Shown here one piece after another: positions 1 to 64,000 of a DNA stretch of 64,000 bases. A program made the translations under genes and the position numbers. Positions within the stretch are counted from its first letter, which is position 1. Each line of letters starts with the position of its first letter. This DNA is from an uncultured Candidatus Cenarchaeum sp. (lineage in GTDB: Archaea > Thermoproteota > Nitrososphaeria > Nitrososphaerales > Nitrosopumilaceae): positions 914,161 through 978,160 of the forward strand of contig OY282369.1 in the NCBI GenBank assembly GCA_958295735.1, written 5' to 3'. The notes beneath the pieces were generated by a model, which made no database searches, was not told the DNA's origin, and worked only from the letters and a program-made list of their open reading frames with translations.

Positions 1-7
1 ACCCGCG

Positions 8-649
8 TCACGGGGCGGGCTTGCGGCTCTTGAACCACGCGGCGAACCGCTCCAGCGCCTTCCGCCTGTGCGAGATCGCGTCCTTGCGGCCCGCGGCGGC
101 CAGCTCGGCGAACGTGGGCGCGCGCGCGCCCCGGGGCGCGACGGGCGCCCCCACCGCAGCAGCGCCGGCGGCCGGCCCGGCGGGCACGAATATCGGGTCG
201 TACCCCCACCCCTTCCCCCGCGGGCGGTCAAGCACCGTCCCCCGCGCCTCGCCGGAGAACGCGGCCGTGGCGCCCCCGTGGCCCGCGTACGCGACCGCGG
301 CGCGGAAGGTGGCGGTGCGGGGGAGCCGGCGGCAGCGCTCCGCGCGGAGCAGGGCCGGCACGGCCCCGAGCCCCACGGTGCGCAGCGCGTGCGACGAGTA
401 CGGCCCCGGAAACCCGCCCAGCGCGTCCACGTACAGCCCCGAGTCGTCCGCTATGGAGGGCCGCCGGCACTCGCGGTAGGCCTGCGCGGCCTTGTGCGCG
501 GCTATCTCCTCCAGCGAGTCGGACTGGATCTCCTGCAGCCTGCACTGCAGGAACCCGGCCGACACGCCCAGCCCCTCCAGTATGGCCGAGGCCTCGGCGA
601 ACTTTTCGGCGCTCGAGGAGGCGAACATCACGTCGCGCGACCCGCTCAC
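8..649 (-). CDS. rdgB: XTP/dITP diphosphatase (RdgB/HAM1 family)
   Basis: House-cleaning nucleotide pyrophosphatase that hydrolyses XTP, dITP and ITP to the monophosphates, keeping deaminated purines out of DNA and RNA. The 213-residue protein shows the HAM1 landmarks: an N-terminal strand followed by FASSSAEKF (place of the TGNxxK motif), ADDSGLYVDAL near residue 75, FPGPYSS, GWGYDPIF, and the C-terminal SHRRKALE. GTG at 649 gives the usual N-terminus; ATG 628 would cut the first strand. It lies 122 nt downstream of bud32 on the same strand with no AT patch of its own, so it is probably cotranscribed. The region around the start is partly duplicated upstream. Family assignment is secure; the start is less so. 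Confidence 0.9.
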   Translation of the reverse strand: MSGSRDVMFASSSAEKFAEASAILEGLGVSAGFLQCRLQEIQSDSLEEIAAHKAAQAYRECRRPSIADDSGLYVDALGGFPGPYSSHALRTVGLGAVPALLRAERCRRLPRTATFRAAVAYAGHGGATAAFSGEARGTVLDRPRGKGWGYDPIFVPAGPAAGAAAVGAPVAPRGARAPTFAELAAAGRKDAISHRRKALERFAAWFKSRKPAP

Positions 650-727
650 GCCCGCCGGGACCTCCCGGCGCGCCGCTGCCTCCCGTCCGGGGCGAGCATC
701 ACGCCGCGCGACCCGCTCACGCCCGCC
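626..727. repeat. 31-bp direct repeat duplicating the rdgB start region
   Basis: Positions 626-656 and 697-727 are the same 31-bp sequence with one mismatch, 71 bp apart. The first copy contains both candidate rdgB start codons (ATG 628, GTG 649); the second lies in the bud32-rdgB gap. Looks like a local duplication of the 5' end of rdgB. Confidence 0.85.
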
Positions 728-771
728 CCCCGCGGCGGGCGCCGCCGGCGATTCGGCGCGAAAGCATCGCG

Positions 772-1398
772 TCACACGACCGACGCATACCTGCCCCTCG
801 CCTCTATCGCCGAGACCAGTCCCGCGATGCGCCCCGCGCGCCGGCCCCCGACCGCCGAGGCGTACTCCGACATGAACTTGTCCCAGGCGCCGCCCATCTC
901 TTCGACGTGCGCGCTGCCGAGCACCTCGCGGAACAGCCGCAGGTCCACCGCGTGGTCCTCGGGCTTTCCGGTGCTCGCGGAAAGCCCGAAGTCTATCGCG
1001 CACGCCGGGCCCCCTCCCGGCGGCGCCACGAAGTTGGCGGTGGTAAGGTCCCCGTGCATTATGCCGGCCGCGTGCAGCATGCCCGCCGCCCTGCCCATCT
1101 GCCCGGACAGCTCCACCAGCCGGCTGCCCGAGAACAGGCTGGCCGGCCGGCCCGGCATGAGCTGCATCACTATGCTGGAGCGGCCCACGTCGACGAAATA
1201 CACTATAGGCGCCGGGACGCCGGCCGACTTTGCGCGCTGGATCATCCTGGCCTCGCGCGCCGTCCTCTGCTTTCTGATGCGGGCGTCCAGCGCGGCGTCG
1301 CGGTACTCCTTCGGCCTGCGCACCTTGAGGATCGCGGGGCGGCCGTCCCAGGCGGACTCGTACACGTCGCCCTCGGCGCCGCGGCTCAGGAGCCTCAA
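772..1398 (-). CDS. bud32: KEOPS complex kinase/ATPase Bud32
   Basis: Small RIO-like kinase subunit of KEOPS, which works with Kae1 in making N6-threonylcarbamoyladenosine (t6A) on ANN-decoding tRNAs. The 208-residue protein has a glycine loop (GAEGDVY near residue 7), the ATP-binding lysine in AILKVRRPK, the catalytic loop HGDLTTANF near residue 115 and IDFGLS near residue 134. This is the expected size for a free-standing Bud32; in some archaea it is fused to Kae1, which here is a separate gene at 3641-4657. The start is TTG 1398, 26 nt from an AT patch (CTAAATT, 1421-1427). Repeat element A ends 20 bp upstream of that patch. rdgB follows. Confidence 0.94.
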   Translation of the reverse strand: MRLLSRGAEGDVYESAWDGRPAILKVRRPKEYRDAALDARIRKQRTAREARMIQRAKSAGVPAPIVYFVDVGRSSIVMQLMPGRPASLFSGSRLVELSGQMGRAAGMLHAAGIMHGDLTTANFVAPPGGGPACAIDFGLSASTGKPEDHAVDLRLFREVLGSAHVEEMGGAWDKFMSEYASAVGGRRAGRIAGLVSAIEARGRYASVV

Positions 1399-1447
1399 CG
1401 GGGGCGGGCGGCCCCGTCACAATTTAGAGGTTCGGGGCCGGGCTTTT

Positions 1448-1531
1448 GGACTTGCGTCCGTCGCGATCTGGGCGTGGGATCGCGGGGCGGCTTGCTGCTG
1501 CTAGGCGCGGTTTCAGTTTGGGCGCAAGCCT
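1448..1531. repeat. Palindromic-ended interspersed element, copy A (diverged)
   Basis: An 83-84 bp copy of the element also found at 13886-14169 (three copies), 16527-16614 and 34382-34469. The left end GGACTTGCGTCC and the right end GGGCGCAAGCCTAC form an imperfect inverted repeat; the core has the shared GCGATCTGGGCGTGGGATCG and GGTTTCAGTTTGG blocks. Its left end is 20 bp upstream of the bud32 TATA-like box. Confidence 0.85.
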
Positions 1532-1610
1532 ACGCCGGCCTTTCCGAGAAAGAAACCGCCGGATGCGCGCCCTGACAAGGCGGGCGAACGAGTGAAAACT
1601 GATGCGGGGC

Positions 1611-3182
1611 CTAGTCGCGCCGGCGCCGCAGGGCCCTGCCCGTCCTGTGTATGACGTACGCGGGCGCTGCCACGTACATGCCGGCCAGGATGGCCAAGGA
1701 TGCGATCCCGTACGCCACGACGGAGCCCTCCGATCCCTCGCCGGAATGGGTCTCCGCGAGCGGCATCACCACGGACAGCGTGGCGATCATCGGCGCGATG
1801 AACGCCTGGACCGCCTGGCGGAACAGCGGGCTCTGGCGCTCCATGTCGGCCACCGCCGGCGAGAAGGAATAGTACGCCGTGTTGAACGCGGACATGAACG
1901 CCGTGCCGGATCCGGTCGCCAGCAGGGTGCCGTCCCTTACCTCCCTGAGCGCCTGCAGCTGCGGGGCCATCTCCGTGCCGTACGCGGCCGTGGCTATGAG
2001 ACAGCCGCTCGCCTCCTCTTCCTCCGCGGGCGGCACGGGCTCCGGCTCCTCGGGCTCCACTACCTCGGGCTCGGGCTCCTCGGGCGCCACTACCTCGGGC
2101 TCCGGCTCCTCCACTACGGGCTCGGGCTCCGGCTCCTCCACTACGGGCTCGGGCTCCGGCTCCTCCACTACGGGCTCGGGCACCTCCACCACGGGCTCCG
2201 GGGGCGGCGGCACCACGTCCTCAAGCATCTGGTTGTACCGCTCTATGCAGCCCTCGGCAAGGCCGACCGCGGCGCATATGGTGCCGTACTCCTCGCCGTA
2301 ACTCTCGTCGAACCAGTTGCGGTACGTCTCCTCCTCCACGTAGCGCTTTACGTAGTCGAACGGGTCCTTTGTGGGATCGACGAACGGCGCCGGGCCCTTC
2401 GGCGCGTCGTCCGGCTTGGCCGGGGTGGCCGGCGCCTCCGCCTCGGGGTCGGCATACCTCTGGAATATCCTCTCGCCCGTGCAGGCGTCGCCCACCTGGA
2501 CGGTCTTCGCCAAGGTCTCAATGTTCCGGCCGTCTATGGCAGTCACCCTGAGGGAGAAAAAGTCGTCGACGTACGGGCCTATGAACACCGACCTGCCCGG
2601 CAGGTCCTGCACCTCCGCCCTGTCGGCGGTCAGCCTGCCCTGGCCCGAGAACAGTTGGACGTCAAAGTTTTCCGCCTCGTTGGTCACGATGGTGGTCGTG
2701 TCGGCGTTGCAGTCCCACGACACGGCGTACAGCGTGATGTCTATGGTGCCGCGCGGCGCGCCGCCGCCCCCTCCTCCGCCGCCGCCGCCTCCGCCTCCTC
2801 CGCCGCCGCGGACGGCTATGGGGCTAACCGGGGTTACCGTGGGGGGAACGACCGGGATAGTGGGAGTAGGATCTACCGGAGTGGGGTCGGGAGGAGTAGG
2901 ATCGGGAGGAGAGGTGGGGCCCACCACGGTGGCCGTGTTGACCTGCTGGTTGGGGTTGGTGGTGCCCCTAGTGACCTGGGACTCGGGCGCGACGCCCTGG
3001 GTAATGTTCGCGGTCAACTCCGTGTCCTGCGCGTGCGCGTGCTGGATTATGCCGGTATAATGGTATGTGGTGCTGCCGCCGTCGGCATCCCAAGCGCCCA
3101 TCGCCACGACGACCGCGACCGCCGCCACCGAGGCGGCGGCGATTCCTCGCAACGCGGGCCCGCGCTCGGACTTTGCCGTCAT
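1611..3182 (-). CDS. Secreted/surface CFI-box-CTERM protein with Pro- and Glu/Pro-rich repeats
   Basis: A 523-residue exported protein. An N-terminal basic stretch and hydrophobic segment (residues about 12-30) look like a signal peptide. Then come a Thr/Pro-rich part with TPPDP repeats, a run of about 15 glycines near residue 150, a beta-rich domain (about 155-240) and a Glu/Pro repeat zone (PEPVVEE units, about 335-390). From residue 393 the protein has CLIATAAYG, the hallmark of the CFI-box C-terminal domain, followed by two hydrophobic segments and a basic RALRRRRD end, which suggests C-terminal membrane anchoring with the body outside. Such proteins are frequent in Thaumarchaeota; the molecular role is unknown. 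An AT patch at about 3203-3212 is 27 nt from the start. Confidence 0.8.
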   Translation of the reverse strand: MTAKSERGPALRGIAAASVAAVAVVVAMGAWDADGGSTTYHYTGIIQHAHAQDTELTANITQGVAPESQVTRGTTNPNQQVNTATVVGPTSPPDPTPPDPTPVDPTPTIPVVPPTVTPVSPIAVRGGGGGGGGGGGGGGGGAPRGTIDITLYAVSWDCNADTTTIVTNEAENFDVQLFSGQGRLTADRAEVQDLPGRSVFIGPYVDDFFSLRVTAIDGRNIETLAKTVQVGDACTGERIFQRYADPEAEAPATPAKPDDAPKGPAPFVDPTKDPFDYVKRYVEEETYRNWFDESYGEEYGTICAAVGLAEGCIERYNQMLEDVVPPPPEPVVEVPEPVVEEPEPEPVVEEPEPEPVVEEPEPEVVAPEEPEPEVVEPEEPEPVPPAEEEEASGCLIATAAYGTEMAPQLQALREVRDGTLLATGSGTAFMSAFNTAYYSFSPAVADMERQSPLFRQAVQAFIAPMIATLSVVMPLAETHSGEGSEGSVVAYGIASLAILAGMYVAAPAYVIHRTGRALRRRRD

Positions 3183-3296
3183 GCCGCTACCCGCCCCGGA
3201 GCCCTATATCTAACTGTTTGTGCGCCACTGGGCATGTGCGGGGGTCAATGTGACGCATTAATAAAGATTTTTTAGCCCGCGGCCGCGCCGGAGCGC

Positions 3297-3644
3297 GTGG
3301 AAGAGGGGGAGGTGCGCATACGCCAGGAGGACTGCAGCGAGGACAGGCTTGGCCCCGGCATACTGACGCTCACCAGCAGGAGGATCGCGTTCGACAAGAC
3401 GAAGGGCAGGATAATGGACTTCAGGAAGGAGTTCGGCGAGACAGTAATGGACATGCCGCTGGACGGCATAGCCAGGGCGTGGAAGGAGGGCATCCTGATG
3501 AAGAAGGTCTGCGTGGAGGGAAGGACCGCGGGAGGGGCCGAGGGCGCGTACAAGTTCGGGGTGTTCGGGAGCGGCGGCTGGCTGGAGGCCATACAGGACG
3601 CGATGGCCGATGCCGGCCGCGGCGGGGACGGCGGCGGCGCCTAG
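3297..3644 (+). CDS. Small PH-like (bPH/GRAM-type) conserved protein
   Basis: A 115-residue protein starting at GTG 3297 behind an AT-rich stretch (3257-3275). The sequence reads as a succession of beta strands (GILTLTSRRIAFD, then the KFGVFGSGGW block) ending in a helix (WLEAIQDAMADA), the layout of a PH-like or GRAM-like domain; the pattern 'xLTxxRIxFD' is typical of bacterial PH domains. The Gly-rich tail is probably unstructured. It converges on kae1, and the two stop codons share the tetranucleotide CTAG (3641-3644). Function not known; fold assignment is tentative. Confidence 0.6.
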   Translation: MEEGEVRIRQEDCSEDRLGPGILTLTSRRIAFDKTKGRIMDFRKEFGETVMDMPLDGIARAWKEGILMKKVCVEGRTAGGAEGAYKFGVFGSGGWLEAIQDAMADAGRGGDGGGA

Positions 3645-4657
3645 CCGCGGTACCCCACGTCCACGCCGTCCAGCCTCCACGACTGCCGGACGAACGCGTC
3701 CCGCACCTCCGCCCCGGCCTTTCCCGCCGAGGCCTCGAGGATCCCGGTGCACGCTATCTGGGATCCGCAGTCGCCGGAATACTCCGGGGGAACGGCGAGG
3801 AACGCGCGCCGGTGCCGGCGGCAGGCGGACCGCAGCATCCCGGAGAGCCTCGCGTTGGCGGCCACGCCGCCGGCCACGAGCAGCTCCCCGCGCCCCGTGA
3901 ACGAGAGCGCCCGCTCGGACGCCTCGGCCACCATCGCGAACGCGGTCTCCTGGAGGGAGCGGCAGGCATCATCCGCGGCGCCCGGCGCCGCGGCGGCCGC
4001 CTTCGCCGCGGAGAGCAGCCCGGAGAACGAGACGTCGTTCCCGCGCACGGAATAGGGCAGCGGGATGCATCTCGACGAGCGCGAGGCCATCTCTTCTATC
4101 CGCCCGCCGCACGGCGAGGCGAACCCCAGCGACCTGCCGAACTGGTCCAGCAGCTGCCCCAGCGTGATGTCCAGCGTCTCGCCGAAGACCCGCCACCGGC
4201 CGCCCACCAGGGCCAGCAGCATCGTGTGCCCGCCGGAGACCAGCAGGACCAGCGGGTCGCGGGCGCCCGTGAGCGCCATCCCCAGATCGATGTGCCCCAC
4301 GGCGTGGTTCACGGGGTATACGGGGACGGAGTGCATGGACGAGACCGCCCGGGCCACGACGGCCCCCACCCGCAGGCACGGCCCGAGCCCCGGCCCGGCC
4401 GAGTACGCGACCGCGTCCAGGCCGGGCGCGGGGACGCCGGCGGCCGAGAGGCATTCCGAGAGCACCTCCCCGCTGCGGGCCGCGTGGTGGCGCGCCGCCT
4501 CGCGCGGGTGGATGCCCGCCCCGTCCGGCGGCCGGTACGCCCTCCGGACGTCGGAGAGCACGCGGATGCGGCCGCCCCGGCCCGGGCCCTCCAGCACGGC
4601 GCACGAGAACGTGTGCGCGGTGCTCTCGACCCCCAGGCACAGCAGCGGCCGGCTCAC
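3641..4657 (-). CDS. kae1: tRNA t6A biosynthesis protein Kae1 (KEOPS catalytic subunit)
   Basis: ASKHA-fold enzyme that transfers the threonylcarbamoyl group from TC-AMP to A37 of tRNA. 338 residues, the family length. Visible motifs: GVESTAHTF at the N-terminus, the metal ligands in HPREAARHH (HxxxH, about residue 52), SAGPGLGPCLR, NHAVGH, the SGGHT phosphate loop, GGVAANARL and a final CxxG-type segment. GTG 4657 overlaps the stop of ychF by GTGA, indicating translational coupling in a ychF-kae1 operon. Its partner Bud32 is encoded 2.2 kb downstream on the same strand. Two of the KEOPS subunits are thus in this window; Pcc1 and Cgi121 were not seen. Confidence 0.96.
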   Translation of the reverse strand: MSRPLLCLGVESTAHTFSCAVLEGPGRGGRIRVLSDVRRAYRPPDGAGIHPREAARHHAARSGEVLSECLSAAGVPAPGLDAVAYSAGPGLGPCLRVGAVVARAVSSMHSVPVYPVNHAVGHIDLGMALTGARDPLVLLVSGGHTMLLALVGGRWRVFGETLDITLGQLLDQFGRSLGFASPCGGRIEEMASRSSRCIPLPYSVRGNDVSFSGLLSAAKAAAAAPGAADDACRSLQETAFAMVAEASERALSFTGRGELLVAGGVAANARLSGMLRSACRRHRRAFLAVPPEYSGDCGSQIACTGILEASAGKAGAEVRDAFVRQSWRLDGVDVGYRG

Positions 4658-5862
4658 CCCCCTCCGCGGCCCAGCGCGGACACGATCTTCACGACGTCGC
4701 CCCGCTCCAGCGCCCTCTCGGCGCCGATCCTCCTCCCGGTGCGGCAGTCTATCCCGTGCAGGAAGCCGTCCGCCATGTCCGCGTGCACGGAGCGCGCCAG
4801 GTCCAGCACGGTGGAGCCGGGCGGCATGAGCCGGGCGTCCGGGAGCACGTCGCCGTCCTTGCTGCAGAACTTGGCCTCGTCCTCGACGGGGTACGCCTCG
4901 ACTAGGCCGAGCAGCCCGAAGGCCGCCGAGTCCAGCGCCGCCTGCACTCCCGTCCCGCCCATGCGGCCCATCACCCTCCCGGCCACCGCCCCGAGCGCCG
5001 CCTTTTGCCGCCCCGACGCCCCGCTGCCTGGAACCTCCGAGAACGAGGCCGAGCCCGGCGAGTACTCGACGAGCCCCGCCTCGGCGGCCCGCACCAGCAG
5101 GAGCTCCGCCTCGGCGCTGCACGGGACGGCCGCGCGGCCGGCGCCCCCCAGCCCCGAGGCGGCCGCCGCCGGGTCGGCGCACAGGTCGGCCTTGTTGGCC
5201 GCCACGAGTATCGGCTTGGTGCGCCTGCGCAGCGCGCCGGTCAGGGCGGCCCTGTCGGCGGCCGACCAGCCGGCCGGCGCCGAGGACTCCAGGCTACACG
5301 CCCTCAGCGCCGCCCGCACGTCCGCGGCGGACACGCCCAGCCCGCTGAAGCGCCTGGCTATCCCGTCCTCCGCGCGCGAGGCCTTCTGCTCCACCTCGCG
5401 CGACAGGCGGGGCCACTCCCTCTCCAGTATGCCGGAGAACCACGCGTCGATCTCCTCCTCGACGAACCGCGCGTCGTCCGCCGGATCCCGCGTGCCCGGC
5501 GGGACGGGCTGCCCCTGCTCGTCGGTCGCCCCCGCCGCGTCCACCACGTGTATGAGCGCGTCGGCCTGCCTGGCATCGTCCAGGAACTTGTTGCCGAGGC
5601 CCCTCCCCTCGTGCGCGCCGGGCACCAGCCCCGCCACGTCGATCAGCCCCACCGGGATGAGCCTGGTGCCGCCGTCGCACTCCGGAATGTCGTGTTCCAC
5701 GCCGAGGCTCCGGCACGCGCACTCGGCCCTGACGTGCGCCACCCCGACGTTGGGCCGCACCGTGGTGAACGGGAAGTTGCCCGTGGGCACCCGCGTGCGC
5801 GTGGCGGCCGAAAAGAACGTCGACTTGCCCACGTTCGCCTTCCCGAGCAGCCCTATCTGCAC
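4654..5862 (-). CDS. ychF: YchF/OLA1-type Obg-family GTPase/ATPase
   Basis: P-loop NTPase of the Obg/YchF group, implicated in ribosome-linked functions. 402 residues from GTG 5862: QIGLLGKANVGKSTFF carries the G1 loop, NFPFTTVRPNVG the switch region, LIDVAGLVPGAHEGRGLGNKFLD the G3 motif and ANKAD the G4 motif (the archaeal form, where YchF proper has NxxE). A TGS-like domain closes the protein (residues about 330-395; LHGIDCRTGRRIGAERALERGDVVKI). GTG 5862 was preferred over ATG 5886 because the AT patch at 5885-5895 is about 27 nt from it and the protein then starts directly at the first beta strand. Overlaps kae1 by GTGA. Confidence 0.9.
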   Translation of the reverse strand: MQIGLLGKANVGKSTFFSAATRTRVPTGNFPFTTVRPNVGVAHVRAECACRSLGVEHDIPECDGGTRLIPVGLIDVAGLVPGAHEGRGLGNKFLDDARQADALIHVVDAAGATDEQGQPVPPGTRDPADDARFVEEEIDAWFSGILEREWPRLSREVEQKASRAEDGIARRFSGLGVSAADVRAALRACSLESSAPAGWSAADRAALTGALRRRTKPILVAANKADLCADPAAAASGLGGAGRAAVPCSAEAELLLVRAAEAGLVEYSPGSASFSEVPGSGASGRQKAALGAVAGRVMGRMGGTGVQAALDSAAFGLLGLVEAYPVEDEAKFCSKDGDVLPDARLMPPGSTVLDLARSVHADMADGFLHGIDCRTGRRIGAERALERGDVVKIVSALGRGGG

Positions 5863-5924
5863 GCGGCCGGGGCGCGCGCGCGGCATATTAGTATTGGTCG
5901 GGCCCGCCGGCGGCCGGCGCGGGG

Positions 5925-6030
5925 GGATGCGCGGCCGGCCCGCGGCGCGGGCCGGGAAACCGGGCCGTCACGAGCCGCCCCCGCCGGAATGCCGACGGAT
6001 GCGCGGCCGGCCCGCGGCGCGGGCCGGGAA
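5925..6030. repeat. 34-bp perfect direct repeat in the ychF-tfe gap
   Basis: Positions 5925-5958 and 5997-6030 are identical (begins GGATGCGCGGCCGGCC, ends GGGCCGGGAA), separated by 72 bp start to start. The unit contains a GC-only inverted repeat (GGCCGGCCCGC/GCGGGCCGG). The second copy abuts the tfe stop codon, so it could act as a GC hairpin downstream of tfe. Confidence 0.85.
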
Positions 6031-6040
6031 GCCCCGCGCG

Positions 6041-6553
6041 CTAGAACGTGTGCTGCATGTCGGCCCGTATCTCGGCGATCTTCTTGGCGAACGACTTCTT
6101 GGCCCTGTCGTTCTTTTTCAGGTTGAGCACCCTCCCGCACGAGGGGCACTTGAACATGCCCTCCAGCGCGTCCTCGAAGGTCACCCTGGTGCAGTCGTTG
6201 TTGCCGCAGTGGTAGAACTCGGACGAGTTCTCGTAGTCCAGCCTCTGCTGGAGGCGGTCGCCGATCTTCCTCTTCTGGTTCTCGATGAAGCCTTCTACCT
6301 CCTCCCGCCGCGACTTCCACCTGTAGACGAACCAGCCCTTCCGCTCGTCCTTGACGCGGATTCCCGTTATGAGCGACTTGCCGAACAGGTCGTACAGCAC
6401 CCTGCGCACCATGTTGATGCGCAGGCCCGTGGAGCTGGCGATCTCCTCGTCGGTGGAGTTCTCGGACTTTAGGAGCGACCTGGCGACCTTGAGGTACTCG
6501 TCGCCGCCGATCATGGCGGCGATCCGCACGAAAGGATCCTCGTACTTGGCCAA
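6041..6553 (-). CDS. tfe: Transcription initiation factor E, alpha subunit (TFE)
   Basis: General transcription factor that helps TBP and TFB open the promoter at the archaeal RNA polymerase. 170 residues: winged helix (residues about 1-85; DEEIASSTGLRINMVRRVLYDLF), a linker helix and a C4 zinc ribbon (YHCGNNDCTRVTF ... FKCPSCGRVL, about residues 113-145), then a basic tail. TTG 6553 lies about 29 nt from the AT patch CAATATTAA (6577-6585). Standard length and architecture. Confidence 0.96.
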   Translation of the reverse strand: MAKYEDPFVRIAAMIGGDEYLKVARSLLKSENSTDEEIASSTGLRINMVRRVLYDLFGKSLITGIRVKDERKGWFVYRWKSRREEVEGFIENQKRKIGDRLQQRLDYENSSEFYHCGNNDCTRVTFEDALEGMFKCPSCGRVLNLKKNDRAKKSFAKKIAEIRADMQHTF

Positions 6554-6648
6554 CCGGCGCGCGCGGGCGGGCCTCCAATATTAACCCCGCCGCGGGGGGG
6601 AGGGCGCGGGCGGGATGACTAATATGCATCGCGGCGGGAGCGGGCGGG

Positions 6649-7707
6649 ATGCGGAAGGCCGCGGGGCGGCCCGCGGCGGGCCCGCCGGCGCCGGGGAAGC
6701 CGGGCTCCGCGGGCCCCGGCGGCCGCCTCATCATGGGCGAGAACCTGGCGGAACTGCGCAGGCTGGCGCCTGCGCACGCGGGGCGCGTGGGGCTGATCTA
6801 CATCGATCCGCCCTTTTCCACCAGCCGCGTGTTCCGCACGTCGGAGGGCAGGACGGCCACGATCAGCGCGGAGGGCGGCTCGGCGGTGGCGTACGCGGAC
6901 ACCGCGACGGGGAAGGAGTACCTGGACTCGCTGAGGGCCAGGCTGGAGGTGGCGCACGGGCTCCTGTCCGACAGCGGCTCCATCTACCTGCACATCGACA
7001 GCAAGGTCGCCTACCGGCTGAAGGCGGTGCTGGACGGCGTGTTCGGGGAGCGGAACTTCAGGAATTCCATATCGCGCATAAAGTCCAACCCGAAGAACTT
7101 CGCGCAGAGGGGGTACGGGAGCGTGAAGGACACCGTCCTGTTCTACACCAAGACGGACGGGCACACGTGGCACGAGCCGAGGGTGAGCCCCGGCGGGGGC
7201 CGCCTCGCGCGGTTCCCAAAGGAGGACGCGGGCGGCAGGTACGCCACCACGCCCGTCCACGCCCCCGGGGAGACGAAGAACGGCGACACCGGCAGGCGGT
7301 GGCGCGGGCGGCCGCCCCCGGCCGGCAGGCACTGGCGGTACTCGCGCAGGCGCCTCACGGAGCTGGACGGGGAGGGAAGGATCGAGTGGTCGAAGACGGG
7401 GAACCCGCGGCTGAAGATCTACGCCGAGGACGTGGCGGAGCGCGGCGTCCTGCTGCAGGACGTCTGGGAGTTCAAGGATCCGCAGTACCCGTCGTACCCC
7501 ACGGAGAAGAGCCTGCCGATGCTGGACGCCATAGTGCGGGCGTCCTCCGATCCGGGGGACACCGTGCTCGACTTTTACTGCGGGTCGGGCACCGCCCTCC
7601 TGGCCGCCGCCCGGAACGGCAGGCGGTTCATAGGCATAGACGAGTCGGAGCACGCCATCGCCGCGTGCGAGAAGAGGCTCGCGGGCTACCGGTACGACCG
7701 CGCGTGA
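6649..7707 (+). CDS. DNA methyltransferase, beta class (N4/N6, Mod-like)
   Basis: SAM-dependent DNA amino-methyltransferase, 352 residues. The order of motifs is beta-class: catalytic motif IV DPPF near residue 53 (IYIDPPFSTSRVF) comes before the SAM-binding motif I DFYCGSGTALL near residue 307, with RRFIGIDES as motif II. The short target recognition part lies between (about residues 100-270). It resembles the Mod subunits of type III systems but is shorter and has no Res partner, nor any adjacent restriction gene. Its own TATA-like box (CTAATATG, 6619-6626) is 27 nt upstream of ATG 6649. It is the first of three methyltransferases in a 15-kb accessory stretch; probably orphan or part of an epigenetic or defence locus. 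Confidence 0.88.
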   Translation: MRKAAGRPAAGPPAPGKPGSAGPGGRLIMGENLAELRRLAPAHAGRVGLIYIDPPFSTSRVFRTSEGRTATISAEGGSAVAYADTATGKEYLDSLRARLEVAHGLLSDSGSIYLHIDSKVAYRLKAVLDGVFGERNFRNSISRIKSNPKNFAQRGYGSVKDTVLFYTKTDGHTWHEPRVSPGGGRLARFPKEDAGGRYATTPVHAPGETKNGDTGRRWRGRPPPAGRHWRYSRRRLTELDGEGRIEWSKTGNPRLKIYAEDVAERGVLLQDVWEFKDPQYPSYPTEKSLPMLDAIVRASSDPGDTVLDFYCGSGTALLAAARNGRRFIGIDESEHAIAACEKRLAGYRYDRA

Positions 7708-7868
7708 CGGGGCGGGCCCGCGGCCTCTCCGGGGGCGCCCGCCCGGGGCCGCTCCCGGGCCGCCCCCGGGCGGCGCGATCCGCCCCTCGCGCATTTGACG
7801 GAATTTGATCTGTTGGTGCATTTTTGCTGACCAAGCGTGCATAAATCCGGGGGCATGCGCCATACCGC

Positions 7869-8573
7869 ATGATAAGCCAAGACAGGCTGGACGCGAACCC
7901 GCAGATCTACAGGACGCTGGCGGGGATCAGCAGGACCCGGTTCGAGGCCCTGTACGCCAAGGTGCGCATCGCGCACGGGAGGGCCGAGAGCAAGAGGCTC
8001 TCCTCGCGCGAGAGGCTGAGGAGCATCGGGGCGGGCCGCAAGTTCGTCCTCCCGCTGAGGGACAGGCTCTTCATGATCCTCATGTACCGCCGCACGAATC
8101 CCACGTACCACGCCATGGCCGAGACCTTCGGGATCAACAAGTCCAACGTGCTCCGGAACATGAGGAACTTGGAGCCCACGGTGAAGAGGTGCGGCGGCCT
8201 CCCCCCGGCGCGGCGCCACAAGGGCAGGAAGCTCTCCACGGCGGACGACATAGGGGCGGCGTTCCCCGACTTCGGGATACTGATGGGCGCCCCGGGGCGC
8301 GACGGCGCTCCCGCGAGGGGCGGCCGCGCGGCAACGCCGCGGCGCAAGGCCGCCCACATCCCCAGAACGGACGCCCCGCCGGAGCCGGGCGGCCGCGCGG
8401 CAACGCCGCGGCGCAAGGCCGCCCACATCCCCAGAACGGACGCCCCGCCGGAGCCGGGCGGCCGCGCGGCAACGCCGCGGCGCAAGGCCGCCCACATCCC
8501 CAGAACGGACGCCCCGCCGGAGCCGGGCGGCCGCGCGGCAACGCCGCGGCGCAAGGCCGCCCATGCCCGCTAG
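7869..8573 (+). pseudogene. IS5-family-like transposase N-terminal fragment with repeat-encoded tail
   Basis: The first about 140 residues resemble the helix-turn-helix region of IS5/IS1031-type transposases: an initial 'F..L' helix (TRFEALYAKVRIAH), RDRLFMILMYRRTNPTYHAMAETFGINKSNVLRNMRNLEP, then GGLPPARRHKGRKLST and a stretch equivalent to the lead-in of the DDE domain. The DDE nuclease domain itself is absent: after residue 140 the reading frame enters a 69-bp tandem repeat (23 residues, Arg/Ala/Pro rich) and stops. TATA-like box GCATAAATC (7839-7847) is 26 nt from ATG 7869, so it may still be expressed as a DNA-binding protein. No terminal inverted repeats were found. The flanking 7790-7865 is clearly lower in GC. 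Confidence 0.7.
8321..8566. repeat. 69-bp tandem repeat, 3.6 copies, in-frame
   Basis: Copies begin at 8321, 8390, 8459 and 8528 (last partial) and look identical. The unit encodes 23 residues beginning GGRAATPRRKAAHIPRTD. It forms the C-terminal tail of the truncated IS5-like gene. Confidence 0.93.
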
Positions 8574-8663
8574 CCGCCCGCCCGCGCGGCGGGCCCGGCT
8601 TTTTTCTGCCCGGCCGCCGCCGCATCCCATACGGTTAAGTTGGGCCTGCCGGGGGGGCCGGCG

Positions 8664-9815
8664 ATGGTGAAAAAGTACGAGGCCAGGATAAGGCAGGTGC
8701 TCAGGGAGATCCCGCTGGCCCACGTCGCCGTGTGGAAGGAGGCGCAGGCCAGGAAGCTTGACCGCTCCCGCGTGAAGGACATCGCCAAGTCGATCAGGAG
8801 CGAGGGGTTGCAGAACCCGCCCGTGCTCCAAAAGCACTCAAAGGACCGCTACCTCCTGATATCGGGGCACCACCGGCTGGCCGCCCTCCGGTCGCTCGGC
8901 GCCAAAAAGGCAAAGTTCCTCGTCATCACAAAGGACACCGCGTACACCCTGGAGGACGCAAAGGCCGCCTCGGTGGCCGAGAACCTCCACAGGGTGCAGA
9001 TGAGGACGTCCGAGCTGGCGGCCGCCTGCGTGTTCCTGGCAGGGCAGGTCGGCAAGGTGCAGGCGGCGAGGATGCTCGGCATGACGCCGCCGACGTTCAG
9101 GAAGTACCACGGCTTTGCCGGCGTGCCGGACCGCCTCAAGGAGCTCGTCCCCGAGGAGCTCTCGCGCGACGAGGCCACCGCGCTGTACCAGATCATACCC
9201 GGCGCCTCGAAGGCCCTCAGGGTGGTAAGCGACATGGAGGGGCTGGACAAGCGGTCGAGAAAGCTGTACTTGGCGGCGCTTGCCAAGAGCCCAAAGTCCG
9301 GCCGCGACGCCATACTCGGGAGGATCCGCAAGGCGAGCCGCGCCAAGAAAAAGTTCACCGTCCGCCTGGCCCAGTCGAGCGCCGCCAAGCTCGCGAGGAT
9401 GGCGGAGGAGGGCCGCGCCGACGAGGCGCGGCTGATCGCCCGCATAGTGGGCGAGTACCTCAGGAGCAGCGGCGCGCGGGCGGCGCCGGGCCGCGGCGCC
9501 GGCGGCAGGCGGGCCGCCCCGGCCGCCAAAGGCAGGAAGCGGGCCGCCCCGGCCGCCAAAGGCAGGAAGCGGGCCGCCCCGGCCGCCAAAGGCAGGAAGC
9601 GGGCCGCCCCGGCCGCCAAAGGCAGGAAGCGGGCCGCCCCGGCCGCCAAAGGCAGGAAGCGGGCCGCCCCGGCCGCCAAAGGCAGGAAGCGGGCCGCCCC
9701 GGCCGCCAAAGGCAGGAAGCGGGCCGCCCCGGCCGCCAAAGGCAGGAAGCGGGCCGCCCCGGCCGCCAAAGGCAGGAAGCGGGCCGCCCCGGCCGCCAAA
9801 GGCGGCCGCGGATAG
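8664..9815 (+). CDS. ParB/Srx-domain DNA-binding-like protein with basic repeat tail
   Basis: 383 residues. The N-terminal half is a ParB N-terminal (ParB/sulfiredoxin) domain: IPLAHVAVWKEAQARKLD, then IRSEGLQNPPVLQK, ISGHHRLAALRSLGA (the GxHR nucleotide-binding box, about residue 70) and VAENLHRVQM. A helix-turn-helix-like segment follows (VQAARMLGMTPPTFRKYHGF, about residues 135-155). The last about 100 residues are a lysine/alanine-rich tail made of ten near-identical decapeptides RAAPAAKGRK, reminiscent of histone-H1-like tails. ATG 8664 was preferred over the upstream TTG 8640, because the TATA-like GGTTAAGTT (8633-8641) would leave a leaderless start there. No ParA neighbour, so a role in chromosome partition is not implied; solo ParB-domain proteins also occur in accessory regions. 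Confidence 0.75.
   Translation: MVKKYEARIRQVLREIPLAHVAVWKEAQARKLDRSRVKDIAKSIRSEGLQNPPVLQKHSKDRYLLISGHHRLAALRSLGAKKAKFLVITKDTAYTLEDAKAASVAENLHRVQMRTSELAAACVFLAGQVGKVQAARMLGMTPPTFRKYHGFAGVPDRLKELVPEELSRDEATALYQIIPGASKALRVVSDMEGLDKRSRKLYLAALAKSPKSGRDAILGRIRKASRAKKKFTVRLAQSSAAKLARMAEEGRADEARLIARIVGEYLRSSGARAAPGRGAGGRRAAPAAKGRKRAAPAAKGRKRAAPAAKGRKRAAPAAKGRKRAAPAAKGRKRAAPAAKGRKRAAPAAKGRKRAAPAAKGRKRAAPAAKGRKRAAPAAKGGRG
9511..9803. repeat. 30-bp tandem repeat, about 10 copies, coding for a Lys/Ala tail
   Basis: Unit GGGCCGCCCCGGCCGCCAAA plus GGCAGGAAGC, repeated without visible change from 9511 to 9780 with a last partial unit. Each unit adds one RAAPAAKGRK decapeptide to the ParB-like protein, so copy number changes keep the frame. 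Confidence 0.95.
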
Positions 9816-9936
9816 CGCCGGCGCCAGCCGATCTCTCCCTCCCCCCCCCATTTCCCGCGGCGGGCCGCCCGCCTGCGGAATGGGCGGGCCGCGCCTGCGG
9901 CATCAAAATGTTATATTCGTAGATCGTGGACACAAG

Positions 9937-10995
9937 ATGGGCATGTACAAGTACACGGCCGACGGGGTTAGGGAGCTCATCGCATCCGGCATATGCGAGC
10001 CGTCGCGCCTGCGGCACATACTGTATGCCATGGAGAGCGGGAAGATGGTCTACAACTCCGACCTGCTCTACCTGGACAGGATGAACGAGAAGCTCGCCGA
10101 AAAGATAAGCCGCCTGCGGATGGAGAACAGGAAGATCGACCGCGTTCTGCAACGGGAGTCGCCGCGCAGTCCGTGGCAGGACGAGTCGGCCCCCGGCGCG
10201 GGACACGGTGCCGGGCCCGGCCCGGCCCCCGCCCGCCAGTCGGCCCCGGCCCCGGCCCCCGCCCCGGCCCGCCAGTCGGCCCCGGCCCCGGCCCCCGCCC
10301 CGGCCCGCCGAGTAGCCACGGCCCCGGCCCCCGCCCCGGCCCGCCGAGTAGCCACGGCCCCGGCCCCCGCCCCGGCCCGCCGAGTAGCCACGGCCCCGGC
10401 CCCCGCCCCGGCCCGCCGAGTAGCCACGGCCCCGGCCCCGGCTCCGGCCCGCGAGGCGGCCCCGGCTCCGGCCCGCGAGGCGGCCCCGGCCCCGGCTCCG
10501 GCCCGCGAGGCGGCCCCGGCTCCGGCCCGCGAGGCGGCCCCGGCTCCGGCCCGCGAGGCGGCCCCGGCTCCGGCTCCGGCCCCTGCCCGCCAGACGGCCC
10601 CGGCTCCGGCCCGCGAGGCGGCCCCGGCTCCGGCTCCCGCTCCGGCCCGCGAGGCGGCCCCGGCTCCCGCTCCGGCCCGCCAGACGGCCCCGGCTCCCGC
10701 TCCCGCCGCGGCTCCCGCTCCCGCCGCGGCTCCCGCTCCCGCCGCGGCTCCCGCTCCCGCCGCGGCTCCCGCCCCCGAGGCGGCCCCCGCCCCCGAGGCG
10801 GCCCCCGCCCCGGCCCCGGCGCATTCCGGGCCGCCCCGGCCCCGCGCGCTCATAGACGAGGACGGCATCAACGACCTCCTGGAGGAGCGCGCGGTGAAGA
10901 AGAGGCGCGACGAGAGGGTCCTGCTGGCCGACGAGGCCGCGCGCCGCGGGGCGGACGGATCAGCCGCGGGGCGGCGCGGGATCCCCCGGGGGTAG
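9937..10995 (+). CDS. Thaumarchaeal-type coiled-coil protein with Ala/Pro repeat linker
   Basis: 352 residues from ATG 9937, which is 26 nt from TATA-like TTATATT (9911-9917). The N-terminal about 75 residues are a compact helical domain ending in a coiled coil (YLDRMNEKLAEKISRLRMENRKID). From about residue 95 to 300 the protein is a low-complexity chain of (AP)n interrupted by ARQ, ARR and ARE triplets, and the C-terminal about 45 residues are charged (ALIDEDGINDLLEERAVKKRRDERVLLADEAARR). The two ordered ends joined by a long Ala/Pro spacer suggest a linker or scaffold protein; no family function is recognised. The last 36 bp overlap the 3' end of trm56 on the other strand. Confidence 0.75.
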   Translation: MGMYKYTADGVRELIASGICEPSRLRHILYAMESGKMVYNSDLLYLDRMNEKLAEKISRLRMENRKIDRVLQRESPRSPWQDESAPGAGHGAGPGPAPARQSAPAPAPAPARQSAPAPAPAPARRVATAPAPAPARRVATAPAPAPARRVATAPAPAPARRVATAPAPAPAREAAPAPAREAAPAPAPAREAAPAPAREAAPAPAREAAPAPAPAPARQTAPAPAREAAPAPAPAPAREAAPAPAPARQTAPAPAPAAAPAPAAAPAPAAAPAPAAAPAPEAAPAPEAAPAPAPAHSGPPRPRALIDEDGINDLLEERAVKKRRDERVLLADEAARRGADGSAAGRRGIPRG

Positions 10996-11535
10996 CGGCG
11001 CGGCCGGCCCCCCGGGATCCGGCCCGCCCGCATCCACCACCCGCTTGCCGCGCTCCTGGGGCACTATGGCGCGCCTGGCCCCGGCGTATTCCGCCGAGAA
11101 CTGGGCGCCCTCCTGGATCCTGTCCAGCAGGACGGCCAGCGCGGCCACCTCCGAGTGCGGCTGGGCGCCCACGGAGACGTTCCAGTGGGCCATGCCGTAC
11201 ACCTCCCGCGGGACCTTTTCGGCGCCCACCACCACCAGCAGGTCCCTCTCCTCGCGCAGCCTGCCGGCAGCGCGGTTCACGGGCTCCCCGTACATCGTGA
11301 GGTGCACGATGCGCGAGCCCTCCGCCTTCTTTTTCAGCAGGAGCGGCCTCCACCCGTCGATCACCCGCACCTCAAAGCTCCCGCCCCACGACCTGTTGAC
11401 CCGCTCGACGGTCCCCCTTATCTCCGGGTTCACCTCGTCCATGAATATGCGGGCCGCGCCGAACGCCCTGGCCACCAGCGCCACGTGGGTGGTCACCCTG
11501 TCGTCCCTCACCGCCCTCTGCCCCATGCGGAGCAC
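10960..11535 (-). CDS. trm56: tRNA (cytidine(56)-2'-O)-methyltransferase aTrm56
   Basis: Archaeal SPOUT-fold enzyme that 2'-O-methylates C56 in the T-loop of tRNA. 191 residues; the N-terminal RMGQRAVRDDRVTTHVALVARAFGA is the family signature, followed by WGGSFEVRVI, SRIVHLTMYGE, DLLVVVGAEKVPREVYGMAHWNVSVG (the SPOUT knot and SAM loop) and PHSEVAALAVLLDRI. GTG 11535 is the only usable start because an in-frame stop lies shortly upstream, inside the hflX end. Last gene of a phoU-hflX-trm56 operon. Its Pro/Gly-rich C-terminus overlaps the opposite gene by 36 bp. Confidence 0.93.
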   Translation of the reverse strand: MLRMGQRAVRDDRVTTHVALVARAFGAARIFMDEVNPEIRGTVERVNRSWGGSFEVRVIDGWRPLLLKKKAEGSRIVHLTMYGEPVNRAAGRLREERDLLVVVGAEKVPREVYGMAHWNVSVGAQPHSEVAALAVLLDRIQEGAQFSAEYAGARRAIVPQERGKRVVDAGGPDPGGPAAPLPPGDPAPPRG

Positions 11536-11553
11536 CTCGATGGCCGCGCCGGC

Positions 11554-12654
11554 TCACCGCCGCCGCCAGGCGCCCGCCGGGGAGGCCCCGCCCTGCGCCT
11601 CCGCGACGTCCCTGGCCAGCCCCATCAGCTTTTCCACGTTGTGGCCGCTCGCGGCCGAGACGGCGATGCATTTCTTCTCCCCCGCCAGCCCGAGGAGCCC
11701 CGCCTTGGCGTCCACCTCGCCGGGGCCGGCCAGGTCGGCCTTGTTCAGCGCGAAGACGGTGCGCTCGGGGGGGGCGCCGAGCTCGGCCAGCGTCCTCATG
11801 CAGCTCTTGAACTTCTTCTCCAGCTCGGCCGGCGGGTCGCTCGCGTCTATCACCAGGAGTATGGCGTCCGCGTGCAGCAGCTCCTCCAGCGTGGACCGGA
11901 ACGCCTCTATCATGTACGCCGGGAGCTTGCTGATGAACCCCACCGTGTCGGACAGCAGGTACGGCTCGCCCCCGGCCGCGACCCTCCGGGTGGTGGTGGA
12001 CAGCGTGGTGAACAGCCCGGGCGCGCGCTCCTTGCTCTCGCCGGCGAGCCGGTTGAACAGGGTGGTCTTGCCGGCGGACGTGTAGCCGGCCAGCGACATG
12101 GTGCCGAACCCTGCCCGCCGCCGCCCCGCCCTGTGCAGCGCCCTCTGCCTCCGCGCCTTCGCGAGCTTGGCCCTGGCCGCGTTCATCCGCCCCCGGATGT
12201 CGTTGTGGTACACGTCCACCTCGAACTTTCCTATCCCCATGAACCCCGGCTGCTCCCCCATCCTGGCCAGCCTGACCCTCTCCCGGGCCCTGGACATCTC
12301 GTACCTCAGCTGGGCCAGCCTCACCTGCAGCTTGGACTCGGCGCTGGAGGCCCTGCCCTCGAATATCTCCAGTATGAGCGCCTCCCTGTCCAGCACGGTG
12401 AGATGCAGCCGGGACGCCAGGTTGTAGTTCTGGCTCGGCTTCAGCACCTCGTCGTACACCACGACGTCGGGGCCGGACTCCTCGGCCAGCTTTTCCAGCC
12501 GGGCCACGGCCTCCTCGCCCACGCCGTACTTGGGCCTCCCGAGGAACCTGCACGCCACCACGTGGGCCACGCGGTACCCGGCCGCATCGCACAGGGCGGC
12601 GGCCTCGGCCACGGCGTCCTCCCTGTCGTACGAGACGAGTATGGCGGTCCTCAT
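11554..12654 (-). CDS. hflX: Ribosome-associated GTPase HflX
   Basis: 366 residues. N-terminal nucleotide-binding-like HflX domain (about 1-175, ending in a helical coiled coil with [23 protein letters not shown]) and a C-terminal G domain: [14 protein letters not shown] (G1), ATTTT-like LSTTTRRV switch, [10 protein letters not shown] (G3), NKAD (G4) and SAASGHN (G5). HflX binds the large ribosomal subunit and rescues or splits stalled ribosomes. The gene lies 15 nt downstream of phoU and 18 nt upstream of trm56, so cotranscription is likely. Confidence 0.93.
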
Positions 12655-12669
12655 GCGGCGCCCCCGCGC

Positions 12670-13713
12670 CTAGCCCTTCTTGAGGGCCTTTTCTATGGTC
12701 ATGTTCAGGACTATCTCGGCTATGTCGCTGGCGTATTCCGCTATGCGGCGCACGCCCTCGGTGGTGCGCCGCACGCGGTACACCTCCAGCGGGTCGCCCA
12801 GGCGGTTGGACGCCTCCACGACGGCCCGCTCGTACCCGGAGACGCCGGCCGCCCTGCGTATGGTCTCCTCCGCCTGCGCGTAGTCCCCCTTGAACATGGC
12901 CAGGCACGCGTCGTCCAGCACCGACACCGAAAAGCTGCACATCTCGCCTATCCTGCCCCGCACCTCCCCCCCGAACCCCCGGCCGCACTCCAGCAGGTCC
13001 TGCGCTATGAGGGCCGCGTGGTCGCCCGTCCGCTCTATGTTCTTCACGACCAGCCTGTACCCGAGGCAGCTCCTGGCGCTGCCCAGCCCCATCTCCTTGA
13101 GCATGTGCTCGTTCTCGATGGCCGTCTTGAGCTGGCGTATTATGTAAAAGCCGAACCGGTCCACCTCGTCGTCCGTGCTGATGACCTCCCTCGCCAAATC
13201 GCGGTCCCCCTCGCCGGCCGCCCGCACGGCGTCGGCCAGCATCGACTTGGCCAGGTGGATCATCCGCTTGAACGCCCCGTCCACGGTGAGCTCGCGCTGC
13301 TGCACCATCACCCGGACGGTCATGCCGCCGCCCGAGTCCTCTATTATCTCCGCGCCCATGAGCATCCGCTTCACGGCGTGCTTCACGGCCGTGCGCTGGC
13401 CCGGGCCGAGCCGCCTCGACCTCGGCCGCACGTGTATGGTCCCGTAGCCGAGGAAGTACAGCGAGATGAGCTTGCGCACCGTCGACGCGGTCTCCTCGTC
13501 GGCCCCTATCTCGATGGTGGCGTCCTCCTTCTTGGGGCCCTCGGCCCGCAGCCGCGGCGGGTACAGCTGCAGCGCCCCGGCCCCCTGGCGCGCCATCCTT
13601 ACCTGGTCGCCCCTCTTCAGGCCCAGGTCGGTCACCCACTTTTTCGGCAGGGACACGATGTACGACGACTTGCCGGTGAACTGGATCTTCCTCGTCTCCT
13701 CCTTTTCGGGCAC
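12670..13713 (-). CDS. phoU: AbrB-PhoU phosphate-uptake-type regulator
   Basis: 347 residues. An N-terminal SpoVT/AbrB-like DNA-binding fold (KIQFTGKSSYIVSLPKKWVTDLGLKRGDQVRM, residues about 8-40) is followed by two PhoU helical bundles (about 95-200 and 215-340) with acidic metal-binding patches (TDDEVDRFGFYIIRQL, ERTGDHAALIAQDLLE, RIAEYASDIAEIVLNM). Archaeal AbrB-PhoU proteins are thought to control phosphate transport. GTG 13713 is 28 nt from a strong TATA box (ACTATATAGT, 13736-13745), which selects this start. First gene of the phoU-hflX-trm56 operon. No Pst genes are nearby. Confidence 0.9.
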   Translation of the reverse strand: MPEKEETRKIQFTGKSSYIVSLPKKWVTDLGLKRGDQVRMARQGAGALQLYPPRLRAEGPKKEDATIEIGADEETASTVRKLISLYFLGYGTIHVRPRSRRLGPGQRTAVKHAVKRMLMGAEIIEDSGGGMTVRVMVQQRELTVDGAFKRMIHLAKSMLADAVRAAGEGDRDLAREVISTDDEVDRFGFYIIRQLKTAIENEHMLKEMGLGSARSCLGYRLVVKNIERTGDHAALIAQDLLECGRGFGGEVRGRIGEMCSFSVSVLDDACLAMFKGDYAQAEETIRRAAGVSGYERAVVEASNRLGDPLEVYRVRRTTEGVRRIAEYASDIAEIVLNMTIEKALKKG

Positions 13714-13885
13714 GCCCCGCGCGGGGGCGCCCGCACTATATAGTTTGGGCAGGGCGGGGCCCGGCGCCCTCCGCTCCCGGGGGCGGGGCGGCGGGCCAGC
13801 CCGGGCAGGCCGCGCCCGGCAGCGGCGGGCCGCCCCCCGGCCCCGCGCCCGGATCGCGGCGGGCCGGCCCGCGCGGGGCGCGGGT

Positions 13886-14169
13886 GCAGACTTGCGTCCA
13901 TTGCGATCTGGGCGCGGGATCGGGGGGCGGTTGCCGTTGCTAGGAGCGGTTTCGGTTTGGACGCAAGCCCACACACCGCGGGTGCAGACTTGCGTCCATT
14001 GCGATCTGGGCGCGGGATCGGGGGGCGGTTGCCGTTGCTAGGAACGGTTTCGGTTTGGACGCAAGCCCACACACCGCGGGTGCAGACTTGCGTCCATTGC
14101 GATCTAGGCGTGGGATCGCGGAGCGGATTGTTGCCGCTGGGCGTGGTTCCGGTTTGGACGCAAGTCTGC
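13886..14169. repeat. Palindromic-ended interspersed elements, copies B, C, D in 98-bp tandem
   Basis: Three copies at 13886-13975, 13984-14073 and 14082-14169, repeated at exactly 98 bp. Each starts GCAGACTTGCGTCCATTGCG. Copy D ends GGACGCAAGTCTGC, a perfect inverse of its start (14-bp terminal inverted repeat); B and C end GGACGCAAGCCCAC. B and C are almost identical; D differs at several core positions and is closest to a complete element. The right end of D is 19 bp upstream of the TATA-like AATCATAA (14189-14196) of the GHKL gene. No coding sequence inside. Confidence 0.93.
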
Positions 14170-14226
14170 ACACCGCGGACTCGGGAAGAATCATAAGCGG
14201 CGGCGCGGGACGGCGCCCGAAGCGCA

Positions 14227-16203
14227 ATGGCGGACGAGCACGAGTACACCATGCAGGTGGGCCTCGACGCGCTCAAGCATCTGGGCATGAGCCTGTACAG
14301 CAGCATCCCCGCGGTCCTCGCCGAGGCGGTCGCCAACGCGTGGGATGCGGATGCGGAGCATGTCGAGATACGCACGGACTCGGGCAGGACGATCACCATA
14401 CAGGACGACGGCAGCGGGATGACCGTGGGCGACGCCAACGAGAAGTACCTGTGCGTCGGGTACGCGCGCCGGGAAAGGGGGGAGACGAGGACCGCCCGCC
14501 ACGGCAGGCCCGTGATGGGGCGCAAGGGGATAGGAAAACTGTCGCTGTTTTCCATAGCCAACACCGTCACGGTGCACAGCGTCAAGGACGGCGAGAGCCA
14601 CGGGTTCGAGATGAGGGTAAAGGACATCGAAAGCGCGCTGCGCGACAAGGCCCCCGCGTACCACCCCCCGAACGTCGGGGCGGCCGGCGACCTGGCAGCC
14701 GGGACGCGCATCACTTTAACGGACATCAAGCCGAGGACGTTCTACCCGAAATCGCTGAGGAAGAGGCTCGCGCGCAGGTTCAGCATCATCGGCGGCGCGC
14801 ACCGGTTCGAAGTCTCGCTCGACGGGACGCGCATCACCGCCGAAGACAGGAACTACCACGAAAAACTGCAGTACGTGTGGCTGTTCGGCGAGAACGGCCG
14901 CAGCGAGTTCTCCGGGTCGACGTCCAGGACGTTCCGCCTGGATCCCGAGGTCAAAGTGGACGGCATCACGGAGCGCGTAGGCGGCTGGATAGGGACCGTG
15001 GAAAAGCCGAGCCAGCTGGAGGACGACGCCGGCGGCGGGAGCTTCAACAGGATCGCCGTCCTGATCAGGGGAAAAATGGCCCAGGAGGACATGCCGGGCT
15101 CCTTCGAGGGGGGGGCGTACAGCAAGTACGTGGTCGGGGAAATATACGCGGACTTCCTGGACAGGGACGACATGCCGGACATCGCGACGACCGGCAGGCA
15201 GCTGATCGTCGAGGACGATCCAAGGTACGTGGCGCTGAAGGAAAAACTCCGGCGGGACGTCGAGGCCGTGAAGGTAAAGTGGACGGAGTCGAGGAACGAG
15301 GAGGGCGCCAGGGTGGCGCTGGAAATGCCGGCGATCCGCGAGTGGTTCGACGGCCTGCCCCCGCGCCACAGGAAGCCGGCAGAGAAGATATTCGGGCGCA
15401 TCAACGCGCTGGCGCTGCACAGCGACGACGAAAGGAGGCAGCTGTTCGTGAGCGGGATACTGGCGTTCGAGAACCTCAAATTCAGGGACATGCTGGACCG
15501 CCTGGACGACATCGACGTCAGCAACCTGGGGGTCCTGGCGGAGCTGTTCTCGCAGGTCGACGACCTGGAAGCCGACGCGTACTACCAGATCACCAAGAAC
15601 CGCCTGAGGGTGATAGAAAAATTCGGCGACCTGCGAGATCAGAACGCGAAGGAAAAACTAATACAAGAACACCTGTTCGATCACCTCTGGCTCCTGGATC
15701 CCTCCTGGGAGAGGGTCGCCGCCACGGAAGCCATGGAATCCGGAATGAAAAAGGCGCTGGACGCCGTGTTCGAGGGGCTCGACGACGAGGAGAAGCGCGC
15801 CAGGCTGGACATCCAGTACAGGACGACCGGGAACAAGCACGTCATAATAGAACTGAAGCGCCCGGAAGCGAGCGCGAGCGTGACGGAATCGCTGTTGCCC
15901 CAGATCCACAAATACAGGAACGCGGCGACCAAAGTTCTCAGGGAATCCGGCAGGAAAGAGTCCGTCGAAACCGTCTGCGTGCTCGGCAGGCATCCGAAAA
16001 GCTGGGAAAATTCGGAGATACGCGAGGCCGAGGAGGCCTTGCTCGGCGCAATCGGGGCGCGAATAGTGCTGTACGATCAGCTGATCGAGAACGCCCAAAA
16101 GGCGTACGCCGACTATGTCGAAAAGCACAAGGAGATCACGAGGCTGGCGACGCTGATCGGCAGGATATCCAGCGCCGACAGGGGCGCGCTGAGCCCGTCG
16201 TGA
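14227..16203 (+). CDS. GHKL (HSP90/MutL-fold) ATPase with C-terminal PD-(D/E)XK-like nuclease motif
   Basis: 658 residues. The N-terminal GHKL ATPase is clear: N-box EAVANAWDADA (E33, N37), DDGSGM (60-65) and GRKGIGKLSLF (98-108), followed by the long second domain with conserved basic patch as in MutL/MORC-like proteins. The C-terminal part has the shape of a PD-(D/E)XK nuclease: LDIQYRTTGNKHVIIELKRP with D528, E542 and K544, then QIHKY with Q559 and Y563. GHKL ATPases fused or linked to nucleases are known from prokaryotic restriction-like and MORC-type defence systems; DNA cleavage here is inference. Repeat copy D lies just upstream. The codon pattern (more A-ending Lys/Glu codons) is less GC-extreme than neighbours, which hints at transfer. 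Confidence 0.8.
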   Translation: MADEHEYTMQVGLDALKHLGMSLYSSIPAVLAEAVANAWDADAEHVEIRTDSGRTITIQDDGSGMTVGDANEKYLCVGYARRERGETRTARHGRPVMGRKGIGKLSLFSIANTVTVHSVKDGESHGFEMRVKDIESALRDKAPAYHPPNVGAAGDLAAGTRITLTDIKPRTFYPKSLRKRLARRFSIIGGAHRFEVSLDGTRITAEDRNYHEKLQYVWLFGENGRSEFSGSTSRTFRLDPEVKVDGITERVGGWIGTVEKPSQLEDDAGGGSFNRIAVLIRGKMAQEDMPGSFEGGAYSKYVVGEIYADFLDRDDMPDIATTGRQLIVEDDPRYVALKEKLRRDVEAVKVKWTESRNEEGARVALEMPAIREWFDGLPPRHRKPAEKIFGRINALALHSDDERRQLFVSGILAFENLKFRDMLDRLDDIDVSNLGVLAELFSQVDDLEADAYYQITKNRLRVIEKFGDLRDQNAKEKLIQEHLFDHLWLLDPSWERVAATEAMESGMKKALDAVFEGLDDEEKRARLDIQYRTTGNKHVIIELKRPEASASVTESLLPQIHKYRNAATKVLRESGRKESVETVCVLGRHPKSWENSEIREAEEALLGAIGARIVLYDQLIENAQKAYADYVEKHKEITRLATLIGRISSADRGALSPS

Positions 16204-16526
16204 GCGGGACGGCATCGGGGCGCGGCGGCCGAAAAAATCCCTGAAAGCCGGGAAGCGGGGGGCCGGCCGCCCCCGCCGGGCGCGCGATCCCGCGCCCGGA
16301 CAGGCCCGGCCGCCCTCCCGCCGGGCGCCCCCGTGCCGGGACGCGCGAAGCCGGGCGCGCGCCCCGCGGCCGCGGGGCCGCCCCCGCCTTGCCCGTCCGG
16401 CGGAGCGCCGCGCCGCGGGGCGCGCCCTGGCGCGGCCTCCGCCCCGAAGGGCATCGGGGCCCGCCGCGGCGGCCGGCGGCCTTCCCTGCGGGCTGGCAAA
16501 GGACGTGGGAGCGGACCCGGCCGCGC
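16204..16526. other. Gene-free GC-rich spacer
   Basis: About 320 bp after the GHKL gene. It is nearly all G and C, with several short GC inverted repeats (GGCCGCCC and GGGCGGCC types) but no AT patch, no codon-like region and no RNA gene that I can recognise. The run GGCCGAAAAAATCCCTGAAAG (16228-16248) just after the stop may take part in termination. Confidence 0.5.
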
Positions 16527-16614
16527 GTAGACTTGCGTCCAAGCCGAAACCGCGCCTAGCGGCAACAAACCACCCCCCGACTCCGCGCCCAGATCACAAT
16601 GGACGCAAGTCTAC
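16527..16614. repeat. Palindromic-ended interspersed element, copy E (inverted orientation)
   Basis: An 88-bp copy with a perfect 14-bp terminal inverted repeat (GTAGACTTGCGTCC at 16527-16540, GGACGCAAGTCTAC at 16601-16614). Orientation is opposite to copies A-D. The right end is 16 bp upstream of the TATA-like ATACTATTT (16631-16639) of the PUA gene. Confidence 0.93.
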
Positions 16615-16664
16615 ACGGGCGCGGCGGCGCATACTATTTGTACGCCGCGCCGCGCCGCGCCGGG

Positions 16665-17204
16665 ATGGACTCCCGCACGAAGATCCGGCGCACGCTCGAC
16701 GCGCTGTTCGGGCAGGGCGCGGGGGCCGCGCTGCCCGGGGATGCCGGGATCACCGCGTACAGGAGGAACGGGCGGCCGAGGGCGGCGCGCCTCGGCGGGA
16801 CGCTCCTGTGCACGCTCCGGACGGACGGGGGGATCGCCGTCACGCCGCGCTTCGCCCAGATGCTGCTGGGGCGCGGCCGGTTCCGCCAGAGCTGCGTGGA
16901 GGTGGACGCCGAGTCGAGGCCGTTCGTCGAGCGGGGCCGGTCGGTCTTCTGCGGCCACGTGGAGTGGTGCGGCAGCGACGTGGCGGTCGGCGCCGAGGCG
17001 GCGGCGCTGTTCGGGGGCCGCGTCATAGCGGTGGGCAGGGCGGCCCTCCCCGCCGCGGCCATCCGCTCCGCGAGGAGCGGCGTGGCGGTGCGCATCAGGG
17101 ATAGTTTAAAAGGCGGCTGGGAGGCTCAGGGCCCGGATGAGGGGCAACCGCGACGCGCGGCGCATGATGGACAAGATGGGCCTGAACGTCAAGAAGGTCG
17201 ATGA
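16665..17204 (+). CDS. PUA-domain RNA-binding protein (archaeosine-TGT C-terminal type)
   Basis: 179 residues from ATG 16665, about 30 nt from the TATA-like box 16631-16639. The region PFVERGRSVFCGHVEWCG ... VIAVGRAALPAAAIRSARSGVAVRIRDSLKGG (about residues 85-145) is a PUA domain of the archaeosine transglycosylase/pseudouridine synthase type ('GKSVF..VxVGRxxxxxxxxxxxxGxAVxxR'). The N-terminal about 80 residues match the pre-PUA segment. The tgtA gene at 58586-60163 lacks a PUA domain, so this may be the detached RNA-binding half of a split enzyme; that is inference. The last 68 bp overlap nac in another frame, so the true C-terminus may matter little beyond the PUA fold. Confidence 0.7.
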   Translation: MDSRTKIRRTLDALFGQGAGAALPGDAGITAYRRNGRPRAARLGGTLLCTLRTDGGIAVTPRFAQMLLGRGRFRQSCVEVDAESRPFVERGRSVFCGHVEWCGSDVAVGAEAAALFGGRVIAVGRAALPAAAIRSARSGVAVRIRDSLKGGWEAQGPDEGQPRRAAHDGQDGPERQEGR

Positions 17205-17478
17205 CGTCAGGGAAGTAGTGATACGCACCGACAGGAAGGAGATCGTCGTCTCGTCCCCCGAGGTCGCCGAGATGGGCGGGGGCGACGATGCCGTGATCTA
17301 TACCGTCACCGGCAAGGACTTCGAGGAGAGGGAGCTCGACGCGCCCACGTTCAGGGACGAGGACGTGGAACTGGTCTGCATGCAGGCGGGCGTCGAGAAG
17401 GGGCGCGCCACGGATGCCCTCGCCGAGTCCGACGGCGACATAGCCAAGGCCATACTCATGCTTAGCACCTCCGGCTGA
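17137..17478 (+). CDS. nac: Nascent polypeptide-associated complex protein (archaeal NAC)
   Basis: Ribosome-associated chaperone that contacts nascent chains as a homodimer. 113 residues: basic N-terminus (RGNRDARRMMDKMG), NAC beta-barrel (VKKVDDVREVVIRTDRKEIVVSSPEVAEM...YTVTGKDFEER, residues about 15-70) and a C-terminal UBA domain (DVELVCMQAGVEKGRATDALAESDGDIAKAILML). ATG 17137 has its own AT patch (TAGTTTAAAA, 17102-17111). It overlaps the end of the PUA gene by 68 bp. Confidence 0.95.
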   Translation: MRGNRDARRMMDKMGLNVKKVDDVREVVIRTDRKEIVVSSPEVAEMGGGDDAVIYTVTGKDFEERELDAPTFRDEDVELVCMQAGVEKGRATDALAESDGDIAKAILMLSTSG

Positions 17479-17755
17479 CCCCCCGCCGCGGCGCCAAGGG
17501 CGCGGCCCTCGCGCGGAATCGGGCATGCGGCGCAGTCGTGTTGTGCAGAAGCAAGCATGGCCCCCAGCGCGGCCCCGAAACTAGTCTCCGGGCGCGGCGC
17601 CCCGCCGTGCAGGATCAAGCGTTGCCACGTACGCGGCTCGCGCAGGATCAAGCGTGCCGCCGCGCCGCAGCGCCTTCCGCGGTCCCGGAGCTCCCGGCGG
17701 CCCGCGCCGCGGCCCGGTGAATGGTTTAATTATCAGGCGGTGGCCCCGCCGTCCC

Positions 17756-18094
17756 GTGAGCAAGAGCCGGGCGGGCTCGAGGGTGGCGGAGATAGTCGAC
17801 GCGCTCTCCGCGCTGGAGGCGGACATCGACTCCTTGGACGTAAAGCTGGCCGAGATGGGAAAGGGCCTGGCGGCCAAGGCGCGCGAGGAGATCGAGGCGG
17901 CGGCGGGCGGCGCCAGGGAGGCGGCCGAAAAAGAGGCAGAGGCCGCCGTGGCCAAGGCCAGGGCCGAGGCCGAGGCCGAGGCAGGCAGGATAACCGCGGA
18001 CGGCGAGGCGCGCCTGGAAAAGATGCGCGCCCGCATAGACGCCGAGATGGACGGCGCGGTGGCCCACGTGGTGGCCACGATCCTCAGGCCATAG
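17756..18094 (+). CDS. Coiled-coil protein resembling A/V-type ATPase subunit H/G
   Basis: 112 residues from GTG 17756, 27 nt from TATA-like GTTTAATTAT (17724-17733). Almost wholly helical: SRVAEIVDALSALEADIDSLDVKLAEM followed by a long Ala/Glu/Lys heptad region (AREEIEAAAGGAREAAEKEAEAAVAKARAEAEAEAGRI) and an amphipathic end. Composition and size match the peripheral stalk subunit H (AhaH/AtpH) of archaeal ATP synthase, but no other ATPase subunit is nearby, so a generic coiled-coil protein is also possible. The 276-bp gap in front (17479-17755) shows two GCCGCCGCG-rich stretches and nothing codon-like. Confidence 0.6.
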   Translation: MSKSRAGSRVAEIVDALSALEADIDSLDVKLAEMGKGLAAKAREEIEAAAGGAREAAEKEAEAAVAKARAEAEAEAGRITADGEARLEKMRARIDAEMDGAVAHVVATILRP

Positions 18095-18156
18095 GCCTTT
18101 ATACCGCGCGCCCGCGGCGCGCAGGCATAATCTGCCTCCCCAACGTCCGCATCGGC

Positions 18157-18759
18157 GTGGCAACCGCGCACGGGCGGCCGTACTACAGGTTCACGGCGCC
18201 GCTGAGGAGGATGGGCCTCGGGTTCGACTCGCTGCTGCCCTCGGAGATACCCTCGTACGGCGGGGACGTGGTGCTCACCACCAGGGCCGAGGCGCCGGGC
18301 GCGGCCGCCGTCCCGATGCTGCACGAGGAGGTGCACGGCAGGCGCCACGCGGTGATAGCGGGGCTCATACTGCAGAAGATCGATCCCGGCCTGGAGCGGG
18401 CCGAGCTCGTGATGGGGATAGACCCGGGGCGCCTCACCGGCCTGTCCGTCTCGTACTACGGCAGGGAGATAGAGAGCTCGCTGCACTCCTCGGCGGCGGG
18501 GCTGGCCTCGCACGCGGCCTGCATAATGTCGGAGCTCGGCGCGAGCTCGGTGGCGGTCAGGATAGGCGGCGGCGACATGCGCGCCGCCGTGGAGATCGGC
18601 GCGCTGCTGCGCCGCACGGCGGGGCGCGGGTTCGATCTGGAGATGGTGGACGAGCGGGGGACCAGCCCCCGCACCAAGAACCTCAACCAGAGGGGCAAGC
18701 GGGACAGGCTGTCGGCCCGGTCCATCTCGCTGCGCGGCCGCGCGGCGCTGGCCGCGTAG
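18157..18759 (+). CDS. Conserved protein with RuvC/RNase H-like GIDPG motif
   Basis: 200 residues counted from GTG 18157. The motif ELVMGIDPGRLTGLSVSYYGREI (about residues 90-112) is the first strand-loop-strand of RuvC/YqgF-type RNase H folds, and the C-terminal ARSISLRGRAAL is basic. The reading frame continues upstream as IICLPNVRIG with no ATG, GTG or TTG, although the TATA-like TTTATACC (18096-18103) points to a transcript start near 18127; the true N-terminus may therefore use a rare ATA or ATC codon, or lie at GTG 18157. The stop codon meets that of the opposite gene in the palindrome TAGGCCTA. Function unknown; nuclease activity is a guess from the motif. Confidence 0.6.
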   Translation: MATAHGRPYYRFTAPLRRMGLGFDSLLPSEIPSYGGDVVLTTRAEAPGAAAVPMLHEEVHGRRHAVIAGLILQKIDPGLERAELVMGIDPGRLTGLSVSYYGREIESSLHSSAAGLASHAACIMSELGASSVAVRIGGGDMRAAVEIGALLRRTAGRGFDLEMVDERGTSPRTKNLNQRGKRDRLSARSISLRGRAALAA

Positions 18760-18761
18760 GC

Positions 18762-19328
18762 CTACGCGCCGGGCGCGCGGCGGGCCCCGCAGCAGCCGCG
18801 CGCGCCGCGGTCGCCCGCCGCGCCCGGATCCGGGCCCAGCTCCGCCCTGCAGCAGCCGCGCGAGTTCTGCACGCCGCGGGCCACCCAGTACAGCGAGAAC
18901 AGCAGGGCGCCGGCAGAGAGGATCTTCAGCTCCAGCCCGTGGAGCGGGAACGCGGCGAGACCCCCCACCGCCCCGAGCACGACGGCCAGGGGCGCGGTGC
19001 ACGCGGGGCATCCGGGGGTGAACGCGGCCGCGGCCCCCGCCACGGTGGCCGATCCGGATCTGGCCGCGCCCGCCGATTTCGCGGCGCTCGCGCGGTACGC
19101 CATCATCGCGAAGTTGATCCCGCCCAGGACGGATACTGTAGCGGTGAGTCCCAGCGAAGCGGCCAGCGAAGCGGGGGCCGCCCCGGCCGCGGCGCCAAAG
19201 TGGGCGGGCAGGAGCGACATGGTGAGCGCGTAGTAGGCCAGCCCCAGCCCCGCCGCGCCGGCGGCCGCCACGGCCGCGTACCTCCTCGTCGACAGGACGG
19301 AGGCGACGATCGCCATCTTGCCCTCCAC
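18762..19328 (-). CDS. Small multi-pass membrane protein with CPxC motif
   Basis: 188 residues from GTG 19328, chosen because TATA-like TTAAAATA (19350-19357) is 26 nt away. Four or five hydrophobic segments: AAVAAAGAAGLGLAYYAL, SLGLTATVSVLGGINFAMMA, ATVAGAAAAF, CTAPLAVVLGAVGGLAAF and ILSAGALLFSLYWVA. A cysteine pair lies in FTPGCPACTAPL between segments, and the cytosolic-looking tail has CC pairs (RGCCRAEL, RGCCGAR). This looks like a thaumarchaeal membrane protein with possible thiol or copper chemistry, but no family is recognised. Confidence 0.7.
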   Translation of the reverse strand: MEGKMAIVASVLSTRRYAAVAAAGAAGLGLAYYALTMSLLPAHFGAAAGAAPASLAASLGLTATVSVLGGINFAMMAYRASAAKSAGAARSGSATVAGAAAAFTPGCPACTAPLAVVLGAVGGLAAFPLHGLELKILSAGALLFSLYWVARGVQNSRGCCRAELGPDPGAAGDRGARGCCGARRAPGA

Positions 19329-19533
19329 GGCCGCCGTGGGCGCCGGCGGTATTTTAACACTGTTCGGCGGCGCCGCGGGATCCGGAGGCGCGCCGCCCCG
19401 GGGCCCGCGCAGCCCCGGGCCGGATGCCGCGGATCCGGCCCGGGCGGATCCCCAGGCCCCGCGCCCCCGCCCCGTTCCCGCGGCCGCGGATCGGGGACCC
19501 ACATTTTAAAGGGCGGCCGCCCGTTCCGCCCCG

Positions 19534-19623
19534 ATGGCGGGGCGGGGAGGCGGCGCGGGGAGGTCTCCGGCGGGCCCGTCCCGCGCGGCGGCCGGGAATG
19601 AGCCCGCGGGCGGCCGGGAATGA
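19534..19623 (+). other. Putative leaderless mini-ORF before the D12 methyltransferase
   Basis: ATG 19534 lies 26 nt downstream of TATA-like ATTTTAAAGG (19503-19511), where the transcript should start. It opens a 29-codon Gly/Arg/Ala-rich frame whose TGA (19621-19623) overlaps the methyltransferase ATG (19620-19622) as ATGA. It may serve for translational coupling. Confidence 0.45.
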
Positions 19624-20675
19624 GCCGGCAGCTCGCCCTTTCCGGCGGGCGCGCGGCGCGGCCCGCGGAGTTCGGGCTGAAAAACAGGAGGTACATCGGA
19701 AGCAAGAGCAGGCTCCTCCCGTTCATCGCGGGGAAGATCCGCGAGAACTGCGGCGAGTTCGGATCGATCTGCGACGCCTTCGCCGGCACCGGCTCCGTGG
19801 GCCAGGCGTTCAACGACGGGCGCACCAGGGTGGCGTCCAACGACCACCTGGCGAGCAACTACTTCCCGCTGTGCACGTTCCTGCTGTACGACGACTCCCT
19901 CGCCGATGCGGTGCGCGGGAGGATCGCGGAGCTGAACTCGCTGGAGCCGGGCGGGAACAACTACTTTTCGCGGCGGTACGGGGGCACGTTCTTCACGCAT
20001 GACAACGCGAGGAGGATAGGGGCGATCCGCGATGCCATCCGGGAGGCGGCCCGCGGCGACGCCGAGGAGCGGATCCTCACGACCTCCCTCATGTACGCGA
20101 TGGACAGGCTCGCGAACACCGTGGGGCACTACGATGCGTACAGGAAGGCGATGGACCGCACGGGGCCCGTAAAGCTGGGGATGCCGAGGCTCGAGGGGAG
20201 ATCGACGAACCGCGGCAACACGGTCACGAACGCGGATGCGAACGAGGCGGTCAAGGGCGTGCGGGCCGACGTGCTGTACCTGGATCCCCCCTACAACTCC
20301 AGGCAGTACTGCGATGCGTACCACCTGCTGGAGAACGTGGCGCGGTGGGAAAAGGCCGAGACCTTCGGGAAGGCGGAAAAGATCGACAGGGGCGGGATGA
20401 AAAGCAGGTACTGCACGAAGGACGCCGAGGAGGCGCTCGGGGATCTCGTGTCCGACTCGAGATCCGAGCACATATTCCTGTCGTACAACAGCACGGGGGA
20501 GTCCCGCGACGGCAGGTCGAACGCGAAGATCGGCGACGGCGCGATCAGGAGGATCCTGGGGGAAAAGGGCAGGCTGGAGGTCTTCGAAAGCGCCCACCCG
20601 GAGTTCACCGCGGGCAGGAACAGGCCGCATCCGGGGCACGCCGAGAGGCTGTTCTACTGCAGGGCGAGGCGGTAG
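19620..20675 (+). CDS. D12-class (Dam/DpnM-like) adenine-N6 DNA methyltransferase
   Basis: 351 residues. Alpha-class order: KNRRYIGSKSRLLPFI near residue 21 (motif X), SICDAFAGTGSVGQAF near residue 48 (motif I, SAM binding) and VLYLDPPYNSRQY near residue 217 (motif IV, catalytic). Between them lies a target recognition segment. The gene sits 2 nt before a second, beta-class methyltransferase, an arrangement like the DpnM/DpnA pair of DpnII systems, but no endonuclease gene follows. ATG 19620 overlaps the stop of a leaderless mini-ORF. Confidence 0.92.
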   Translation: MSRQLALSGGRAARPAEFGLKNRRYIGSKSRLLPFIAGKIRENCGEFGSICDAFAGTGSVGQAFNDGRTRVASNDHLASNYFPLCTFLLYDDSLADAVRGRIAELNSLEPGGNNYFSRRYGGTFFTHDNARRIGAIRDAIREAARGDAEERILTTSLMYAMDRLANTVGHYDAYRKAMDRTGPVKLGMPRLEGRSTNRGNTVTNADANEAVKGVRADVLYLDPPYNSRQYCDAYHLLENVARWEKAETFGKAEKIDRGGMKSRYCTKDAEEALGDLVSDSRSEHIFLSYNSTGESRDGRSNAKIGDGAIRRILGEKGRLEVFESAHPEFTAGRNRPHPGHAERLFYCRARR

Positions 20676-20677
20676 GC

Positions 20678-21508
20678 GTGGGGCCGCGGACCGGCGGAGG
20701 GCGGCGCGGGGCCGCCGGGCGGGGCGGCGGGGCGGGAAGGAACCGCCTGTACGCCGGCGACTGCGCGGAGGTGATGGCGGGCAGGATGGCGGCCGGGTCG
20801 GTAGACCTCGTGTTCGCCGATCCCCCGTACAACCTTTCCGGAAAGAACCTGAAGCTGGTGGGGAACAAGACCGGCGGGGACTACCGGATGGTGAACGAGG
20901 ACTGGGACAAGATGCCGGACCCGGGGTACGGCGAATTCACGGACAGGTGGATCGGATGCTGCCAGAGGCTCCTGAGGGACGGGGGCTCGATCTACGTGTG
21001 CTGCACCATGCACAACGCGGGCGCCGTCCTCGGCGCCCTCAAAAAGTCGGGCCTGGCCCTGAGGAACATCATAACGTGGCACAAGACGAACGCCATGCCC
21101 AGCATAACGAGGCGGACGTTCACCCATTCCTCGGAGTTCGTGGCGTTCGCCACGAAGGGCGCGGGGTGGACGTTCAACTACTTTGACCTGAAGGCGATAA
21201 ACCCCGAAAGGCAGAAGAACGGGGACCCCAAGCAGATGAGGGACGTCTGGCAGATGCCCATAGCGCAGGGCAGGCAGCGCCTGAGGTCGGAAAGCGGCAG
21301 GGCGCTGCATCCCACCCAAAAGCCGGAGGAGCTCGTGAGGAGGGCGATCGTGGCCTCGTCGAACAGGGGCGACCTGGTGCTCGATCCGTTCATGGGATCG
21401 GGGACCACCGCCGTGGTCGCGGAGCGGCTCGGCCGCGGCTGGATCGGGATCGAAAGGAGCGAGGAATACAGGAAGCACGCCCTGGCGAGGATAGAGCGGT
21501 CCAGGTAA
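20678..21508 (+). CDS. Beta-class DNA amino-methyltransferase (DpnA-like)
   Basis: 276 residues from GTG 20678, two nucleotides after the preceding methyltransferase. Motif IV DPPYNLSGKN is at about residue 49 and motif I LDPFMGSGTTAVVAERLGRGWIGIE at about residue 235, the beta-class order. ITWHKTNAMPSITRRTFTHSSEFVAFATKG is the usual region after motif V-VIII, and HPTQKPEELVRRAI the motif X equivalent. Together with the D12 enzyme it forms a two-methyltransferase operon lacking a visible restriction enzyme; epigenetic marking, protection against an element's nuclease, or linkage with the GHKL-nuclease gene 3.4 kb upstream are all possible. Confidence 0.92.
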   Translation: MGPRTGGGRRGAAGRGGGAGRNRLYAGDCAEVMAGRMAAGSVDLVFADPPYNLSGKNLKLVGNKTGGDYRMVNEDWDKMPDPGYGEFTDRWIGCCQRLLRDGGSIYVCCTMHNAGAVLGALKKSGLALRNIITWHKTNAMPSITRRTFTHSSEFVAFATKGAGWTFNYFDLKAINPERQKNGDPKQMRDVWQMPIAQGRQRLRSESGRALHPTQKPEELVRRAIVASSNRGDLVLDPFMGSGTTAVVAERLGRGWIGIERSEEYRKHALARIERSR

Positions 21509-21800
21509 GAGCGGGCAGTCTCCGGCCGCCGGGATCGTCGCCCAGGCCGCGGCCCTCCGGCCGCGCGGGGCCGGAGGGGGGCCGAAGCGCGGACGCGCGC
21601 GGGGGCATCCCGCGCGCGGCCGGCCGCAGCGCGCGCCCGCTCCCCCTCCGGCAGGCCCGTCCGGCCGCCGGGCGCGCCGTGGAACGGGCGGCCGCGGATC
21701 GCGCGCTCCCTTCCCCCTCCCTCCGGCAGGCCGCGCCCCGCGGCCGCCGCGCGCGCCCGATCCGCGCAAAAAATTTAAGACCGTGCGGCGCGGTTCCCCC

Positions 21801-22241
21801 GTGAGCTTCGCGGCCCGCGCCGGGACGGCGCTGATGCTGGGCGTCGCCGTGGCCGCCCTGGCGGCGGCGGGCGGCGCGCCGGCGGCCCACGCGCACCCGC
21901 ATCCCGGCGGAACAGTCCCGCTCGGCGGCGCCATAGGGCTGGAAAGGACCACGCTGGAGTTCAGCGCCCCCGCCGGCAACACCCTCCCGTGGGGGTTCGT
22001 CGAGGGGCGCGTGGCCGACCACGTCGCGGGCTATCCCGTGGTAATCAAGGTCTTCTCCAGCGACGGCCGCGCCGTCCACTTTGCGCAGGCCGACGTGTCG
22101 GCGGACGGCGCGTACGAGTACAGGTTCCGCGTGATGAGCGTGGACGGCGGCGAGGTGATCCGGGCGTTCCAGGGCGACTATACCGTCGTGGTGTACAAGG
22201 TAGTGTACCTGGATCCCGCGGGCCGCGGCTTGGCCGCGTAG
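21801..22241 (+). CDS. Secreted/periplasmic-type beta-sandwich protein
   Basis: 146 residues from GTG 21801, which fits the AT patch AAAATTTAAG (21768-21777) at 28 nt better than GTG 21783. The N-terminus is a signal peptide (TALMLGVAVAALAAAGGAPAAHA, cleavage near residue 31), followed by a His-rich HAHPHPGG and an Ig-like beta-rich domain (GFVEGRVADHVAGYPVVIKVFSSDGRAVHFAQADVSADGAYEYRFRV...). Proteins of this kind are common exported thaumarchaeal proteins and may be surface components; no activity is assigned. It converges on a radical SAM gene with one base between stops. The 292-bp gap before it is GC-rich with short CCCTCCGGCAGGCC repeats only. Confidence 0.75.
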   Translation: MSFAARAGTALMLGVAVAALAAAGGAPAAHAHPHPGGTVPLGGAIGLERTTLEFSAPAGNTLPWGFVEGRVADHVAGYPVVIKVFSSDGRAVHFAQADVSADGAYEYRFRVMSVDGGEVIRAFQGDYTVVVYKVVYLDPAGRGLAA

Positions 22242-22242
22242 C

Positions 22243-23136
22243 CTAGAATCCCCTGAGGCCCTTGGGCCTGACGGCATCCGGGCGCCCCCTCATCCGCCCG
22301 ATGCTCCGGAGCATCCGCTCCTTGTCGGCCGGGAGCGTCCCCCGCACGGCGTACGCGTTGGAGCCGTGGTTGGCGCGGAACACGACATCGTCCCTCACGT
22401 CGATCATCCTGACTATCCCCTCCAGCTCGTCGAGCGCCTCCGCGTCGGAGAGCGGGACGAACTTTCCGCCGTACTTTTGCAGGAACTCGTCCCTGATGCC
22501 GTTCTCCAGGTACAGCGTGAGGGCGCCCACGTAGTGGGGGGCGCACGCGCTGATCACCCGCGCCGTCCCCGCGGCGTGCTCCGCGGTGTGCTCCTTGCCG
22601 CCCAGCCCGAGTATGATCATGCACGACATGACGTACCCCGCGGCCTTTGCCTTGTTGACCGCCTTCACGATGGTGGCGGCCACGGCGCCCTTTGTCACCT
22701 TCCTGAGCACCGCATCCGAGCCGCTCTCCACGCCCAGGTACAGCATGTCGAGGCCGGCCCCGCGCATCCGCGCGAGTTCTTCGGGGCTCTTTTTCAGGAC
22801 GTTCATGGGCATCGCGTAGCAGGAGATCCTCTCGAGCGACGGGAACCTGGCCCGGACGTGCTCCGCTATCCGCACCAGGCTGCCCGTGTCCATGTTCAGC
22901 GCGTCCCCGTCCGCCAGGAACACCCTCCTGGCATCCGGCGCGCGCGCGGCCATCGCGTCGATCTCCGCCCTCACCTCGTCCCACGGCCTCTCCGAGTACT
23001 CCTTGGAGCGGTACATGTCGCAGAACGAGCACTCGTTGAAGGAGCAGCCCAGGGTCACCTGGAATATCAGGGAGTTGGCCTCCGAGGGGGGCCTGTACAG
23101 CGGGTAGTCGTACCGTGGCTCCGCCATGCCGCTCAC
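22243..23136 (-). CDS. Radical SAM protein (COG1032-like)
   Basis: 297 residues from GTG 23136, 26 nt from TATA-like AGATAAAT (23159-23166). The cluster motif is GCSFNECSFCDMY (CX4CX2C), the form found in COG1032/Elp3-like radical SAM proteins, at about residue 33. RVFLADGDALNM (GGE-like position), YLGVESGSDAVLRKVTKG and MIILGLGG are standard radical SAM barrel elements. No auxiliary cluster or B12 domain is visible. Substrate unknown. Convergent with the secreted-protein gene; the wHTH regulator gene lies upstream but has its own promoter. Confidence 0.88.
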   Translation of the reverse strand: MSGMAEPRYDYPLYRPPSEANSLIFQVTLGCSFNECSFCDMYRSKEYSERPWDEVRAEIDAMAARAPDARRVFLADGDALNMDTGSLVRIAEHVRARFPSLERISCYAMPMNVLKKSPEELARMRGAGLDMLYLGVESGSDAVLRKVTKGAVAATIVKAVNKAKAAGYVMSCMIILGLGGKEHTAEHAAGTARVISACAPHYVGALTLYLENGIRDEFLQKYGGKFVPLSDAEALDELEGIVRMIDVRDDVVFRANHGSNAYAVRGTLPADKERMLRSIGRMRGRPDAVRPKGLRGF

Positions 23137-23217
23137 GCCCCCTCCCGCGCGGGCCTGCATTTATCTCTACCACGGCGCGGGGCGCGCGGCCCCGCCGGGC
23201 CGCCCCGCGCTGCCGGC

Positions 23218-23580
23218 CTAGGCCTCCCCCCTTCCCTTCCCCTTTCCCTTCCCCTTTCCCTTCCCCTTTCCCCGCCCCTTTTCCGCGGCCCCCAGCTTTT
23301 CCGCCACCTCGTCGAACGAGTCGGCGTTGGCCTCCAGGAACGCGGAAAAAAAGTACACCACGCCGTACCGCTCGCCCTCCTTGGCCACCATGTTGTTCTT
23401 TTCGAGCACCCTCATGTGGTGCTGCACCGCCTTGTAGTCCATCCCGAGCTCGCCGGCCAGCTGGTTCGCGTTGGACGGCCTGTCCCTGATGATCTCCAGT
23501 ATGCGCAGCCTGGTGCCGCCCCCCCTGGATCCCCCGAACACGAACCACATCAGCCGCTTGGAATGGGGATCGTTCGCCAT
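23218..23580 (-). CDS. ArsR-like winged helix-turn-helix transcription regulator
   Basis: 120 residues. The wHTH core reads GTRLRILEIIRDRPSNANQLAGELGMDYKAVQHHMRVLEKNNMVAKEGERYGVVYFFSAFLEA (residues about 22-85), including the recognition helix and wing. The C-terminus is a low-complexity GKGKGKGKG tail encoded by a 12-bp CCCTTCCCCTTT-like repeat on the + strand (about 23228-23275), so tail length may vary. ATG 23580 lies 28-30 nt from TATA-like TTATAGCG (23608-23616). Ligand and targets unknown. Confidence 0.85.
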   Translation of the reverse strand: MANDPHSKRLMWFVFGGSRGGGTRLRILEIIRDRPSNANQLAGELGMDYKAVQHHMRVLEKNNMVAKEGERYGVVYFFSAFLEANADSFDEVAEKLGAAEKGRGKGKGKGKGKGKGRGEA

Positions 23581-23651
23581 GCGCTTCAGCCCCGGGCCCG
23601 AGGCGCGCTATAAGGCATTCCACGCGGGTTTCCCCATCCGCGGCGGGGGCC

Positions 23652-23729
23652 GCCGAAAAAGCCGGGCCTTTGAGGAAGCCGCCGAAAAAGCCGGGCCTTT
23701 GAGGAAGCCGCCGAAAAAGCCGTGCCCGC
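23652..23729. repeat. 29-bp tandem repeat, about 2.7 copies
   Basis: Unit beginning CCGCCGAAAAAGCCGGGCCT, at about 23652, 23681 and 23710. It lies between the wHTH gene and the 3' end of the thioredoxin gene; the last copy runs up to the thioredoxin stop codon. Each unit carries GGC...GCC arms with AAAAA, so it can also be read as a small hairpin. Confidence 0.85.
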
Positions 23730-24062
23730 CTACGCGGGCTCCAGCGCCTTGTCGATCATGCCCTTGTACGTCTCTTTCGACGCGGCGCCCACCTGCTGGC
23801 TGACCATCTTGCCCTTGCTGAACACGGCCAGGGTCGGGATGCTGAATATGCCGTACTGCTGCCCCAGATCCTGGTTGTGGTCCACGTTGATCTTCACGAA
23901 GTTCACGCGGCCGTCGTAGTCGGCCGCCAGCTCCTCGACGGTCGGGCCGACCATCCTGCACGGGCCGCACCACTCCGCCCAAAAGTCGACGAAGACAGGA
24001 ATGTCGGACTTTAGCACGCTGTCCTCCCACTCCTTCGCGCCCACTACTTGCGCTACTGCCAT
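23730..24062 (-). CDS. trxA: Thioredoxin
   Basis: 110 residues with the canonical active site FWAEWCGPCRMVGPTVEEL (CGPC at about residues 33-36), cis-Pro in FSIPTLAVFSKGK and the KINVDHN strand. A soluble cytosolic disulfide reductase. ATG 24062 lies 28 nt from TATA-like CTAAATATG (24086-24094). Monocistronic; the stop is followed by the 29-bp repeat. Confidence 0.96.
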   Translation of the reverse strand: MAVAQVVGAKEWEDSVLKSDIPVFVDFWAEWCGPCRMVGPTVEELAADYDGRVNFVKINVDHNQDLGQQYGIFSIPTLAVFSKGKMVSQQVGAASKETYKGMIDKALEPA

Positions 24063-24170
24063 GCCGGCGCGGCCCGGCGCGGCCCTAAATATGTCATATG
24101 CCGGCGGCCGATGCGCCGGCCCGCGGGGGGCCCGTTCCCGCGCCCCGGGCCCGCCGCCGTCCCGGCGGGG

Positions 24171-25097
24171 CTACGCCCCGGGCCGCCCGCGCCGTGGAAC
24201 GAGGGCGGCCAAGCCCTCCTCCAGGCCCGTGGAGTACGACCACCCTATGGCGCTGCTGGCCAGCGAGGTGTCGGCTTGGCTCCACGCCACGTCGCCCTCC
24301 GGCAGCTCGGCGAACTCGGGGTCCGCCCGCATGCCGGAGAGCCGGATCATCGCCCGCGCCAGCTCCGATATGGTGGTGGGCACCCCCGTGCCCACGTTGA
24401 GGAACGCGTGGTCCGCGCCGCTCTCCATGGCCATGCGGTTCGCCGCTGCCACGTCGTCGACGTGCACAAAGTCGCGCGCCTGCGAGCCGTCGCCGGCCAC
24501 CACCGGCGGCCTGCCGGCGGCCAGGCGGCCCAGGAACCGGGTCACCACCCCGGCGTACCCGCCCGTCTGCCCCGCCCCGTACACGTTGAAGTACCGCAGC
24601 CCGATCACCCGCAGCCCCGCCTCCCGGTGGAGCCCCGCGGCCAGCCTCTCGCACTCCAGCTTGGTCTCGCCGTACGGGTTGGCCGGGCGCTTCGCCGCAT
24701 CCTCCCCCACGGGCCCCCTGGCCTTGACGTTCCCGTACACGCTGGAGGTGCTCGCGTACACCACCTTGGCCCCCGCGTCCCCCGCCGCCTCCAGCACGCG
24801 CCTCGTGCCCTCCACGTTGACCCTCCTGTACCGCTCCGGCTCGGCGAACGACTCGGGGACGGAGGTCAGCGCCGCCTGGTGGAACACGCCGTCGGCGCCC
24901 CGCAGCGCGTCCCGCAGGGCTGGCCCGTCCAGTATGTCCGCCCGCGCGAACTCGAACCTCCCCTCCATCCCGTCGAGCGAGGCGGCCCGCCCCTTGTGCA
25001 GGCTGTCCACCACCGCCACGTCGTGCCCCCGCCCGAGGAGATCCAGCACTATGCGGCTCCCGATGAACCCCATCCCGCCGGTGACAGCGTACCGCAC
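24171..25097 (-). CDS. NAD-dependent epimerase/dehydratase (UDP-sugar 4-epimerase-like)
   Basis: Extended short-chain dehydrogenase, 308 residues: TGGMGFIGSRIVLDLL (Rossmann GxxGxxG), HQAALTSVPES, STSSVYG, the catalytic NPYGETKLECERL (YxxxK) and RYFNVYGAGQ. Closest in pattern to UDP-glucose/UDP-GlcNAc 4-epimerases, so it likely makes a nucleotide sugar for surface glycans. GTG 25097 was preferred to GTG 25109 because it is 25-26 nt from the TTTAAA box shared with the divergent asparagine-synthetase-like gene, and it places the start right before the first strand. Confidence 0.85.
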   Translation of the reverse strand: MRYAVTGGMGFIGSRIVLDLLGRGHDVAVVDSLHKGRAASLDGMEGRFEFARADILDGPALRDALRGADGVFHQAALTSVPESFAEPERYRRVNVEGTRRVLEAAGDAGAKVVYASTSSVYGNVKARGPVGEDAAKRPANPYGETKLECERLAAGLHREAGLRVIGLRYFNVYGAGQTGGYAGVVTRFLGRLAAGRPPVVAGDGSQARDFVHVDDVAAANRMAMESGADHAFLNVGTGVPTTISELARAMIRLSGMRADPEFAELPEGDVAWSQADTSLASSAIGWSYSTGLEEGLAALVPRRGRPGA

Positions 25098-25118
25098 GGG
25101 ACGGCGCACCGGCGCACC

Positions 25119-25126
25119 TTTAAATC
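25119..25126. promoter_or_regulatory. Shared bidirectional TATA box
   Basis: The palindromic core TTTAAA sits within CCTTTAAATC, with its centre about 26 nt from GTG 25097 on the minus strand and from ATG 25149 on the plus strand. One AT patch therefore appears to position both divergent leaderless transcripts; the second AT patch at 25127-25132 is less well placed. Confidence 0.6.
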
Positions 25127-25148
25127 TCTATACGGCCCGGCGGCCGCG

Positions 25149-26405
25149 ATGGAGGGCGGCCCGGAGGGATCGGAGGAGCTGCGGGAGCGGGGGCGCCTCA
25201 CCATGGCCAAGGAGATCCTCACGCTCAGGTGCCACCCGTCGATGGTCAGGCGGGGGCGCGGGAGGAGGAGGGCCGTCCCGGCCGACTTTGAGCCCGGGTT
25301 CGCCGGGGGCCACGTGGACCGCATCGAGTGGATGGTCAAGGACTACGCGCGCAGGGGGCTGGACGGCCGCGGCAGCGCGTGCGTGGCCCTCAGCGGCGGG
25401 GTCGACTCGGCGCTGGTCGCCGCGCTCGCCCGCAAGGCCGCGCCGGACGTCGAGATCGAGGCAGTCTCGGCCAGCTTTCCCGGAAGCGTCGACGAGACCG
25501 CGGCCGCCAGGGCCATAGCCGAGCACTGCGGCGCGACCCACCGCATCCTGCACGTGGACAACATGCTGGAGGAGATGCCCCGCGCCATACGCGCCGTGCG
25601 CATGCCCTTCTGGGACACGCACTGGTACTACGTCGCGAAGGAGGCGGCCCGCACGTCCAAGACGCTCCTGACGGGGGACGGCGGGGACGAGGCCTTCGCC
25701 GGCTACACGTTCCGGTACGAGAGGTTCCTGTCGCGGCTCTCCAGGAGCATGGGCCCCGCGCAGAAGGCGAGGCTGTACATGGCCTGCCACGAGAGGGACT
25801 GGGTGCCCGACCAGAAGGACCTGTTCGGCCGCAGGGCCGGCTTCGAGTGGGGGCAGATCTACTCCATCGTGATGCCGTACTTTGACAACGCGCTGCCGCC
25901 CATCGACCAGGTGCTCCTGGCCGACCTCAACGGCAAGCTCCTCTACAACTTTGCGCCCGTCGGGAGGAGGATCCACAAGCACTTCGGCATCAGGGCGGTG
26001 GCCCCGCTCATGAACGAGGAGCTGGTCTGGTCGGCCACCCGCCTGCCCAGCGCCGTGAAGTACAGCCGCGCCTCGAACACGGGCAAGCTGCCGCTCAGGC
26101 ACATCCTCAGGCGCCACCTCAAGCGCGGCCTCATGCCGCAGCGCAAGCAGGGCTTTTCCGTGGACACCGCGACGCTGTGGGCGTCGCACGGGCGGCGCCT
26201 GTTCGACCACTACATGGACGGCTCCAGGACGGTGCGGGACGGCTGGATAAGCGGGGACTGGATCAAGCGGCGCCTGGCGCTCACCGCGGGGAGCGCGCCG
26301 GACCTGCGGTACGTCAACAAGTTCCTCGGGCTGCTCGCGCTGGAGGTCTGGTACCGCATCTTCGTCACGGAAGAGATGGACGGCTCTGAAAAACTCGCCG
26401 CGTAG
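25149..26405 (+). CDS. Asparagine-synthetase-like ATP-dependent amidotransferase/ligase without glutaminase domain
   Basis: 418 residues. The AsnB synthetase domain is clear: VALSGGVDSALVAALA (PP-loop SGGVDS, about residue 82), TGDGGDEAFAGYTFRYERF, and RHILRRHLKRGLMPQRKQGFSVD. The N-terminal glutaminase with Cys2 is missing; instead there are about 55 residues with basic RRGRGRRRA. Such proteins activate a carboxylate by adenylation and use ammonia or another nucleophile. The divergent epimerase shares its promoter, which suggests a role in surface polysaccharide modification rather than in asparagine supply; that is inference. Confidence 0.82.
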   Translation: MEGGPEGSEELRERGRLTMAKEILTLRCHPSMVRRGRGRRRAVPADFEPGFAGGHVDRIEWMVKDYARRGLDGRGSACVALSGGVDSALVAALARKAAPDVEIEAVSASFPGSVDETAAARAIAEHCGATHRILHVDNMLEEMPRAIRAVRMPFWDTHWYYVAKEAARTSKTLLTGDGGDEAFAGYTFRYERFLSRLSRSMGPAQKARLYMACHERDWVPDQKDLFGRRAGFEWGQIYSIVMPYFDNALPPIDQVLLADLNGKLLYNFAPVGRRIHKHFGIRAVAPLMNEELVWSATRLPSAVKYSRASNTGKLPLRHILRRHLKRGLMPQRKQGFSVDTATLWASHGRRLFDHYMDGSRTVRDGWISGDWIKRRLALTAGSAPDLRYVNKFLGLLALEVWYRIFVTEEMDGSEKLAA

Positions 26406-26524
26406 CGGGGGCCGCCGGCCGCGGGCGCGTTCCCGCCGGCCCGGATTCGCGCCCGGCGGGGGCCGCCGGCCCGCGCGGGGCCCGACTAGAACGACTTAAA
26501 TGCCCGCGCCGCTGATCGCGCGAC

Positions 26525-27481
26525 GTGAGCTCGGAACAGAGGATCAAGAAGCTCCGCGGTTCCGGGGGGTACGTGATGGCCACCGTGGACGACGAGCAGC
26601 AGAGGAAGGGCAACCTGGGGGGGCCCGACCTGTTCCTGGCCCCCATAGGGAGGCTTGACGCGGCCGCCATCTCAAGGTACTACTGCAACACCTGCGAGTC
26701 CGGCCACGACGGGCCCCCCAAGATCGAGTACGACAGCCCCAACGAGAGGGTGGCCGAAAACCTGGTCCTCGTGGAGAAGGGCCAGTACGTCTGCGCCAAG
26801 TGCAACACGACGATGGCGGAATACAGGGAGTTCAGCAAGATCGACGAGGACTCGGACGTGGGAAAGGCGGTGCCCGCCGAGCCGCAGGCCGGCGCGGCGC
26901 GGGGCCAGACGGACGCCGTGGCCCAGTACGCGCCCCCGCCTCCCGAGCCGCAGGCGCAGGCGCCCCCGCAGCCCGAGCCGCAGCCTCAGCCCGAGCCCCA
27001 GGCGCCCCCTCCCCCGCCCCCGCAGCCCGAGCCCCAGGCGCCCCCTCCCCCGCCCCCGCAGCCCGAGCCCCAGGCGCCCCCTCCCCCGCAGCCCGAGCCC
27101 CAGGCGCCCCCTCCCCCGCAGCCCCAGGCGCAACCCGAGCCGCAGGGAACCGCCGACGGATCCTCGGATGCCGCGCAGTCCCCGATCATGCCGATCGTGG
27201 GCCTGTCCGTATTTGACGAGAACGGGATGAGCGCCGGAAGGGTGAAGCATGTGGGCGTCGCCAAGGGGCGCGGAATCGTGCTGGTAGTGGAAGCCGCCGA
27301 CGGGCGTGACGGCATCGTGGAATGGGGCAGGATCAGGACGGTGGGCGAGATCATACTGCTCGGCGAAAGAGGCGGGGATTCCGCGCAACCCGCGGAGCAG
27401 CAGGCCGGAAAGTGCGGCGCCTGCGGCTTCGAGAACGGCGCGGAAGCCAAGTTCTGCGAGCAGTGCGGCGGCAAGATCTGA
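26525..27481 (+). CDS. Zinc-ribbon/PRC-barrel protein with Pro/Gln/Glu repeat linker
   Basis: 318 residues from GTG 26525, 27 nt from TATA-like CTTAAATG (26495-26502). N-terminal half: YYCNTCESGHDGPP ... YVCAKCNTTM (a zinc-binding pair of CxxC knuckles, residues about 53-100). A repetitive linker (PPPPPPQPEPQA units, about 135-210) follows. Residues about 225-280 (IMPIVGLSVFDENGMSAGRVKHVGVAKGRGIVLVVEAA) form a PRC-barrel-like domain, and the C-terminus is a second zinc ribbon (CGACGFENGAEAKFCEQCGGKI). Two further proteins with the same C-terminal ribbon occur at 34519 and 35329. Function unknown; the layout suggests an RNA- or protein-binding adaptor. Confidence 0.78.
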   Translation: MSSEQRIKKLRGSGGYVMATVDDEQQRKGNLGGPDLFLAPIGRLDAAAISRYYCNTCESGHDGPPKIEYDSPNERVAENLVLVEKGQYVCAKCNTTMAEYREFSKIDEDSDVGKAVPAEPQAGAARGQTDAVAQYAPPPPEPQAQAPPQPEPQPQPEPQAPPPPPPQPEPQAPPPPPPQPEPQAPPPPQPEPQAPPPPQPQAQPEPQGTADGSSDAAQSPIMPIVGLSVFDENGMSAGRVKHVGVAKGRGIVLVVEAADGRDGIVEWGRIRTVGEIILLGERGGDSAQPAEQQAGKCGACGFENGAEAKFCEQCGGKI

Positions 27482-27570
27482 CTGTTCCCGGCGCGGGCTA
27501 GGGTCTGCCGCGGATCCTCGCGTTCCGGCTCGGCAAGATTTATCTGCTGACCGCATGCCGGAGGCGTGGT

Positions 27571-28287
27571 TTGGCCTCCAGGTGGATCCCGCGCGGGTTC
27601 GCGCGCGACGTCGTGATAGTGGTGATCGGGCTGGCGGCCGCGTGGCTGAGCCTGCAGGCGGCCTTCGGCACGCAGAACCCGTTCTACGTGGTGTCGAGCG
27701 GCAGCATGGTGCCGGAGCTGGAGGTGTTCGACATACTGGTGGTCAACGGGAACACGGGGCTGGAGGAGGTGGAGATAGGCGACATCATCGTGTTCGACAG
27801 GCCGAGCGACCGCGAGAGGGTGATCGTGCACCGTGTCGTCGCGATCGTCGACGACGATCCCAGGACGCTGAGGACGAGGGGGGACGCCAACCCGTCGTCC
27901 ATACCGGGCACGGACTTTCCCATCACCGCGGACGAGTACATCGGGCAGGTGGTGTACGCGATCCCGCACGTCGGCTACATCACGAGGATCCTGACGCCTC
28001 CCGTCAACTACATCATAATAGCGATAATCGTGGGGGTGATGGTGTTCCGGCACGTGTACGGCAAGAGGGAGCGGGCGGGGGGCGGCGAGGAGGAGGCCGG
28101 GCGGGGTGCCGACGAGCCGCGGGGTGCCGACGAGCCGCGGGGTGCCGACGAGCCGCGGGGTGCCGACGAGCCGCGGGGTGCCGACGAGCCGCGGGGTGCC
28201 GACGAGCCGCGGGGGAGCGGTGCCGGGAGGTCCCCGCGGCGGGGCGCTACCGAATCGGCGCAGGCGCCGCAGCGAAAACCCGCCTAG
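27571..28287 (+). CDS. Archaeal type I signal peptidase (Sec11-like)
   Basis: 238 residues from TTG 27571. N-terminal membrane segment DVVIVVIGLAAAWLSLQAAF, catalytic serine in VSSGSMVPELEVFD (about residue 47), the histidine of VIVHRVVAIV that replaces the bacterial lysine, and DANPSS near GDANP (box D). A second membrane segment (YIIIAIIVGVMVF) follows, then a cytosolic-side tail made of six GADEPR hexapeptides from an 18-bp repeat (28108-28213). This is the ER/archaeal type S26B peptidase that releases Sec and Tat signal peptides. TATA-like GATTTATC (27536-27543) lies in front. The stop is followed at once by the 25-bp array. Confidence 0.92.
   Translation: MASRWIPRGFARDVVIVVIGLAAAWLSLQAAFGTQNPFYVVSSGSMVPELEVFDILVVNGNTGLEEVEIGDIIVFDRPSDRERVIVHRVVAIVDDDPRTLRTRGDANPSSIPGTDFPITADEYIGQVVYAIPHVGYITRILTPPVNYIIIAIIVGVMVFRHVYGKRERAGGGEEEAGRGADEPRGADEPRGADEPRGADEPRGADEPRGADEPRGSGAGRSPRRGATESAQAPQRKPA
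28108..28213. repeat. 18-bp tandem repeat, 6 copies, in-frame in the signal peptidase tail
   Basis: Unit GGTGCCGACGAGCCGCGG repeated six times without change; each copy adds GADEPR to the protein. Confidence 0.95.
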
Positions 28288-28305
28288 CCGCGCCCGGCCT
28301 CCGAG

Positions 28306-29025
28306 GCGCTGGCGGCCGCCGTCCCGGAAGGCGCTGGCGGCCGCCGTCCCGGAAGGCGCTGGCGGCCGCCGTCCCGGAAGGCGCTGGCGGCCGCCGTCCC
28401 GGAAGGCGCTGGCGGCCGCCGTCCCGGAAGGCGCTGGCGGCCGCCGTCCCGGAAGGCGCTGGCGGCCGCCGTCCCGGAAGGCGCTGGCGGCCGCCGTCCC
28501 GGAAGGCGCTGGCGGCCGCCGTCCCGGAAGGCGCTGGCGGCCGCCGTCCCGGAAGGCGCTGGCGGCCGCCGTCCCGGAAGGCGCTGGCGGCCGCCGTCCC
28601 GGAAGGCGCTGGCGGCCGCCGTCCCGGAAGGCGCTGGCGGCCGCCGTCCCGGAAGGCGCTGGCGGCCGCCGTCCCGGAAGGCGCTGGCGGCCGCCGTCCC
28701 GGAAGGCGCTGGCGGCCGCCGTCCCGGAAGGCGCTGGCGGCCGCCGTCCCGGAAGGCGCTGGCGGCCGCCGTCCCGGAAGGCGCTGGCGGCCGCCGTCCC
28801 GGAAGGCGCTGGCGGCCGCCGTCCCGGAAGGCGCTGGCGGCCGCCGTCCCGGAAGGCGCTGGCGGCCGCCGTCCCGGAAGGCGCTGGCGGCCGCCGTCCC
28901 GGAAGGCGCTGGCGGCCGCCGTCCCGGAAGGCGCTGGCGGCCGCCGTCCCGGAAGGCGCTGGCGGCCGCCGTCCCGGAAGGCGCTGGCGGCCGCCGTCCC
29001 GGAAGGCGCTAGCGGCCGCCGTCCC
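28306..29025. repeat. 25-bp tandem array, 29 copies
   Basis: Unit GGCGCTGGCGGCCGCCGTCC plus CGGAA, at strict 25-bp spacing from 28306 to about 29025, between the 3' ends of the convergent signal peptidase and 4-hydroxybutyryl-CoA dehydratase genes. All copies appear identical except the terminal ones: the last one has GCTAGCGG in place of GCTGGCGG, and this CTA (29009-29011) is the stop codon of the dehydratase gene, while the first lies 18 bp after the signal peptidase stop. GGCGGCCGCC is palindromic. Long open frames across the array are artefacts because 25 is not a multiple of three. Confidence 0.96.
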
Positions 29026-30529
29026 CGACCCCGAAGACGCGCTTAAAGTACTCGGACGGCTCCGCGGGCGGGGAGTCCTGGCCCTCGTCGCCGCGCACGC
29101 CCGCCAGGTTCTTGGCCAGGTTCTTCTTGTACCCGAGCTGCATCTGCCGCTGGATCTGTATGCGCTGCGCCTGCGGCGAGCCGGCGCCGTGCATGGACTC
29201 GGTGAGGTAGCCGACCGCGTTGCGCCCCATGGTCATGTTTTCTATGAGGCGCAGGATCCTCATGCGGTTCTCCACGTCGACGCCCTTCCTGCCGGCCAGG
29301 TACTTGCGGAGGAGCGGGCCGGCCTCGGGGTGCCTAAAGTCGCGCTCCGAGGGGAGGGTCACTACCAGGCCGCCGGCTATGTCCTGCGCCAGGCGGCCTA
29401 TCTCGTACGGGAAGCGCGTCACGTTGTGCTTGCAGACCTGGGCCAGCATGTCGTCGTTTATGAACGCCCCCGACTTCAGCCCGTGGGCCTGGTGCGAGGA
29501 GGCCACCCCGGCCGCGTATATGGTCTCGTTGAGGTGGGTCATCTCCACCAGCTTGTCCCGTATGTGGGAGGCCCCCGGGACGCCGTTGTAGTCGGCTATC
29601 GCCCCGGCCGCGCCGATCAGGACGTCGCCCAGCCCCGTCTTGCAGACGTAGCTGCGGCGGTGGTAGCAGGTGAAGCGCTCCACCAGCATGGAGGCGAACT
29701 CGTACTCCCCGAGCATGAAGACGCGCTCCCACGGTATGAAGACGCGGTCCAGTATTATCAGCGCCTCTTGGCCGCCGTACTTTGCGTTGCCCGCGTCGAT
29801 GTCCCCCTCCTCCATGCTGCGCGTGTCGCAGGACTGCCTCCCGTACACGTACGTGAGGCCCTCGGCATCGGCGGGGAAGGCGCCCACGACGGCCCAGTCC
29901 CGGTCGTTCTCGGTGAGGCGCATCGTCGGCATTATCACTATCCAGTGCGAGTTGAGGCAGCCGGTCTGGTGCGCCTTGGCCCCGGAGACGTACACGCCCT
30001 TTTCGTCCCGCTCCACGACGTGGGTGAACAGGTCGGGGTCGGCCTGCTCGGAGGGGCCCTTGCTGCGGTCGCCCTTCGGGTCGGTCATGGCGCCGCCTAT
30101 CACTTGGTTCTCCTCCTGGACCGCGCGTATGAAGTCGAGCAGGCGCCCGTGGTAGTTGGTGCCGTGCTTTTCGTCGATCTCGAAGGTGGTGGAGTGGAGC
30201 GAGTTCAGCGCGTCCATCCCGACGCACCGCTGGAAGCACGTGCCGGTCTTCTGGCCCAGCCTGCGCTGCATCTTGTTCTGCAGCACGAGGTCCTGCGCGC
30301 TCTCGGCTATGTGCAGGAAGCGGTTGACGGGGGCGCCGGTCAGCGGCGAGCGGGCCGTGGCCAGGCCCGCCTCGCTCTCGGCCAGGTCGTACGTCTCGGC
30401 CACGGCGTTTATGGACGGCCGTATTATCGGGTGGTCGACGCAGTCCCGCACGAGCTCGCCGAACAGGTACACCTTGAGCTTCCTGCCGCGGAGGCTGTCG
30501 ATGTACTCCTGCCCGGTCCTTATCGGCAT
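29009..30529 (-). CDS. 4-hydroxybutyryl-CoA dehydratase
   Basis: FAD- and [4Fe-4S]-containing radical dehydratase that converts 4-hydroxybutyryl-CoA to crotonyl-CoA, the key step of the thaumarchaeal 3-hydroxypropionate/4-hydroxybutyrate CO2-fixation cycle. 506 residues: N-terminal RTGQEYIDSLRGRKLKVYLFGE, the FAD-binding helical domain, the cluster ligand region TCFQRCVGMD (two Cys) and CYHRRSYVCKTG (His and Cys), and DIAGGLVVTLPSERDF. ATG 30529 lies downstream of a strong AT patch (TTTTATAG / ATATAGAA, 30549-30567). The gene for the ADP-forming acyl-CoA synthetase of the same pathway is 62 nt upstream, the order known from Nitrosopumilus. Its last codons lie in the final unit of the 25-bp array. 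Confidence 0.95.
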   Translation of the reverse strand: MPIRTGQEYIDSLRGRKLKVYLFGELVRDCVDHPIIRPSINAVAETYDLAESEAGLATARSPLTGAPVNRFLHIAESAQDLVLQNKMQRRLGQKTGTCFQRCVGMDALNSLHSTTFEIDEKHGTNYHGRLLDFIRAVQEENQVIGGAMTDPKGDRSKGPSEQADPDLFTHVVERDEKGVYVSGAKAHQTGCLNSHWIVIMPTMRLTENDRDWAVVGAFPADAEGLTYVYGRQSCDTRSMEEGDIDAGNAKYGGQEALIILDRVFIPWERVFMLGEYEFASMLVERFTCYHRRSYVCKTGLGDVLIGAAGAIADYNGVPGASHIRDKLVEMTHLNETIYAAGVASSHQAHGLKSGAFINDDMLAQVCKHNVTRFPYEIGRLAQDIAGGLVVTLPSERDFRHPEAGPLLRKYLAGRKGVDVENRMRILRLIENMTMGRNAVGYLTESMHGAGSPQAQRIQIQRQMQLGYKKNLAKNLAGVRGDEGQDSPPAEPSEYFKRVFGVGDGGR

Positions 30530-30591
30530 GCGCGGACCCCCGCGCGGTTCTATAAAAATTCTATATCGCGCCGGCCCGCGGTTAGGCGATC

Positions 30592-32703
30592 CTAAGATCT
30601 CGCGCCCGGCGCCGACAGGCCGATGCGGACATCCAGCACGCGGCAGCCCTTCTCCAGCACGACCACGGGGTTCATGTCGAGCTCGGCTATCTCCCCAAAG
30701 TCGGATGCCAGCTGCGAGAGCCGCTGCATGCACTCGGTGAGCGCCCCCACGTCGGACGGCGCCTGCTCTCTGGCCCCCTCGAGTATCCTCCCGGTGCGGA
30801 GCTCGGAGACCATCTGCCCCGCCTCCTCCCCCGTTATCGGGGCGAGCCTGAACGAGACGTCCTTGAGGACCTCCACGTATATGCCGCCGGCCCCCAGCAT
30901 GAGGACGGGGCCCATCCCGGGCTCCCTCTTGCAGCCGGCTATCATCTCCCTGCCGCCCCGCACCATTTCCACTACCAGCACCCCGTCCACGCGCGCCGAC
31001 GGGTCGTATTTTCTGGCGCTGGCCGTCACCCGCCCGAACGCGGCCCTGACGGCCCCGGCATCGGCCAGGTTCACGGCGACCCCGCCGGCGTCCGACTTGT
31101 GCGTTATCTGCGGCGACACGACCTTGACCACCACGGGATACCCGATGGCCTCGGCGGCCCTGACTGCCCCGTCCGCGTCGGCCGCCGCCCTGCTGGCCGG
31201 CAGCGGGAGGCCGTAGGCGGACAGGACGCGGATCCCCTCCTCCTCGGTCAGGGCGGCGCGCCCCTCGGACAGGGCGGCGCGGATTATCCCGGCGGCCTCC
31301 GACCTGCGGACGCGGAACCGCCGCACCGTCCCCGGCTCGGAGCGGGCCCATTCCGAGAACCTCAGCATGGCGCCCAGGGCCCGTATGGCCCCCTCCGCGT
31401 AGGTGTAGTACGGGATCCCGCCGTCGGCCAGTATGCGGCGGTTGGAGACGCCCTCGTCGAGGCCCATCAGGCTGGCCAGCATGGTCTTGCGCGGGTGCTT
31501 CCTGGACGCCTCCACTATCACCCCGGCGAGGCCGTCGTAGTCCAGCGTGCCCGACGGGGTGCACATCGTTATGACCGAGCCGACGTCCCGGTGGCCGAGG
31601 ACGCGGTCCAGCACCCCGCGGAACCGCTCGTGGTCGGCGTCCCCCACGATGTCCACGGGGTTGCGCGAGCTCCCCCACGGCGGTATCACGGCGTCTATCC
31701 CCGCCGCGATGCTGCGTATGTCGGCCAGCCTTATCCCGGCCTTGGAGCAGGCGTCCGTGGAGATGATCGCCGGGCCCCCGGCGTTGGAGACGATGGCCAG
31801 GCCGCGGCTCGGCAACGGCTGCTTGGAGAACGCCGTGGCGTAGTCGAACAGTTCTTCCATGGTGTCGACCCGTATGGCTCCGGACTGCCGGAGGAGCGCG
31901 TCGTAGGTCGCGTCGGAGCCCATCAGGGCGCCCGTGTGCGACATTGCCGCCTTCGCGCCCTCGGGGCTCCTGCCCGACTTTAGCACTATTATGGGCTTCT
32001 TCAGCCTGCGGGTGGTGTCGCGGGCCGCCCTGAGGAACTCCTGGCCGTCCCCCATGTCCTCCAGGTACATGACTATCACGCGCGTCTGCCGGTGGGCCGC
32101 CAGGATCTTCAGCACCTCGGTCTCGCCCATGGCCGCCTTGTTGCCCATGCTGACCACCGCCGAGAAGCCGATCCCCTGCGCGCTGGCGTCCTCGCACAGC
32201 GCCGCGCATATGGCCCCGCTCTGGGAGACGAGGGCGATGTGGCCGGACTTTGGGGTGACCTTGAGGAAGGTCGAGTTCATCATGGTGCGCGGGTCCAGGT
32301 TCATCACGCCGAGGCAGTTGGGCCCGATGACGTCCATCCCGTGGCGCGCCGCCGTCTCCGCCACGCGCCGCTCCAGCTCGGCGCCCTCCTCCCCGACCTC
32401 CTTGAACCCCGCCGTTATTATCACGGCGCCCCCCACGCCCTTCCTGCCGCACTCCTCCAGCACGCCGGGGACCAGCGTGTTCTTTATCACAATGACCGCC
32501 AGATCGACGCGCCCGGGCACGTCCAGGACGGACTTGTAGGCCTTCCTGCCAAAGACCTCCGGCCTGGTGGGGCTGACCGGGTAGACCGCCCCCTTGAAGC
32601 CCCCCACTATGTTGGACGTGATGGTGCGGCCCACGCTGCCCGGCTTGTCCGAGGCGCCGATCACCGCTATCGACCGGGGCGACAGGAATACCGAACCGGC
32701 CAA
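30592..32703 (-). CDS. ADP-forming acyl-CoA synthetase, probable 4-hydroxybutyryl-CoA synthetase
   Basis: 703-residue fused alpha-beta NDP-forming acyl-CoA synthetase: CoA-binding Rossmann domain (SIAVIGASDKPGSVGR, residues about 11-130), ligase-CoA domains with SQSGAICAAL and the phosphorylated His in AAMSHTGALMG (about residue 260), then a C-terminal ATP-grasp (EEEGIRVLSAYGLPLPAS ... YPVVVKVVSPQITHKSDAGGVAVNL ... ELDMNPVVVL). Thaumarchaeota use this energy-saving ADP-forming type for 4-hydroxybutyrate and 3-hydroxypropionate activation. Position next to the dehydratase supports the 4-hydroxybutyrate version; specificity is not visible in the sequence. Start TTG 32703 with AT patch CTTTATTA (32731-32738). 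Confidence 0.9.
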   Translation of the reverse strand: MAGSVFLSPRSIAVIGASDKPGSVGRTITSNIVGGFKGAVYPVSPTRPEVFGRKAYKSVLDVPGRVDLAVIVIKNTLVPGVLEECGRKGVGGAVIITAGFKEVGEEGAELERRVAETAARHGMDVIGPNCLGVMNLDPRTMMNSTFLKVTPKSGHIALVSQSGAICAALCEDASAQGIGFSAVVSMGNKAAMGETEVLKILAAHRQTRVIVMYLEDMGDGQEFLRAARDTTRRLKKPIIVLKSGRSPEGAKAAMSHTGALMGSDATYDALLRQSGAIRVDTMEELFDYATAFSKQPLPSRGLAIVSNAGGPAIISTDACSKAGIRLADIRSIAAGIDAVIPPWGSSRNPVDIVGDADHERFRGVLDRVLGHRDVGSVITMCTPSGTLDYDGLAGVIVEASRKHPRKTMLASLMGLDEGVSNRRILADGGIPYYTYAEGAIRALGAMLRFSEWARSEPGTVRRFRVRRSEAAGIIRAALSEGRAALTEEEGIRVLSAYGLPLPASRAAADADGAVRAAEAIGYPVVVKVVSPQITHKSDAGGVAVNLADAGAVRAAFGRVTASARKYDPSARVDGVLVVEMVRGGREMIAGCKREPGMGPVLMLGAGGIYVEVLKDVSFRLAPITGEEAGQMVSELRTGRILEGAREQAPSDVGALTECMQRLSQLASDFGEIAELDMNPVVVLEKGCRVLDVRIGLSAPGARS

Positions 32704-32806
32704 GGCGCTCGCCCCACCCGCCGGATTTTCCGTAATAAAGTAACCGGATCGGATAAGGCGGGCCCCGCGCCGGCGGGGGGCCAGGCCGCGTTCCGCCGCC
32801 GGCCCG

Positions 32807-33172
32807 TCAGCTGCCGAGCATCCGCCCCGCCGGGTTCTCGCCCCGCGGGATCCAGGCCAGGCGCGCCCCGGAGGCCGCGATGAGGGGCCAGGCGCGCCTG
32901 GCCAGGTCCCGCAGCGCGGGGCTGTTTATCGCGAACTCGTGGTTCAGCTGGCACACGGCGTTCCTCGAGTCGCTGAATATCGTGATCCCGCCGGCCGCCG
33001 GCGCCCCCTCCGCGCCGGCCAGGTCCTCGAGCGCCGCTATGATCGCCAGGTATTCTGCCTGGTTGTTGGTTATGCCGCGCCTCTTTTCGTAGAACGATTT
33101 TCCGGTCTCCCTCACGTAATAGCCGAACCCCGAGTTCGGCCCCCCGCTGCCGTCCACGTATACGCTGAGCAT
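32807..33172 (-). CDS. rnhA: RNase HI-like protein
   Basis: 121 residues. Type 1 RNase H fold: YVDGSGGPNSGFGYYV (first catalytic Asp), GITNNQAEYLAIIAALEDL (catalytic Glu), ITIFSDSRNAVCQLN (second Asp). In the last catalytic stretch, where related enzymes have N-x-AD, this protein reads IPRGENPAGRMLGS, with Gly for the fourth Asp, so activity may be altered. ATG 33172 overlaps by one base the stop of a leaderless mini-ORF (TGATG); GTG 33175 is an alternative. Degrades RNA in RNA:DNA hybrids in well-studied relatives. Confidence 0.85.
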   Translation of the reverse strand: MLSVYVDGSGGPNSGFGYYVRETGKSFYEKRRGITNNQAEYLAIIAALEDLAGAEGAPAAGGITIFSDSRNAVCQLNHEFAINSPALRDLARRAWPLIAASGARLAWIPRGENPAGRMLGS

Positions 33173-33264
33173 CACGGGATTCCCCCCGCCCCGGCGCCGG
33201 CGCCGGGCATCCGCGCCGGCGCGCTCCCGCGGGCCCCCGGGAGTCCTTCGCGCCGCGGGCCCAT
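33172..33264 (-). other. Putative leaderless mini-ORF before rnhA
   Basis: ATG 33264 is 26 nt from TATA-like GGTTTATTTG (33286-33295). It opens a 30-codon Gly/Arg/Pro-rich frame ending in TGA that shares its A with the rnhA ATG (TGATG). The rnhA start itself lies 118 nt from the TATA box, so the message should carry this frame. Confidence 0.45.
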
Positions 33265-33299
33265 GCGGGGCGCCCGCGGGCGGCGCAAATAAACCGATC

Positions 33300-33716
33300 C
33301 GGGCCCGGCCCCGCAGGCCCCGGCGCGGCCGCCGCCGGGACGCGGAAGCGGAACGAGTCGCCGGGCGCACGCGGGATTCCCGCGGCCGCGCGGCGCGGCG
33401 GCGGCGCGCGTTGCCGGGCGGGGCGCCGCCCGCAAGCGGCGGCCGCGCCCCGGGCGTTTTCTCGCGCCCGCGGCGCGGGCCCTCCCCCGCCCCGATCGCC
33501 GCGGTGGCCGCGCGCCGGTTCCCGCCGGGGCCGCCGGGCGGCTTTTGGACGCCGCGCGTTTTTTCTCGGGGCCCCCTCATCCGGGGCGGCGCGGCATCCC
33601 GGGCGGCGCGCCCGCGCCTTTTGCGGCGGCGCCGGAGCAGTTTTTTTCCGCCGGCCGGGGGGGGCGTCGGACGCGCAACCCCGATCCGCGGCAGCCCGCG
33701 CCGGCCGGCGCGCGGC
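33300..33716. other. Gene-free GC-rich spacer
   Basis: About 415 bp between the rnhA promoter and the next gene. Very high GC with C/G homopolymers and short T runs (33556-33562, 33645-33652). No AT patch at promoter spacing, no RNA gene and no credible frame found. Confidence 0.5.
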
Positions 33717-34001
33717 CTAGTCCATCGATATCTTGAGGAACAGGATCAGGCCGGCCAGTTCCGCGATGCCCACCCCCAGCATGTACGGGAATATCTCGTG
33801 CGAAAAGTGCATGTCCATGGAAAAGTACGCCGTGGAGGCTATCGCGTTGTGCAGGAACAGCATCCCTGCCACCACTACCAGGCCCAGCGGAATCTGCGCC
33901 CGCGTCTTGGAATACATCCTCCCAAAGTTGACCATCATCACCACCAGGACCGCCATGTTCGCGATGGACACGGCCGAGAGTATGCCCATGGTGGCGTCCA
34001 T
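33717..34001 (-). CDS. Small membrane protein with three hydrophobic segments
   Basis: 94 residues from ATG 34001, 26 nt from an AT patch (GCAAATATG, 34023-34031). Hydrophobic segments: GILSAVSIANMAVLVVMMVNF, IPLGLVVVAGMLFLHNAIAST and FPYMLGVGIAELAGLILFLKI, separated by basic MYSKTRAQ and His-containing MDMHFSHE. No family recognised; it resembles small thaumarchaeal membrane proteins. Codon choice is less GC-extreme than in the flanking DNA, supporting a real gene. Confidence 0.75.
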   Translation of the reverse strand: MDATMGILSAVSIANMAVLVVMMVNFGRMYSKTRAQIPLGLVVVAGMLFLHNAIASTAYFSMDMHFSHEIFPYMLGVGIAELAGLILFLKISMD

Positions 34002-34381
34002 GCGGAAGCTGCGCGCACTATAGCATATTTGCTTTTTTCCTGTTCGGGGCGCATCGGGGGCGCGAAAGCACTCCCGCCGATCGATCCGCGGCGGGCCGGG
34101 GGCGCGGGCGTGCGTGGAGTGGAAACGGCGGTGCGCGGGCCGTGAAGCGGGCGGGAGGGGACGGGCCGCCGGCCCGCCCGCCGCAAAAAGGCCGCGGCGG
34201 CCCCCGGCTTTGCATCCGGAGAACGGGCGGGAGGCGCCGGCCCCGGGGAGCGCGCGGCGGGAGGCGGATCCGCGGAGGGGGCGCCTCCGGGATCCGGGGC
34301 GGCGCGGCTTTTTCCCCGCGCCGCGGCCGCGGCCGGAACGCGGGGGCCGCCGGTCCGGGGAGCGCGGACGGGGGCCGCGGC

Positions 34382-34469
34382 GCAGACTTGCGTCCAAACA
34401 GAAACCGCGCCCAGCAGCGACAAGCCACCTCATGATCTCACGCCCAGATCACGATGGACGCAAGTCTGC
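34382..34469. repeat. Palindromic-ended interspersed element, copy F (inverted orientation)
   Basis: An 88-bp copy with a perfect 14-bp terminal inverted repeat (GCAGACTTGCGTCC at 34382-34395, GGACGCAAGTCTGC at 34456-34469), oriented like copy E. Its right end is 18 bp upstream of the TATA box ACTATATAA (34488-34496) of the zinc-ribbon gene. Confidence 0.94.
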
Positions 34470-34518
34470 ACGGGCCGCGCCCGTGAAACTATATAATGCA
34501 GCTTTGCGGTTGCGGCGC

Positions 34519-35058
34519 ATGTCGCTCGGCGAGGTGGACACGCTAAACCTGCTGACCGAAAAGCTGGAGGGCCTGTTCAACGAGTCGCAGGGGTACTACG
34601 AGGGCTTTCTGGATGCCAACAACCTGTACAAGGGCGGCAAGCTGTCGGACAAGGAGTTCTTCGCGAAGCTCGGAGACTATACCGTGGCGTACTCGGCCTT
34701 GGAGTTCCTGGCGATAAAGGTCATACTGGAAATGAAAAAGTCCCTGGACAAGGCGGCCGGAGGGCAGGCGCCGGGCATGACCCACTCGCCCGGCCTGATG
34801 CCGGGAATGGGGGCCGGCCCCGGCGCCGCGGGGATGCAGATGCCGCCCCGCGCGGGCACCGCCGACGCGCCGGTGGGCGCCCCGCCCAGCATAGTCTCGG
34901 CGGGGCAGGGGTTCGGCCGGCCGGGAACCCTCCCGTCCCCCGACCCGTCGCTGGTCGGCGGGGCGCCGCCCGGGCAGGCCGGCGGCGGCTGCACCGCGTG
35001 CGGCGCCCCGCTGAAGCAGAACGCAAAGTTCTGCACGCGCTGCGGCGGCAGGGCCTGA
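34519..35058 (+). CDS. Helical protein with C-terminal zinc ribbon
   Basis: 179 residues from ATG 34519, 26 nt from a strong TATA box (34488-34497). The first about 75 residues form a helical domain (VDTLNLLTEKLEGLFNESQGYYEGFLDANNLYKGGKLSDKEFFAKLGDYTVAYSALEFLAIKVILEMKK). A Pro/Gly/Met linker follows, and the C-terminus is a CxxC...CxxC zinc ribbon (CTACGAPLKQNAKFCTRCGGRA). Shares the ribbon with the proteins at 26525 and 35329. No function known. Repeat element F lies directly upstream of the promoter. Confidence 0.78.
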   Translation: MSLGEVDTLNLLTEKLEGLFNESQGYYEGFLDANNLYKGGKLSDKEFFAKLGDYTVAYSALEFLAIKVILEMKKSLDKAAGGQAPGMTHSPGLMPGMGAGPGAAGMQMPPRAGTADAPVGAPPSIVSAGQGFGRPGTLPSPDPSLVGGAPPGQAGGGCTACGAPLKQNAKFCTRCGGRA

Positions 35059-35294
35059 GATCTCCCCGCCCGCGGACCGCCGATCCTGCCGAGGCGTCCG
35101 ACATCAACGTCTCCTCGGGAACGGCCTGAGATCTCCCCGCCCGCGGACCGCCGATCCTGCCGCCCCCGCCCGCGGACCGCCGATCCTGCCGGCCGGGCGA
35201 TTTCAAGCGCGCTGCCGGCCGGGCGATTTCAAGCGCGCTGCCGGCCGGGCGATTTCAAGCGCGCTGCCGGCCGGGCGATTTCAAGCGCGCTGCC
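35055..35294. repeat. 37-bp direct repeats and a 26-bp tandem repeat (4 copies)
   Basis: CCTGAGATCTCCCCGCCCGC... occurs at about 35055-35091 and 35126-35161, with a third partial copy at 35163-35190; the first copy includes the stop codon of the upstream zinc-ribbon gene. It is followed by four 26-bp units (GGCCGGGCGATTTCAAGCGC plus GCTGCC) at 35191, 35217, 35243 and 35269. Confidence 0.92.
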
Positions 35295-35328
35295 GGCCCG
35301 GTCCCGCGCTGCGGCCGCCCGCGGGATC

Positions 35329-35691
35329 CTAGTCCTGCACCGTTCCGCAGCCGGTGCAGAACTTGGCCGCCCGCGAGATCCTGGTCCCGCACTCGGGGCA
35401 GAATTTTGCATCGCCTTCCGGCTCCGCGGCCGCGCTGCCGTACAGCGCGGTCTGCCGGACGGCGCCCGACGGGGTGTAGTTGTCCTCGTCCACTATGCTG
35501 GCGGGCGCAAAGTCCTTCTCTTCCACGTACGTGTACATCCTCGGCACCGCGTCCTCCTTGCCGCCGGGGCCCGGCACCATGTCCCCCAGCCAGAACGCGA
35601 ACCGCTTCAGGGTGAGGTCGGGCGTGGAAAACGTCAGCGTGTGCGCGGCCATGTAGTCCTCGGCGGCCTTTCTCCCGTCAAAGACCTTCAT
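35329..35691 (-). CDS. Small zinc-ribbon protein
   Basis: 120 residues from ATG 35691, 27 nt from TATA-like GTATATAGT (35712-35720). A compact N-terminal domain (MKVFDGRKAAEDYMAAHTLTFSTPDLTLKRFAFWLGDM..., to about residue 90) is followed by a double-knuckle zinc ribbon (FCPECGTRISRAAKFCTGCG). Function unknown. The IS66-type element is inserted about 20 bp upstream of its TATA box, which may affect its expression. Confidence 0.78.
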   Translation of the reverse strand: MKVFDGRKAAEDYMAAHTLTFSTPDLTLKRFAFWLGDMVPGPGGKEDAVPRMYTYVEEKDFAPASIVDEDNYTPSGAVRQTALYGSAAAEPEGDAKFCPECGTRISRAAKFCTGCGTVQD

Positions 35692-35738
35692 GGCGGCATG
35701 GGGCCCGCTGCGTATATAGTCCTAGTGGCGGCGGCGCA

Positions 35739-37871
35739 GTACACACTTACCTCCCCCCCCCCCTCCCGGCGCCCCCCGCGCGCCCGGGCTGCCCCGATCG
35801 GCGCGCGCCGCGCGATCGCGGCCGGAGCGGGGATCCTTCGGCGGGCGGGCGCCGCCCCCCGCGCGCCCGGGCTGCCCCGATCGGCGCGCGCCGCGCGATC
35901 GCGGCAGGGTTCGGGGCATTTTCGGCGCGCGGCCGCCCCGGTACGGCGCTCCGTCCCGATGCCTGACGCGGGCTGACGCCGCCCGCGCGCGCCCGGCAGA
36001 TCCGTTGGGGCCGGTCAGGCGGACGCCGCTGCCGGAGCCGGCGCCCGCCCCGCCGCGGAGCCGGGCGGGCGCACCAGCCCGGATGCGGGGTCATCGAAGA
36101 CGCACCAGTCGGGCCCGGCCCACGGGCCGGGGTCGAACATTTTCCAGTCGCGATTGCGGGCGATCTCGGTGAAGGCCCTGCCCGGGAACATGCCGTTCAT
36201 GCGGGCGGTGCCCCCGATCGTGACCAGCTCGGAGAACGCCTTGCGCCCCTCCGGCGTGGAGATCTTGTGGTGCGCATTGCGCTGCGTCACTATGAGGTCG
36301 CGTATGGCGAGCTCGGCGGGGTTGTTGTGGGGCGGCATGCCGCGGAATCCCATGAACGTGAGCACGTGCGGCTCGGCGTTGGCGAGGTGCGTCTTCAGCT
36401 TGCCGTCGGGGTACGCCGACACGGCGTCGTGGAACTCCTTGGCCAGGTACGTCACGGTGAACGGCGCCAGCGTCTTGATGCCGCGTATCTTGTGGTAGTA
36501 CCCCTGCATCCAGTCGTGCCTCGCCTCGTCCCCCGGGTCGCCGTCCACGGCGACGGCCTCGCCCTTGGCGAGCAGGTGCCTGCAGCATCTCTGCAGATGC
36601 TGGAACCACGCGCGGTACGCCGGCAGCCCGTCGGCCACCACCGCCCTGCGGGACAGCCAGCCGAAGTGCTCCCTCAGGACCGCCGCCCCCCGGGTGGGCG
36701 CGAAGTGCACCCACACGGCGTTGCCCACGACGGCCACCCAGACGTAGCCGGTCTTGCCCAGCACGCCGATCTTGAACCCGGTCTCGTCCATGTGCACGAA
36801 CATGCTCTCGCTGAACGCCCACTTGATCTCCTCCAGCTGCTTCTTCGACGCGCCCGCCATGGCCCTCCGGGCCTTCGCCACGGCCGCCTCCGAGATGCGG
36901 AAGTAGAACGTGGACTCGATAAAGCCGGCGATCCTCGCGTCCGTGCAGCCCATCTCGAACAGCGCCATTATGAGGCCGAGCGCCCTCGGGCCGCACGAGG
37001 TGCCCTTCGGAAACGGCGCCTGGGCCTCGTAGTACTTCTCGCACTTGCCGCACCAGCCCGTCTCCACCTCGATCATCGCGGTGACCACGCGCCAGAACTG
37101 ATCGAAGTCGTTGACCAGCTTTCGCCACCTGTCGAACTTCTCCAGGGGGCCGCAGCACACGGGGCACGTCAGGATCCCGCACTTCATGGTGAACTCGGGC
37201 TTGTTGCAGTGCGAGACGCCCTTGTGCCCTTGGGGCGGGCCCATCTTGCGCGGGGCGCCGCCGTCCGGAGCGGGCTTGCCGTCGCTCCCGGCCCCGTCGC
37301 TCCCCTTGTAGCCCCGCTCCTTGCGCCAGGCGTTCCGCCGGGGGCCGTACGTGGTGAGGGACGACGAGGGCGCGTTCGGGCCGTCGCACACGGCAAGCCT
37401 GACCGCCTGCTCGGCGGCCTTGGCCTTCAGCCCGGCGTTCTCGGCTTCCAGCCCGGCGATCTTTTCCAACGCGGCCGCCAGTTCCTTGCGCAGCAGCGCC
37501 TGCTCCGTGGACTTGGCCTTCAGCATCGCGATCTCGGCCGCCCGCTCCGCGGCCTCGGCTTCCAGCCCGGCGATCTTTTCGAGCGAGGCCGCAAGTTCCT
37601 TGCGCAGCAGCGCCTGCTCCGTGGACTTGGCCTTCAGCATCGCGATCTCGGCCGCCCGCTCCGCGGCCTCGGCTTCCAGCCCGGCGATCTTTTCTAACGC
37701 GGCCGCCAGTTCCTTGCGCAACAGCGCCACCCCGGATTCCGCCATGCCGGCAGGCCCAAACTCGCCACAATTATACAAATCGACCCTTAGGCCAGCCTAA
37801 GCTTGCGCGGCGCGCGGGCCCGCCCGGGCGGCCAAGTCGCGGCGGGAGGGGGGGGGGAGGTAAGTGTGTAC
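35739..37871. mobile_element. Complete IS66-family-like insertion sequence with 8-bp target duplication
   Basis: A 2,133-bp element bounded by about 30-bp terminal inverted repeats: the left end begins GTACACACTTACCT followed by 11 C and TCCCG; the right end, read inward, begins GTACACACTTACCT followed by 10 C and TCCCG. The flanks carry the same 8 bp, GCGGCGCA, at 35731-35738 and 37872-37879. An 8-bp target duplication is the known signature of IS66-family insertion. It contains a single transposase gene (36015-37745); the accessory tnpA and tnpB genes of classical IS66 are absent. A direct repeat of about 50 bp (35774-35823 and 35855-35904) lies in its left non-coding part. Confidence 0.93.
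36015..37745 (-). CDS. IS66-family DDE transposase (TnpC-like)
   Basis: 576 residues from ATG 37745, 26 nt from TATA-like TTGTATAATTG (37768-37778). N-terminal coiled coil of two and a half 38-residue repeats (LLRKELAAALEKIAGLEAEA...), then a basic linker, a zinc-finger-like segment (CGILTCPVCCGPLEKF, GWCGKCEKYY), and the DDE nuclease: HMDETGFKI (first Asp), VVADGLPAYRAW (second Asp) and HNNPAELAIRDLI (Glu). The frame is intact and the ends and target duplication are present, so the element could still move. Apparently an active or very recent insertion. Confidence 0.93.
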   Translation of the reverse strand: MAESGVALLRKELAAALEKIAGLEAEAAERAAEIAMLKAKSTEQALLRKELAASLEKIAGLEAEAAERAAEIAMLKAKSTEQALLRKELAAALEKIAGLEAENAGLKAKAAEQAVRLAVCDGPNAPSSSLTTYGPRRNAWRKERGYKGSDGAGSDGKPAPDGGAPRKMGPPQGHKGVSHCNKPEFTMKCGILTCPVCCGPLEKFDRWRKLVNDFDQFWRVVTAMIEVETGWCGKCEKYYEAQAPFPKGTSCGPRALGLIMALFEMGCTDARIAGFIESTFYFRISEAAVAKARRAMAGASKKQLEEIKWAFSESMFVHMDETGFKIGVLGKTGYVWVAVVGNAVWVHFAPTRGAAVLREHFGWLSRRAVVADGLPAYRAWFQHLQRCCRHLLAKGEAVAVDGDPGDEARHDWMQGYYHKIRGIKTLAPFTVTYLAKEFHDAVSAYPDGKLKTHLANAEPHVLTFMGFRGMPPHNNPAELAIRDLIVTQRNAHHKISTPEGRKAFSELVTIGGTARMNGMFPGRAFTEIARNRDWKMFDPGPWAGPDWCVFDDPASGLVRPPGSAAGRAPAPAAASA

Positions 37872-37925
37872 GCGGCGCACGGCCGGAAGGGCCCCGCGCC
37901 CGCGGGAGGCCGCCGGAAGGATGCT

Positions 37926-38000
37926 TGGTGGACCGGAGGGGAATTGAACCCCCGACTTCTGCGTTGCGAACGCAGCGTTATACCACTAAACCACCGGCCC
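37926..38000 (-). tRNA. tRNA-Ala (anticodon CGC)
   Basis: Read on the minus strand from 38000: acceptor GGGCCGG pairs with CCGGTCC, D-arm GTTTAGTGGTATAAC, anticodon stem CTGCG/CGCAG with loop TTCGCAA (anticodon CGC), T-arm GGGGGTTCAATTCCCCT, discriminator A and an encoded CCA (37926-37928). The third acceptor pair is G-U, the alanine identity element G3:U70. No intron. An AT patch (CTATTAATCA, 38022-38031) lies about 25 nt upstream. Confidence 0.96.
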
Positions 38001-38031
38001 CGCCCGACCGCCGGACTCTCACTATTAATCA

Positions 38032-39000
38032 TTGTCGGGGCGGCCGCCGGATCCGGGGGGCGGGGGGCCGCCCTCGCCCGGGGGAGGGCGCCTCCCTTGC
38101 CGGGAAGCGCGTGCCCGCGTCCGCCGCCCGGCCGCGACCGGAAGCGGGCCCGCCCCGGGCGGCGAGGGCCGCGCCGGCGGGGGCCGCGCGCCTACAGGCC
38201 CGTTCCGTCCCGCATCCGGCAGGCGGCGCGCCTGCGGGAGCCCCGCGATCCCGCGCCCCTGCCCGCGCCCCGCGATCCCGCGCCCCTGCCCGCGCCCCGC
38301 GATCCCGCGCCCCTGCTCCTCCGGCTTCCCGATCGCGGGCTCGTCCGCCGCGCCCGAATCCTTTCCTCCCGCGCGCGCGGCGCGGGCGCGGCGGGCGGGT
38401 GGGGCGGGCCCGCCCCGCGCCGATGCCCCCGCGCCCCGGGCACTTGCCGGTCGTCGCCGGCCCGCCCTTCAGCTCCGGGAAGCGCGCCCCCGGCGCGGGC
38501 GCGCTGCGTTCTTCAAGGGGCGGTCGGGCGCGCCCCCGCTTTCCGTCGATCTTGGGGCCTCGCCGATCCGCGCGCGCGGCGTTTTCATTCGCGCGTTCCG
38601 CGATGCTCCGGCGCGTCGGCGGCGGCGCGGCCGTCGGGGGTCGCGGTCGGCGCGATCTTGGGGCGGCGGGCCCGTCCGGCGAGCCCGTCCGGCGGGGCTT
38701 TTTCAGCGCAGGCGATCGCGCGCCCGGGCAGCTCGATTCCCGCGCGCGCGGGACCGGCCCCCCCCCCCCCCCGCCCTGCCGATCCTGCCGCGCGCGGCGC
38801 GCGCGGCGCGCGCGGCCGGGATGCGGGCGGCCTCGATCTTCCCGGTGCCCTGCAGCGGGAGGAGCTCGCCGGGGGGCCGATCCTTCTTCGGATGCCCGGC
38901 GGACCCGCGGCATTCGCGCGCTGAAAGGCGGGCGCGGCGCCCCCTCGCGCCAGACGGGAGGGCCAGCCTTTCCCTGCTCGCAATCGTTACCACGCGCGCC
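38032..39000. other. Gene-free, GC-rich region with short repeats
   Basis: Almost 1 kb with no credible coding frame: open frames here are Arg/Pro/Ala-only in every phase, as expected for extreme GC. Contains three copies of a 27-bp unit (GCGATCCCGCGCCCCTGCCC...) at about 38246-38330, a run of CGCGCGGCG at 38786-38815, and a 16-C homopolymer-rich stretch near 38759-38772. No RNA gene or promoter-like patch recognised. Confidence 0.5.
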
Positions 39001-39152
39001 GTTATCCTCGCGGAACGGCCCGATCGGCATCGCGCGCCGTTATCCTCGCGGAACGGCCCGATCGGCATCGCGCGCCGTTATCCTCGCGGAACGGCCCGAT
39101 CGGCATCGCGCGCCGTTATCCTCGCGGAACGGCCCGATCGGCATCGCGCGCC
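39001..39152. repeat. 38-bp tandem repeat, 4 copies
   Basis: Unit GTTATCCTCGCGGAACGGCC followed by CGATCGGCATCGCGCGCC, at 39001, 39039, 39077 and 39115 with no spacer. Contains the palindrome CGATCG. Not within any credible gene. Confidence 0.95.
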
Positions 39153-39268
39153 TCGCCATCCGGCTTGCGGCCGTCGCACGCGCTGATCCGCTTCTTGGCC
39201 TTTTTCAGCCCCGAGGCCGGCGCGCCGCGCCCCGCGCAAGCGGCGCCCTCCCCCCCCCCCCGGCCGGA

Positions 39269-39544
39269 TCAGGCTCGGCGGCGGGAGCCGGGACGTGACG
39301 GGGCCCCGCGTCCTGGCCTGCTACCGAACCTGTTGTTGTTGTTGCTCAGCATGAGCGGCAGGTATATGGCAACCATCGCGGCGCGATACCTGTGAAAGAA
39401 CCACGCTGACCACGCCATGAGGGCGGCGGCGCCCAAGACGTAGGGGATCCACGGCTCGCCGGACACCGTGCCGTGCAGCACGCCTAATCCCCGCGCCATC
39501 AACGGGATGCCTACCACGATGCCGAGCATCCCGACGCAGAACAT
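39269..39544 (-). CDS. Small membrane protein downstream of a 54-bp array
   Basis: 91 residues from ATG 39544: two hydrophobic segments (MLGIVVGIPLMARGLGVL and IPYVLGAAALMAWSAWFF, with a third short one VAIYLPLML), then an Asn run and an Arg/Gly tail. Codon use in the hydrophobic part is normal, so the gene looks real. Its frame is open upstream through the whole 39553-40229 repeat (giving NRRAPRNRPSGGGRPDPG units) but without any start codon there, and no AT patch lies near ATG 39544, so the promoter and perhaps the true N-terminus were displaced by the array. Confidence 0.55.
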   Translation of the reverse strand: MFCVGMLGIVVGIPLMARGLGVLHGTVSGEPWIPYVLGAAALMAWSAWFFHRYRAAMVAIYLPLMLSNNNNRFGSRPGRGAPSRPGSRRRA

Positions 39545-39552
39545 GAAAACGC

Positions 39553-40229
39553 CGGGGTCGGGGCGGTCGTTCTGGGCGGGGCGGTTCCCGGGGTCGGGGC
39601 GGTCGTTCTGGGCGCGGCGGTTCCCGGGGTCGGGGCGGTCGTTCTGGGCGCGGCGGTTCCCGGGGTCGGGGCGGCCGCCGCCGGAGGGGCGGTTCCTCGG
39701 CGCGCGGCGGTTCCCGGGGTCGGGGCGGCCGCCGCCGGAGGGGCGGTTCCTCGGCGCGCGGCGGTTCCCGGGGTCGGGGCGGCCGCCGCCGGAGGGGCGG
39801 TTCCTCGGCGCGCGGCGGTTCCCGGGGCCGGGGCGGCCGCCGCCGGAGGGGCGGTTCCTCGGCGCGCGGCGGTTCCCGGGGTCGGGGCGGCCGCCGCCGG
39901 AGGGGCGGTTCCTCGGCGCGCGGCGGTTCCCGGGGTCGGGGCGGCCGCCGCCGGAGGGGCGGTTCCTCGGCGCGCGGCGGTTCCCGGGGCCGGGGCGGCC
40001 GCCGCCGGAGGGGCGGTTCCTCGGCGCGCGGCGGTTCCCGGGGTCGGGGCGGCCGCCGCCGGAGGGGCGGTTCCTCGGCGCGCGGCGGTTCCCGGGGTCG
40101 GGGCGGCCGCCGCCGGAGGGGCGGTTCCTCGGCGCGCGGCGGTTCCCGGGGTCGGGGCGGCCGCCGCCGGAGGGGCGGTTCCTCGGCGCGCGGCGGCCGC
40201 CGCCGGAGGGGCGGTTCCTCGGCGCGGCC
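39553..40229. repeat. 54-bp tandem array, about 11 copies, with three shorter 36-bp variants
   Basis: Unit GGGGCGGCCGCCGCCGGAGG plus 34 bp, repeated from about 39666 to 40229, preceded (39553-39665) by three related 36-bp units with GGTCGTTCTGGGC. Two copies have GGCCGGGG where the others have GGTCGGGG. It has no spacers and is open in several frames on both strands, as 54 is a multiple of three. Confidence 0.94.
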
Positions 40230-41118
40230 GTTCAGTTCCCCCCCGGCTTGTCCGTTATCGCGTCGGGGCCCCCCGCGTTTTCCGCGGCGGCGCGGGGCTG
40301 CCGGAGGGGCCGGCGGGCGGCGATCTGCCTGCCCCGTTCTGGCGCGGGGCGGGGCGCCCGGCCGAAACCTGCGGGGCGAGGATGCCGATCGGCGGGATCC
40401 CCGGCGGCATCGTCGGGCGCGGGGGGCGCGCCGAAGCAGCCCCGCGCGGTCTCCTCCCGGAGGTTCGGGGCCCCGCTCGGCGGCCCCGCGCGCGCGCCGG
40501 CGCGCCGGGCCCGCCTCCGCGCCGCGCGGGGGCGCGCCCGCGGCCGCGGGCGTTCGGGATCTGCCGGGAACGCACGGTCGGCGACGCATCCGCGCACCGG
40601 GCGCATCGCGCGCCCGGGGGCGCCCGCGTCGTGGTTCGCCGCGGGGCCGGGGCGCATCGAGCGCCGGCCGGCGCCGGGCCGCGGGGCGGGCCGTCCCGCC
40701 CCTCCGCCCGCCGGGCTCCGGCCGCGCATCCCCGACGCGTCCAGCTCGTTCCGCCTCCAGGGCCGCCGGGCTGCAACCGCCGATCCCCCCCGCATCAGCG
40801 CCGCATCCGAGCCGTGCACGGCCGCGGTTGCGAACCGGCGGGCCTTAAGCGTGCCTACTGGCAACCGCCGACAAGAATCTGAAGCAAAGTCGGCCCGCGG
40901 CGCGCCCGGCGGGCCCCGCCGTGGCGGAATTCCCGCCTTGCCGGCCTCCCGCGCCCGCCGGCGCGCTGCCCGCCTGCGCGGCGGCGCCCCGTCGGCCGCG
41001 GCCGGGCAGCGGACGTGATCCTGCGCCGGGAACCAGTCAACGCGAGGGTGGCGGAGCCCGCCGCCGGGGCCGGCCGCGGCGCCCGGGGGCGGACCGCCAG
41101 AAGGAACAAGGCGCAGTC
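40230..41118. other. Gene-free GC-rich region
   Basis: Nearly 900 bp. All open frames are low-complexity Arg/Pro/Ala/Gly in every phase. One less GC-rich island (40840-40890, TTAAGCGTGCCTACTGG...AAGAATCTGAAGCAAAG) could be decayed gene or promoter DNA but gives no readable protein. No tRNA or other RNA gene recognised. Confidence 0.45.
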
Positions 41119-42395
41119 CCCAGCGGCTTTTTGGCCGCCAAGAAAAAAAGCCGCCCTGGACGCGCCAGAGTGTCGCCCCATCAGCATGAACGAACCGCGG
41201 GCATGGTGGCCGGAAGCCCCGGCGTCCGCGAGTTCTCGGACGCTGCAAACGCCACGCGCGGGCCGCGCCGGCCGCGGCCCGCGCGGTCGGCACCGGGATG
41301 CCGTCGTGCGGGCTGATGCGCCTGTCGCCGTCCCGCGCGGCGCCTGGCGGGGCGGTCGGGGTGCCGTTCGCGCTCGACGGCGGCGCGGCGGAGATGCGGC
41401 GCGCCGGGCTGCCCGGGGAAAAGATCGGCGCGGCGATCGACTTCCGCGGAGCACTCCGCCACGGCAAAAGGCCCGGCCCCGGGCCCGCGCGCGGCGGGGG
41501 CGGGCGGCCAGGCCCGGGCTCCGCAGGGCGCGCGGCGCGCCCCGGGCGGCTTTTCCCGCAACCGGGGCCGCGGCCCGCGCGGTATCTCCCCGAAGGGCAG
41601 GCCCGCGCGCGGCCGGACGCCCCCGCATTCCTCGGCGAACCGGGGAGGCGCGCGGCGGCCTCCCGCATGCGGCGGGCTGCCTTCGCCGCGCCGCGCCCCG
41701 AAGGCCGCGCCGGGGCGCCGCACGCCAGCTCGATCGGCGGGAAGGCCGGGGGCGGGCAGGGCGCATCCCGATCCGTTCGCCGGCAGCCCGCCCTGGCGCC
41801 GCGCCGACTTGCGCGGCAGGCGCGGGGACGCGGCCGGCGGGAAGGCGGACGGGGATGCCGCCGGCGCCGTCCCGGGGCTGCTCCCCCGCGGGGTGCGAGG
41901 ACGCGGCCGCGGGCAGCCTGCCCGAGGCGACTGCCGGAAACGGCCCCCTGCGGGCGATGCCGATCTGGAAAGGTTGTGCCGAAGCCCTGCCAGCCCGCAC
42001 CATGGAAGAAAAACCCAAGAAGGGCGAGCTGGGGGAACTGATGGAAAGGTCGGCAGCGCGCTTTGCAAAGCTGCCCAAGTGGAAGCAGGAAATGCCCCGA
42101 TCCCGGCCGGATCAAGAAATGTTCCGTTCCCGGTTGGATCAAGAGTAAGCCTCCGGGCTTTTTGGCGCGGCGGCGCATCCCGCGGGAGTCGATCGCCGCG
42201 CCCGCCTCTGCCCCGAACTGCCCGCCTCGCCGCATCCCGCCGCCGGCGCGTCGGGCGCGCGCGGGGCGCCGGGGAACCCGCGGGCGCCGGAGCCCTCGGC
42301 GGCCGCGCCGGCGGCCCTCCCGCGCCGGAGGGGCCCCGTCCCGGCGCGCCCGGGCGGCTTTTTTTCATTTGGGCCAAAAAGCCGCCGGGGGCCGC
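41119..42395. repeat. Long imperfect inverted repeat around a 0.65-kb core
   Basis: The left arm (about 41119-41480) and the reverse complement of the right arm (about 42140-42395) align through several blocks: the outer ends CAGCGGCTTTTTGGCC and CGGCGGCTTTTTGGCC, then GAAAAAAAGCCGCCC in both, and further in GGCGCGGCGATCGACTTCCG versus GGCGCGGCGATCGACTCCCG. Arms are diverged and of unequal length. The core holds one small frame (42002-42148) with less GC-extreme codons. Looks like an old mobile element or an inverted duplication; no transposase remains. Confidence 0.65.
42002..42148 (+). CDS. Small charged ORF (48 aa), uncertain
   Basis: ATG 42002 opens 48 codons with A-ending Glu and Lys codons, unlike the surrounding DNA: EEKPKKGELGELMERSAARFAKLPKWKQEM, then two similar nonapeptides ending in RxDQE from a 24-27 bp repeat. 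The amphipathic, charged start looks like a genuine helical protein or the N-terminal remnant of one. No TATA box is seen at the usual spacing. It lies in the core of the long inverted repeat and may be a decayed cargo gene. Confidence 0.4.
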   Translation: MEEKPKKGELGELMERSAARFAKLPKWKQEMPRSRPDQEMFRSRLDQE

Positions 42396-42460
42396 CCCGC
42401 CGCCCCCGCGCCGGCCGGGAACCTAGCAAGGAATAATACCGGACGGGGGGGGCGCCGCCC

Positions 42461-43846
42461 ATGACGGTCGACTGCGTGATTGTCGGCTCCCGCGTCGTCC
42501 TCCCCAGGTGCACGGTGCGGAAGAACATAGTGATCGACGGGGGGAAGGTCGCGGAGCTGGCAAGCGGGGTGCCGGCCTGCGACAGGCGGATCGACGCGGA
42601 GGGGCTGGTCTCCCTGCCCGGCGTCATAGACCCGCACGTGCACTACGGGGTGTACACCCCGGTGGACAGGGCCGCGGAGACCGAGTCGCGGGCGGCCGCG
42701 CTGGGCGGCGTGACCACCATGATGCGGATGCTGCGGCTCGGCGGCTCGTACAGGGAGTCGCTGGGGGAGCAGCTGCGGGCAAGCGCCGCGTCGCACCACG
42801 TGGACTACGCGGTGCACGCGTCCGTGTTCGACCGCCGGCAGGCGGCCGAGATGGAGTACTGCGCGGGGATGGGGGTAGGCTCGTTCAAGTTGTACATGAA
42901 CCTGGGATCGGGGGAGGGGCGCGTCTACATGGACATGCCGCCCGGCTCGTCGCGCCTGACCGAGGCCGCGGTGGAGGTCGGCCCGGACGTGGTGCGGGAC
43001 GTGGTGCGGACGGCCGCCGGCCTCGGGCGCCCCGTGCTGGTCCACGCGGAGGACCAGGGGGCGTGCCACCGCGGGATGCTCGCCGCGCGGGAGGGCGGCC
43101 TGGACGGCCTGAAGGCGTGGTCGGACAGCCGGCCCCCCGAGTCGGAGGCCAAGGCCATATCGGAGGTGTCCGAGCTGGCCCGCCGGTACGGCTGCGCCAT
43201 ATACGTGGTGCACGTGGGCTCGGCCGCGGCGCTGGCGCAGATCAGGGCGGAGAGGGCCAGGGGGACGAGGATCCACGTGGAGACGTGCCCGCACTACCTG
43301 TCGCTGTCCCACGAAAAGCAGGAGGGGTACTTGGCCAAGGTGATGCCCCCCGTCAGGTCCGCCGACGACGGCGCGCGGGTGTGGGGGGCGCTGGCCTCGG
43401 GCGAGGTGGACACCATAGGGACCGACCACGTGGCCAACCGCCGCGGCATGAAGCTGGGCGGCAGCACCGTGTGGGACGCGCTGGCCGGGTTTCCCGGAAT
43501 AGGCACGTCCCTGCCCATACTGCTCAGCGAGGGGGTCAACCGCGGGAGGATCTCGCTGGAGCGCCTGGCCTCCCTGACCAGCGCGGCGGCGGCGCGCATA
43601 TTCTCGCTCTCTCCCGCGAAGGGCTCGCTGGATCCCGGCTCGGATGCGGACGTGGCCGTGGTGGACACGAGGATGGAGAGGAAGGTGTCCAGCGAGGCGC
43701 TCGGCGGCTACTCGGACTATTCGGTGTACGAGGGCAGGACGCTCCGCGGCTGGCCGGTGAAGACCCTGGTGAGGGGCAGCGTGGTGGCCGAGGACTTTGA
43801 GGTGGTGGGCCGGCCCGGCCACGGCAGGCTGGTCCGCCCGTCCTGA
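42461..43846 (+). CDS. Dihydroorotase/hydantoinase-like amidohydrolase
   Basis: 461 residues from ATG 42461, 27 nt from TATA-like GAATAATACC (42430-42439). Cyclic-amidohydrolase metal site: GVIDPHVHYG (HxH, about residue 60), the carbamylated-lysine segment GSFKLYMNL (about residue 146), VHAEDQG and YVVHVGS histidines, and DTIGTDHV (catalytic Asp). The FKLYM motif is typical of hydantoinases/dihydropyrimidinases and class I dihydroorotases. In archaea such genes are often annotated as dihydroorotase (pyrimidine synthesis); no other pyr gene is nearby, so the substrate is left open. Confidence 0.85.
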   Translation: MTVDCVIVGSRVVLPRCTVRKNIVIDGGKVAELASGVPACDRRIDAEGLVSLPGVIDPHVHYGVYTPVDRAAETESRAAALGGVTTMMRMLRLGGSYRESLGEQLRASAASHHVDYAVHASVFDRRQAAEMEYCAGMGVGSFKLYMNLGSGEGRVYMDMPPGSSRLTEAAVEVGPDVVRDVVRTAAGLGRPVLVHAEDQGACHRGMLAAREGGLDGLKAWSDSRPPESEAKAISEVSELARRYGCAIYVVHVGSAAALAQIRAERARGTRIHVETCPHYLSLSHEKQEGYLAKVMPPVRSADDGARVWGALASGEVDTIGTDHVANRRGMKLGGSTVWDALAGFPGIGTSLPILLSEGVNRGRISLERLASLTSAAAARIFSLSPAKGSLDPGSDADVAVVDTRMERKVSSEALGGYSDYSVYEGRTLRGWPVKTLVRGSVVAEDFEVVGRPGHGRLVRPS

Positions 43847-43918
43847 CCGGCGGCGCCGGGGCCCGCGCCCGGCGGGCGGCTTATAACAATTTATAGTTCC
43901 ATGTTCCCGCGCCTCACA

Positions 43919-44860
43919 ATGGCAACAGTCGACAAAGCAGCAGTGGCGTGGACCATTGCGATCGTGGCGTTCGGCGTGGGAATTGCGAGCATGGGCGAGA
44001 ACCTTCAGGGATCTACCGCCCCCGCCGCTCCCCCGCCTCCGGTTGTGGATGTCAGTCCTACGGTAGACGAGATGATGACGGAAGAGATGGCGACAGACGA
44101 CGAGGCAATGACGGAAGAGGAAGAGATGATGATGATGACGGAAGAAGAGATGGCCGAGATGGAAGAAGAGATGATGATGACGGAAGAGGAAGAGATGATG
44201 ATGATGACGGAAGAGGAAGAGATGATGATGATGACGGAAGAAGAGATGGCCGAGATGGAAGAAGAAGAGATGATGATGATGACGGAAGAGGAAGAGATGA
44301 TGATGATGACGGAAGAAGAGATGGCCGAGATGGAAGAAGAAGAGATGATGATGATGACGGAAGAGGAAGAGATGATGATGACGGAAGAAGAGATGATGAT
44401 GATGATGACGGAAGAAGAGATGATGATGATGATGACGGAAGAAGAGATGGCTGAGGAAATGACCGAAGAAGCCGAGACGATGACCGAAGAAGCCGAGACG
44501 ATGACCGAAGAAGCCGAGACGATGACCGAAGAAGCCGAGACGATGACCGAAGCCGGACCGCAGACGGTAGTGGTCACCATCCCAGAAGGCACATCGGTTC
44601 CCGGGTGCGAAGTGACCGACGAATGCTACCTGCCTCCCGAGGTCTCCGTATCCGCGGGCGACACGGTGAGCTGGGACAACGTCGATCCCGTAGCGCACAC
44701 CGTGACCAGCGGGACGGTAGAATCGGGCCCCGACGGCCTGTTCGACAGCAGCCTGCTGATGGGGGGGGAAACCTTCGAGGTGACCTTCGACTCGGCGGGC
44801 AGCTACGACTACTATTGCATAGTCCATCCGTGGATGGACGGCACTGTCCAAGTATCCTGA
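43919..44860 (+). CDS. Plastocyanin-like blue copper protein with Met/Glu repeat spacer
   Basis: 313 residues from ATG 43919, chosen over ATG 43901 because the AT patch TTTATAG (43889-43895) is about 27 nt from it. One N-terminal membrane segment (AVAWTIAIVAFGVGIASMG) anchors the protein. Residues about 50-210 are a strongly acidic repeat of EEEMMMMTEEE-like units followed by MTEEAET units. The C-terminal about 100 residues are a cupredoxin: SAGDTVSWDNVDPVAHTVTSG (His ligand) and YDYYCIVHPWMDGTVQV (Cys, His, Met ligands of a type 1 site). Such membrane-bound plastocyanins are the presumed electron carriers of ammonia-oxidising archaea. The acidic Met-rich spacer may also hold copper. Confidence 0.92.
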   Translation: MATVDKAAVAWTIAIVAFGVGIASMGENLQGSTAPAAPPPPVVDVSPTVDEMMTEEMATDDEAMTEEEEMMMMTEEEMAEMEEEMMMTEEEEMMMMTEEEEMMMMTEEEMAEMEEEEMMMMTEEEEMMMMTEEEMAEMEEEEMMMMTEEEEMMMTEEEMMMMMTEEEMMMMMTEEEMAEEMTEEAETMTEEAETMTEEAETMTEEAETMTEAGPQTVVVTIPEGTSVPGCEVTDECYLPPEVSVSAGDTVSWDNVDPVAHTVTSGTVESGPDGLFDSSLLMGGETFEVTFDSAGSYDYYCIVHPWMDGTVQVS

Positions 44861-45070
44861 CGCGCCTTTTTTCGAGCCGCTCCCGGGGATCCGGGCGCAA
44901 CTTCCCGCGCGCCTAGCCCATCACACAATCGCGCCTACGGCGGCCGCGGCGGGGCAGTTTTTCACGCCCGAAATCTGGGTTATGGGGCGGACTACGTGTG
45001 CCGCGCCGCGGCCTGGCGGCGCCGGACCGCCCGCGGCGGCGGAAAAAAGCGATCGGGCCGATCCGGCGCC

Positions 45071-45703
45071 CTACCGCCGGATGACGCCGAACCGCCCGCC
45101 GCCCTCGTCCCTGTACGCCACGTCGGGCGCCCTGGTGAAGATGCCCGCCTCGAGCGCGCCGGCGATCCCAGTCAGATCCCGCCGCAGCGAGCGCGGATCC
45201 CCGACCTCCCCAAAGTCGCAGTCCAGTATGACGTTCCCGTTCTCCGTCACGAAGGGGTAGCCCCTGTCCAGCAGCCGCAGCGCGGGGCGCCCGCCGGCCT
45301 CCGAGACCGCCTTGGACGCCGTGGCCCGGGCCAGCGGGTGCACCTCGAGCGGTACCGGAACGTCCAGCCTCTCGGAGAATTTTTGGGCCCCCGCCATGAT
45401 CACGACCTTCCTTGCGGCCCCGATCACGATGCCCTCCCTCAGCAGGGCGCCGCCGCCGCCCTTCACCATGTTCCCGTCGCGGTCTATCTGGTCGGCGCCG
45501 TCGAACGCCACGTCGATCTCGGCCACCTGGTCCGCCTCCACCAGCCGCAGGCCTCCCGACTCCGCCACCAGTTTGATCTGGAGGGAGGTGGGCACGCAGG
45601 TGACCGCGAGCCCCTCCGCCCGCACCCGCGCCGAGAGCGCCCTGACCAGGGCCGCCGCCGCCCGCCCGCTTCCCAGGCCGAGCACCTGCCCGTCGCGGAC
45701 CAT
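45071..45703 (-). CDS. rpiA: Ribose-5-phosphate isomerase A
   Basis: Interconverts ribose 5-phosphate and ribulose 5-phosphate. 210 residues from ATG 45703: GLGSGRAAAALVRAL (the GLGTGST phosphate loop, with changes), VPTSLQIKLVAE, DVAFDGADQIDRDGNMVKGGGGALLREGIV (catalytic Asp and Lys region), VPVPLEVHPLA and NGNVILDCDF. Homologues begin about 15 residues earlier; here the frame continues upstream as LPGPDDVSALTADALG without any ATG, GTG or TTG, and a CTG (45751-45749) lies three bases after the stop of the preceding gene. The real start may therefore be non-canonical. Last gene of the lsm-eL37 operon. Confidence 0.88.
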   Translation of the reverse strand: MVRDGQVLGLGSGRAAAALVRALSARVRAEGLAVTCVPTSLQIKLVAESGGLRLVEADQVAEIDVAFDGADQIDRDGNMVKGGGGALLREGIVIGAARKVVIMAGAQKFSERLDVPVPLEVHPLARATASKAVSEAGGRPALRLLDRGYPFVTENGNVILDCDFGEVGDPRSLRRDLTGIAGALEAGIFTRAPDVAYRDEGGGRFGVIRR

Positions 45704-45753
45704 GCCGAGCGCGTCCGCGGTCAGCGCCGAGACGTCGTCGGGTCCCGGCAGGC

Positions 45754-47148
45754 CTACTCCACCTCTGCCTGCTCCAGCCGCGAGAGTGTGCTCACGATGT
45801 CGGCCTTTATCTTTTCCAGCTCGTCGTCGTCGCCGTCGCCGAAGTCGATGTCGGCATCGTCCAAGCCGGCCAGTCTCTCGTCGTCCCCCGCGGGCGGAAC
45901 GGCGCCCTGCGGGGGGGCGGCGGGGGCCGGTGCCGGGGCAACAGGGGCCGGTGCCGGTGCCGGGGCAACAGGGGCCGGTGCCGGTGCCGGGGCAACAGGG
46001 GCCGGTGCCGGGGCAACAGGGGCCGGGGCCGGTGCCGGGGCGGCGGGGGCCGGGGCCGGTGCCGGGGCGGCGGGGGCCGGGGCCGGTGCCGGGGCGGCGG
46101 GGGCCGGCGCAGGCGCAGGCACCGGGGCGGCGGGGGCCGGCGCAGGCGCAGGCACCGGGGCGGCGGGGGCCGGCGCAGGCGCAGGCGCAGGCGCAGGCGC
46201 CGGGGCAACAGGGGCCGGTGCCGGTGCCGGGACGACGGCGGCCTCCGCGCCGCCTGCGTCCAGGATGGCCGAGTCTGCCCCGGCGTCTGCCGCCTCCCAG
46301 ATCTCGGGAAATTCCGGCCGCTTTCCCGTTATCTCGGTGAGCGTGGTGAGTTCCACCGGCGTGCCGGCGGCATTGTCTGGCGCCTCGGCTGCTGCCGCCG
46401 CGGCCAGCTGCTGCGCGGCGAGTGGGGGCGAGGCAGCGGACGCGGCCGCTGCCGGAGCTGGCTGCGGGGCCTTCCGCCTGCCCTTGAGCCTGCCGATTGC
46501 CGCGGCCGCCGCCCTGGCAGTGGGCGTCGGCGCCGGGGCGGGCGGAGTGGGAGCGGCCGCCGCGGCGGCAGGGGCGGGCGGAGTGGGGGAGGCCGCCGCC
46601 GGGGCGGGCGGAGCGGGAGCGGCTGCCGCCGCCGGGGCGGGAGAGGCCGCCGCCGGGGCGGGCGGGGGGGCGGCGGCCTCGGCGGCCGCCGCGCGGGGCG
46701 CCGGGGGAGCGGCGGCCGCCGCGCGGGGCGCCGGGGGACGGGGCGCGGCCGCCGCGATCCTGGCGGACATCTCGTGCAGCCGCCCGTCCAGCGAGGAGAG
46801 TTTCTGGTCCATGAGGGTGATCAGGCCGTCGCCCAAGGGGCCCAGGTCGGGGTGCCTGCCCGCCTCCTCCATCCTGTCCAGTTTTGCGAGGACGGCCCCC
46901 AGCTGGTCCTGGTACCGGGACAGGAGCGCGCCTTTTTGCCGCCTGGTGAGGCCGGCATCGTGCTGGTGGAGCCGCGATATGGTCTTGGCGAGCGCCTCCT
47001 TTTCCAGCACGAGGGCGTGCGCCTTTGCCCGCACGGACGGGGCGGCTGCGGAAGGCGCCGCCCTCCTGCGCCGGCGCGGCAGCCCGGCGCACGCGGCCCC
47101 CGAGGCGGCGCCGGCCAGCCCGGTGAGCAGCAGGACGATCTCCTGCAT
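45754..47148 (-). CDS. Membrane-anchored Ala/Pro-rich protein with coiled coil
   Basis: 464 residues from ATG 47148, which overlaps the eL37 stop as TGATG. A short hydrophobic N-terminus (EIVLLLTGLAGAASGAACAG) and a basic RRRRR stop signal suggest a single membrane anchor or secretion signal. Residues about 35-135 are helical and charged (VLEKEALAKTISRLHQ...RYQDQLGAVLAKLDRM...TLMDQKLSSLDGRLHEMSARI). The rest is Ala/Pro low-complexity sequence with one ordered island (TPVELTTLTEITGKRPEFPEIWEAADAGADSAI, about 300-335) and an acidic C-terminal helix (DDADIDFGDGDDDELEKIKADIVSTLSRLEQAEVE). No function assigned; repeats at 45905-46235 encode APAPVAPAPAPA units. Confidence 0.75.
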   Translation of the reverse strand: MQEIVLLLTGLAGAASGAACAGLPRRRRRAAPSAAAPSVRAKAHALVLEKEALAKTISRLHQHDAGLTRRQKGALLSRYQDQLGAVLAKLDRMEEAGRHPDLGPLGDGLITLMDQKLSSLDGRLHEMSARIAAAAPRPPAPRAAAAAPPAPRAAAAEAAAPPPAPAAASPAPAAAAAPAPPAPAAASPTPPAPAAAAAAPTPPAPAPTPTARAAAAAIGRLKGRRKAPQPAPAAAASAASPPLAAQQLAAAAAAEAPDNAAGTPVELTTLTEITGKRPEFPEIWEAADAGADSAILDAGGAEAAVVPAPAPAPVAPAPAPAPAPAPAPAAPVPAPAPAPAAPVPAPAPAPAAPAPAPAPAAPAPAPAPAAPAPAPAPVAPAPAPVAPAPAPAPVAPAPAPAPVAPAPAPAAPPQGAVPPAGDDERLAGLDDADIDFGDGDDDELEKIKADIVSTLSRLEQAEVE

Positions 47149-47294
47149 CAGGCGTACCACTTTATCCAGGAATACTTCCTGATCTTGGCATCCGGAAAGC
47201 CGCAGCTGGAGCACCGGTGGCGGCGCTTGTGGTACGAGTTGCCGCCGCACCGCCTGCACCGTATGTGGACGTGCTTTTTGGTGTAGCCTCCCAT
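47148..47294 (-). CDS. rpl37e: 50S ribosomal protein eL37 (L37e)
   Basis: A 48-residue zinc-finger ribosomal protein, too short for most gene tracks: [20 protein letters not shown], then [23 protein letters not shown], with the two CxxC pairs of eL37. ATG 47294 is taken as start, but the conserved eL37 N-terminus VKGTTSM continues upstream in frame (47312-47295) with only CTG (47315-47313) as possible initiator, so the protein may be seven residues longer. It lies 34 nt downstream of the lsm gene, the usual archaeal pairing, and its stop overlaps the next start (TGATG). Confidence 0.9.
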
Positions 47295-47328
47295 CGAGGT
47301 GGTGCCCTTTACCAGCGGGGCCGCCTCC

Positions 47329-47562
47329 TCACGCGGGCGGGGGGGATATCATGACTACGTTGTCTCCCCTCACCACGATGGTGCCAAGGTCCTCGGCCTC
47401 GCCCTCGCCCTCAGGGATCTCCTCGGACGAGTCCAGCAGGAGGTTCATGTGCTGATCGAACCCCAGCAGGTTGCCGCGGATCGTCTTGTTGCCCTTGAGC
47501 TTGATGAGCACCACCCTGTTGATGCTCTCGTCAAGGACCTTTACGGCCATATCCACCGACAC
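47329..47562 (-). CDS. Sm-like RNA-binding protein (LSm, Hfq-type archaeal)
   Basis: 77 residues from GTG 47562. Sm1 motif [30 protein letters not shown] and Sm2 motif [13 protein letters not shown] are complete. Archaeal LSm proteins form heptameric rings that bind U-rich RNA. The AT patch CTATATTAAAATTT (47593-47606) supplies the promoter for an lsm-eL37-Ala/Pro protein-rpiA operon. Confidence 0.95.
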
Positions 47563-47606
47563 GCGCTACACCCGCAGGGGCGGAGCTTTCCTGCTATATT
47601 AAAATT

Positions 47607-48350
47607 TCATTGGCGGGCCGCCGCCCGCCCCCACTCGGCCAGGCAGGCGCGGCACCGCTCCCCTATCCTTCCCGCCGCGCCGCGGAGGAGGCGCTCCCCC
47701 CTGCGCGCCGTGGCACCCCGGGGGTCGCCCCACACGCCGTTCTCCGCCACCGAGGTGAACGAGGCGGCGGCCTTTCTGGCCAGGGCCGCCCTCTGCGCCG
47801 GGCCCAGCCCGGGCGGCTCCGCGAAGCCCTTCCTGGCCCTGGACATCCTGGCCGCGCCCCCCGCGGCCAGCATGAGGGACGTCTCGGCCAGGCCCGCGTG
47901 GTCGAACGGGCCGTCCATGTAGCGCCAGTAGGACAGGGCCAGGACCCTGGCCGCCCCCTTCCGCGCCCTCCCGTCTAGGCCGGCGAGCGCCCCGCGGTTC
48001 CCGTGGTGCCCGTTCACGACGAACAGCGCGCCTATCCCGTTGGAGGCCAGCGAGGCGGCCGCGTCGAGCGCGACGCGCCGGAGCGTGGACGCGCCCAGGC
48101 TGACGTTGAACAGCGGGGCGTGCTCGAACGAGACGCCGTACGGCACCGCGGGCAGCAGCAGGAAGCCGTTGCGCCTGCACACCCGCCTGGAGACCTCGGC
48201 CGCTATCTCCGAGTCGGTGGAGACCGGCAGGTGGGCCCCGTGCTGCTCGAGGGAGCCGACGGGGAGGACCGCGGCGGCCCCCCCGCCCCTGCCGGCTATC
48301 CACCTCCTGAGGCAGGGGTCGTACGCGCGCGGGCCGGCCTCGGGGCTCAC
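47607..48350 (-). CDS. Creatininase-family hydrolase, probable FAPy deformylase ArfB
   Basis: 247 residues from GTG 48350, overlapping the purU stop as GTGA. Metal site motifs: VLPVGSLEQHGAHLPVSTDS (Glu, His, Asp) at about residue 23 and VVNGHHGNRGAL at about residue 110, typical of the creatininase fold. In archaea, ArfB of this family removes the formyl group from the GTP cyclohydrolase III product in riboflavin and F420 synthesis. ArfA, the preceding enzyme, is encoded at 63007-63771, which supports this reading; MftE-like peptidases share the fold, so the function is probable only. Confidence 0.75.
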   Translation of the reverse strand: MSPEAGPRAYDPCLRRWIAGRGGGAAAVLPVGSLEQHGAHLPVSTDSEIAAEVSRRVCRRNGFLLLPAVPYGVSFEHAPLFNVSLGASTLRRVALDAAASLASNGIGALFVVNGHHGNRGALAGLDGRARKGAARVLALSYWRYMDGPFDHAGLAETSLMLAAGGAARMSRARKGFAEPPGLGPAQRAALARKAAASFTSVAENGVWGDPRGATARRGERLLRGAAGRIGERCRACLAEWGRAAARQ

Positions 48351-49198
48351 CCCGCGGCCCCCGGCAGCACGTGCACCTTCCTCCACCGCACCTCCAGCCT
48401 GTTCTCGAGGTGCAGCCTCACCGCCCTGAGCAGGGCGGAGGCCTCCAGCTTCCGCCCCCTGGCCTTCATGTCCTCCAGGGTGGTCCCGGGATCCACGCGG
48501 AACGAGTCCTGCAGTATTATGGGGCCCTGGTCGAGGCTTTCCGTGACGTAGTGCGCCGTGACCCCCGCTATCTTGGTGCCCCTCTCGAAGGCCTGCGCGT
48601 ACGCGATGGCCCCGGGGAACGCGGGGAGCAGCGAGGGGTGTATGTTTATGATCCTGTTGGGGTACCGCCAGACGAAGTTGGGGGTGAGGATCCTCATGTA
48701 CCTGGCTAGCACGATGAGGTCTATCGACCTCTCCCGGCACACGGACAGGAGCCTCTTCTCGGCCTCGTCCTGCCGCTTCTCCTCGACGGCCACGAACGGC
48801 ACGCCGGCCCTCCTGGCCGCCGGCTCCAGGGAGCGCTCCGTCCCGACCACGACGGAGACGGTCCCCGGCAGCCTTTTCCTAGCGGCCAGGATGGCCCTCA
48901 GGCAGTGCGGCTCGCTGGTGACCAGCACCGCTATCCTCCTGTCGCTCCCCGTCTTGTCGTACACGGCCACCTCCATGCGGTGCCTTCTGGCCAGGGCGCC
49001 CATGCCCTTCCTGAACTTCCCCACGTCCGTCCCGCCGGCGAACCTGGCCTCCAGGTACATCCCGAACAGGTCCCCCACCACGTTCTCGCTCGCGTAGTGG
49101 ATGTTGCCGCCGCGCCGGAACACGAACCTCGTGAACGCGGCGATGATGCCGGCCCCGTCGGCGCCCACCACGCTTATCCCGAGGAGCGTCGCCGCCAC
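48347..49198 (-). CDS. purU: Formyltetrahydrofolate deformylase-like protein (PurU)
   Basis: 283 residues from GTG 49198, 27 nt from TATA-like GGATTAATAG (49222-49231). N-terminal ACT domain (ISVVGADGAGIIAAFTRFVFRRGGNIHYASENV, residues about 8-85) followed by a formyltransferase domain with IINIHPSLLPAFPGAIAY (Asn, His, and the SLLP loop, about residue 187), HYVTESLDQGPII (His and the catalytic Asp). In bacteria PurU hydrolyses 10-formyl-THF to formate; the archaeal cofactor and role are less clear. Followed by the creatininase-family gene with a 4-bp overlap. Confidence 0.9.
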   Translation of the reverse strand: MAATLLGISVVGADGAGIIAAFTRFVFRRGGNIHYASENVVGDLFGMYLEARFAGGTDVGKFRKGMGALARRHRMEVAVYDKTGSDRRIAVLVTSEPHCLRAILAARKRLPGTVSVVVGTERSLEPAARRAGVPFVAVEEKRQDEAEKRLLSVCRERSIDLIVLARYMRILTPNFVWRYPNRIINIHPSLLPAFPGAIAYAQAFERGTKIAGVTAHYVTESLDQGPIILQDSFRVDPGTTLEDMKARGRKLEASALLRAVRLHLENRLEVRWRKVHVLPGAAG

Positions 49199-49330
49199 GG
49201 GCGGGGGCCCCGCCCGTTCCCTATTAATCCTAGGCGGATGCCGGCCGGCAAGGGCGGCGGGGGCCGCCGCGCGGGCCGAAAGGCCGCCGCGGGCCGCCCC
49301 GCGCGCATCCCGCCGTTCGCGCCGGCTGGA

Positions 49331-49415
49331 TGCGGGGGGCGGGATTCGAACCCGCGAACCCCTTGGGGACAGGGTCCTAAGCCCTGCGCCTTTGGCCGTG
49401 CTAGGCTACCCCCGC
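49331..49415 (-). tRNA. tRNA-Leu (anticodon TAG)
   Basis: Read on the minus strand from 49415: acceptor GCGGGGG pairs with CCCCCGC, D-arm TAGCCTAGCACGGCCAAAGGCG, anticodon stem CAGGG/CCCTG with loop CTTAGGA (anticodon TAG), a long class II variable arm (TCCCCAAGGGGTTC), T-arm CGGGTTCGAATCCCG and discriminator A. No CCA is encoded and no intron is seen. The AT patch 49436-49446 lies 26 nt upstream. Confidence 0.95.
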
Positions 49416-49435
49416 GCCGCCGCGCGGATGATCAC

Positions 49436-49446
49436 AGATTTATCTA
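49436..49446. promoter_or_regulatory. AT patch shared by tRNA-Leu and glmM promoters
   Basis: CAGATTTATCT is the only AT-rich stretch between the divergent tRNA-Leu (5' end 49415) and glmM (GTG 49469). Its centre is about 26 nt from the tRNA end and 28 nt from the glmM start, the TATA distance seen across the window, so one patch may serve both directions. Confidence 0.55.
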
Positions 49447-49468
49447 TTGCAGGCCGCGGGGCTCCGGC

Positions 49469-50839
49469 GTGGGGGGGAGGCTGTTCGGCACCAACGGGAT
49501 ACGCGGCGTCTTCGGCGCGGAGGGGGGCCTCACGCTGGGGACGGTCCACGACGTGATGCTGTGCGCCGCGCCGCTGTTCGGGGGCGGCCCCGTCCTGGTG
49601 GGCCACGACGGGAGGCGCTCCGGCGCGCCCGTCGCGGCGGCCGCGCGCGCGGCGCTCAACTTCGCCGGGATCGGCTGCGACCAGGCCGGGCTCGTGCCGA
49701 CGCCCTGCCTCCAGCACGCGGTGAAGCGCCGCGGGTACGCCGGCGGGGTGATGGCCACCGCGTCGCACAACCCCCCCGAGTACGCGGGGCTCAAGGTGGT
49801 GGGCCCCGACGGGGTGGAGATCGCGCGCGCGGACGAGGAGCGCATCGAGGCGGCGTACTTTGCGGGCGGGGGGCGCGGGGCGCACCGCGGCGCGTGGGGG
49901 AGGACCGGGCCGAGCCCCCCGGACATAATCGGCCTGTACGTGGACGGCATCGCCTCGCGGGTCGACCGGGGCGCGATCGCCGCGAGGGGGCTCTCCGTGG
50001 TCATAGACGCCGGCAACGGCGCGCAGGCGGCCGCCGCCCCGCGCCTGTGCCGGGCGCTGGGGTGCGGGTCGACCGCGGTGAACGGGAACGTCGAGCCGGA
50101 CTTTCCGGGGAGGGGCCCCGAGCCGCTGCCGGACAACCTCGGCGCGCTCTCCGACGAGGTGCGCTACTCCGGCGCCGACCTGGGGGTGGCCTTCGACGGG
50201 GACGGCGACCGCAGCATCTTCTGCGACGAGCGGGGGCGCGTGCTCACCGGCGACCGCTCGGCCCTCCTGCTGTCGCGGTTCGTCCTGGGGAGGAGCCCCG
50301 GCTCCACGGCGGTCACGTGCCTCAACTCGGGATCGGCCATAGAGGGGATCGCCGCCGCCTCCGGCGCCGGGGTGGCGAGGACCAGGGTCGGCAGCGTGGA
50401 GGTCTCCCGCAGGATGATCCGCGAGGGGGCGCTCGTCGGGTTCGAGGAGAACGGCGGGTTCATGTACGGGCCGCACGGCGCGTCGAGGGACGGCGGGATG
50501 GCGCTGGCCCTCGCGCTGCACATGCTGGCCTCCGCCCCGCCCGGCGAGACGCTCTCGGGACTGGCCGGCTCGCTGCCGCCCTCGTTCACCGGCAAGGCCA
50601 AGGTGCCGTGCCCCCCGGGGGACGCGGCCCGCGTCCTGGCCGTCCTGGCCGCCGCGCATCCGGGGGCCGACGCGACGGACGGCATCCGCGCGGAGCTGGG
50701 GGGGGGCCGCTGGGCCATGGTGAGGCAGAGCGGGACGGAGCCCGTGCTCAGGGTGTACGCCGAGGCCGGCTCGCGGGGGGAACTGGACGCCGTCCTGGAA
50801 GAGTACGCGGGGGCGGTGCGCCGCCTCGTGGCCGAGTGA
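49469..50839 (+). CDS. glmM: Phosphoglucosamine/phosphohexose mutase (GlmM-like)
   Basis: 456 residues from GTG 49469. Alpha-D-phosphohexomutase family: RLFGTNGIRGVFG at the N-terminus, active-site serine in GGVMATASHNPPEYAGLK (TASHNP, about residue 100), metal loop GVAFDGDGDRSIF (about residue 240), sugar-binding VGFEENGGFMYG and the C-terminal phosphate loop MVRQSGTEPVLRVYAE. Makes glucosamine 1-phosphate (or glucose 1-phosphate) for nucleotide sugars; specificity among hexoses cannot be read here. Confidence 0.9.
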   Translation: MGGRLFGTNGIRGVFGAEGGLTLGTVHDVMLCAAPLFGGGPVLVGHDGRRSGAPVAAAARAALNFAGIGCDQAGLVPTPCLQHAVKRRGYAGGVMATASHNPPEYAGLKVVGPDGVEIARADEERIEAAYFAGGGRGAHRGAWGRTGPSPPDIIGLYVDGIASRVDRGAIAARGLSVVIDAGNGAQAAAAPRLCRALGCGSTAVNGNVEPDFPGRGPEPLPDNLGALSDEVRYSGADLGVAFDGDGDRSIFCDERGRVLTGDRSALLLSRFVLGRSPGSTAVTCLNSGSAIEGIAAASGAGVARTRVGSVEVSRRMIREGALVGFEENGGFMYGPHGASRDGGMALALALHMLASAPPGETLSGLAGSLPPSFTGKAKVPCPPGDAARVLAVLAAAHPGADATDGIRAELGGGRWAMVRQSGTEPVLRVYAEAGSRGELDAVLEEYAGAVRRLVAE

Positions 50840-50957
50840 GCGCGCCGCGATCCTGGCGCGGGCGGGGGAGCGGCCCGCCGCCGGGCGCGGCTCCGGCCAG
50901 GGCCGGGGCGCGCGCCAAGCAACGGTTTTTATGGCCGTGCCCCGCGCCGTCGACCGG

Positions 50958-51002
50958 ATGAGCCCCGGGGGTGACGAGGAACGGCAAAGCCGTACTATGT
51001 GA
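50958..51002 (+). other. Putative leaderless mini-ORF before L7Ae
   Basis: ATG 50958 is 29 nt from TATA-like GGTTTTTATG (50924-50933). It opens a 14-codon frame ([13 protein letters not shown]) ending in TGA at 51000-51002, which overlaps the L7Ae GTG 50999 as GTGA. The L7Ae reading frame itself has a stop at 50972 and no ATG, GTG or TTG before GTG 50999. Confidence 0.5.
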
Positions 51003-51367
51003 AGTTCGAGACGCCGCAGGACCTGGTCAATCCCATACTCGAGGCCCTGCGGGTCGCCGTGCAGACGGGCAAGGTCAAGAGGGGCACCAACGAGGCCACG
51101 AAAGCCGTCGAGCGCGGCACCAGCAAGCTCGTGGTGATAGCGGAGGACGTCGAGCCGCCCGAGGTCGTCGCGCACCTGCCGATAATCTGCGACGAGCAGG
51201 GCGCCGCGTACGCGTTCGTCCCCACCAAGCAGGATCTCGGCAAGGCGCTGGGCATCGACATAACGGCGGCCGCGGCGGCCGTCCTGGACTCGGGAGATGC
51301 CAAGCACGTGGTGGAGCAGGTGGTGGCATCCATAGCCAAGGCAAGGGGCGCAGCGGACGGCAAATGA
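50999..51367 (+). CDS. rpl7ae: Ribosomal protein eL8/L7Ae
   Basis: 122 residues from GTG 50999. K-turn RNA-binding protein of the large subunit, also part of box C/D and H/ACA RNPs and RNase P in archaea: [84 protein letters not shown] contains the signature [12 protein letters not shown] and the LPxxCxxxxxPY region. The conserved AKPYYVKF start of the family is readable 15 nt upstream in frame but lacks a canonical start codon. The eS28 start overlaps its stop (ATGA). First gene of a ribosomal protein-ndk-infB operon. Confidence 0.95.
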
Positions 51368-51585
51368 GCAGCGCGGGGGAGGCCGACCGCGAGGTGACGT
51401 CGGCCGAGGTCATACAGGTGGTCGGGCGCACCGGCATAGCCGGCGAGGTCATACAGGTCAGGGTCAAGATAATGGAGGGCGCGGACAGGGGCCGCATACT
51501 CACCAGGAACGTCAAGGGCTCCGTGCGCATGGGCGACATACTGCGCCTGCGCGAGACCGAAAGGGAAGCAAAAAAGATAAAGTAG
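51364..51585 (+). CDS. rps28e: 30S ribosomal protein eS28
   Basis: 73 residues: [60 protein letters not shown], the complete OB-fold of eS28 with the C-terminal LRETEREA signature. ATG 51364 overlaps the L7Ae stop by ATGA. Archaea usually keep L7Ae-eS28-eL24-ndk-infB together, as here. Confidence 0.96.
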
Positions 51586-51607
51586 CGTGCCCCGGCGGTC
51601 CAACCTG

Positions 51608-51808
51608 ATGAGCCTTACAGCCAAGCAGTGCAGCTTTTGCGACGGCCCCGTGGCCAGGGGCTCCGGCCGGATGCTCGCGAAGAACGACGGGACGGTGATG
51701 TGGTTCTGCTCCTCGAAGTGCCGCAAGAACATGACCGAGCTGAAGAGGGATCCGCGCAAGTTCAAGTGGACCAAGCGGTACGTGAAGGGCGGCATACGGC
51801 GGAGGTAG
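51608..51808 (+). CDS. rpl24e: 50S ribosomal protein eL24
   Basis: 66 residues from ATG 51608 (GTG 51587 would add seven basic residues). Zinc-binding eL24: QCSFCDGPVARGSGRMLAKNDGTVMWFCSSKCRKNMTELKRDPRKFKWTKRY with CxxC and CxxxC pairs. Third gene of the operon. Confidence 0.95.
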   Translation: MSLTAKQCSFCDGPVARGSGRMLAKNDGTVMWFCSSKCRKNMTELKRDPRKFKWTKRYVKGGIRRR

Positions 51809-51816
51809 CGGGGCGC

Positions 51817-52221
51817 GTGGAGCCGGAGAGGACGCTGTTCGTGATAAAGCCGGATGCCGTGGCCCGCGGCCTCGCGGGAGCCGTGATATCCAGGCTGGAG
51901 GCCAGGGGCTTCTCGCTGGCCAGGCTCGCCGTCGTCCGCTTCACGCGGGAGCAGGCCGAGGAGTTCTACGCCCCCCACGCCGGCAAGCCGTTCTTCGGCG
52001 AGCTCGCCTCGTTCATAGCGTCGGGCCCCGCGGTGGCCGGCGTCGTGGAGGGGCGGAACGCGGTGAAGGCCCTGCGCTCGATGGTCGGCGCCACCATGGC
52101 GTACGAGGCGGCGCCCGGCTCCATCCGCGGCGACATGAGCCTCGGCATAACGGACAACGTCATACACGCGTCGGACTCGGCGCGGAGCTTTGAGCGCGAG
52201 GAGAGCATAGCGTTCCGGTGA
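51817..52221 (+). CDS. ndk: Nucleoside diphosphate kinase
   Basis: 134 residues from GTG 51817. ERTLFVIKPDAVARGLAG at the N-terminus, the Kpn loop GPAVAGVVEGRNAVKALRSMVGAT and the phosphorylated histidine in DNVIHASDSARSFEREESIAF. Phosphorylates NDPs to NTPs. It starts 8 nt after eL24 and ends 6 nt before infB. Confidence 0.96.
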   Translation: MEPERTLFVIKPDAVARGLAGAVISRLEARGFSLARLAVVRFTREQAEEFYAPHAGKPFFGELASFIASGPAVAGVVEGRNAVKALRSMVGATMAYEAAPGSIRGDMSLGITDNVIHASDSARSFEREESIAFR

Positions 52222-52227
52222 GCCGCG

Positions 52228-54009
52228 TTGGCAGTACGGCAGCCGATAGTGGCGGTGCTCGGCCACGTGGACTCGGGCAAGACGTCGCTGCTCGACAGGA
52301 TACGCGGGACGGGCGTCCAGGGGAGGGAGGCCGGCGGGATAACGCAGCACATAGGGGCCAGCTTCCTGCCGGAGGAGACCATACGCAGGAGGTGCGGCCC
52401 GCTGTACGAGGGGCTGGCCCGCTCCAAGAACAGGGTGCCGGGCGTCCTGGTCATCGACACGCCGGGCCACGAGGCGTTCGCCAACCTGAGGGCCCGCGGC
52501 GGCTCGGCGGCGGACATCGCCATACTGGTGGTGGATGCGGCCCGCGGCCTCCAGCCGCAGACCACGGAGAGCCTGGACATACTCAAGAGGCGCCGCGTGC
52601 CGTTCGTGGTCGCGCTCAACAAGACGGACCAGATCTCCGGCTGGCGCGCCTCCGACGACGCGCTGTTCGCCGACGCGGTGAAGCGGCAGGACGCCTCGGT
52701 GAGGGCGGACCTGGACCAGAAGATCTACGACGTCGTCGGATCCCTGTCGGTGCTGGGGTACGCCTCGGAGGCGTTCTACCGCGTGAAGGACTTCGCCAAG
52801 GAGGTCTCGATAGTGCCGATGAGCGCGAGGAGCGGGGCGGGCATACCGGAGCTGCTCGCCGTGCTGGTCGGCCTGACGCAGCAGTACCTGGCGGAGCGGC
52901 TGGACCAGGACAGCAAGGAGCCGCGCGGCATAGTGCTGGAGGTCGACGACGAGGTGGGGATCGGCCCGGCGGCCAACGTCATACTCGTGGACGGCTCGCT
53001 GTCCCTCGGGGACACGGTGCTGGCGGCCAGGCGCGACGGCGTGGTGGCCGCCCGGCCCAAGGCCATACTGCTGCCCAAGCCGCTGGACGAGATGCGGGAT
53101 CCCCGGGACAGGTTCTCCCACGTCGACTCGGTGGACGCGGCCGCCGGCATCAAGATAGCCTCGCCCGACCTGGCCGGGGTGATGCCCGGCTCGACCGTCC
53201 GCATAGCCAGGGACCCCGGGGACGTGGAGCGCCTCAGGAAGGAGGTGGAGTCCGAGACGGGCTCGGCCTTCGTGGACGCCGGGACGGACGGCGTCACCGT
53301 GCGGTGCGACACGATAGGCTCGCTGGAGGCCGTGGCCGCGATGCTGGGCGAGCGGGGCATCCCCGTGGCGAGGGCCGACATCGGCCCCGTCTCGAAGATG
53401 GACGTGGTGCGCGCCTCGGCAGTCAGGGAGCGCGACCGGCACCTGGGCGTCGTGCTCGCGTTCAACGTGAAGACGCTGGGCGAGGCGGCGACCGAGGCCG
53501 AGTACGCCGGCGTCCGCGTGTTCTCGGACCGCGTCGTGTACAGGCTGATAGACGGCTACGCGGACTGGGCGCGGGAGGACGCGCTGCACGAGGAGGACTC
53601 GGCGTTCGCCGAGCTGACCCCGCCCGCGAAGTTCACGTTCATGAGGGGGTTCGTGTTCCGCAACAACGATCCGGCCGTCTTCGGCGTGCGGGTCGACGCC
53701 GGCACGCTGCGCCAAAAGGTCCCGTTCATGAACGCGGGGGGCAGGAGGGTGGGGCGGGTGCACCAGCTGCAGGAGGACAAGAAGACCGTGCAGTCCGCCG
53801 CGCGGGGGGCCGAGCTCGCCTGCTCCGTCCACGGCGTGACCGTCGGGAGGCAGGTGAACGAGGGGGACGTCTTCTACGCCCTGCCCACCTCGCGCGAGGC
53901 CAAGATGCTGCTGGGCAGGTTCGCCCACAGGCTGGGCCCCGAGGAGTCCGAGGCGCTGGCCCACGTGGTCGGGGTGCAGCGCGGGCTGGATCCCGCGTAC
54001 GGGTACTAG
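52228..54009 (+). CDS. infB: Translation initiation factor aIF5B (IF2-like)
   Basis: 593 residues from TTG 52228. G domain: VLGHVDSGKTSLLD (G1), GITQHIGA (switch 1), VIDTPGHEAFANLRARGG (G3), ALNKTD (G4); then domains II to IV with FTFMRGFVFRNNDPAVFGVRVDAG and the C-terminal helix ALAHVVGVQRGLDPAYG. Promotes subunit joining and initiator tRNA placement. Last gene of the operon; its stop shares the tetranucleotide CTAG (54006-54009) with the convergent gene. Confidence 0.96.
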   Translation: MAVRQPIVAVLGHVDSGKTSLLDRIRGTGVQGREAGGITQHIGASFLPEETIRRRCGPLYEGLARSKNRVPGVLVIDTPGHEAFANLRARGGSAADIAILVVDAARGLQPQTTESLDILKRRRVPFVVALNKTDQISGWRASDDALFADAVKRQDASVRADLDQKIYDVVGSLSVLGYASEAFYRVKDFAKEVSIVPMSARSGAGIPELLAVLVGLTQQYLAERLDQDSKEPRGIVLEVDDEVGIGPAANVILVDGSLSLGDTVLAARRDGVVAARPKAILLPKPLDEMRDPRDRFSHVDSVDAAAGIKIASPDLAGVMPGSTVRIARDPGDVERLRKEVESETGSAFVDAGTDGVTVRCDTIGSLEAVAAMLGERGIPVARADIGPVSKMDVVRASAVRERDRHLGVVLAFNVKTLGEAATEAEYAGVRVFSDRVVYRLIDGYADWAREDALHEEDSAFAELTPPAKFTFMRGFVFRNNDPAVFGVRVDAGTLRQKVPFMNAGGRRVGRVHQLQEDKKTVQSAARGAELACSVHGVTVGRQVNEGDVFYALPTSREAKMLLGRFAHRLGPEESEALAHVVGVQRGLDPAYGY

Positions 54010-54416
54010 CCCCGCCGCGCGCCGGGCGGCCCGCCGAGCCGCACCAGGTACGCCACCGGCTCGCCCTTCGGCGCGCTGGCCAGCCGCGCCAGCGCCGCCA
54101 TGAGCCCGTACTTTTTCCTGCGCAGCCTGGCCGCCTCTTCGGCCTCGGCCCCCGCGACCTCGGAGGCCTCCCCGCCGATCCAGCCGCCGGTGATCCTGCC
54201 GCGGGCCGTGCACGGGGCGACCCTCACCGCGGGGTTGGCGGCGAGCCTCCCCACCTTGCCCGTGGACCGGCGGGTCACCACGTATATCCGGCCGCCGCCC
54301 CCCGGGGCCTCCACGAACCACACGGGGGTCCTCACGGCAGCGCCGCTCCGCCTGAACGTCTCCAGGCTGATGCACTTCTGGCCGGGATCCAGGAGGCCGG
54401 CCGCGGTCGCGCCCAC
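54006..54416 (-). CDS. PPOX-class F420/flavin-dependent oxidoreductase-like protein
   Basis: 136 residues from GTG 54416, 28 nt from TATA-like GATTTAAAGG (54439-54448). Split beta-barrel of the pyridoxamine-phosphate-oxidase superfamily: CISLETFRRSGAAVRTPVWFVEAPGGGGRIYVVTRRSTGKVGRLAANPAVRVAPCTARGRITGGWIGGEA, the pattern of the F420-binding Rv2061-like subgroup, ending in RKKYGLMAALARL. With F420-pathway genes elsewhere in the window, an F420-dependent reductase is plausible; FMN use cannot be excluded. Confidence 0.82.
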   Translation of the reverse strand: MGATAAGLLDPGQKCISLETFRRSGAAVRTPVWFVEAPGGGGRIYVVTRRSTGKVGRLAANPAVRVAPCTARGRITGGWIGGEASEVAGAEAEEAARLRRKKYGLMAALARLASAPKGEPVAYLVRLGGPPGARRG

Positions 54417-54509
54417 GGGAACGCCCTCCCGCGCGAGCGATTTAAAGGGTGGCGGGCGGCGCGGGGCCGCGCCAGCGGGACGGCCGGCGGGCGCGCGGCC
54501 CCGCGCCGG

Positions 54510-55058
54510 TCACAGCTTTGCGCACACCAGCTCGCCGTTGTCTATGGGGACGACCACCGAGCGCACGAGCGGCAGGGCCCCGGCGTGCCGCACGAGCGGG
54601 GCCATGTGCGGGGCGAACCGCTCCGGCTTCAGGACGTTGTCGACGCCCACCACCCCGCCCGTCCTGAGCAGCGGCAGGGCCAGATCAAAGTATTCCACGC
54701 ACCGCTCCTTGTCGGCGTCGACGAACACAAAGTCGAACTCGGGCATGTCCCCGCGCCGGATCCCGTCGGCGGCCGCCGCCATCTCCTCGGCCGCCCGCCC
54801 CAGCCTCACGTCGATCAGGCCGTCCACGCCGGCCCTGCGGAAGTTCGCCCTCGCCCTTGCCGCCTTTTCGGCGTCCTCCTCTATCGTGGTGATGCGGGCC
54901 CCCTCCCGCCCCGCCACCGCCTCGGCGAACCATATCGTAGAGTACCCCGCGGACGTCCCCGCCTCCAGCACGCGCGCGGCGCCGCAGGCCCGCAGCAGCA
55001 CGTTGTAGAACCTCCCTATGCCGGGCGTGACGGCGAGGAGCTTGGCCCTGCCCGGCAC
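54510..55058 (-). CDS. O-methyltransferase (class I, catechol-OMT-like)
   Basis: 182 residues from GTG 55058. SAM-binding fold: RVLEAGTSAGYSTIWFAEAV (motif I), ITTIEEDAEKAARARANF, FDFVFVDADKERCVEYF (metal-binding Asp) and GGVVGVDNVLKPERF (second metal Asp-Asn). Family members start about 25 residues earlier, and the frame here reads upstream as LDPRIASVLAGLEAQERFEQENPGA with no ATG, GTG or TTG, only CTG 55133. The promoter-proximal ATG 55170 belongs to a mini-ORF in another frame. So the protein is probably longer at its N-terminus. Substrate unknown. Confidence 0.85.
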   Translation of the reverse strand: MPGRAKLLAVTPGIGRFYNVLLRACGAARVLEAGTSAGYSTIWFAEAVAGREGARITTIEEDAEKAARARANFRRAGVDGLIDVRLGRAAEEMAAAADGIRRGDMPEFDFVFVDADKERCVEYFDLALPLLRTGGVVGVDNVLKPERFAPHMAPLVRHAGALPLVRSVVVPIDNGELVCAKL

Positions 55059-55122
55059 CGCGCCGGGGTTCTCCTGCTCGAACCTCTCCTGCGCCTCCAG
55101 CCCGGCCAGGACGGAGGCTATC

Positions 55123-55170
55123 CTAGGGTCCAGCGGCCCCCGTCCCCGGCGGGCGCTGCGTGCCGCGCAT
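55123..55170 (-). other. Putative leaderless mini-ORF before the O-methyltransferase
   Basis: ATG 55170 is 28 nt from TATA-like CCTTTTAG (55195-55202). It opens 15 codons (RGTQRPPGTGAAGP) ending in TAG at 55125-55123, inside the N-terminal coding part of the O-methyltransferase frame, where a CTG (55133) precedes GACCCTAGG. Confidence 0.4.
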
Positions 55171-55263
55171 CCGGCGCCGCGCGCCGCGGGCCGGCTAAAA
55201 GGATTGGGGGGCGCCCGCCCGGGCGCCGGGGGCCGGCAGGGGCTCCCGCGGCCGCCCCCCCGG

Positions 55264-56130
55264 TCACGCGTCGGCGAACGCGGGCCCTGCCGCCGGCAGG
55301 GGCTCCCGCAGCCACTCCCCCGCGCCCGCGTCCCTCTCCGCCTTGAACAGGAACTGCTGGGCGTACCCGGCGTACGGCCCGAAATGCGCCACGGCCTCGT
55401 CGTGCAGCGCCTCGTACCTCCTCGGGGTGAGCGTCCCCCCCGCCGCGTACCGCCCCGGGTAGCGCCGCTCCAGCGCGCGCAGCATCCACCTGTCCAGGGG
55501 GAACGCCTCGGTCTTGTCCAGCGAGAACAGCATTATGCAGTCGGCCACCTTGTGGCCTATCCCGGGGATTCCGATCAGGGCCTCCCTCGCCTCCCCGTAG
55601 CCGGCCCGCCCGAGGCGGCCGAGATCGATCCGCCCGTCCGCCGCGGCGGCCGCGGCCCCCCGCACGAACTCGGCCCTGTACCCCAGCGCGCACGCGGCCA
55701 GCTCGCCCCTCCCTGCGGCCGCCAGCCTCCCCGGCGTCGGGAACACCGCGAACTCCCTCCCCTCGAACTCCACCCTTTCGCCGAACGCGCGGCAGAGTAG
55801 CCCGAGGCGGCGCCGTATGCACCGTATGCTGGAGTTGGTCGAGGCTATGAACGAGACGTAGCACTGGAAGGGATCCTGCCTGAGGAGCCTCAGCCCCGGG
55901 AGGGCCCGGACCGCGCGGCGCGCCTCCGCGTCCCGGCACACGCACTCCAGGGCGCGCCGCGCCTCCCCGCGGGGCCTGAGCAGCGGGCCGCGGCCCGGCG
56001 CCGACGCCCTGACGGAGGGGGTCCCGCCGGACATGCGCACCGCCCTCTGCCCGTCTATCCCGAACCAGGCGCCCGTCCGCTCGTCCCTCTCCCAGAGGAA
56101 CACCTGGCCGCTGTTCAGCGTGTCCTCCAC
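55264..56130 (-). CDS. ogg: 8-oxoguanine DNA glycosylase/AP lyase (OGG1-like)
   Basis: 288 residues from GTG 56130 (TTG 56226 would add 32 residues with an Ala run and overlap the upstream gene). OGG1 landmarks: TLNSGQVFLWERD near the start, DPFQCYVSFIASTNSSIRCIRRRL, and the helix-hairpin-helix GPD with catalytic lysine: LIGIPGIGHKVADCIMLFSLDKTEAFPLDRWMLRAL (K in GHKVADC, D in PLDRW). Removes 8-oxo-G and cuts at the AP site. Starts 53 nt after the beta-CASP gene, same strand. Confidence 0.9.
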   Translation of the reverse strand: MEDTLNSGQVFLWERDERTGAWFGIDGQRAVRMSGGTPSVRASAPGRGPLLRPRGEARRALECVCRDAEARRAVRALPGLRLLRQDPFQCYVSFIASTNSSIRCIRRRLGLLCRAFGERVEFEGREFAVFPTPGRLAAAGRGELAACALGYRAEFVRGAAAAAADGRIDLGRLGRAGYGEAREALIGIPGIGHKVADCIMLFSLDKTEAFPLDRWMLRALERRYPGRYAAGGTLTPRRYEALHDEAVAHFGPYAGYAQQFLFKAERDAGAGEWLREPLPAAGPAFADA

Positions 56131-56182
56131 GCTGACCGGGCCGGCGGCCGCCGCGGCGGCGGCCGCGGCCGCCCCGGGGGGC

Positions 56183-57448
56183 TCAGGCCTCGACGGTCTC
56201 TCCGGCCTGCGGGGCGCGCGCCTCAAGGCCGAACCGCTCCGTTATCTCCTCGGCGAACCTGGAGCACGAGTCGCGGTCGCCGTGCACCGTGAGCACCTTG
56301 GGGTCCCCGCGTATCCCCTTCATCATCTCGAACAGCTCGGTGCGGTCGGAGTGGCCGGAGAACTGGAACTGCCTCACCTCGGCCGAGACCTTCAGCTCCC
56401 TGCCGCGCGCCGTCATCCTGCCCGTCTCGAGGAGGTGCCTCCCCGGCGTCCCCTCGCCCTGGTACGAGACCATGGCGATGCCGTTCTTCGGGTTCTCGGC
56501 GAGCCGCTGCATGTAGTACACGGCGTTGCCGCCGACCAGCATGCCGGCCGGCGATATGACCACGCACTGCTCCGTCATGGCCTTCTCCCTGGCGCCCTGG
56601 CTCCTGACGGCGACCGCCCTCCCCACCGCGTCCTCGAAGACCTTCGGGTCCCTGAGGAACCCGGGGTGGCGGCGCATCACGTCGTTCACCTTGAGGGCCA
56701 TGCCGTCCATCACGACCTTGTGGCCGAAATCCGCGTTGCGGAATATGCAGGCGATCTCCTGCGAGCGCTCCACCGAGAACGACGGGACGAACAGCGTCCC
56801 CTTCCTGTCCATCACCTCGTTGGCGAACTCTATGAGGCCCGCCTCGGACTCGCGCCTGGGCGTCTGGTCGGACTGCGAGTAGGTGCTCTCGGTCACCAGC
56901 AGGTCGATCTCCCCGATGTCCAGGTCGGCCTCGCGGAGCATGCGCGAGCCGCTCACGTGTATGTCCCCCGTGTAGAACAGCCTCTTGCCGTCCGCCTCCA
57001 CCAGAACCGTGCCGCCGCCCACCACGTGGCCGGACTCCCGCAGCTCGAACTTGGCGTCCCCGCGCCTCACGCTCTCGCCGTACCCCAAGTGGTGCGAGTT
57101 GCGCAGCATGTTGTCCACCTCGGGTATGTCGAAAGAGTACGAGCCCTTTCCTATCTTGAGCATGTCCTCTATGAGCAGCTTGCTCAGGTCCATCGTCGGC
57201 TCCGTGGCGTAGACGTCGGTGCTCCCGCTCACGAACATGGACGGGACGCATCCGGAATGGTCCAGGTGCGCGTGCGTTATCACTATCGCGTCCACGTCCT
57301 TGGGCTTCACGTGCGACGGGTACGCGGGCGGCGTCCCCCTGCGCCCGAGCTTCATGCCGTAGTCCAGGAGCATCCTCGCGTTGCCGCCGTCCACCAGGAA
57401 CGCCGACCGGCCGACCTCGCCCGCAGCCCCGAGCACCTTCACATTCAA
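56183..57448 (-). CDS. Beta-CASP metallo-beta-lactamase RNase (aCPSF2/Ysh1-type)
   Basis: 421 residues from TTG 57448, about 28 nt from the AT patch GGATTTTATG (57473-57482); ATG 57475 lies in that patch. MBL motifs: motif 2 THAHLDHSGCVP (about residue 66), GHVVGGGTVLVE, YTGDIHVSGSR; beta-CASP part: VPSFSVERSQEI (motif A region), ISPAGMLVGGNA, FQFSGHSDRTEL (motif B/C) and VHGDRDSCSRFAEEI. Lacks the N-terminal KH domains of aCPSF1, so it fits the shorter aCPSF2 group of RNA 3'-end processing or decay nucleases. Confidence 0.9.
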   Translation of the reverse strand: MNVKVLGAAGEVGRSAFLVDGGNARMLLDYGMKLGRRGTPPAYPSHVKPKDVDAIVITHAHLDHSGCVPSMFVSGSTDVYATEPTMDLSKLLIEDMLKIGKGSYSFDIPEVDNMLRNSHHLGYGESVRRGDAKFELRESGHVVGGGTVLVEADGKRLFYTGDIHVSGSRMLREADLDIGEIDLLVTESTYSQSDQTPRRESEAGLIEFANEVMDRKGTLFVPSFSVERSQEIACIFRNADFGHKVVMDGMALKVNDVMRRHPGFLRDPKVFEDAVGRAVAVRSQGAREKAMTEQCVVISPAGMLVGGNAVYYMQRLAENPKNGIAMVSYQGEGTPGRHLLETGRMTARGRELKVSAEVRQFQFSGHSDRTELFEMMKGIRGDPKVLTVHGDRDSCSRFAEEITERFGLEARAPQAGETVEA

Positions 57449-57594
57449 GGATCGGTCGCGCCCCCCGCCCCTCATAAAATCCTATCACCGGCGGCCATCC
57501 CCCCGCCGGATGCCGCGCGCGGGCGGCCCGCGGTAGTTCCCCGCCCGGTATAATCGCCACAAGCTTTAATTAGTGTAAGCTAAGAATCGGCGCC

Positions 57595-57807
57595 ATGGGA
57601 CGCAGCTTCCAAGATTGGTTAAACACGCAGGATCAGCAACTAGTCGCCAAGGTTCGCTCCGGCGACGAGAGCAACAAACCGCTCCTGAACCAGATCAACT
57701 GGATCTGGGTTGCAAACCTTATGAACAAGAAGGCAGAGCTCAACCCGACCTCCGCCGAACTGCTCGATTGGGTCACGAATGGCCAGATCGATGCTATGAG
57801 AAAGTAG
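57595..57807 (+). CDS. Small conserved thaumarchaeal-type protein, unknown function
   Basis: 70 residues from ATG 57595, 26 nt from TATA-like GCTTTAATTAG (57564-57574). Sequence: RSFQDWLNTQDQQLVAKVRS, then NQINWIWVANLMNKKAELNP and ELLDWVTNGQIDAMRK; amphipathic helices with several Trp. Codon use is strikingly AT-tolerant (AAC, AAG, CAA, CTA, AGA) compared with the rest of the window, as often seen in highly expressed, strongly conserved small genes or in transferred DNA. No domain recognised. Confidence 0.8.
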   Translation: MGRSFQDWLNTQDQQLVAKVRSGDESNKPLLNQINWIWVANLMNKKAELNPTSAELLDWVTNGQIDAMRK

Positions 57808-58037
57808 ATCGGCACGCTGATCTCTTCCTTTGTTTTTCTGTCATCCGCGGCGCTTGCCGCATGAGGCCGTGCCGGCCCCGCCCGCGGCCCCGCCCGCGGC
57901 CCCGGGGGGCGCCCCGGCCCCGGCCCCGGCCCCGGGGGGCGCCGCCGCCGCGCCGCGCGGGGGCGGCCCCCAAAAAATAACCCTGTTATGATTTCCAGAT
58001 ATGCTTTAAATAGCAAGTGGCGATACTCGCAACTACA

Positions 58038-58340
58038 ATGCCAATAGCAATACTACCAGACATTGACGAGCAGAGATGCATAGGCTGTGCGCTGTGCGTG
58101 GAAATCTGCACATCTCTTGGCCCCGACGTGCTTCGCGTAAAGCCCGTAGAGGGCTGGAAGCGGGGCAAGGCGTTCGTCTTCTATCCCGAGAGATGCATTT
58201 CCGACGGCGCATGCATCGGGGTTTGCCCGACAAAGTCGATCTTCTGGATGAGGCCGATGAACTACACCGCCGGACAGCCCGTTCCGCTTCACAAGGACGG
58301 GGTGTTCGTAAAAGGCTGGGCCGAAGACGCGGCGCTCTAG
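58038..58340 (+). CDS. Ferredoxin with one 4Cys and one Asp-substituted cluster site
   Basis: 100 residues from ATG 58038, about 29 nt from TATA-like CTTTAAATAG (58004-58013). First cluster motif CIGCALCVEIC (CX2CX2CX3C); second motif CISDGACIGVCP, where Asp stands in the place of the second Cys (CX2DX2CX3CP), as in archaeal ferredoxins with a [3Fe-4S] or labile cluster. A hydrophobic-aromatic C-terminal part (SIFWMRPMNYTAGQPVPLHKDGVFVKGWAEDAAL) follows. A soluble electron carrier, partner unknown. Codon use is less GC-biased than in neighbours. Confidence 0.92.
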   Translation: MPIAILPDIDEQRCIGCALCVEICTSLGPDVLRVKPVEGWKRGKAFVFYPERCISDGACIGVCPTKSIFWMRPMNYTAGQPVPLHKDGVFVKGWAEDAAL

Positions 58341-58372
58341 CGTCCCGTTTCTCGTACCATTTTTTATTTTTG

Positions 58373-58600
58373 TTTTTCCGGCGGCCGCCGCCGCGCCTCC
58401 CGCGGGGAAGGGCGCCCGCGAAAGGCCGGGCCCGGGGCCGCTCGGCCTTTTCGGTTTTCCGGCGGCCGCCGCCGGCCCGCGGGGAAGGGCGCCCGCGAAA
58501 GGCCGGGCCCGGGGCCGCTCGGCCTTTTCGGTTTTCCGGCGGCCGCCGCCGGCCCGCGGGGAAGGGCGTCCGCGAAAGGCCGGGCCTAGTGCCGCGCGGC
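58373..58600. repeat. 77-bp tandem repeat, 3 copies, running into the tgtA 3' end
   Basis: Copies at about 58373-58452 (with a 3-bp variation), 58453-58529 and 58530-58600. Shared blocks: TTTTCCGGCGGCCGCCGCCG, GGGGAAGGGCG, CGAAAGGCCGGGC and CTCGGCCTTTTCGG. The third copy carries the tgtA stop (58586-58588) and its last codons, suggesting the unit was copied outwards from the gene end. Confidence 0.92.
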
Positions 58601-60163
58601 CTTTTCGGTTTTCTTCAGCGCCCGCCGCCGCACCCCCTTGGGGGTCATCCGGCGCGCAAAGTGCGACAGGAAGGGATCGGCGCCGTCGTAGTACAGCGTC
58701 CCGAACTTGTTGCGCGACAGGAACGCCTCCCACGTGGCGGCGAACTCCGGAAAGTCGGCAGGGTCGTACCGCAGGCGGCTGGCCACGTAGTGGGCCGCCG
58801 GGAACACGTCGGACAGCTCCACGGGGATGAGCCCGAGGAACGGGCTGTACTGGCAGAACTGGACGGTGCGCTCCTCCGGCGGGCCGGCCGCCCCCCTCCG
58901 CGGCCCGCCGCCGCACAGCTCCTTCCTGAGCGCCGCGTATTCCGGGGAGAGGTACGCCGGCTTGCGCTCCGAGTCGCCCGTGACGCACAGCGACGTCTTT
59001 TCCCTGCCCGCGGCGAACCGCCTGACCATCCGGTGGTAGTTGCGCGCCTCCGGCCTGTACTGGTCCTCCCTGGAGAAGAGCAGCACCGCTTTCGGCTTGA
59101 AGCGCGGCGTCGACACGGCCAGGTAGTCGGCGTTCTCCGCGAGCGCGGCCGACGCCTCGAACAGCCGCGGGTGCGACCGCATGCGCCCCATGGCGTGCTC
59201 CCACAGCCGCCCCTCGCGGATGGCCTCCTTGGCGCGGTCCACCTCGGCCTTTATGGCGCGCAGGTTGTGGGCCGCCAGCCTCGCCGTCCCCTCTTCCGGC
59301 GCCAGCGCGGCCATCTCGGCGGGGGTCAGGCCGGAGCAGGCGGGGCACGCGCACGAGAAGCGGCCCATCTCGGAGAGGCGCCGCGTGCCGTCCTCCGACA
59401 TGTAGCGGCCCTGCGCGGCGTACAGCATGTACGAGGCCGAGTCGAAGGTGTCGCACCCGAGCGCGACGGCCAGCGGGACGGTGAGCGGGTGGCCGGCGCC
59501 GAACAGGTGCAGCGGGACGGACGGGGGGATCCCCCTCTTCGCGGCCGCTATCATGGCCGCCAGCCTCCCGTACTCGTAGGACTGCATGAACTCCACGGGG
59601 CTGCCCAGCGCCAGCATGGGAAAGCCGTAGCCCGCCAGCGTCCTGGCCGACCTGCCCACCAGGTCCAGGTGCTCGCTGCCCTGCACGGGGCCGGCCCAGA
59701 TCCGCCCGTCCCCCCACATGCGGAGCGCCTCCCTCGAGACGCGGAGGGTGTGCCTGACGAACTCCGCCGCCCGCTTCCTGCCCATGCCCAGGCCCGTGGG
59801 CCTGTCCAGCGGCACCGCGATGTCCGAGCCGATCCCCGCCTCGTACCGGGCCATCTCGGCGGGATCCACGCCGACGTCCCCGTACTCCAGCACCTGGTAC
59901 CCCCCCGAGTCGGTCATGACCGGCCCGTCGAACCCTATCACGCCGTGTATGCCCCTTTCCACCGCGGCCTCCCCGTGGCGCCTCATCGCGATGTAGGCGT
60001 TGGTGATCACCAGATCGAACCCCATGCGGCGCAGCTCGGCCGGGGGGATCGACTGCTTTACGGGGTGCACGACCGGGACGAACGCCGGCGTCTCCACGTC
60101 GCCGTGGTTGGTCCGGAGCAGGCCGATGCGGCCGGCCAGATCGCTCTTGAGGACCTCGAACAA
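58586..60163 (-). CDS. tgtA: Archaeosine tRNA-guanine transglycosylase (catalytic part, no PUA)
   Basis: 525 residues from TTG 60163, 26 nt from TATA-like CAATATTATC (60184-60193). Exchanges G15 of tRNA for preQ0 on the way to archaeosine. TIM barrel: TPAFVPVVHPVKQSIP, VMTDSGGYQVLEYGDVGV (catalytic Asp), WAGPVQGSEHLDL, LHLFGAGHP, LGCDTFDSASY (nucleophile Asp), and the zinc site CACPACSG with a later His (AAHNLRA). The C-terminal part is present up to the C2-like domain (YFCQYSPFLGLIPVELSDVFP region) but no PUA domain follows; a free PUA protein is encoded at 16665-17204. Confidence 0.93.
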   Translation of the reverse strand: MFEVLKSDLAGRIGLLRTNHGDVETPAFVPVVHPVKQSIPPAELRRMGFDLVITNAYIAMRRHGEAAVERGIHGVIGFDGPVMTDSGGYQVLEYGDVGVDPAEMARYEAGIGSDIAVPLDRPTGLGMGRKRAAEFVRHTLRVSREALRMWGDGRIWAGPVQGSEHLDLVGRSARTLAGYGFPMLALGSPVEFMQSYEYGRLAAMIAAAKRGIPPSVPLHLFGAGHPLTVPLAVALGCDTFDSASYMLYAAQGRYMSEDGTRRLSEMGRFSCACPACSGLTPAEMAALAPEEGTARLAAHNLRAIKAEVDRAKEAIREGRLWEHAMGRMRSHPRLFEASAALAENADYLAVSTPRFKPKAVLLFSREDQYRPEARNYHRMVRRFAAGREKTSLCVTGDSERKPAYLSPEYAALRKELCGGGPRRGAAGPPEERTVQFCQYSPFLGLIPVELSDVFPAAHYVASRLRYDPADFPEFAATWEAFLSRNKFGTLYYDGADPFLSHFARRMTPKGVRRRALKKTEKAARH

Positions 60164-60190
60164 CTGGCGCCGGCGGCGGCGCGCTCAATA

Positions 60191-60805
60191 TTATCTGATC
60201 GAGCCGGGGGCCCCGCCGCGTTCCCGGCGCGGGCCCGGATCGGCGCGGGAACCGCCGGGCGGCGCCGGGAAGAACCTGCCCAGATCGCCCCTGCGCGCCA
60301 CCGTCCCCAGCCAGTCCACCTCGTCGCCCCCGCCGCCCCCGCCGCGCAGGAGGCGGCGCGCGCGCGAGGCCACGCCCGCGGCGCCGGCCCCCGTGACGTC
60401 GATCTGGTCCACCTTGTGGGCGCCGAACGCGCGCGCGGCATCGTGCGCTATCACGCCGAGGATCTCGGCGCCCGCGTTGTCGGCCGCCTTCGCTGCGGAA
60501 TAGCCCCTCGCGCGGTACGCGGCCTCCAGCGCGTACGGGCTCCTCCTCAGCACGACGGCCCTGCGCACCCGCCGCCCGTCCAGCGCGTAGGGGGCCATGT
60601 GGCCCACGACCAGGGCGCCGCCGGCCAGCCTCCGCGACAGCGCGCCGGCCAGCTCGCCCGCATCCACCTCGCCGCCGCGGCGCAGCCCCGCATCTTCCGC
60701 GACCCTGTTGAGGTCGAGCAGCCCGAGCCCCATCGCCGCGGCGAGGGCCGGCGCGGCGGTGTGCTTCCCGACCCCGGGGCTGCCCGTCACCACGTACGCG
60801 TCCAC
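60191..60805 (-). CDS. Adenylate kinase 6/Fap7-like NMP kinase
   Basis: 204 residues from GTG 60805, 28 nt from TATA-like GCATTAAACG (60829-60838). P-loop YVVTGSPGVGKHTAAPALA, a short NMP-binding part with DLNRVAEDAG, LVVGHMAPYAL (the DxH-like Walker B position of Fap7) and LRRSPYALEAAYRARGYSAAKAADNAGAEI, typical of AK6/Fap7. Eukaryotic Fap7 takes part in small-subunit assembly. The C-terminal 45 residues are Gly/Arg-rich. The tgtA promoter lies inside and just after its 3' end. Confidence 0.88.
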   Translation of the reverse strand: MDAYVVTGSPGVGKHTAAPALAAAMGLGLLDLNRVAEDAGLRRGGEVDAGELAGALSRRLAGGALVVGHMAPYALDGRRVRRAVVLRRSPYALEAAYRARGYSAAKAADNAGAEILGVIAHDAARAFGAHKVDQIDVTGAGAAGVASRARRLLRGGGGGGDEVDWLGTVARRGDLGRFFPAPPGGSRADPGPRRERGGAPGSIR

Positions 60806-60912
60806 GCGGCGCGCCGGCGCCGGGCGGCATTAAACGGTTGCCCGGGCGCGGGGCGCGGGCGCCGTTGCGGCGCGCGGAGGCCGTAAAAGAAAACGCCGTG
60901 GGTTGGGGTGGA

Positions 60913-61116
60913 CTATTTGGAGGACAGGTTGTTCGCCTTTACAAAGTCCCAGATTTTTTTGGTCATCTGGCTCGGGGGGATCGGCTCCGCGCCGAAGATC
61001 TTCTCGGCGGTCTCCTTGCGCCCCGCGAAGCTGATTTTGTAGCCGCCGAACGCGGGCTTGGCCTTGGCCTTGGCCTTGGCATCGGCTTTCGGTTCGGCCT
61101 TCTTTTTAGCAGCCAA
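60913..61116 (-). CDS. Small basic protein with SWIB-like C-terminus
   Basis: 67 residues from TTG 61116, 28 nt from TATA-like GTAATAATAA (61139-61148). The first 20 residues are a Lys/Ala tail (AAKKKAEPKADAKAKAKAK) like those of archaeal and bacterial chromatin proteins; the rest, GYKISFAGRKETAEKIFGAEPIPPSQMTKKIWDFVKANNLSSK, resembles the C-terminal half of a SWIB/MDM2 fold ('xxLxxKLWxYIKxNNL'). Probably DNA-associated, common in Thaumarchaeota; function not established. Confidence 0.75.
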   Translation of the reverse strand: MAAKKKAEPKADAKAKAKAKPAFGGYKISFAGRKETAEKIFGAEPIPPSQMTKKIWDFVKANNLSSK

Positions 61117-61149
61117 CTCGGGCGATCCCCCCGCCGAGGTAATAATAAC

Positions 61150-61797
61150 CTAGATCCTGGCGTACTGGAGCACCAGATCCCCCCCGAGGCGGCTCGCGCG
61201 CTCCAGCCGGAACCGCGGGGAGCCGCGCACGGTGGGGAACCCCGCGCCGTCCGCGAGCGTGGGCGAGCGGGAGCCGCCCAGCAGCACGGGGGCCACCGCC
61301 ACCCGGATCTCGTCCACCAGCCCCAGCCGCGCGAACTCCCATACGGTGGACCCGCCCCCCTCGAGCATCGCCGTCCGCACCCCTTCCGCGGCCAGCTTTT
61401 CCAGGAGCAGCCCCGGATCGACGCGCGCGCGGCCCGCCTCGATGACGCGGACCGAGCGGGCCTCCAGCGCGCGCCGCGTCCCTTCCCGCGCGAGCCCGGA
61501 GCAGGCGACCGCGGTCGGCGTTTCCCGGGCGGTCCGCACCACCCGGGAGCCGAGGGGCACGCGGCCGGCCGAGCTCAGAACGACGCGGAGGGGGCCGGGG
61601 GCCGCGCGCGGGCCGCGCGCGGGCCGCGCCGTGAGCAGCGGATCGTCGGCGCGGACGGTCCCGGCCCCGACCAGTATGGCATCGGCGCGCGAGCGCAGCC
61701 GGTGGACGCGCCGCAGGTCCTCCGGCGAGGAGAGCGCCGAGTCCCCCGACGCGGCGGCGATCTTGCCGTCGATGCTGGCCGCCGCGCTCAGCACCAC
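61150..61797 (-). CDS. 2,5-diamino-6-ribosylamino-pyrimidinone 5'-phosphate reductase (RibD-C/Rib7-like)
   Basis: 215 residues from GTG 61797. Reductase of riboflavin/F420 precursor synthesis that turns the ribosyl into a ribityl side chain. DHFR-like fold: VVLSAAASIDGKIAAASGDSALSSPEDLRRVHRLRSRADAILVGAGTVRADDPLLTAR is the NADPH/substrate part shared by RibD-C and Rib7, and MLEGGGSTVWEFARLGLVDEIRVAVAPVLLGG the C-terminal signature. No deaminase domain is fused. It starts 14 nt after the amidohydrolase gene, fourth in the ribH-arfA operon. Confidence 0.92.
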   Translation of the reverse strand: MVLSAAASIDGKIAAASGDSALSSPEDLRRVHRLRSRADAILVGAGTVRADDPLLTARPARGPRAAPGPLRVVLSSAGRVPLGSRVVRTARETPTAVACSGLAREGTRRALEARSVRVIEAGRARVDPGLLLEKLAAEGVRTAMLEGGGSTVWEFARLGLVDEIRVAVAPVLLGGSRSPTLADGAGFPTVRGSPRFRLERASRLGGDLVLQYARI

Positions 61798-61810
61798 CCT
61801 GGGCCGCGGC

Positions 61811-63010
61811 CTAGATCCGGCCGTGCGCCACCTTCCCCCCGACCACGACCGCCCGCACCGACCTCTCCGAGGCCCTGTGCACCACGGCCGCCCACGGGTC
61901 GCAGGCCGGGTACATGTCCAGCGAGCGCGCGTCCAGCGCCACCAGGTCCGCCGCCATGCCCGGCGCTATGGCGCCCACGGGCCTGCGCAGGATCCTCCCC
62001 GCGTTGGAGGTGGCCATCTTCAGGACGTCCCTCGGGCCGAGGCGCCCCGGCCTGCCGGCCGCCGCCGCCGTCGCCTTCCACAGGTAGTCCATCTCGCGGA
62101 ACATGTCCGGCGGGTTGACCATCACGTTGTCGGTCCCCAGGGCCACGGTGCAGCCGGCCGCGGCCATCAGGTCGGCCCTCGGCGTCCCGCCCCCCATCAC
62201 CGCGTTGGCCCGCGGGCAGACCACTATGCCGGCCCCGGCGCGCGCCGCCGCGCGCATCTCCGCCGGCGTCGCGTGGGTCATGTGCACCAGCGCGTGGGGC
62301 CGCATCAGCAGCGCCCTGGCCGCCTCGCCCGCGCCGGTCGTACGCAGGGAGGCGGCGGCGCTGCGCGCCGTCTCCGCGGCGTGTATGGCGCGCAGGCCCC
62401 CCGCCCGGGAGTAGCGCCGCAGGACGGCATCGCTGTTCTCGTTGGCCCCGCTTATTCCCAGCCCGTCGCAGGCCGCCAGGACGGCCCCCAGCTCGGCCTC
62501 CCGCCCCGGCGGCAGGGGGCGGCCGGCCCGCACCGCGCGCGCGCCGTGGTAGTGCTCCACGCGGCCCAGCACCACGGCCCGGATGGGCGTCCCCGCGAGG
62601 GCCCTCCGCAGCAGGGCTATCCCCGCCAGGCCGCCCTCCCGGAAGTCGGCGAACGTGGTCACCCCCCTGGCCAGCATGGACCTGCACGAGGCGGCCATGA
62701 ACGAGGCCAGGTGCCCCCCGCCGGTCCGCCCCAGCACGCGGGACTTGGCCCCGACCACGGGGCGCGTCCTCCGCTCCATCGGGCCGCCCAGCGCCGCGTC
62801 CTTGGCCACCGAGTCGCCCACGTGGGTGTGGGCGTTGACCAGCCCCGGCACCAGCAGCAGCCCCTCGCAGTCGGCCGACTCCTCCCCGCGGCGCGGCCGC
62901 ACGCCGGGGCCGGCGCGCCCGAACGTGCCGTCCCCCTCCACCCGGACGCCCGCGCGCGGGGCGTACTCGAGGCCCGGCCCCAGCAGCGCCGCGGCGTTGC
63001 GCAGTATCAT
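61811..63010 (-). CDS. Metal-dependent amidohydrolase/deaminase in the riboflavin-F420 operon
   Basis: 399 residues from ATG 63010, overlapping the arfA stop as ATGA. Amidohydrolase superfamily, nucleobase/SAH-deaminase-like branch: LVPGLVNAHTHVGDSV (HxH, about residue 57), AIHAAETARSA (His and Glu), LVHMTHATPAEM (His) and VALGTDNVMVNPPDMFREMDYLWKA (Asp). The HxH, HAxE, H and TDN set is that of Zn deaminases acting on purine or pyrimidine rings. It stands between GTP cyclohydrolase III and the pyrimidinone reductase, with tight coupling, so it may supply the deamination step of the archaeal pathway; that is inference from position and chemistry. Confidence 0.88.
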   Translation of the reverse strand: MILRNAAALLGPGLEYAPRAGVRVEGDGTFGRAGPGVRPRRGEESADCEGLLLVPGLVNAHTHVGDSVAKDAALGGPMERRTRPVVGAKSRVLGRTGGGHLASFMAASCRSMLARGVTTFADFREGGLAGIALLRRALAGTPIRAVVLGRVEHYHGARAVRAGRPLPPGREAELGAVLAACDGLGISGANENSDAVLRRYSRAGGLRAIHAAETARSAAASLRTTGAGEAARALLMRPHALVHMTHATPAEMRAAARAGAGIVVCPRANAVMGGGTPRADLMAAAGCTVALGTDNVMVNPPDMFREMDYLWKATAAAAGRPGRLGPRDVLKMATSNAGRILRRPVGAIAPGMAADLVALDARSLDMYPACDPWAAVVHRASERSVRAVVVGGKVAHGRI

Positions 63011-63771
63011 CCCGCCTCGTGCACGCGCTGCCTGACGCCGAGGCGGCCGCCCCCGCCGCCCCGCATGCCGCGCACCGCGTCGAGCGAGCCGGTCGCCCGC
63101 GAGGCCGCCTCGCGGGGCCGGAACGCCGTCCCGATCCCGCAGTTGAGGACGATCCCGGTCTCCTTCTCCTCGGCCTCGACGAACCCCTCGGCGATCACGC
63201 GGACCCCCGCGCGGCTGCCGGCCGCCAGCACCATGAAGTTGTCCCCGCCCATGAAGAACGCCATCGACTCGCGCATCATGAAGAACCGCGCCATCCTGCG
63301 GTGCAGGCCGAGCATCTCGTACGCCACCTCGTACGGCGTCCTTTTCCCGCGCACCGACGCGAGGCCCTCCACGTCCATGTGCAGCACGGTGACGGCGCCG
63401 CAGGACCCGAAGGACCCGCACATCTCGGGATCCTCCCGCAGCAGCACGCCGGACAGCCGGGACTCGTGCGCCGCGCAGTCCGCCCCCAGCGGCGTCGGGG
63501 AGGTCCCCACGGAGGCGGCCAGCTTCACCCCCGCGCCCCGCTGCAGCTCCTCCATTATGCCGGCCAGCCCCTCCGGCCCGAGGCCGTCCGAGACCACGAA
63601 GAACTCGTCGGCCCTGTTCAGGAACGCGAGGCCCCCCCGCCCCGAGAAGAGCTCCTGGACCTTCCCGTACAGGGAGGCCTGGAGCATCTGGAGCCGGTGC
63701 TCGCGGTCGCTGCCCAGCCGCAGCGTCCAGGGCCCGTACCCGGCTATGCGGAGCACGACTACCTGCGGCAT
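63007..63771 (-). CDS. arfA: GTP cyclohydrolase III (ArfA)
   Basis: 254 residues from ATG 63771, directly after the ribH stop. Archaeal enzyme forming the FAPy nucleotide from GTP for riboflavin and F420. Features: VVVLRIAGYGPWTLRLGSDREHRLQMLQASLYGKVQELFSGRGGLAFLNRADEFFVVSDGL at the N-terminus and AFFMGGDNFMVLA (GGDN motif, about residue 180), the palm-domain nucleotide site related to GGDEF cyclases. Length matches the family. Followed by the amidohydrolase with a 4-bp overlap. Confidence 0.94.
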   Translation of the reverse strand: MPQVVVLRIAGYGPWTLRLGSDREHRLQMLQASLYGKVQELFSGRGGLAFLNRADEFFVVSDGLGPEGLAGIMEELQRGAGVKLAASVGTSPTPLGADCAAHESRLSGVLLREDPEMCGSFGSCGAVTVLHMDVEGLASVRGKRTPYEVAYEMLGLHRRMARFFMMRESMAFFMGGDNFMVLAAGSRAGVRVIAEGFVEAEEKETGIVLNCGIGTAFRPREAASRATGSLDAVRGMRGGGGGRLGVRQRVHEAG

Positions 63772-64000
63772 CTAGCCGATCCTCTCCAGCTCGGCGTGGA
63801 CGGCGGCCACCGCCTCGACGGCCCTCTCGGCCGCCGGCCTTATGCGGGCGTACGCCTGCCGCTCCCGCATGCCGGGGCCGGTGATCCCGAGGGACACGGG
63901 CTTGCGGTGCTTCACGGCCAGCCCCGCCAGCTCCCCGGCGACCGCGTGCGCTATGAGCTCGTCGTGCTTGGTCTGCCCCTTTATTATGGCGCCCAGCGTC
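63772..64000 (-). CDS. ribH: 6,7-dimethyl-8-ribityllumazine synthase, C-terminal part (cut by window end)
   Basis: The last 75 codons lie in the window; the gene starts beyond 64000. TLGAIIKGQTKHDELIAHAVAGELAGLAVKHRKPVSLGITGPGMRERQAYARIRPAAERAVEAVAAVHAELERIG is the lumazine synthase segment GAxIxGxTxHxxxIxxxV...PVxxGIxxPG with the active-site histidine. The penultimate step of riboflavin synthesis. Its TAG is immediately followed by the arfA ATG. Confidence 0.93.
   Translation of the reverse strand, partial: TLGAIIKGQTKHDELIAHAVAGELAGLAVKHRKPVSLGITGPGMRERQAYARIRPAAERAVEAVAAVHAELERIG

Follow-up and report, generated by a model that had tools for sequence, protein, structure and literature searches.

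A predicted BbrUII/HgiDII (paraMORC3) family restriction endonuclease in a Cenarchaeum genome with eleven gene copies and one cognate-type C5 methylase

Results

The gene considered here is an open reading frame of the forward strand (14227–16203), with an ATG start, a TGA stop and a product of 658 aa, within the 64,000 nucleotides of DNA that were analysed as a whole (the window). Its neighbours are PhoU, an HflX-type GTPase and Trm56 on one side, and a PUA protein (16599–17201, forward strand) and NAC on the other; genes were called by a home-made codon-usage method, which called the wrong strand at 16634–17095. Just 5′ of the gene lie three head-to-tail copies of a repeat of ~98 nt with terminal inverted repeats (13887–13985, 13985–14083 and 14083–14178, forward strand), an inverted copy is found 3′ of it (16532–16612, reverse strand), and there are at least 49 matches to this repeat genome-wide. 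The three DNA methyltransferases (MTases) that had been placed within 8 kb of the gene are indeed present, as an N6_N4_Mtase (6649–7704), a D12 methylase (19620–20672) and a second N6_N4_Mtase (20678–21505), all three of them amino-MTases, and no C5 MTase was found in the window. Farther upstream, a ParB_N protein with a tail of the tandem 10-residue unit KGRKRAAPAA adjoins an Ala/Pro-rich repeat ORF (8664–9815 and 9880–10995).

The protein matches the NCBIfam model NF050001 ('BbrUII/HgiDII family restriction enzyme') over residues 7–646 with 745.4 bits (E = 6.1e-224), and, as the curated equivalog cut-off of this model is 550 bits, it is a member by score and over its full length; it also matches PADLOC REase_II (1.4e-88). 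Along the forward strand there follow one another a GHKL (Bergerat) ATPase domain (14308–14637, residues 28–137; Pfam HATPase_c_3, 5e-18), an S5/transducer-like region of approximate boundaries (14644–15216, about residues 140–330), a helical linker taken from the secondary structure of the model (15220–15627, residues 332–467), where pLDDT is low (54–61) around residues 431–450, and a PD-(D/E)XK nuclease domain (15622–16200, residues 466–658), supported by the model of the C-terminus alone, Foldseek and VIA. The order of domains is the one that the original prediction had proposed, a GHKL ATPase fused to a nuclease, and it is borne out by the full-length family match, the model and the motifs. 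An HMM search, suggested at that time as a check, succeeded at the level of the family, but among the PD-(D/E)XK families it returned only a weak match of residues 521–597 to Pfam PDDEXK_4 (E 0.2), while DUF4263, the Shedu domain of Pfam, had no match in the protein at E up to 1. Against PDB sequences, the best phmmer match had an E of 0.08, and all the matches were to ATPase parts of Hsp90 type or of MORC2, the latter being weak (E about 1).

The ATPase motifs read beforehand are intact (E33 and N37 of the N-box, D60-DGSGM-65 and G98-RKGIGK-104), and E33, N37, D60, G62, G64, M65, G98, R99, G101, G103 and K104 are identical in 71/71 homologues, I102 being a less strict ATP-binding position (66/71). 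These 71 are what remains of 80 loci after removing six (L102, L105, L113, L115, L117 and L123) and three with an internal stop; subsets A2 and A3 took 66 and 64 of them. The residues that had been read as a PD-(D/E)XK core are equally constant, with D528, Q559 and Y563 kept in all 71 and E542 and K544 in 70, and to these must be added E476 (70 of the 71), an acidic residue that had been overlooked and that completes an E-D-ExK signature.

The AlphaFold model of the full-length protein, made with 67 sequences, has a mean pLDDT of 84.8 and a pTM of 0.68. Its residues 10–356 align with the ATPase-CW cassette of MORC3 in VIA-align (Z 24.7, rmsd 3.3, 292 aligned) and the GHKL-S5 part also resembles MORC2 (Z 22.7), which, together with the NF050001 match, agrees with the earlier description of the protein as restriction-like and MORC-related. 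Full-length fold searches were dominated by Hsp90 and MORC ATPases, and therefore the C-terminal 193 residues were folded alone (pLDDT 87.4, pTM 0.79). In that model E476 is on a helix, D528 on a strand, E542 and K544 on the next strand, and Q559 and Y563 on the helix after that; a fold keeping D528, E542 and K544 apart, which had been named in advance as contrary evidence, was not obtained, as judged from this topology. The best Foldseek match of the C-terminus is the nuclease domain of Shedu (8ti9, E 9.6e-4; in VIA, Z 7.5, rmsd 3.8, 139 aligned), and in VIA a repair endonuclease of Pyrococcus abyssi, of the NucS type, is equally near (2vld, Z 7.5, rmsd 3.5, 104 aligned). Because Z stays below 8 for both and unrelated entries reach equal values, the assignment of the PD-(D/E)XK fold rests on match, motif and topology together and not on Z alone.

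The genome (3,166,131 bases in one contig, 96.75% complete) contains 26 places that match the protein, of which 14 are distant GHKL proteins and 12 form eleven gene copies: nine full-length ones at 73–100% identity, the window copy included, one split over two places by an insert of ~0.2 kb, and one paralogue at 52% identity that has lost D528 (D to G). The insert (L009, 1540–1769) has short terminal inverted repeats. In all ten close copies the catalytic residues are kept, nine of these being intact full-length ORFs with all the motifs, and the NF050001 cut-off is passed by all nine copies scored (the window copy and eight others, which are the eleven less the split copy and C2130139). A tree of 30 sequences, built from 19 of the 71 homologues and the 11 own copies, joins all eleven in one clade (support 100/98). 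None of 200 sampled relatives passed the cut-off, nor did any other genome in a phylum-level set of 398, which contains G000 and shares members with the 200; in some genomes only part of the candidates was scored, so that copy numbers are not strictly comparable.

As regards methylases, PF00145 finds five C5 MTases in the genome, and a single one of them, C1:2140113-2141252, resembles the known partners of the family (45–52% identity). It is the only strong match genome-wide, the next best being 36% identical to it, and its PCQ, ENV and QTRRR motifs are intact. This cognate-type MTase lies ~1.2 Mb from the window copy and 16 nt from the copy C2138126, after which come two more copies, and a DDE transposase gene is found within the same cluster.

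Pairing with a C5 MTase is the habit of the family, as the neighbourhoods of homologues, proposed earlier as a check, made clear. Among the best 80 of 244 genomic loci, 67 have in their flank a C5 MTase related to the known partners, mostly directly upstream and on the same strand, and 13 have no methylase; in five of these the flank is shorter than 2 kb on one or both sides. For relatives on viral contigs the figure is 53 of 54, the 54 being the full-length ones of 74 loci; for plasmid and phage records it is 5/6; and in a search of the order, 4/4 relatives with matches above 270 bits carry a C5 MTase. According to passages of PMC5867850, HgiDII has as its partner the m5C methylase M.HgiDII, which acts on GTCGAC, and M.BbrUII is likewise an m5C methylase. 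The window copy, with no adjacent C5 MTase, departs from this habit, which is not itself a criterion of NF050001. As a separate observation, in the E. coli phage PhiR44_1 (L041, 3495–6543) an annotated ParaMORC3 gene adjoins a Dcm gene, among neighbours that look P2-like.

The site of the window copy is empty in G001, a genome of the same genus that is collinear around it: there, ~450 nt separate PhoU from the next conserved segment, and the nuclease gene is absent. At the DNA level the copies resemble one another from at most ~155 nt 5′ of the start codon and, for the majority of pairs, only to a little beyond the stop. Within this short upstream part the window copy has at −36 a TATA-like box, TCATAAGC (14191–14198, forward strand), and nine of the eleven copies, eight of the nine intact close ones among them, have a box of the form T[TC]ATA[GA][GA]C between −34 and −37; the two that lack it are the 52% paralogue and the copy that directly follows the cognate-type MTase. 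From this arrangement we infer that the dispersed copies have promoters of their own, the copy behind the methylase being co-transcribed with it.

Pairwise dN/dS between copies ranges from 0.25 to 0.89 and is mostly 0.25–0.6, the highest value belonging to the pair C2130139/C2138126. Codons after 545 are more diverged between copies (pS 0.39 vs 0.22, 0/5000 permutations), at a boundary that was picked after inspecting the alignment, with 20/544 contiguous windows of the same size reaching that pS, and a run-length test for gene conversion is modest (p 0.03 for silent sites, 0.004 for all sites). These three results are in keeping with copies that have stayed functional and have exchanged some sequence, without amounting to proof of it. 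The diverse 3′ ends could also mean that the specificities of the copies have drifted apart, in which case one methylase would not cover all their sites. The HgiDII site, GTCGAC, shows no avoidance over 300 kb (163 observed vs 168.6 expected, ratio 0.97), and therefore no long-standing footprint of restriction is visible.

Concerning the amino-MTases, the D12/N6_N4 pair (19620–21508) has orthologues in the relative G016, at 58% and 63%, which flank a REase of AlwI type there (L201; RE_AlwI, 1.9e-82); in the window the two genes nearly abut and, unlike in G016, no REase gene lies between them. The two look like the remnant of a system of AlwI type whose endonuclease gene has gone. A search of the own genome for AlwI gave no match, but control genomes gave none either, so that this absence is not established. 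Orphan MTases are common in the lineage, 17 being counted in Cenarchaeum symbiosum A in the relevant passage of PMC10609329.

Discussion

The window protein is a predicted Type II restriction enzyme of the BbrUII/HgiDII (paraMORC3) family, and thus a kind of protein already known; since the family already has a name and a curated model, the original prediction of an 'uncharacterised' system is not supported. In the published description of paraMORC3, a GHKL module and S5 precede a C-terminal domain of RE fold that bears E-D-ExK, and some members stand alone (Iyer, Abhiman and Aravind, 2008; passages of PMC2292703). The N-terminal half of this description is recognised in the window protein by Pfam, conservation of the ATP-binding motifs and fold, and the C-terminal half by residue conservation and the topology of the model, with moderate fold matches (Z 7.5). 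With the BbrUII/HgiDII enzymes it shares the full-length match, the motifs and the length, and one copy in the genome is still behind a cognate-type C5 methylase; it differs in that the window copy has no such methylase beside it and belongs to an eleven-copy family with one methylase of this type. The MORC3 and MORC2 ATPases are the best structural match of its GHKL-S5 part, although to that part it adds a nuclease, and the sequence match to MORC2 is weak; with Shedu there is a resemblance of fold only.

What is unusual, as a variant of a known restriction-modification (R-M) type, is the relation of eleven cutters to one methylase. In the textbook view of R-M systems the cutter is tied to its methylase, since a free cutter kills the cell. 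The explanation that we favour, with a probability of about 0.62, is that one C5 methylase protects, in trans, a set of Type II endonuclease genes that are solitary and have been amplified in the genome. The window copy would have arisen within the genome, when a nuclease gene and its short promoter were duplicated, leaving the methylase behind, and landed between housekeeping genes, and the DNA of the host would most likely be protected in trans by the methylase at C1:2140113-2141252, still beside one copy. As to the enzyme itself, GHKL clamps such as those of MORC and MutL close as dimers driven by ATP. By analogy, two subunits would probably dimerise through their ATP-bound GHKL domains, the clamp closing on DNA, and the closed dimer would license the C-terminal PD-(D/E)XK domains to cut DNA that lacks the m5C mark of the family; such clamps, MORC and MutL among them, are discussed in PMC2292703.

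Solitary REases and candidates for separated R-M pairs have been described, and the separated Type II candidates still await experimental proof, as stated in passages of Ershova et al. (2012; PMC3488263). The present case resembles these in that the REase gene has no linked methylase and a candidate one lies at another place in the same genome; it differs in that here there are many close copies of the gene and not a single displaced one (PMC3488263). Members of paraMORC3 that stand alone were already known in 2008, and the amplification is an addition to that description, neither 'paralog' nor 'expansion' being found in the main text of PMC2292703; nor did searches of open-licence PMC papers show a report of such amplification.

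Other explanations have to be weighed against this one. The copies may have ceased to work as R-M enzymes and act instead as stand-alone anti-phage effectors, GHKL-gated nucleases that respond to phage DNA or to DNA ends and need no methylase, as VcSduA may do. VcSduA has the same order of GHKL ATPase and PD-(D/E)XK nuclease, restricts phage alone, with no linked methylase, in a manner that requires both its ATPase and nuclease residues, and is of a type once called paraMORC3 (passages of PMC12137116); the stand-alone paraMORC3 genes noted in 2008 (PMC2292703) and the Shedu fold nearest to the C-terminus point the same way. However, VcSduA carries DUF4263 (PMC12137116), which was not detected in the window protein by Pfam at E up to 1, and this protein scores above the BbrUII/HgiDII equivalog cut-off and has methylase-paired nearest homologues, so that we regard such an effector as rather unlikely. 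That most of the dispersed copies should be inactive or unexpressed remnants, copied along in a genome rich in repeats, is quite improbable: the broken copy, the paralogue without D528 and the relaxed dN/dS of some pairs would suit decay, but nine close copies are intact, full-length and complete in their motifs, dN/dS is mostly low, and all but one of those nine keep the TATA-like box.

It was further predicted that the nuclease might be modification-dependent and linked to the three nearby MTases, that is, a Type IV-like nuclease acting together with them, and of all the readings this has very little to commend it. Apart from the presence of the three genes within 8 kb, it can appeal to a weak test in which an MTase start lies at most 6 kb away at 3/7 non-cognate copy loci, against 0.74 expected (P 0.03–0.04, uncorrected, at one chosen distance, with a list of starts that omitted four of 24 PF01555 places as weak, broken or overlapping and two of six PF02086 places as below cut-off). 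Nevertheless, the three were rejected as partners, because the family pairs with C5 MTases whereas these are amino-MTases; two of them, judged by their orthologues in the relative G016, come from a system of AlwI type, as its M genes, and NF050001 matches G016 only weakly and only in the N-terminal ATPase region (E 2e-12); and orphan MTases are in any case plentiful in the lineage (passage of PMC10609329). Dependence on modification found no support, as the family travels with a protective methylase of its own.

The explanation in terms of amplified cutters protected in trans could be carried one step further, and this we propose only tentatively, as something doubtful. The copies would form an R-only selfish family, in which dispersed, methylase-free genes with their own promoters make the loss of the methylase lethal, while gene conversion evens out the ATPase and nuclease core and leaves diverse the 3′ end past the ExK. 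If so, one genome would hold related cutters of partly different behaviour.

Eleven copies of a cutter and one cognate-type methylase in an archaeal host offer a test case for protection in trans and for addiction to a methylase, and bear on the spread of restriction genes freed from their partners. At the level of the protein, a MORC-type ATPase clamp joined to a nuclease in the same molecule would provide a simple model of how GHKL clamps gate the cutting of DNA.

Some other GHKL genes were noted in passing. The first of two adjacent GHKL paralogues of 643–644 aa (L016, 7897–12453) scores 320 bits with the BbrUII/HgiDII model, short of the cut-off, and has a weak C-terminal match to NucS; four called GHKL genes of ~710–746 aa stand in tandem elsewhere (L020, 6706–18883), and the one scanned has HATPase_c_3 and HATPase_c; and a DISARM-like cluster (L017, 2051–13435) is composed of DrmB, DrmA, two GHKL genes and a PDC-S41 protein.

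What the first reader, a model, noticed from the sequence alone, without database searches (positions are those of the whole stretch)
16527..16664. The palindromic element always ends 16-20 bp upstream of a TATA box
Gaps between element end and TATA-like box are 20 bp (bud32), 19 bp (GHKL gene), 16 bp (PUA gene) and 18 bp (zinc-ribbon gene). Such constant spacing puts the element right behind the BRE position. Either insertion is guided to assembled TBP/TFB promoters, as for some eukaryotic retroelements at Pol III genes, or the palindrome is a regulatory site shared by these four genes.
Basis: partly seen in the sequence, partly recalled or inferred. Interest (0 to 1): 0.85.

Follow-up and report, generated by a model that had tools for sequence, protein, structure and literature searches.

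The report
Archaeal transposons that target gene promoters
The palindrome is a tiny jumping element, present in at least about 150 copies in an ammonia-oxidiser-like archaeon, and it and its IS66-type parents land at an almost fixed distance (TATA box starting 18-20 bases from the element) on the upstream side of gene promoters, which suggests that archaeal promoter complexes can act as landing pads for transposons.

Summary
The element is a 92-bp MITE (16-bp inverted ends, 8-bp target duplications) with at least 148 copies in this 3.17-Mb archaeal genome. At 59% of copies a TATA box faces away from one end; random expectation is 3.7%. A second, unrelated 92-bp MITE behaves the same way (32 of 53). 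So does a full-length IS66-family transposon (IS-A, about 99% identical copies): 18 of 20, with exact 8-bp duplications in 19. Across 140 distinct sites the TATA box starts at nucleotide 18-20 from the element in 118. Start codons (leaderless layout), or in three cases tRNA genes, follow about 29 nt later. Elements of different families are stacked at the same promoter exactly 8 bp apart. Another IS66 lineage in the same genome (IS-B), also with 8-bp duplications, shows none of this (0 of 6). Related IS66 elements in other genomes of the family show the same geometry and fall on one side of a fully supported branch of the transposase tree. Nearest known parallel: bacterial TnGBS/ISLre2/ISKra4 (Mutator-type), upstream of sigma-A promoters. 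I found no report of this for IS66 or archaea. Contact with TBP/TFB is inferred, not shown.

The parts
16525..16616 (-). MITE1 copy (92 bp) upstream of the PUA-domain gene; ends GCGTAGACTTGCGTCC / GGACGCAAGTCTACAC
   Evidence: one of at least 148 genomic copies; family consensus has a perfect 16-bp terminal inverted repeat
16635..16640 (+). TATA-like box of the PUA gene; first base 19 nt from the element
   Evidence: PWM score 9.6
16665..17204 (+). PUA-domain gene, start codon 30 nt after the TATA box (leaderless layout)
   Evidence: PF01472 E 6.6e-7
1444..1535 (+). MITE1 copy upstream of the Bud32-like kinase gene (minus strand); TATA first base 18 nt from the left end
   Evidence: kinase-fold Pfam hits
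775..1398 (-). Bud32-like kinase gene
   Evidence: PF01636 E 2.7e-8, PF00069 E 4.4e-6 (below cut-off), PF01163 E 1.8e-4 (just below cut-off)
13884..14171 (+). Array of three MITE1 copies (13884-13974, 13982-14072, 14080-14171) separated by 7-bp spacers of the same sequence; TATA 18 nt beyond the last copy
14227..16203 (+). GHKL-ATPase gene downstream of the array
   Evidence: PF13589 E 5e-18
34380..34471 (-). MITE1 copy upstream of the zinc-ribbon gene, exact 8-bp duplication GGGCCGCG, TATA first base 19 nt away
34519..35058 (+). Zinc-ribbon gene, start codon 29 nt after the TATA box
   Evidence: PF13240 E 9.4e-6
35739..37871 (-). Full-length IS66-family transposon IS-A (2133 bp, ends GTACACACTTACCTCC, exact 8-bp duplication GCGGCGCA); a TATA box (hexamer at 19-21) of a minus-strand gene lies on its left
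   Evidence: one of 20 complete copies
36015..37778 (-). IS-A transposase, 587 aa
   Evidence: PF03050 E 1e-16 on the near-identical copy L239

Best explanation
The palindrome is a miniature non-autonomous transposon (MITE), probably moved by IS66-family transposases whose full-length elements lie in the same genome with the same inverted ends. Shown by sequence: insertion duplicates 8 bp of unspecific sequence, and these 8 bp lie directly upstream of a promoter, so that the first base of the TATA box is 18-20 nt from the element (duplication at about -47 to -40 if the start codon is +1). The element stands on the side away from the gene, in either orientation. Inferred: the transposition complex is recruited by the promoter-bound TBP/TFB complex (or by the DNA that this complex bends), so insertion happens just outside its upstream edge. 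This spares the gene and leaves the promoter open for further insertions at the same place.
For: 8-bp duplications: 52% exact among 88 well-preserved copies against 0.1% by chance, with no signal at 7 or 9 bp. TATA spacing: MITE1 87/148, exact-duplication MITE1 41/58, MITE2 32/53, IS-A 18/20, against 3.7% at random positions. Precision: 118 of 140 distinct sites have the TATA first base at 18-20 nt, sd about 1. The boxes are promoters: in IS-A 16/18, MITE1 58/89 and MITE2 25/33 a start codon 27-33 nt later opens at least 60 codons, against 13-17% in shifted controls; three tRNA genes begin 48-51 nt from the element with the same geometry. Recurrent targeting: 23 of 32 adjacent element pairs are exactly 8 bp apart, often from different families, which tandem duplication cannot make. 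Duplicated sequences carry no motif beyond high GC. Internal control: IS-B, also IS66 with 8-bp duplications, 0/6 (Fisher P 1.2e-4). Conservation: IS66 elements in G223, G010, G220, G016 and G001 show 8-bp duplications with a TATA box at about 19 nt; these transposases are separated by a 100/100 branch from those without the pattern.
Against: 40% of MITE1 and MITE2 copies lack a box at that place; some are stacked, decayed or inserted in other repeats, but not all were explained. No transcription starts are mapped, so promoters are inferred from TATA plus start codon or tRNA. The link from MITE1 to its transposase rests on about 20 bp of shared ends. No binding of transposase to TBP or TFB is shown. 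Of six full-length copies of the MITE1 parent group (IS-E/F) only two pass the motif threshold, and one lies inside a gene. In AT-rich relatives a TATA box at 19 nt is weaker evidence, so G016 and G001 are less clear. The motif model was trained on MITE1 flanks; the model-free count and the other families are independent of it.
Confidence: 0.86

Rival explanations
1. Insertion is random and selection leaves only harmless copies: those that avoid genes and promoter cores and so end up between genes, near promoters.
For: Insertions into genes would be lost in a dense genome; most copies are intergenic.
Against: Selection would set a lower bound on distance but not a peak of about 3 bp width; TATA hits beyond 30 nt are flat background. 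About 99% identical IS-A copies show the pattern most strongly (18/20, against 59% for older MITE1), the opposite of a filter acting over time. IS-B in the same genome does not show it. The copy before the PUA gene had about 320 bp of free space upstream.
Confidence: 0.05
2. The palindrome is a regulatory site or operator shared by a set of genes and spread because it is useful.
For: Fixed spacing just upstream of the BRE/TATA region and a strong hairpin potential.
Against: Two unrelated MITE families and 2-kb transposons sit at the same place, in both orientations, with 8-bp duplications; genes include unrelated functions and tRNAs; none of the 60 relatives searched carries the element in full; copies decay freely (62-100% identity to consensus).
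Confidence: 0.05
3. The transposase recognises the AT-rich, bendable TATA sequence itself, without any transcription factor.
For: The only shared target feature is the TATA box and the A-rich bases before it; recognition of intrinsic DNA shape cannot be excluded.
Against: A near-symmetric AT box would be hit from both sides, yet genes lie outward of the box (start codon 27-33 nt outward opening a frame in 16/18 IS-A sites) and outward motif hits exceed inward ones 178 to 75 at the peak. Insertions on the gene side could, however, be purged.
Confidence: 0.2

Closest known systems
TnGBS / ISLre2 (p-MULT 3) and ISKra4 group (p-MULT 4) of bacteria (Guerillot et al. 2014, PMC3942029)
   Same: Transposons inserting at a fixed short distance upstream of promoters; elements with near-perfect inverted ends insert in both orientations relative to the promoter.
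   Different: Mutator-superfamily transposases and sigma-A promoters (15-17 bp upstream of -35) in bacteria; here IS66-family transposases and archaeal TATA/BRE promoters.
IS66 family insertion sequences
   Same: PF03050 transposase, 8-bp target duplications, ends beginning GT.
   Different: Promoter targeting is not described for IS66 in the papers found; the targeting lineages have ends such as GTGTAGACTTACGTCC, GTACACACTTACCTCC or GTATGAGGTCAGC, whereas the non-targeting IS-B group has the GTAA ends that I recall as usual for IS66.
Ty3 and Ty1 retrotransposons at Pol III genes; Tf1 at Pol II promoters (own knowledge; Ty3/TFIIIB also mentioned in PMC3942029)
   Same: Integration directed to promoters, for Ty3 by contact with TFIIIB, whose TBP and Brf are homologues of archaeal TBP and TFB.
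   Different: Retrotransposons with integrase; insertion at other distances; the contact here is only inferred.
Prokaryotic MITEs such as Correia elements (PMC10969869)
   Same: Short, inverted ends, many copies, often upstream of genes.
   Different: In the passages read, no fixed distance to a host promoter is described; Correia elements bring their own promoters.

Membership tests
MITE (non-autonomous DNA transposon) | Short element with terminal inverted repeats, multicopy, no coding capacity | tested here: met
   92 bp, 16-bp TIR, at least 148 copies
MITE (non-autonomous DNA transposon) | Target site duplication | tested here: met
   8 bp, 52% exact against 0.1% null
MITE (non-autonomous DNA transposon) | Autonomous partner with the same ends | tested here: met
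   2318-bp IS with identical 16-bp ends at C1:383575-385892; mobilisation itself not shown
IS66 family | DDE transposase of the IS66 type | tested here: met
   PF03050 E 3e-20, 1.5e-27 and 1e-16 for IS-E, IS-C and IS-A; the NCBIfam equivalog NF033517 matched IS-E below its cut-off
IS66 family | 8-bp target duplication | tested here: met
   IS-A 19/20, IS-B 6/6, IS-C 3/3 exact
IS66 family | Accessory genes tnpA/tnpB (absent in some subgroups) | not tested
   Elements of 1.9-2.3 kb are largely filled by one transposase ORF; accessory genes were not searched for
Mutator-like p-MULT 3/4 (TnGBS, ISLre2, ISKra4) | Mutator-superfamily transposase | tested here: not met
   Only PF03050 matched in Pfam, no Mutator-type family
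Mutator-like p-MULT 3/4 (TnGBS, ISLre2, ISKra4) | Insertion at fixed distance upstream of sigma-A promoters | tested here: not met
   A fixed distance is met, but the promoter is an archaeal TATA type

The most novel reading that the evidence does not exclude
A lineage of archaeal IS66 transposons has evolved a transposase (or partner) that binds the TBP/TFB promoter complex and integrates at its upstream edge, an archaeal parallel of Ty3 targeting by TFIIIB and of sigma-A targeting by TnGBS; through its MITEs it has placed hundreds of elements at promoters across the genome.
Probability: 0.65. Interest if true: 0.92.

Novelty: new variant of a known kind. Interest (0 to 1): 0.87.

Why it matters
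Promoter-guided transposition is known for a few eukaryotic retroelements and for Mutator-type elements of bacteria. A further, apparently independent origin, in archaea and in the IS66 family, would show that basal promoter complexes are a recurrent landing pad in all three domains, and archaeal TBP/TFB is the simplest version of the machinery that Ty3 uses. It offers a ready comparison between targeting and non-targeting IS66 transposases of the same genome. Insertions of this kind also mark promoters by sequence alone, and they could explain how such a genome carries so many transposons without losing genes.

Tried and rejected
Rfam: the window has only two tRNAs, no known RNA family at the element. 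Search of relatives with the MITE1 model: no full copy in 60 genomes. MITE2 came up as a possible control family and turned out to share the targeting; IS-B served as the control instead. Several loci of relatives gave no ends (fragmented contigs) and AT-rich genomes gave ambiguous boxes. A first transposase tree contained wrong-frame rows and was rebuilt without them. A single-sequence structure prediction had not finished when the report was written. Literature searches on IS66 or archaeal promoter targeting gave nothing direct.

Full report
The element. The window is C1:914161-978160 of a 3,166,131-base single-contig genome. The palindrome is a 92-bp unit with consensus GTGTAGACTTACGTCC...GGACGTAAGTCTACAC: 16-bp inverted ends and a conserved asymmetric middle. 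A sequence model finds at least 148 distinct copies, a lower bound because the search stops at 150 candidates. Identity to the consensus ranges from 62 to 100%.

It is a transposon. Comparing the 8 bp left and right of 88 well-preserved copies gives 52% exact identity, against 0.1% for mismatched pairs; lengths of 7 or 9 bp give nothing. Perfect ends about 2.3 kb apart were found at C1:76330-78643 and C1:383575-385892. These carry a transposase of the IS66 family (PF03050, E 3e-20), a family for which 8-bp duplications are typical (own knowledge). The short element is therefore most likely a MITE of an IS66 transposon; the link rests on about 20 bp of shared ends.

The spacing is real. Outward from the element ends, AT content rises sharply at 19-26 nt. 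AT-only hexamers start at 16-25 nt 191 times, against 0-25 per 10 nt further out. A motif model built there reads A-rich bases, then a TATA box. With it, 87 of 148 copies (59%), and 41 of 58 with an exact duplication, have a box at the expected place, against 3.7% of random positions. In the window all four promoters have the box beginning 18-19 nt from the element.

The boxes are promoters. In the TATA-positive ends a start codon follows the box by 28-32 nt (leaderless layout) far above background. An open frame of at least 60 codons begins 27-33 nt after the box in 16/18 IS-A, 58/89 MITE1 and 25/33 MITE2 sites, against 13-17% in shifted controls. Three tRNA genes (Glu, Ser, Val) begin 48-51 nt from the element with the box at 18-20, so the target is the promoter and not a feature of protein genes.

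Other families do the same. MITE2 (92 bp, ends GTAYGAGGTCA, unrelated in sequence) has 8-bp duplications, and 32 of 53 copies with flanks have the box, nearly all at offset 12-16. Its likely parent IS-C has the same ends. IS-A, a 2133-bp IS66 transposon with about 99% identical copies, has exact duplications in 19 of 20 and the box in 18 of 20. One IS-A copy lies in the window at 35739-37871. Over MITE1, MITE2 and IS-A together, 118 of 140 distinct sites have the TATA first base at 18-20 nt.

Insertions repeat at the same place. Of 32 adjacent pairs of elements, 23 are separated by exactly 8 bp, often the same or nearly the same 8 bp that flank the stack, and many pairs join different families (MITE1 with MITE2 or IS-A). 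That is what new insertions at a fixed distance from the same promoter would leave. The triple array at 13884-14171 looks like this too, but with 7-bp spacers and two 99%-identical copies, so tandem duplication may have helped there.

Control and conservation. IS-B, another IS66 lineage in this genome (ends GTAATAGCTCACG), makes exact 8-bp duplications in 6 of 6 but has no box at the place (0 of 6; Fisher P 1.2e-4 against IS-A). Elements with detectable ends in other genomes of the family show the promoter geometry in G223, G010 and G220 clearly, and in G016 and G001 less clearly. Relatives with GTAAC-type ends show no clear box at the place. In the transposase tree a 100/100 branch separates the two groups.

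Mechanism. The duplicated 8 bp carry no motif beyond high GC, so the target is not recognised through the cut site. The insertion lies immediately upstream of where TBP and TFB are expected to sit (about -47 to -40 if the start codon is +1; the footprint is own knowledge). Recruitment by the bound TBP/TFB complex is the simplest reading; recognition of bendable TATA DNA is the main alternative. Selection after random insertion cannot make a 3-bp peak and would not be strongest in the youngest copies.

Comparison. Guerillot et al. 2014 (PMC3942029) describe TnGBS/ISLre2 and ISKra4 elements inserting upstream of sigma-A promoters (15-17 bp for TnGBS) through Mutator-type transposases in bacteria. 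For archaea they only note that ISH6 prefers an AT-rich duplicated motif. Searches for IS66 or archaeal TATA targeting found nothing, within a library that lacks most subscription papers. I file this as a new variant of promoter-targeted transposition, not as a member of the Mutator-type group.

Noticed in passing
window 35739-37871: Complete IS-A (IS66) transposon with exact 8-bp duplication in the window, not mentioned in the finding; the genome holds 48 IS66 transposase matches.
   Followed up: yes
window 28109-29133; 39444-40283; 10174-10834; 9411-9860: Long tandem repeats (25, 18/54, 12-36 and 30 bp periods), most with periods divisible by three.
   Followed up: no
window 38993-39182: Four to five 38-bp direct repeats (CGCGCGCCGTTATCCTCGCGGAACGGCCCGATCGGCAT), very regular, period not a multiple of three.
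   Followed up: no
G000 C1:208030, 698393, 817102, 2752984 flanks: Another repeat (TTTTCAAATTTGCAAAAACTTTTTGACGGCGCTATAG) into which MITE1 copies have inserted.
   Followed up: no
L221, L222, L223: Three IS-B copies are 100% identical over 1924 bp; the one in L221 interrupts an IS-A element.
   Followed up: no
G000 C1:633556, 1260432, 2420827: MITE insertions at the same distance upstream of tRNA genes (Glu, Val, Ser).
   Followed up: partly
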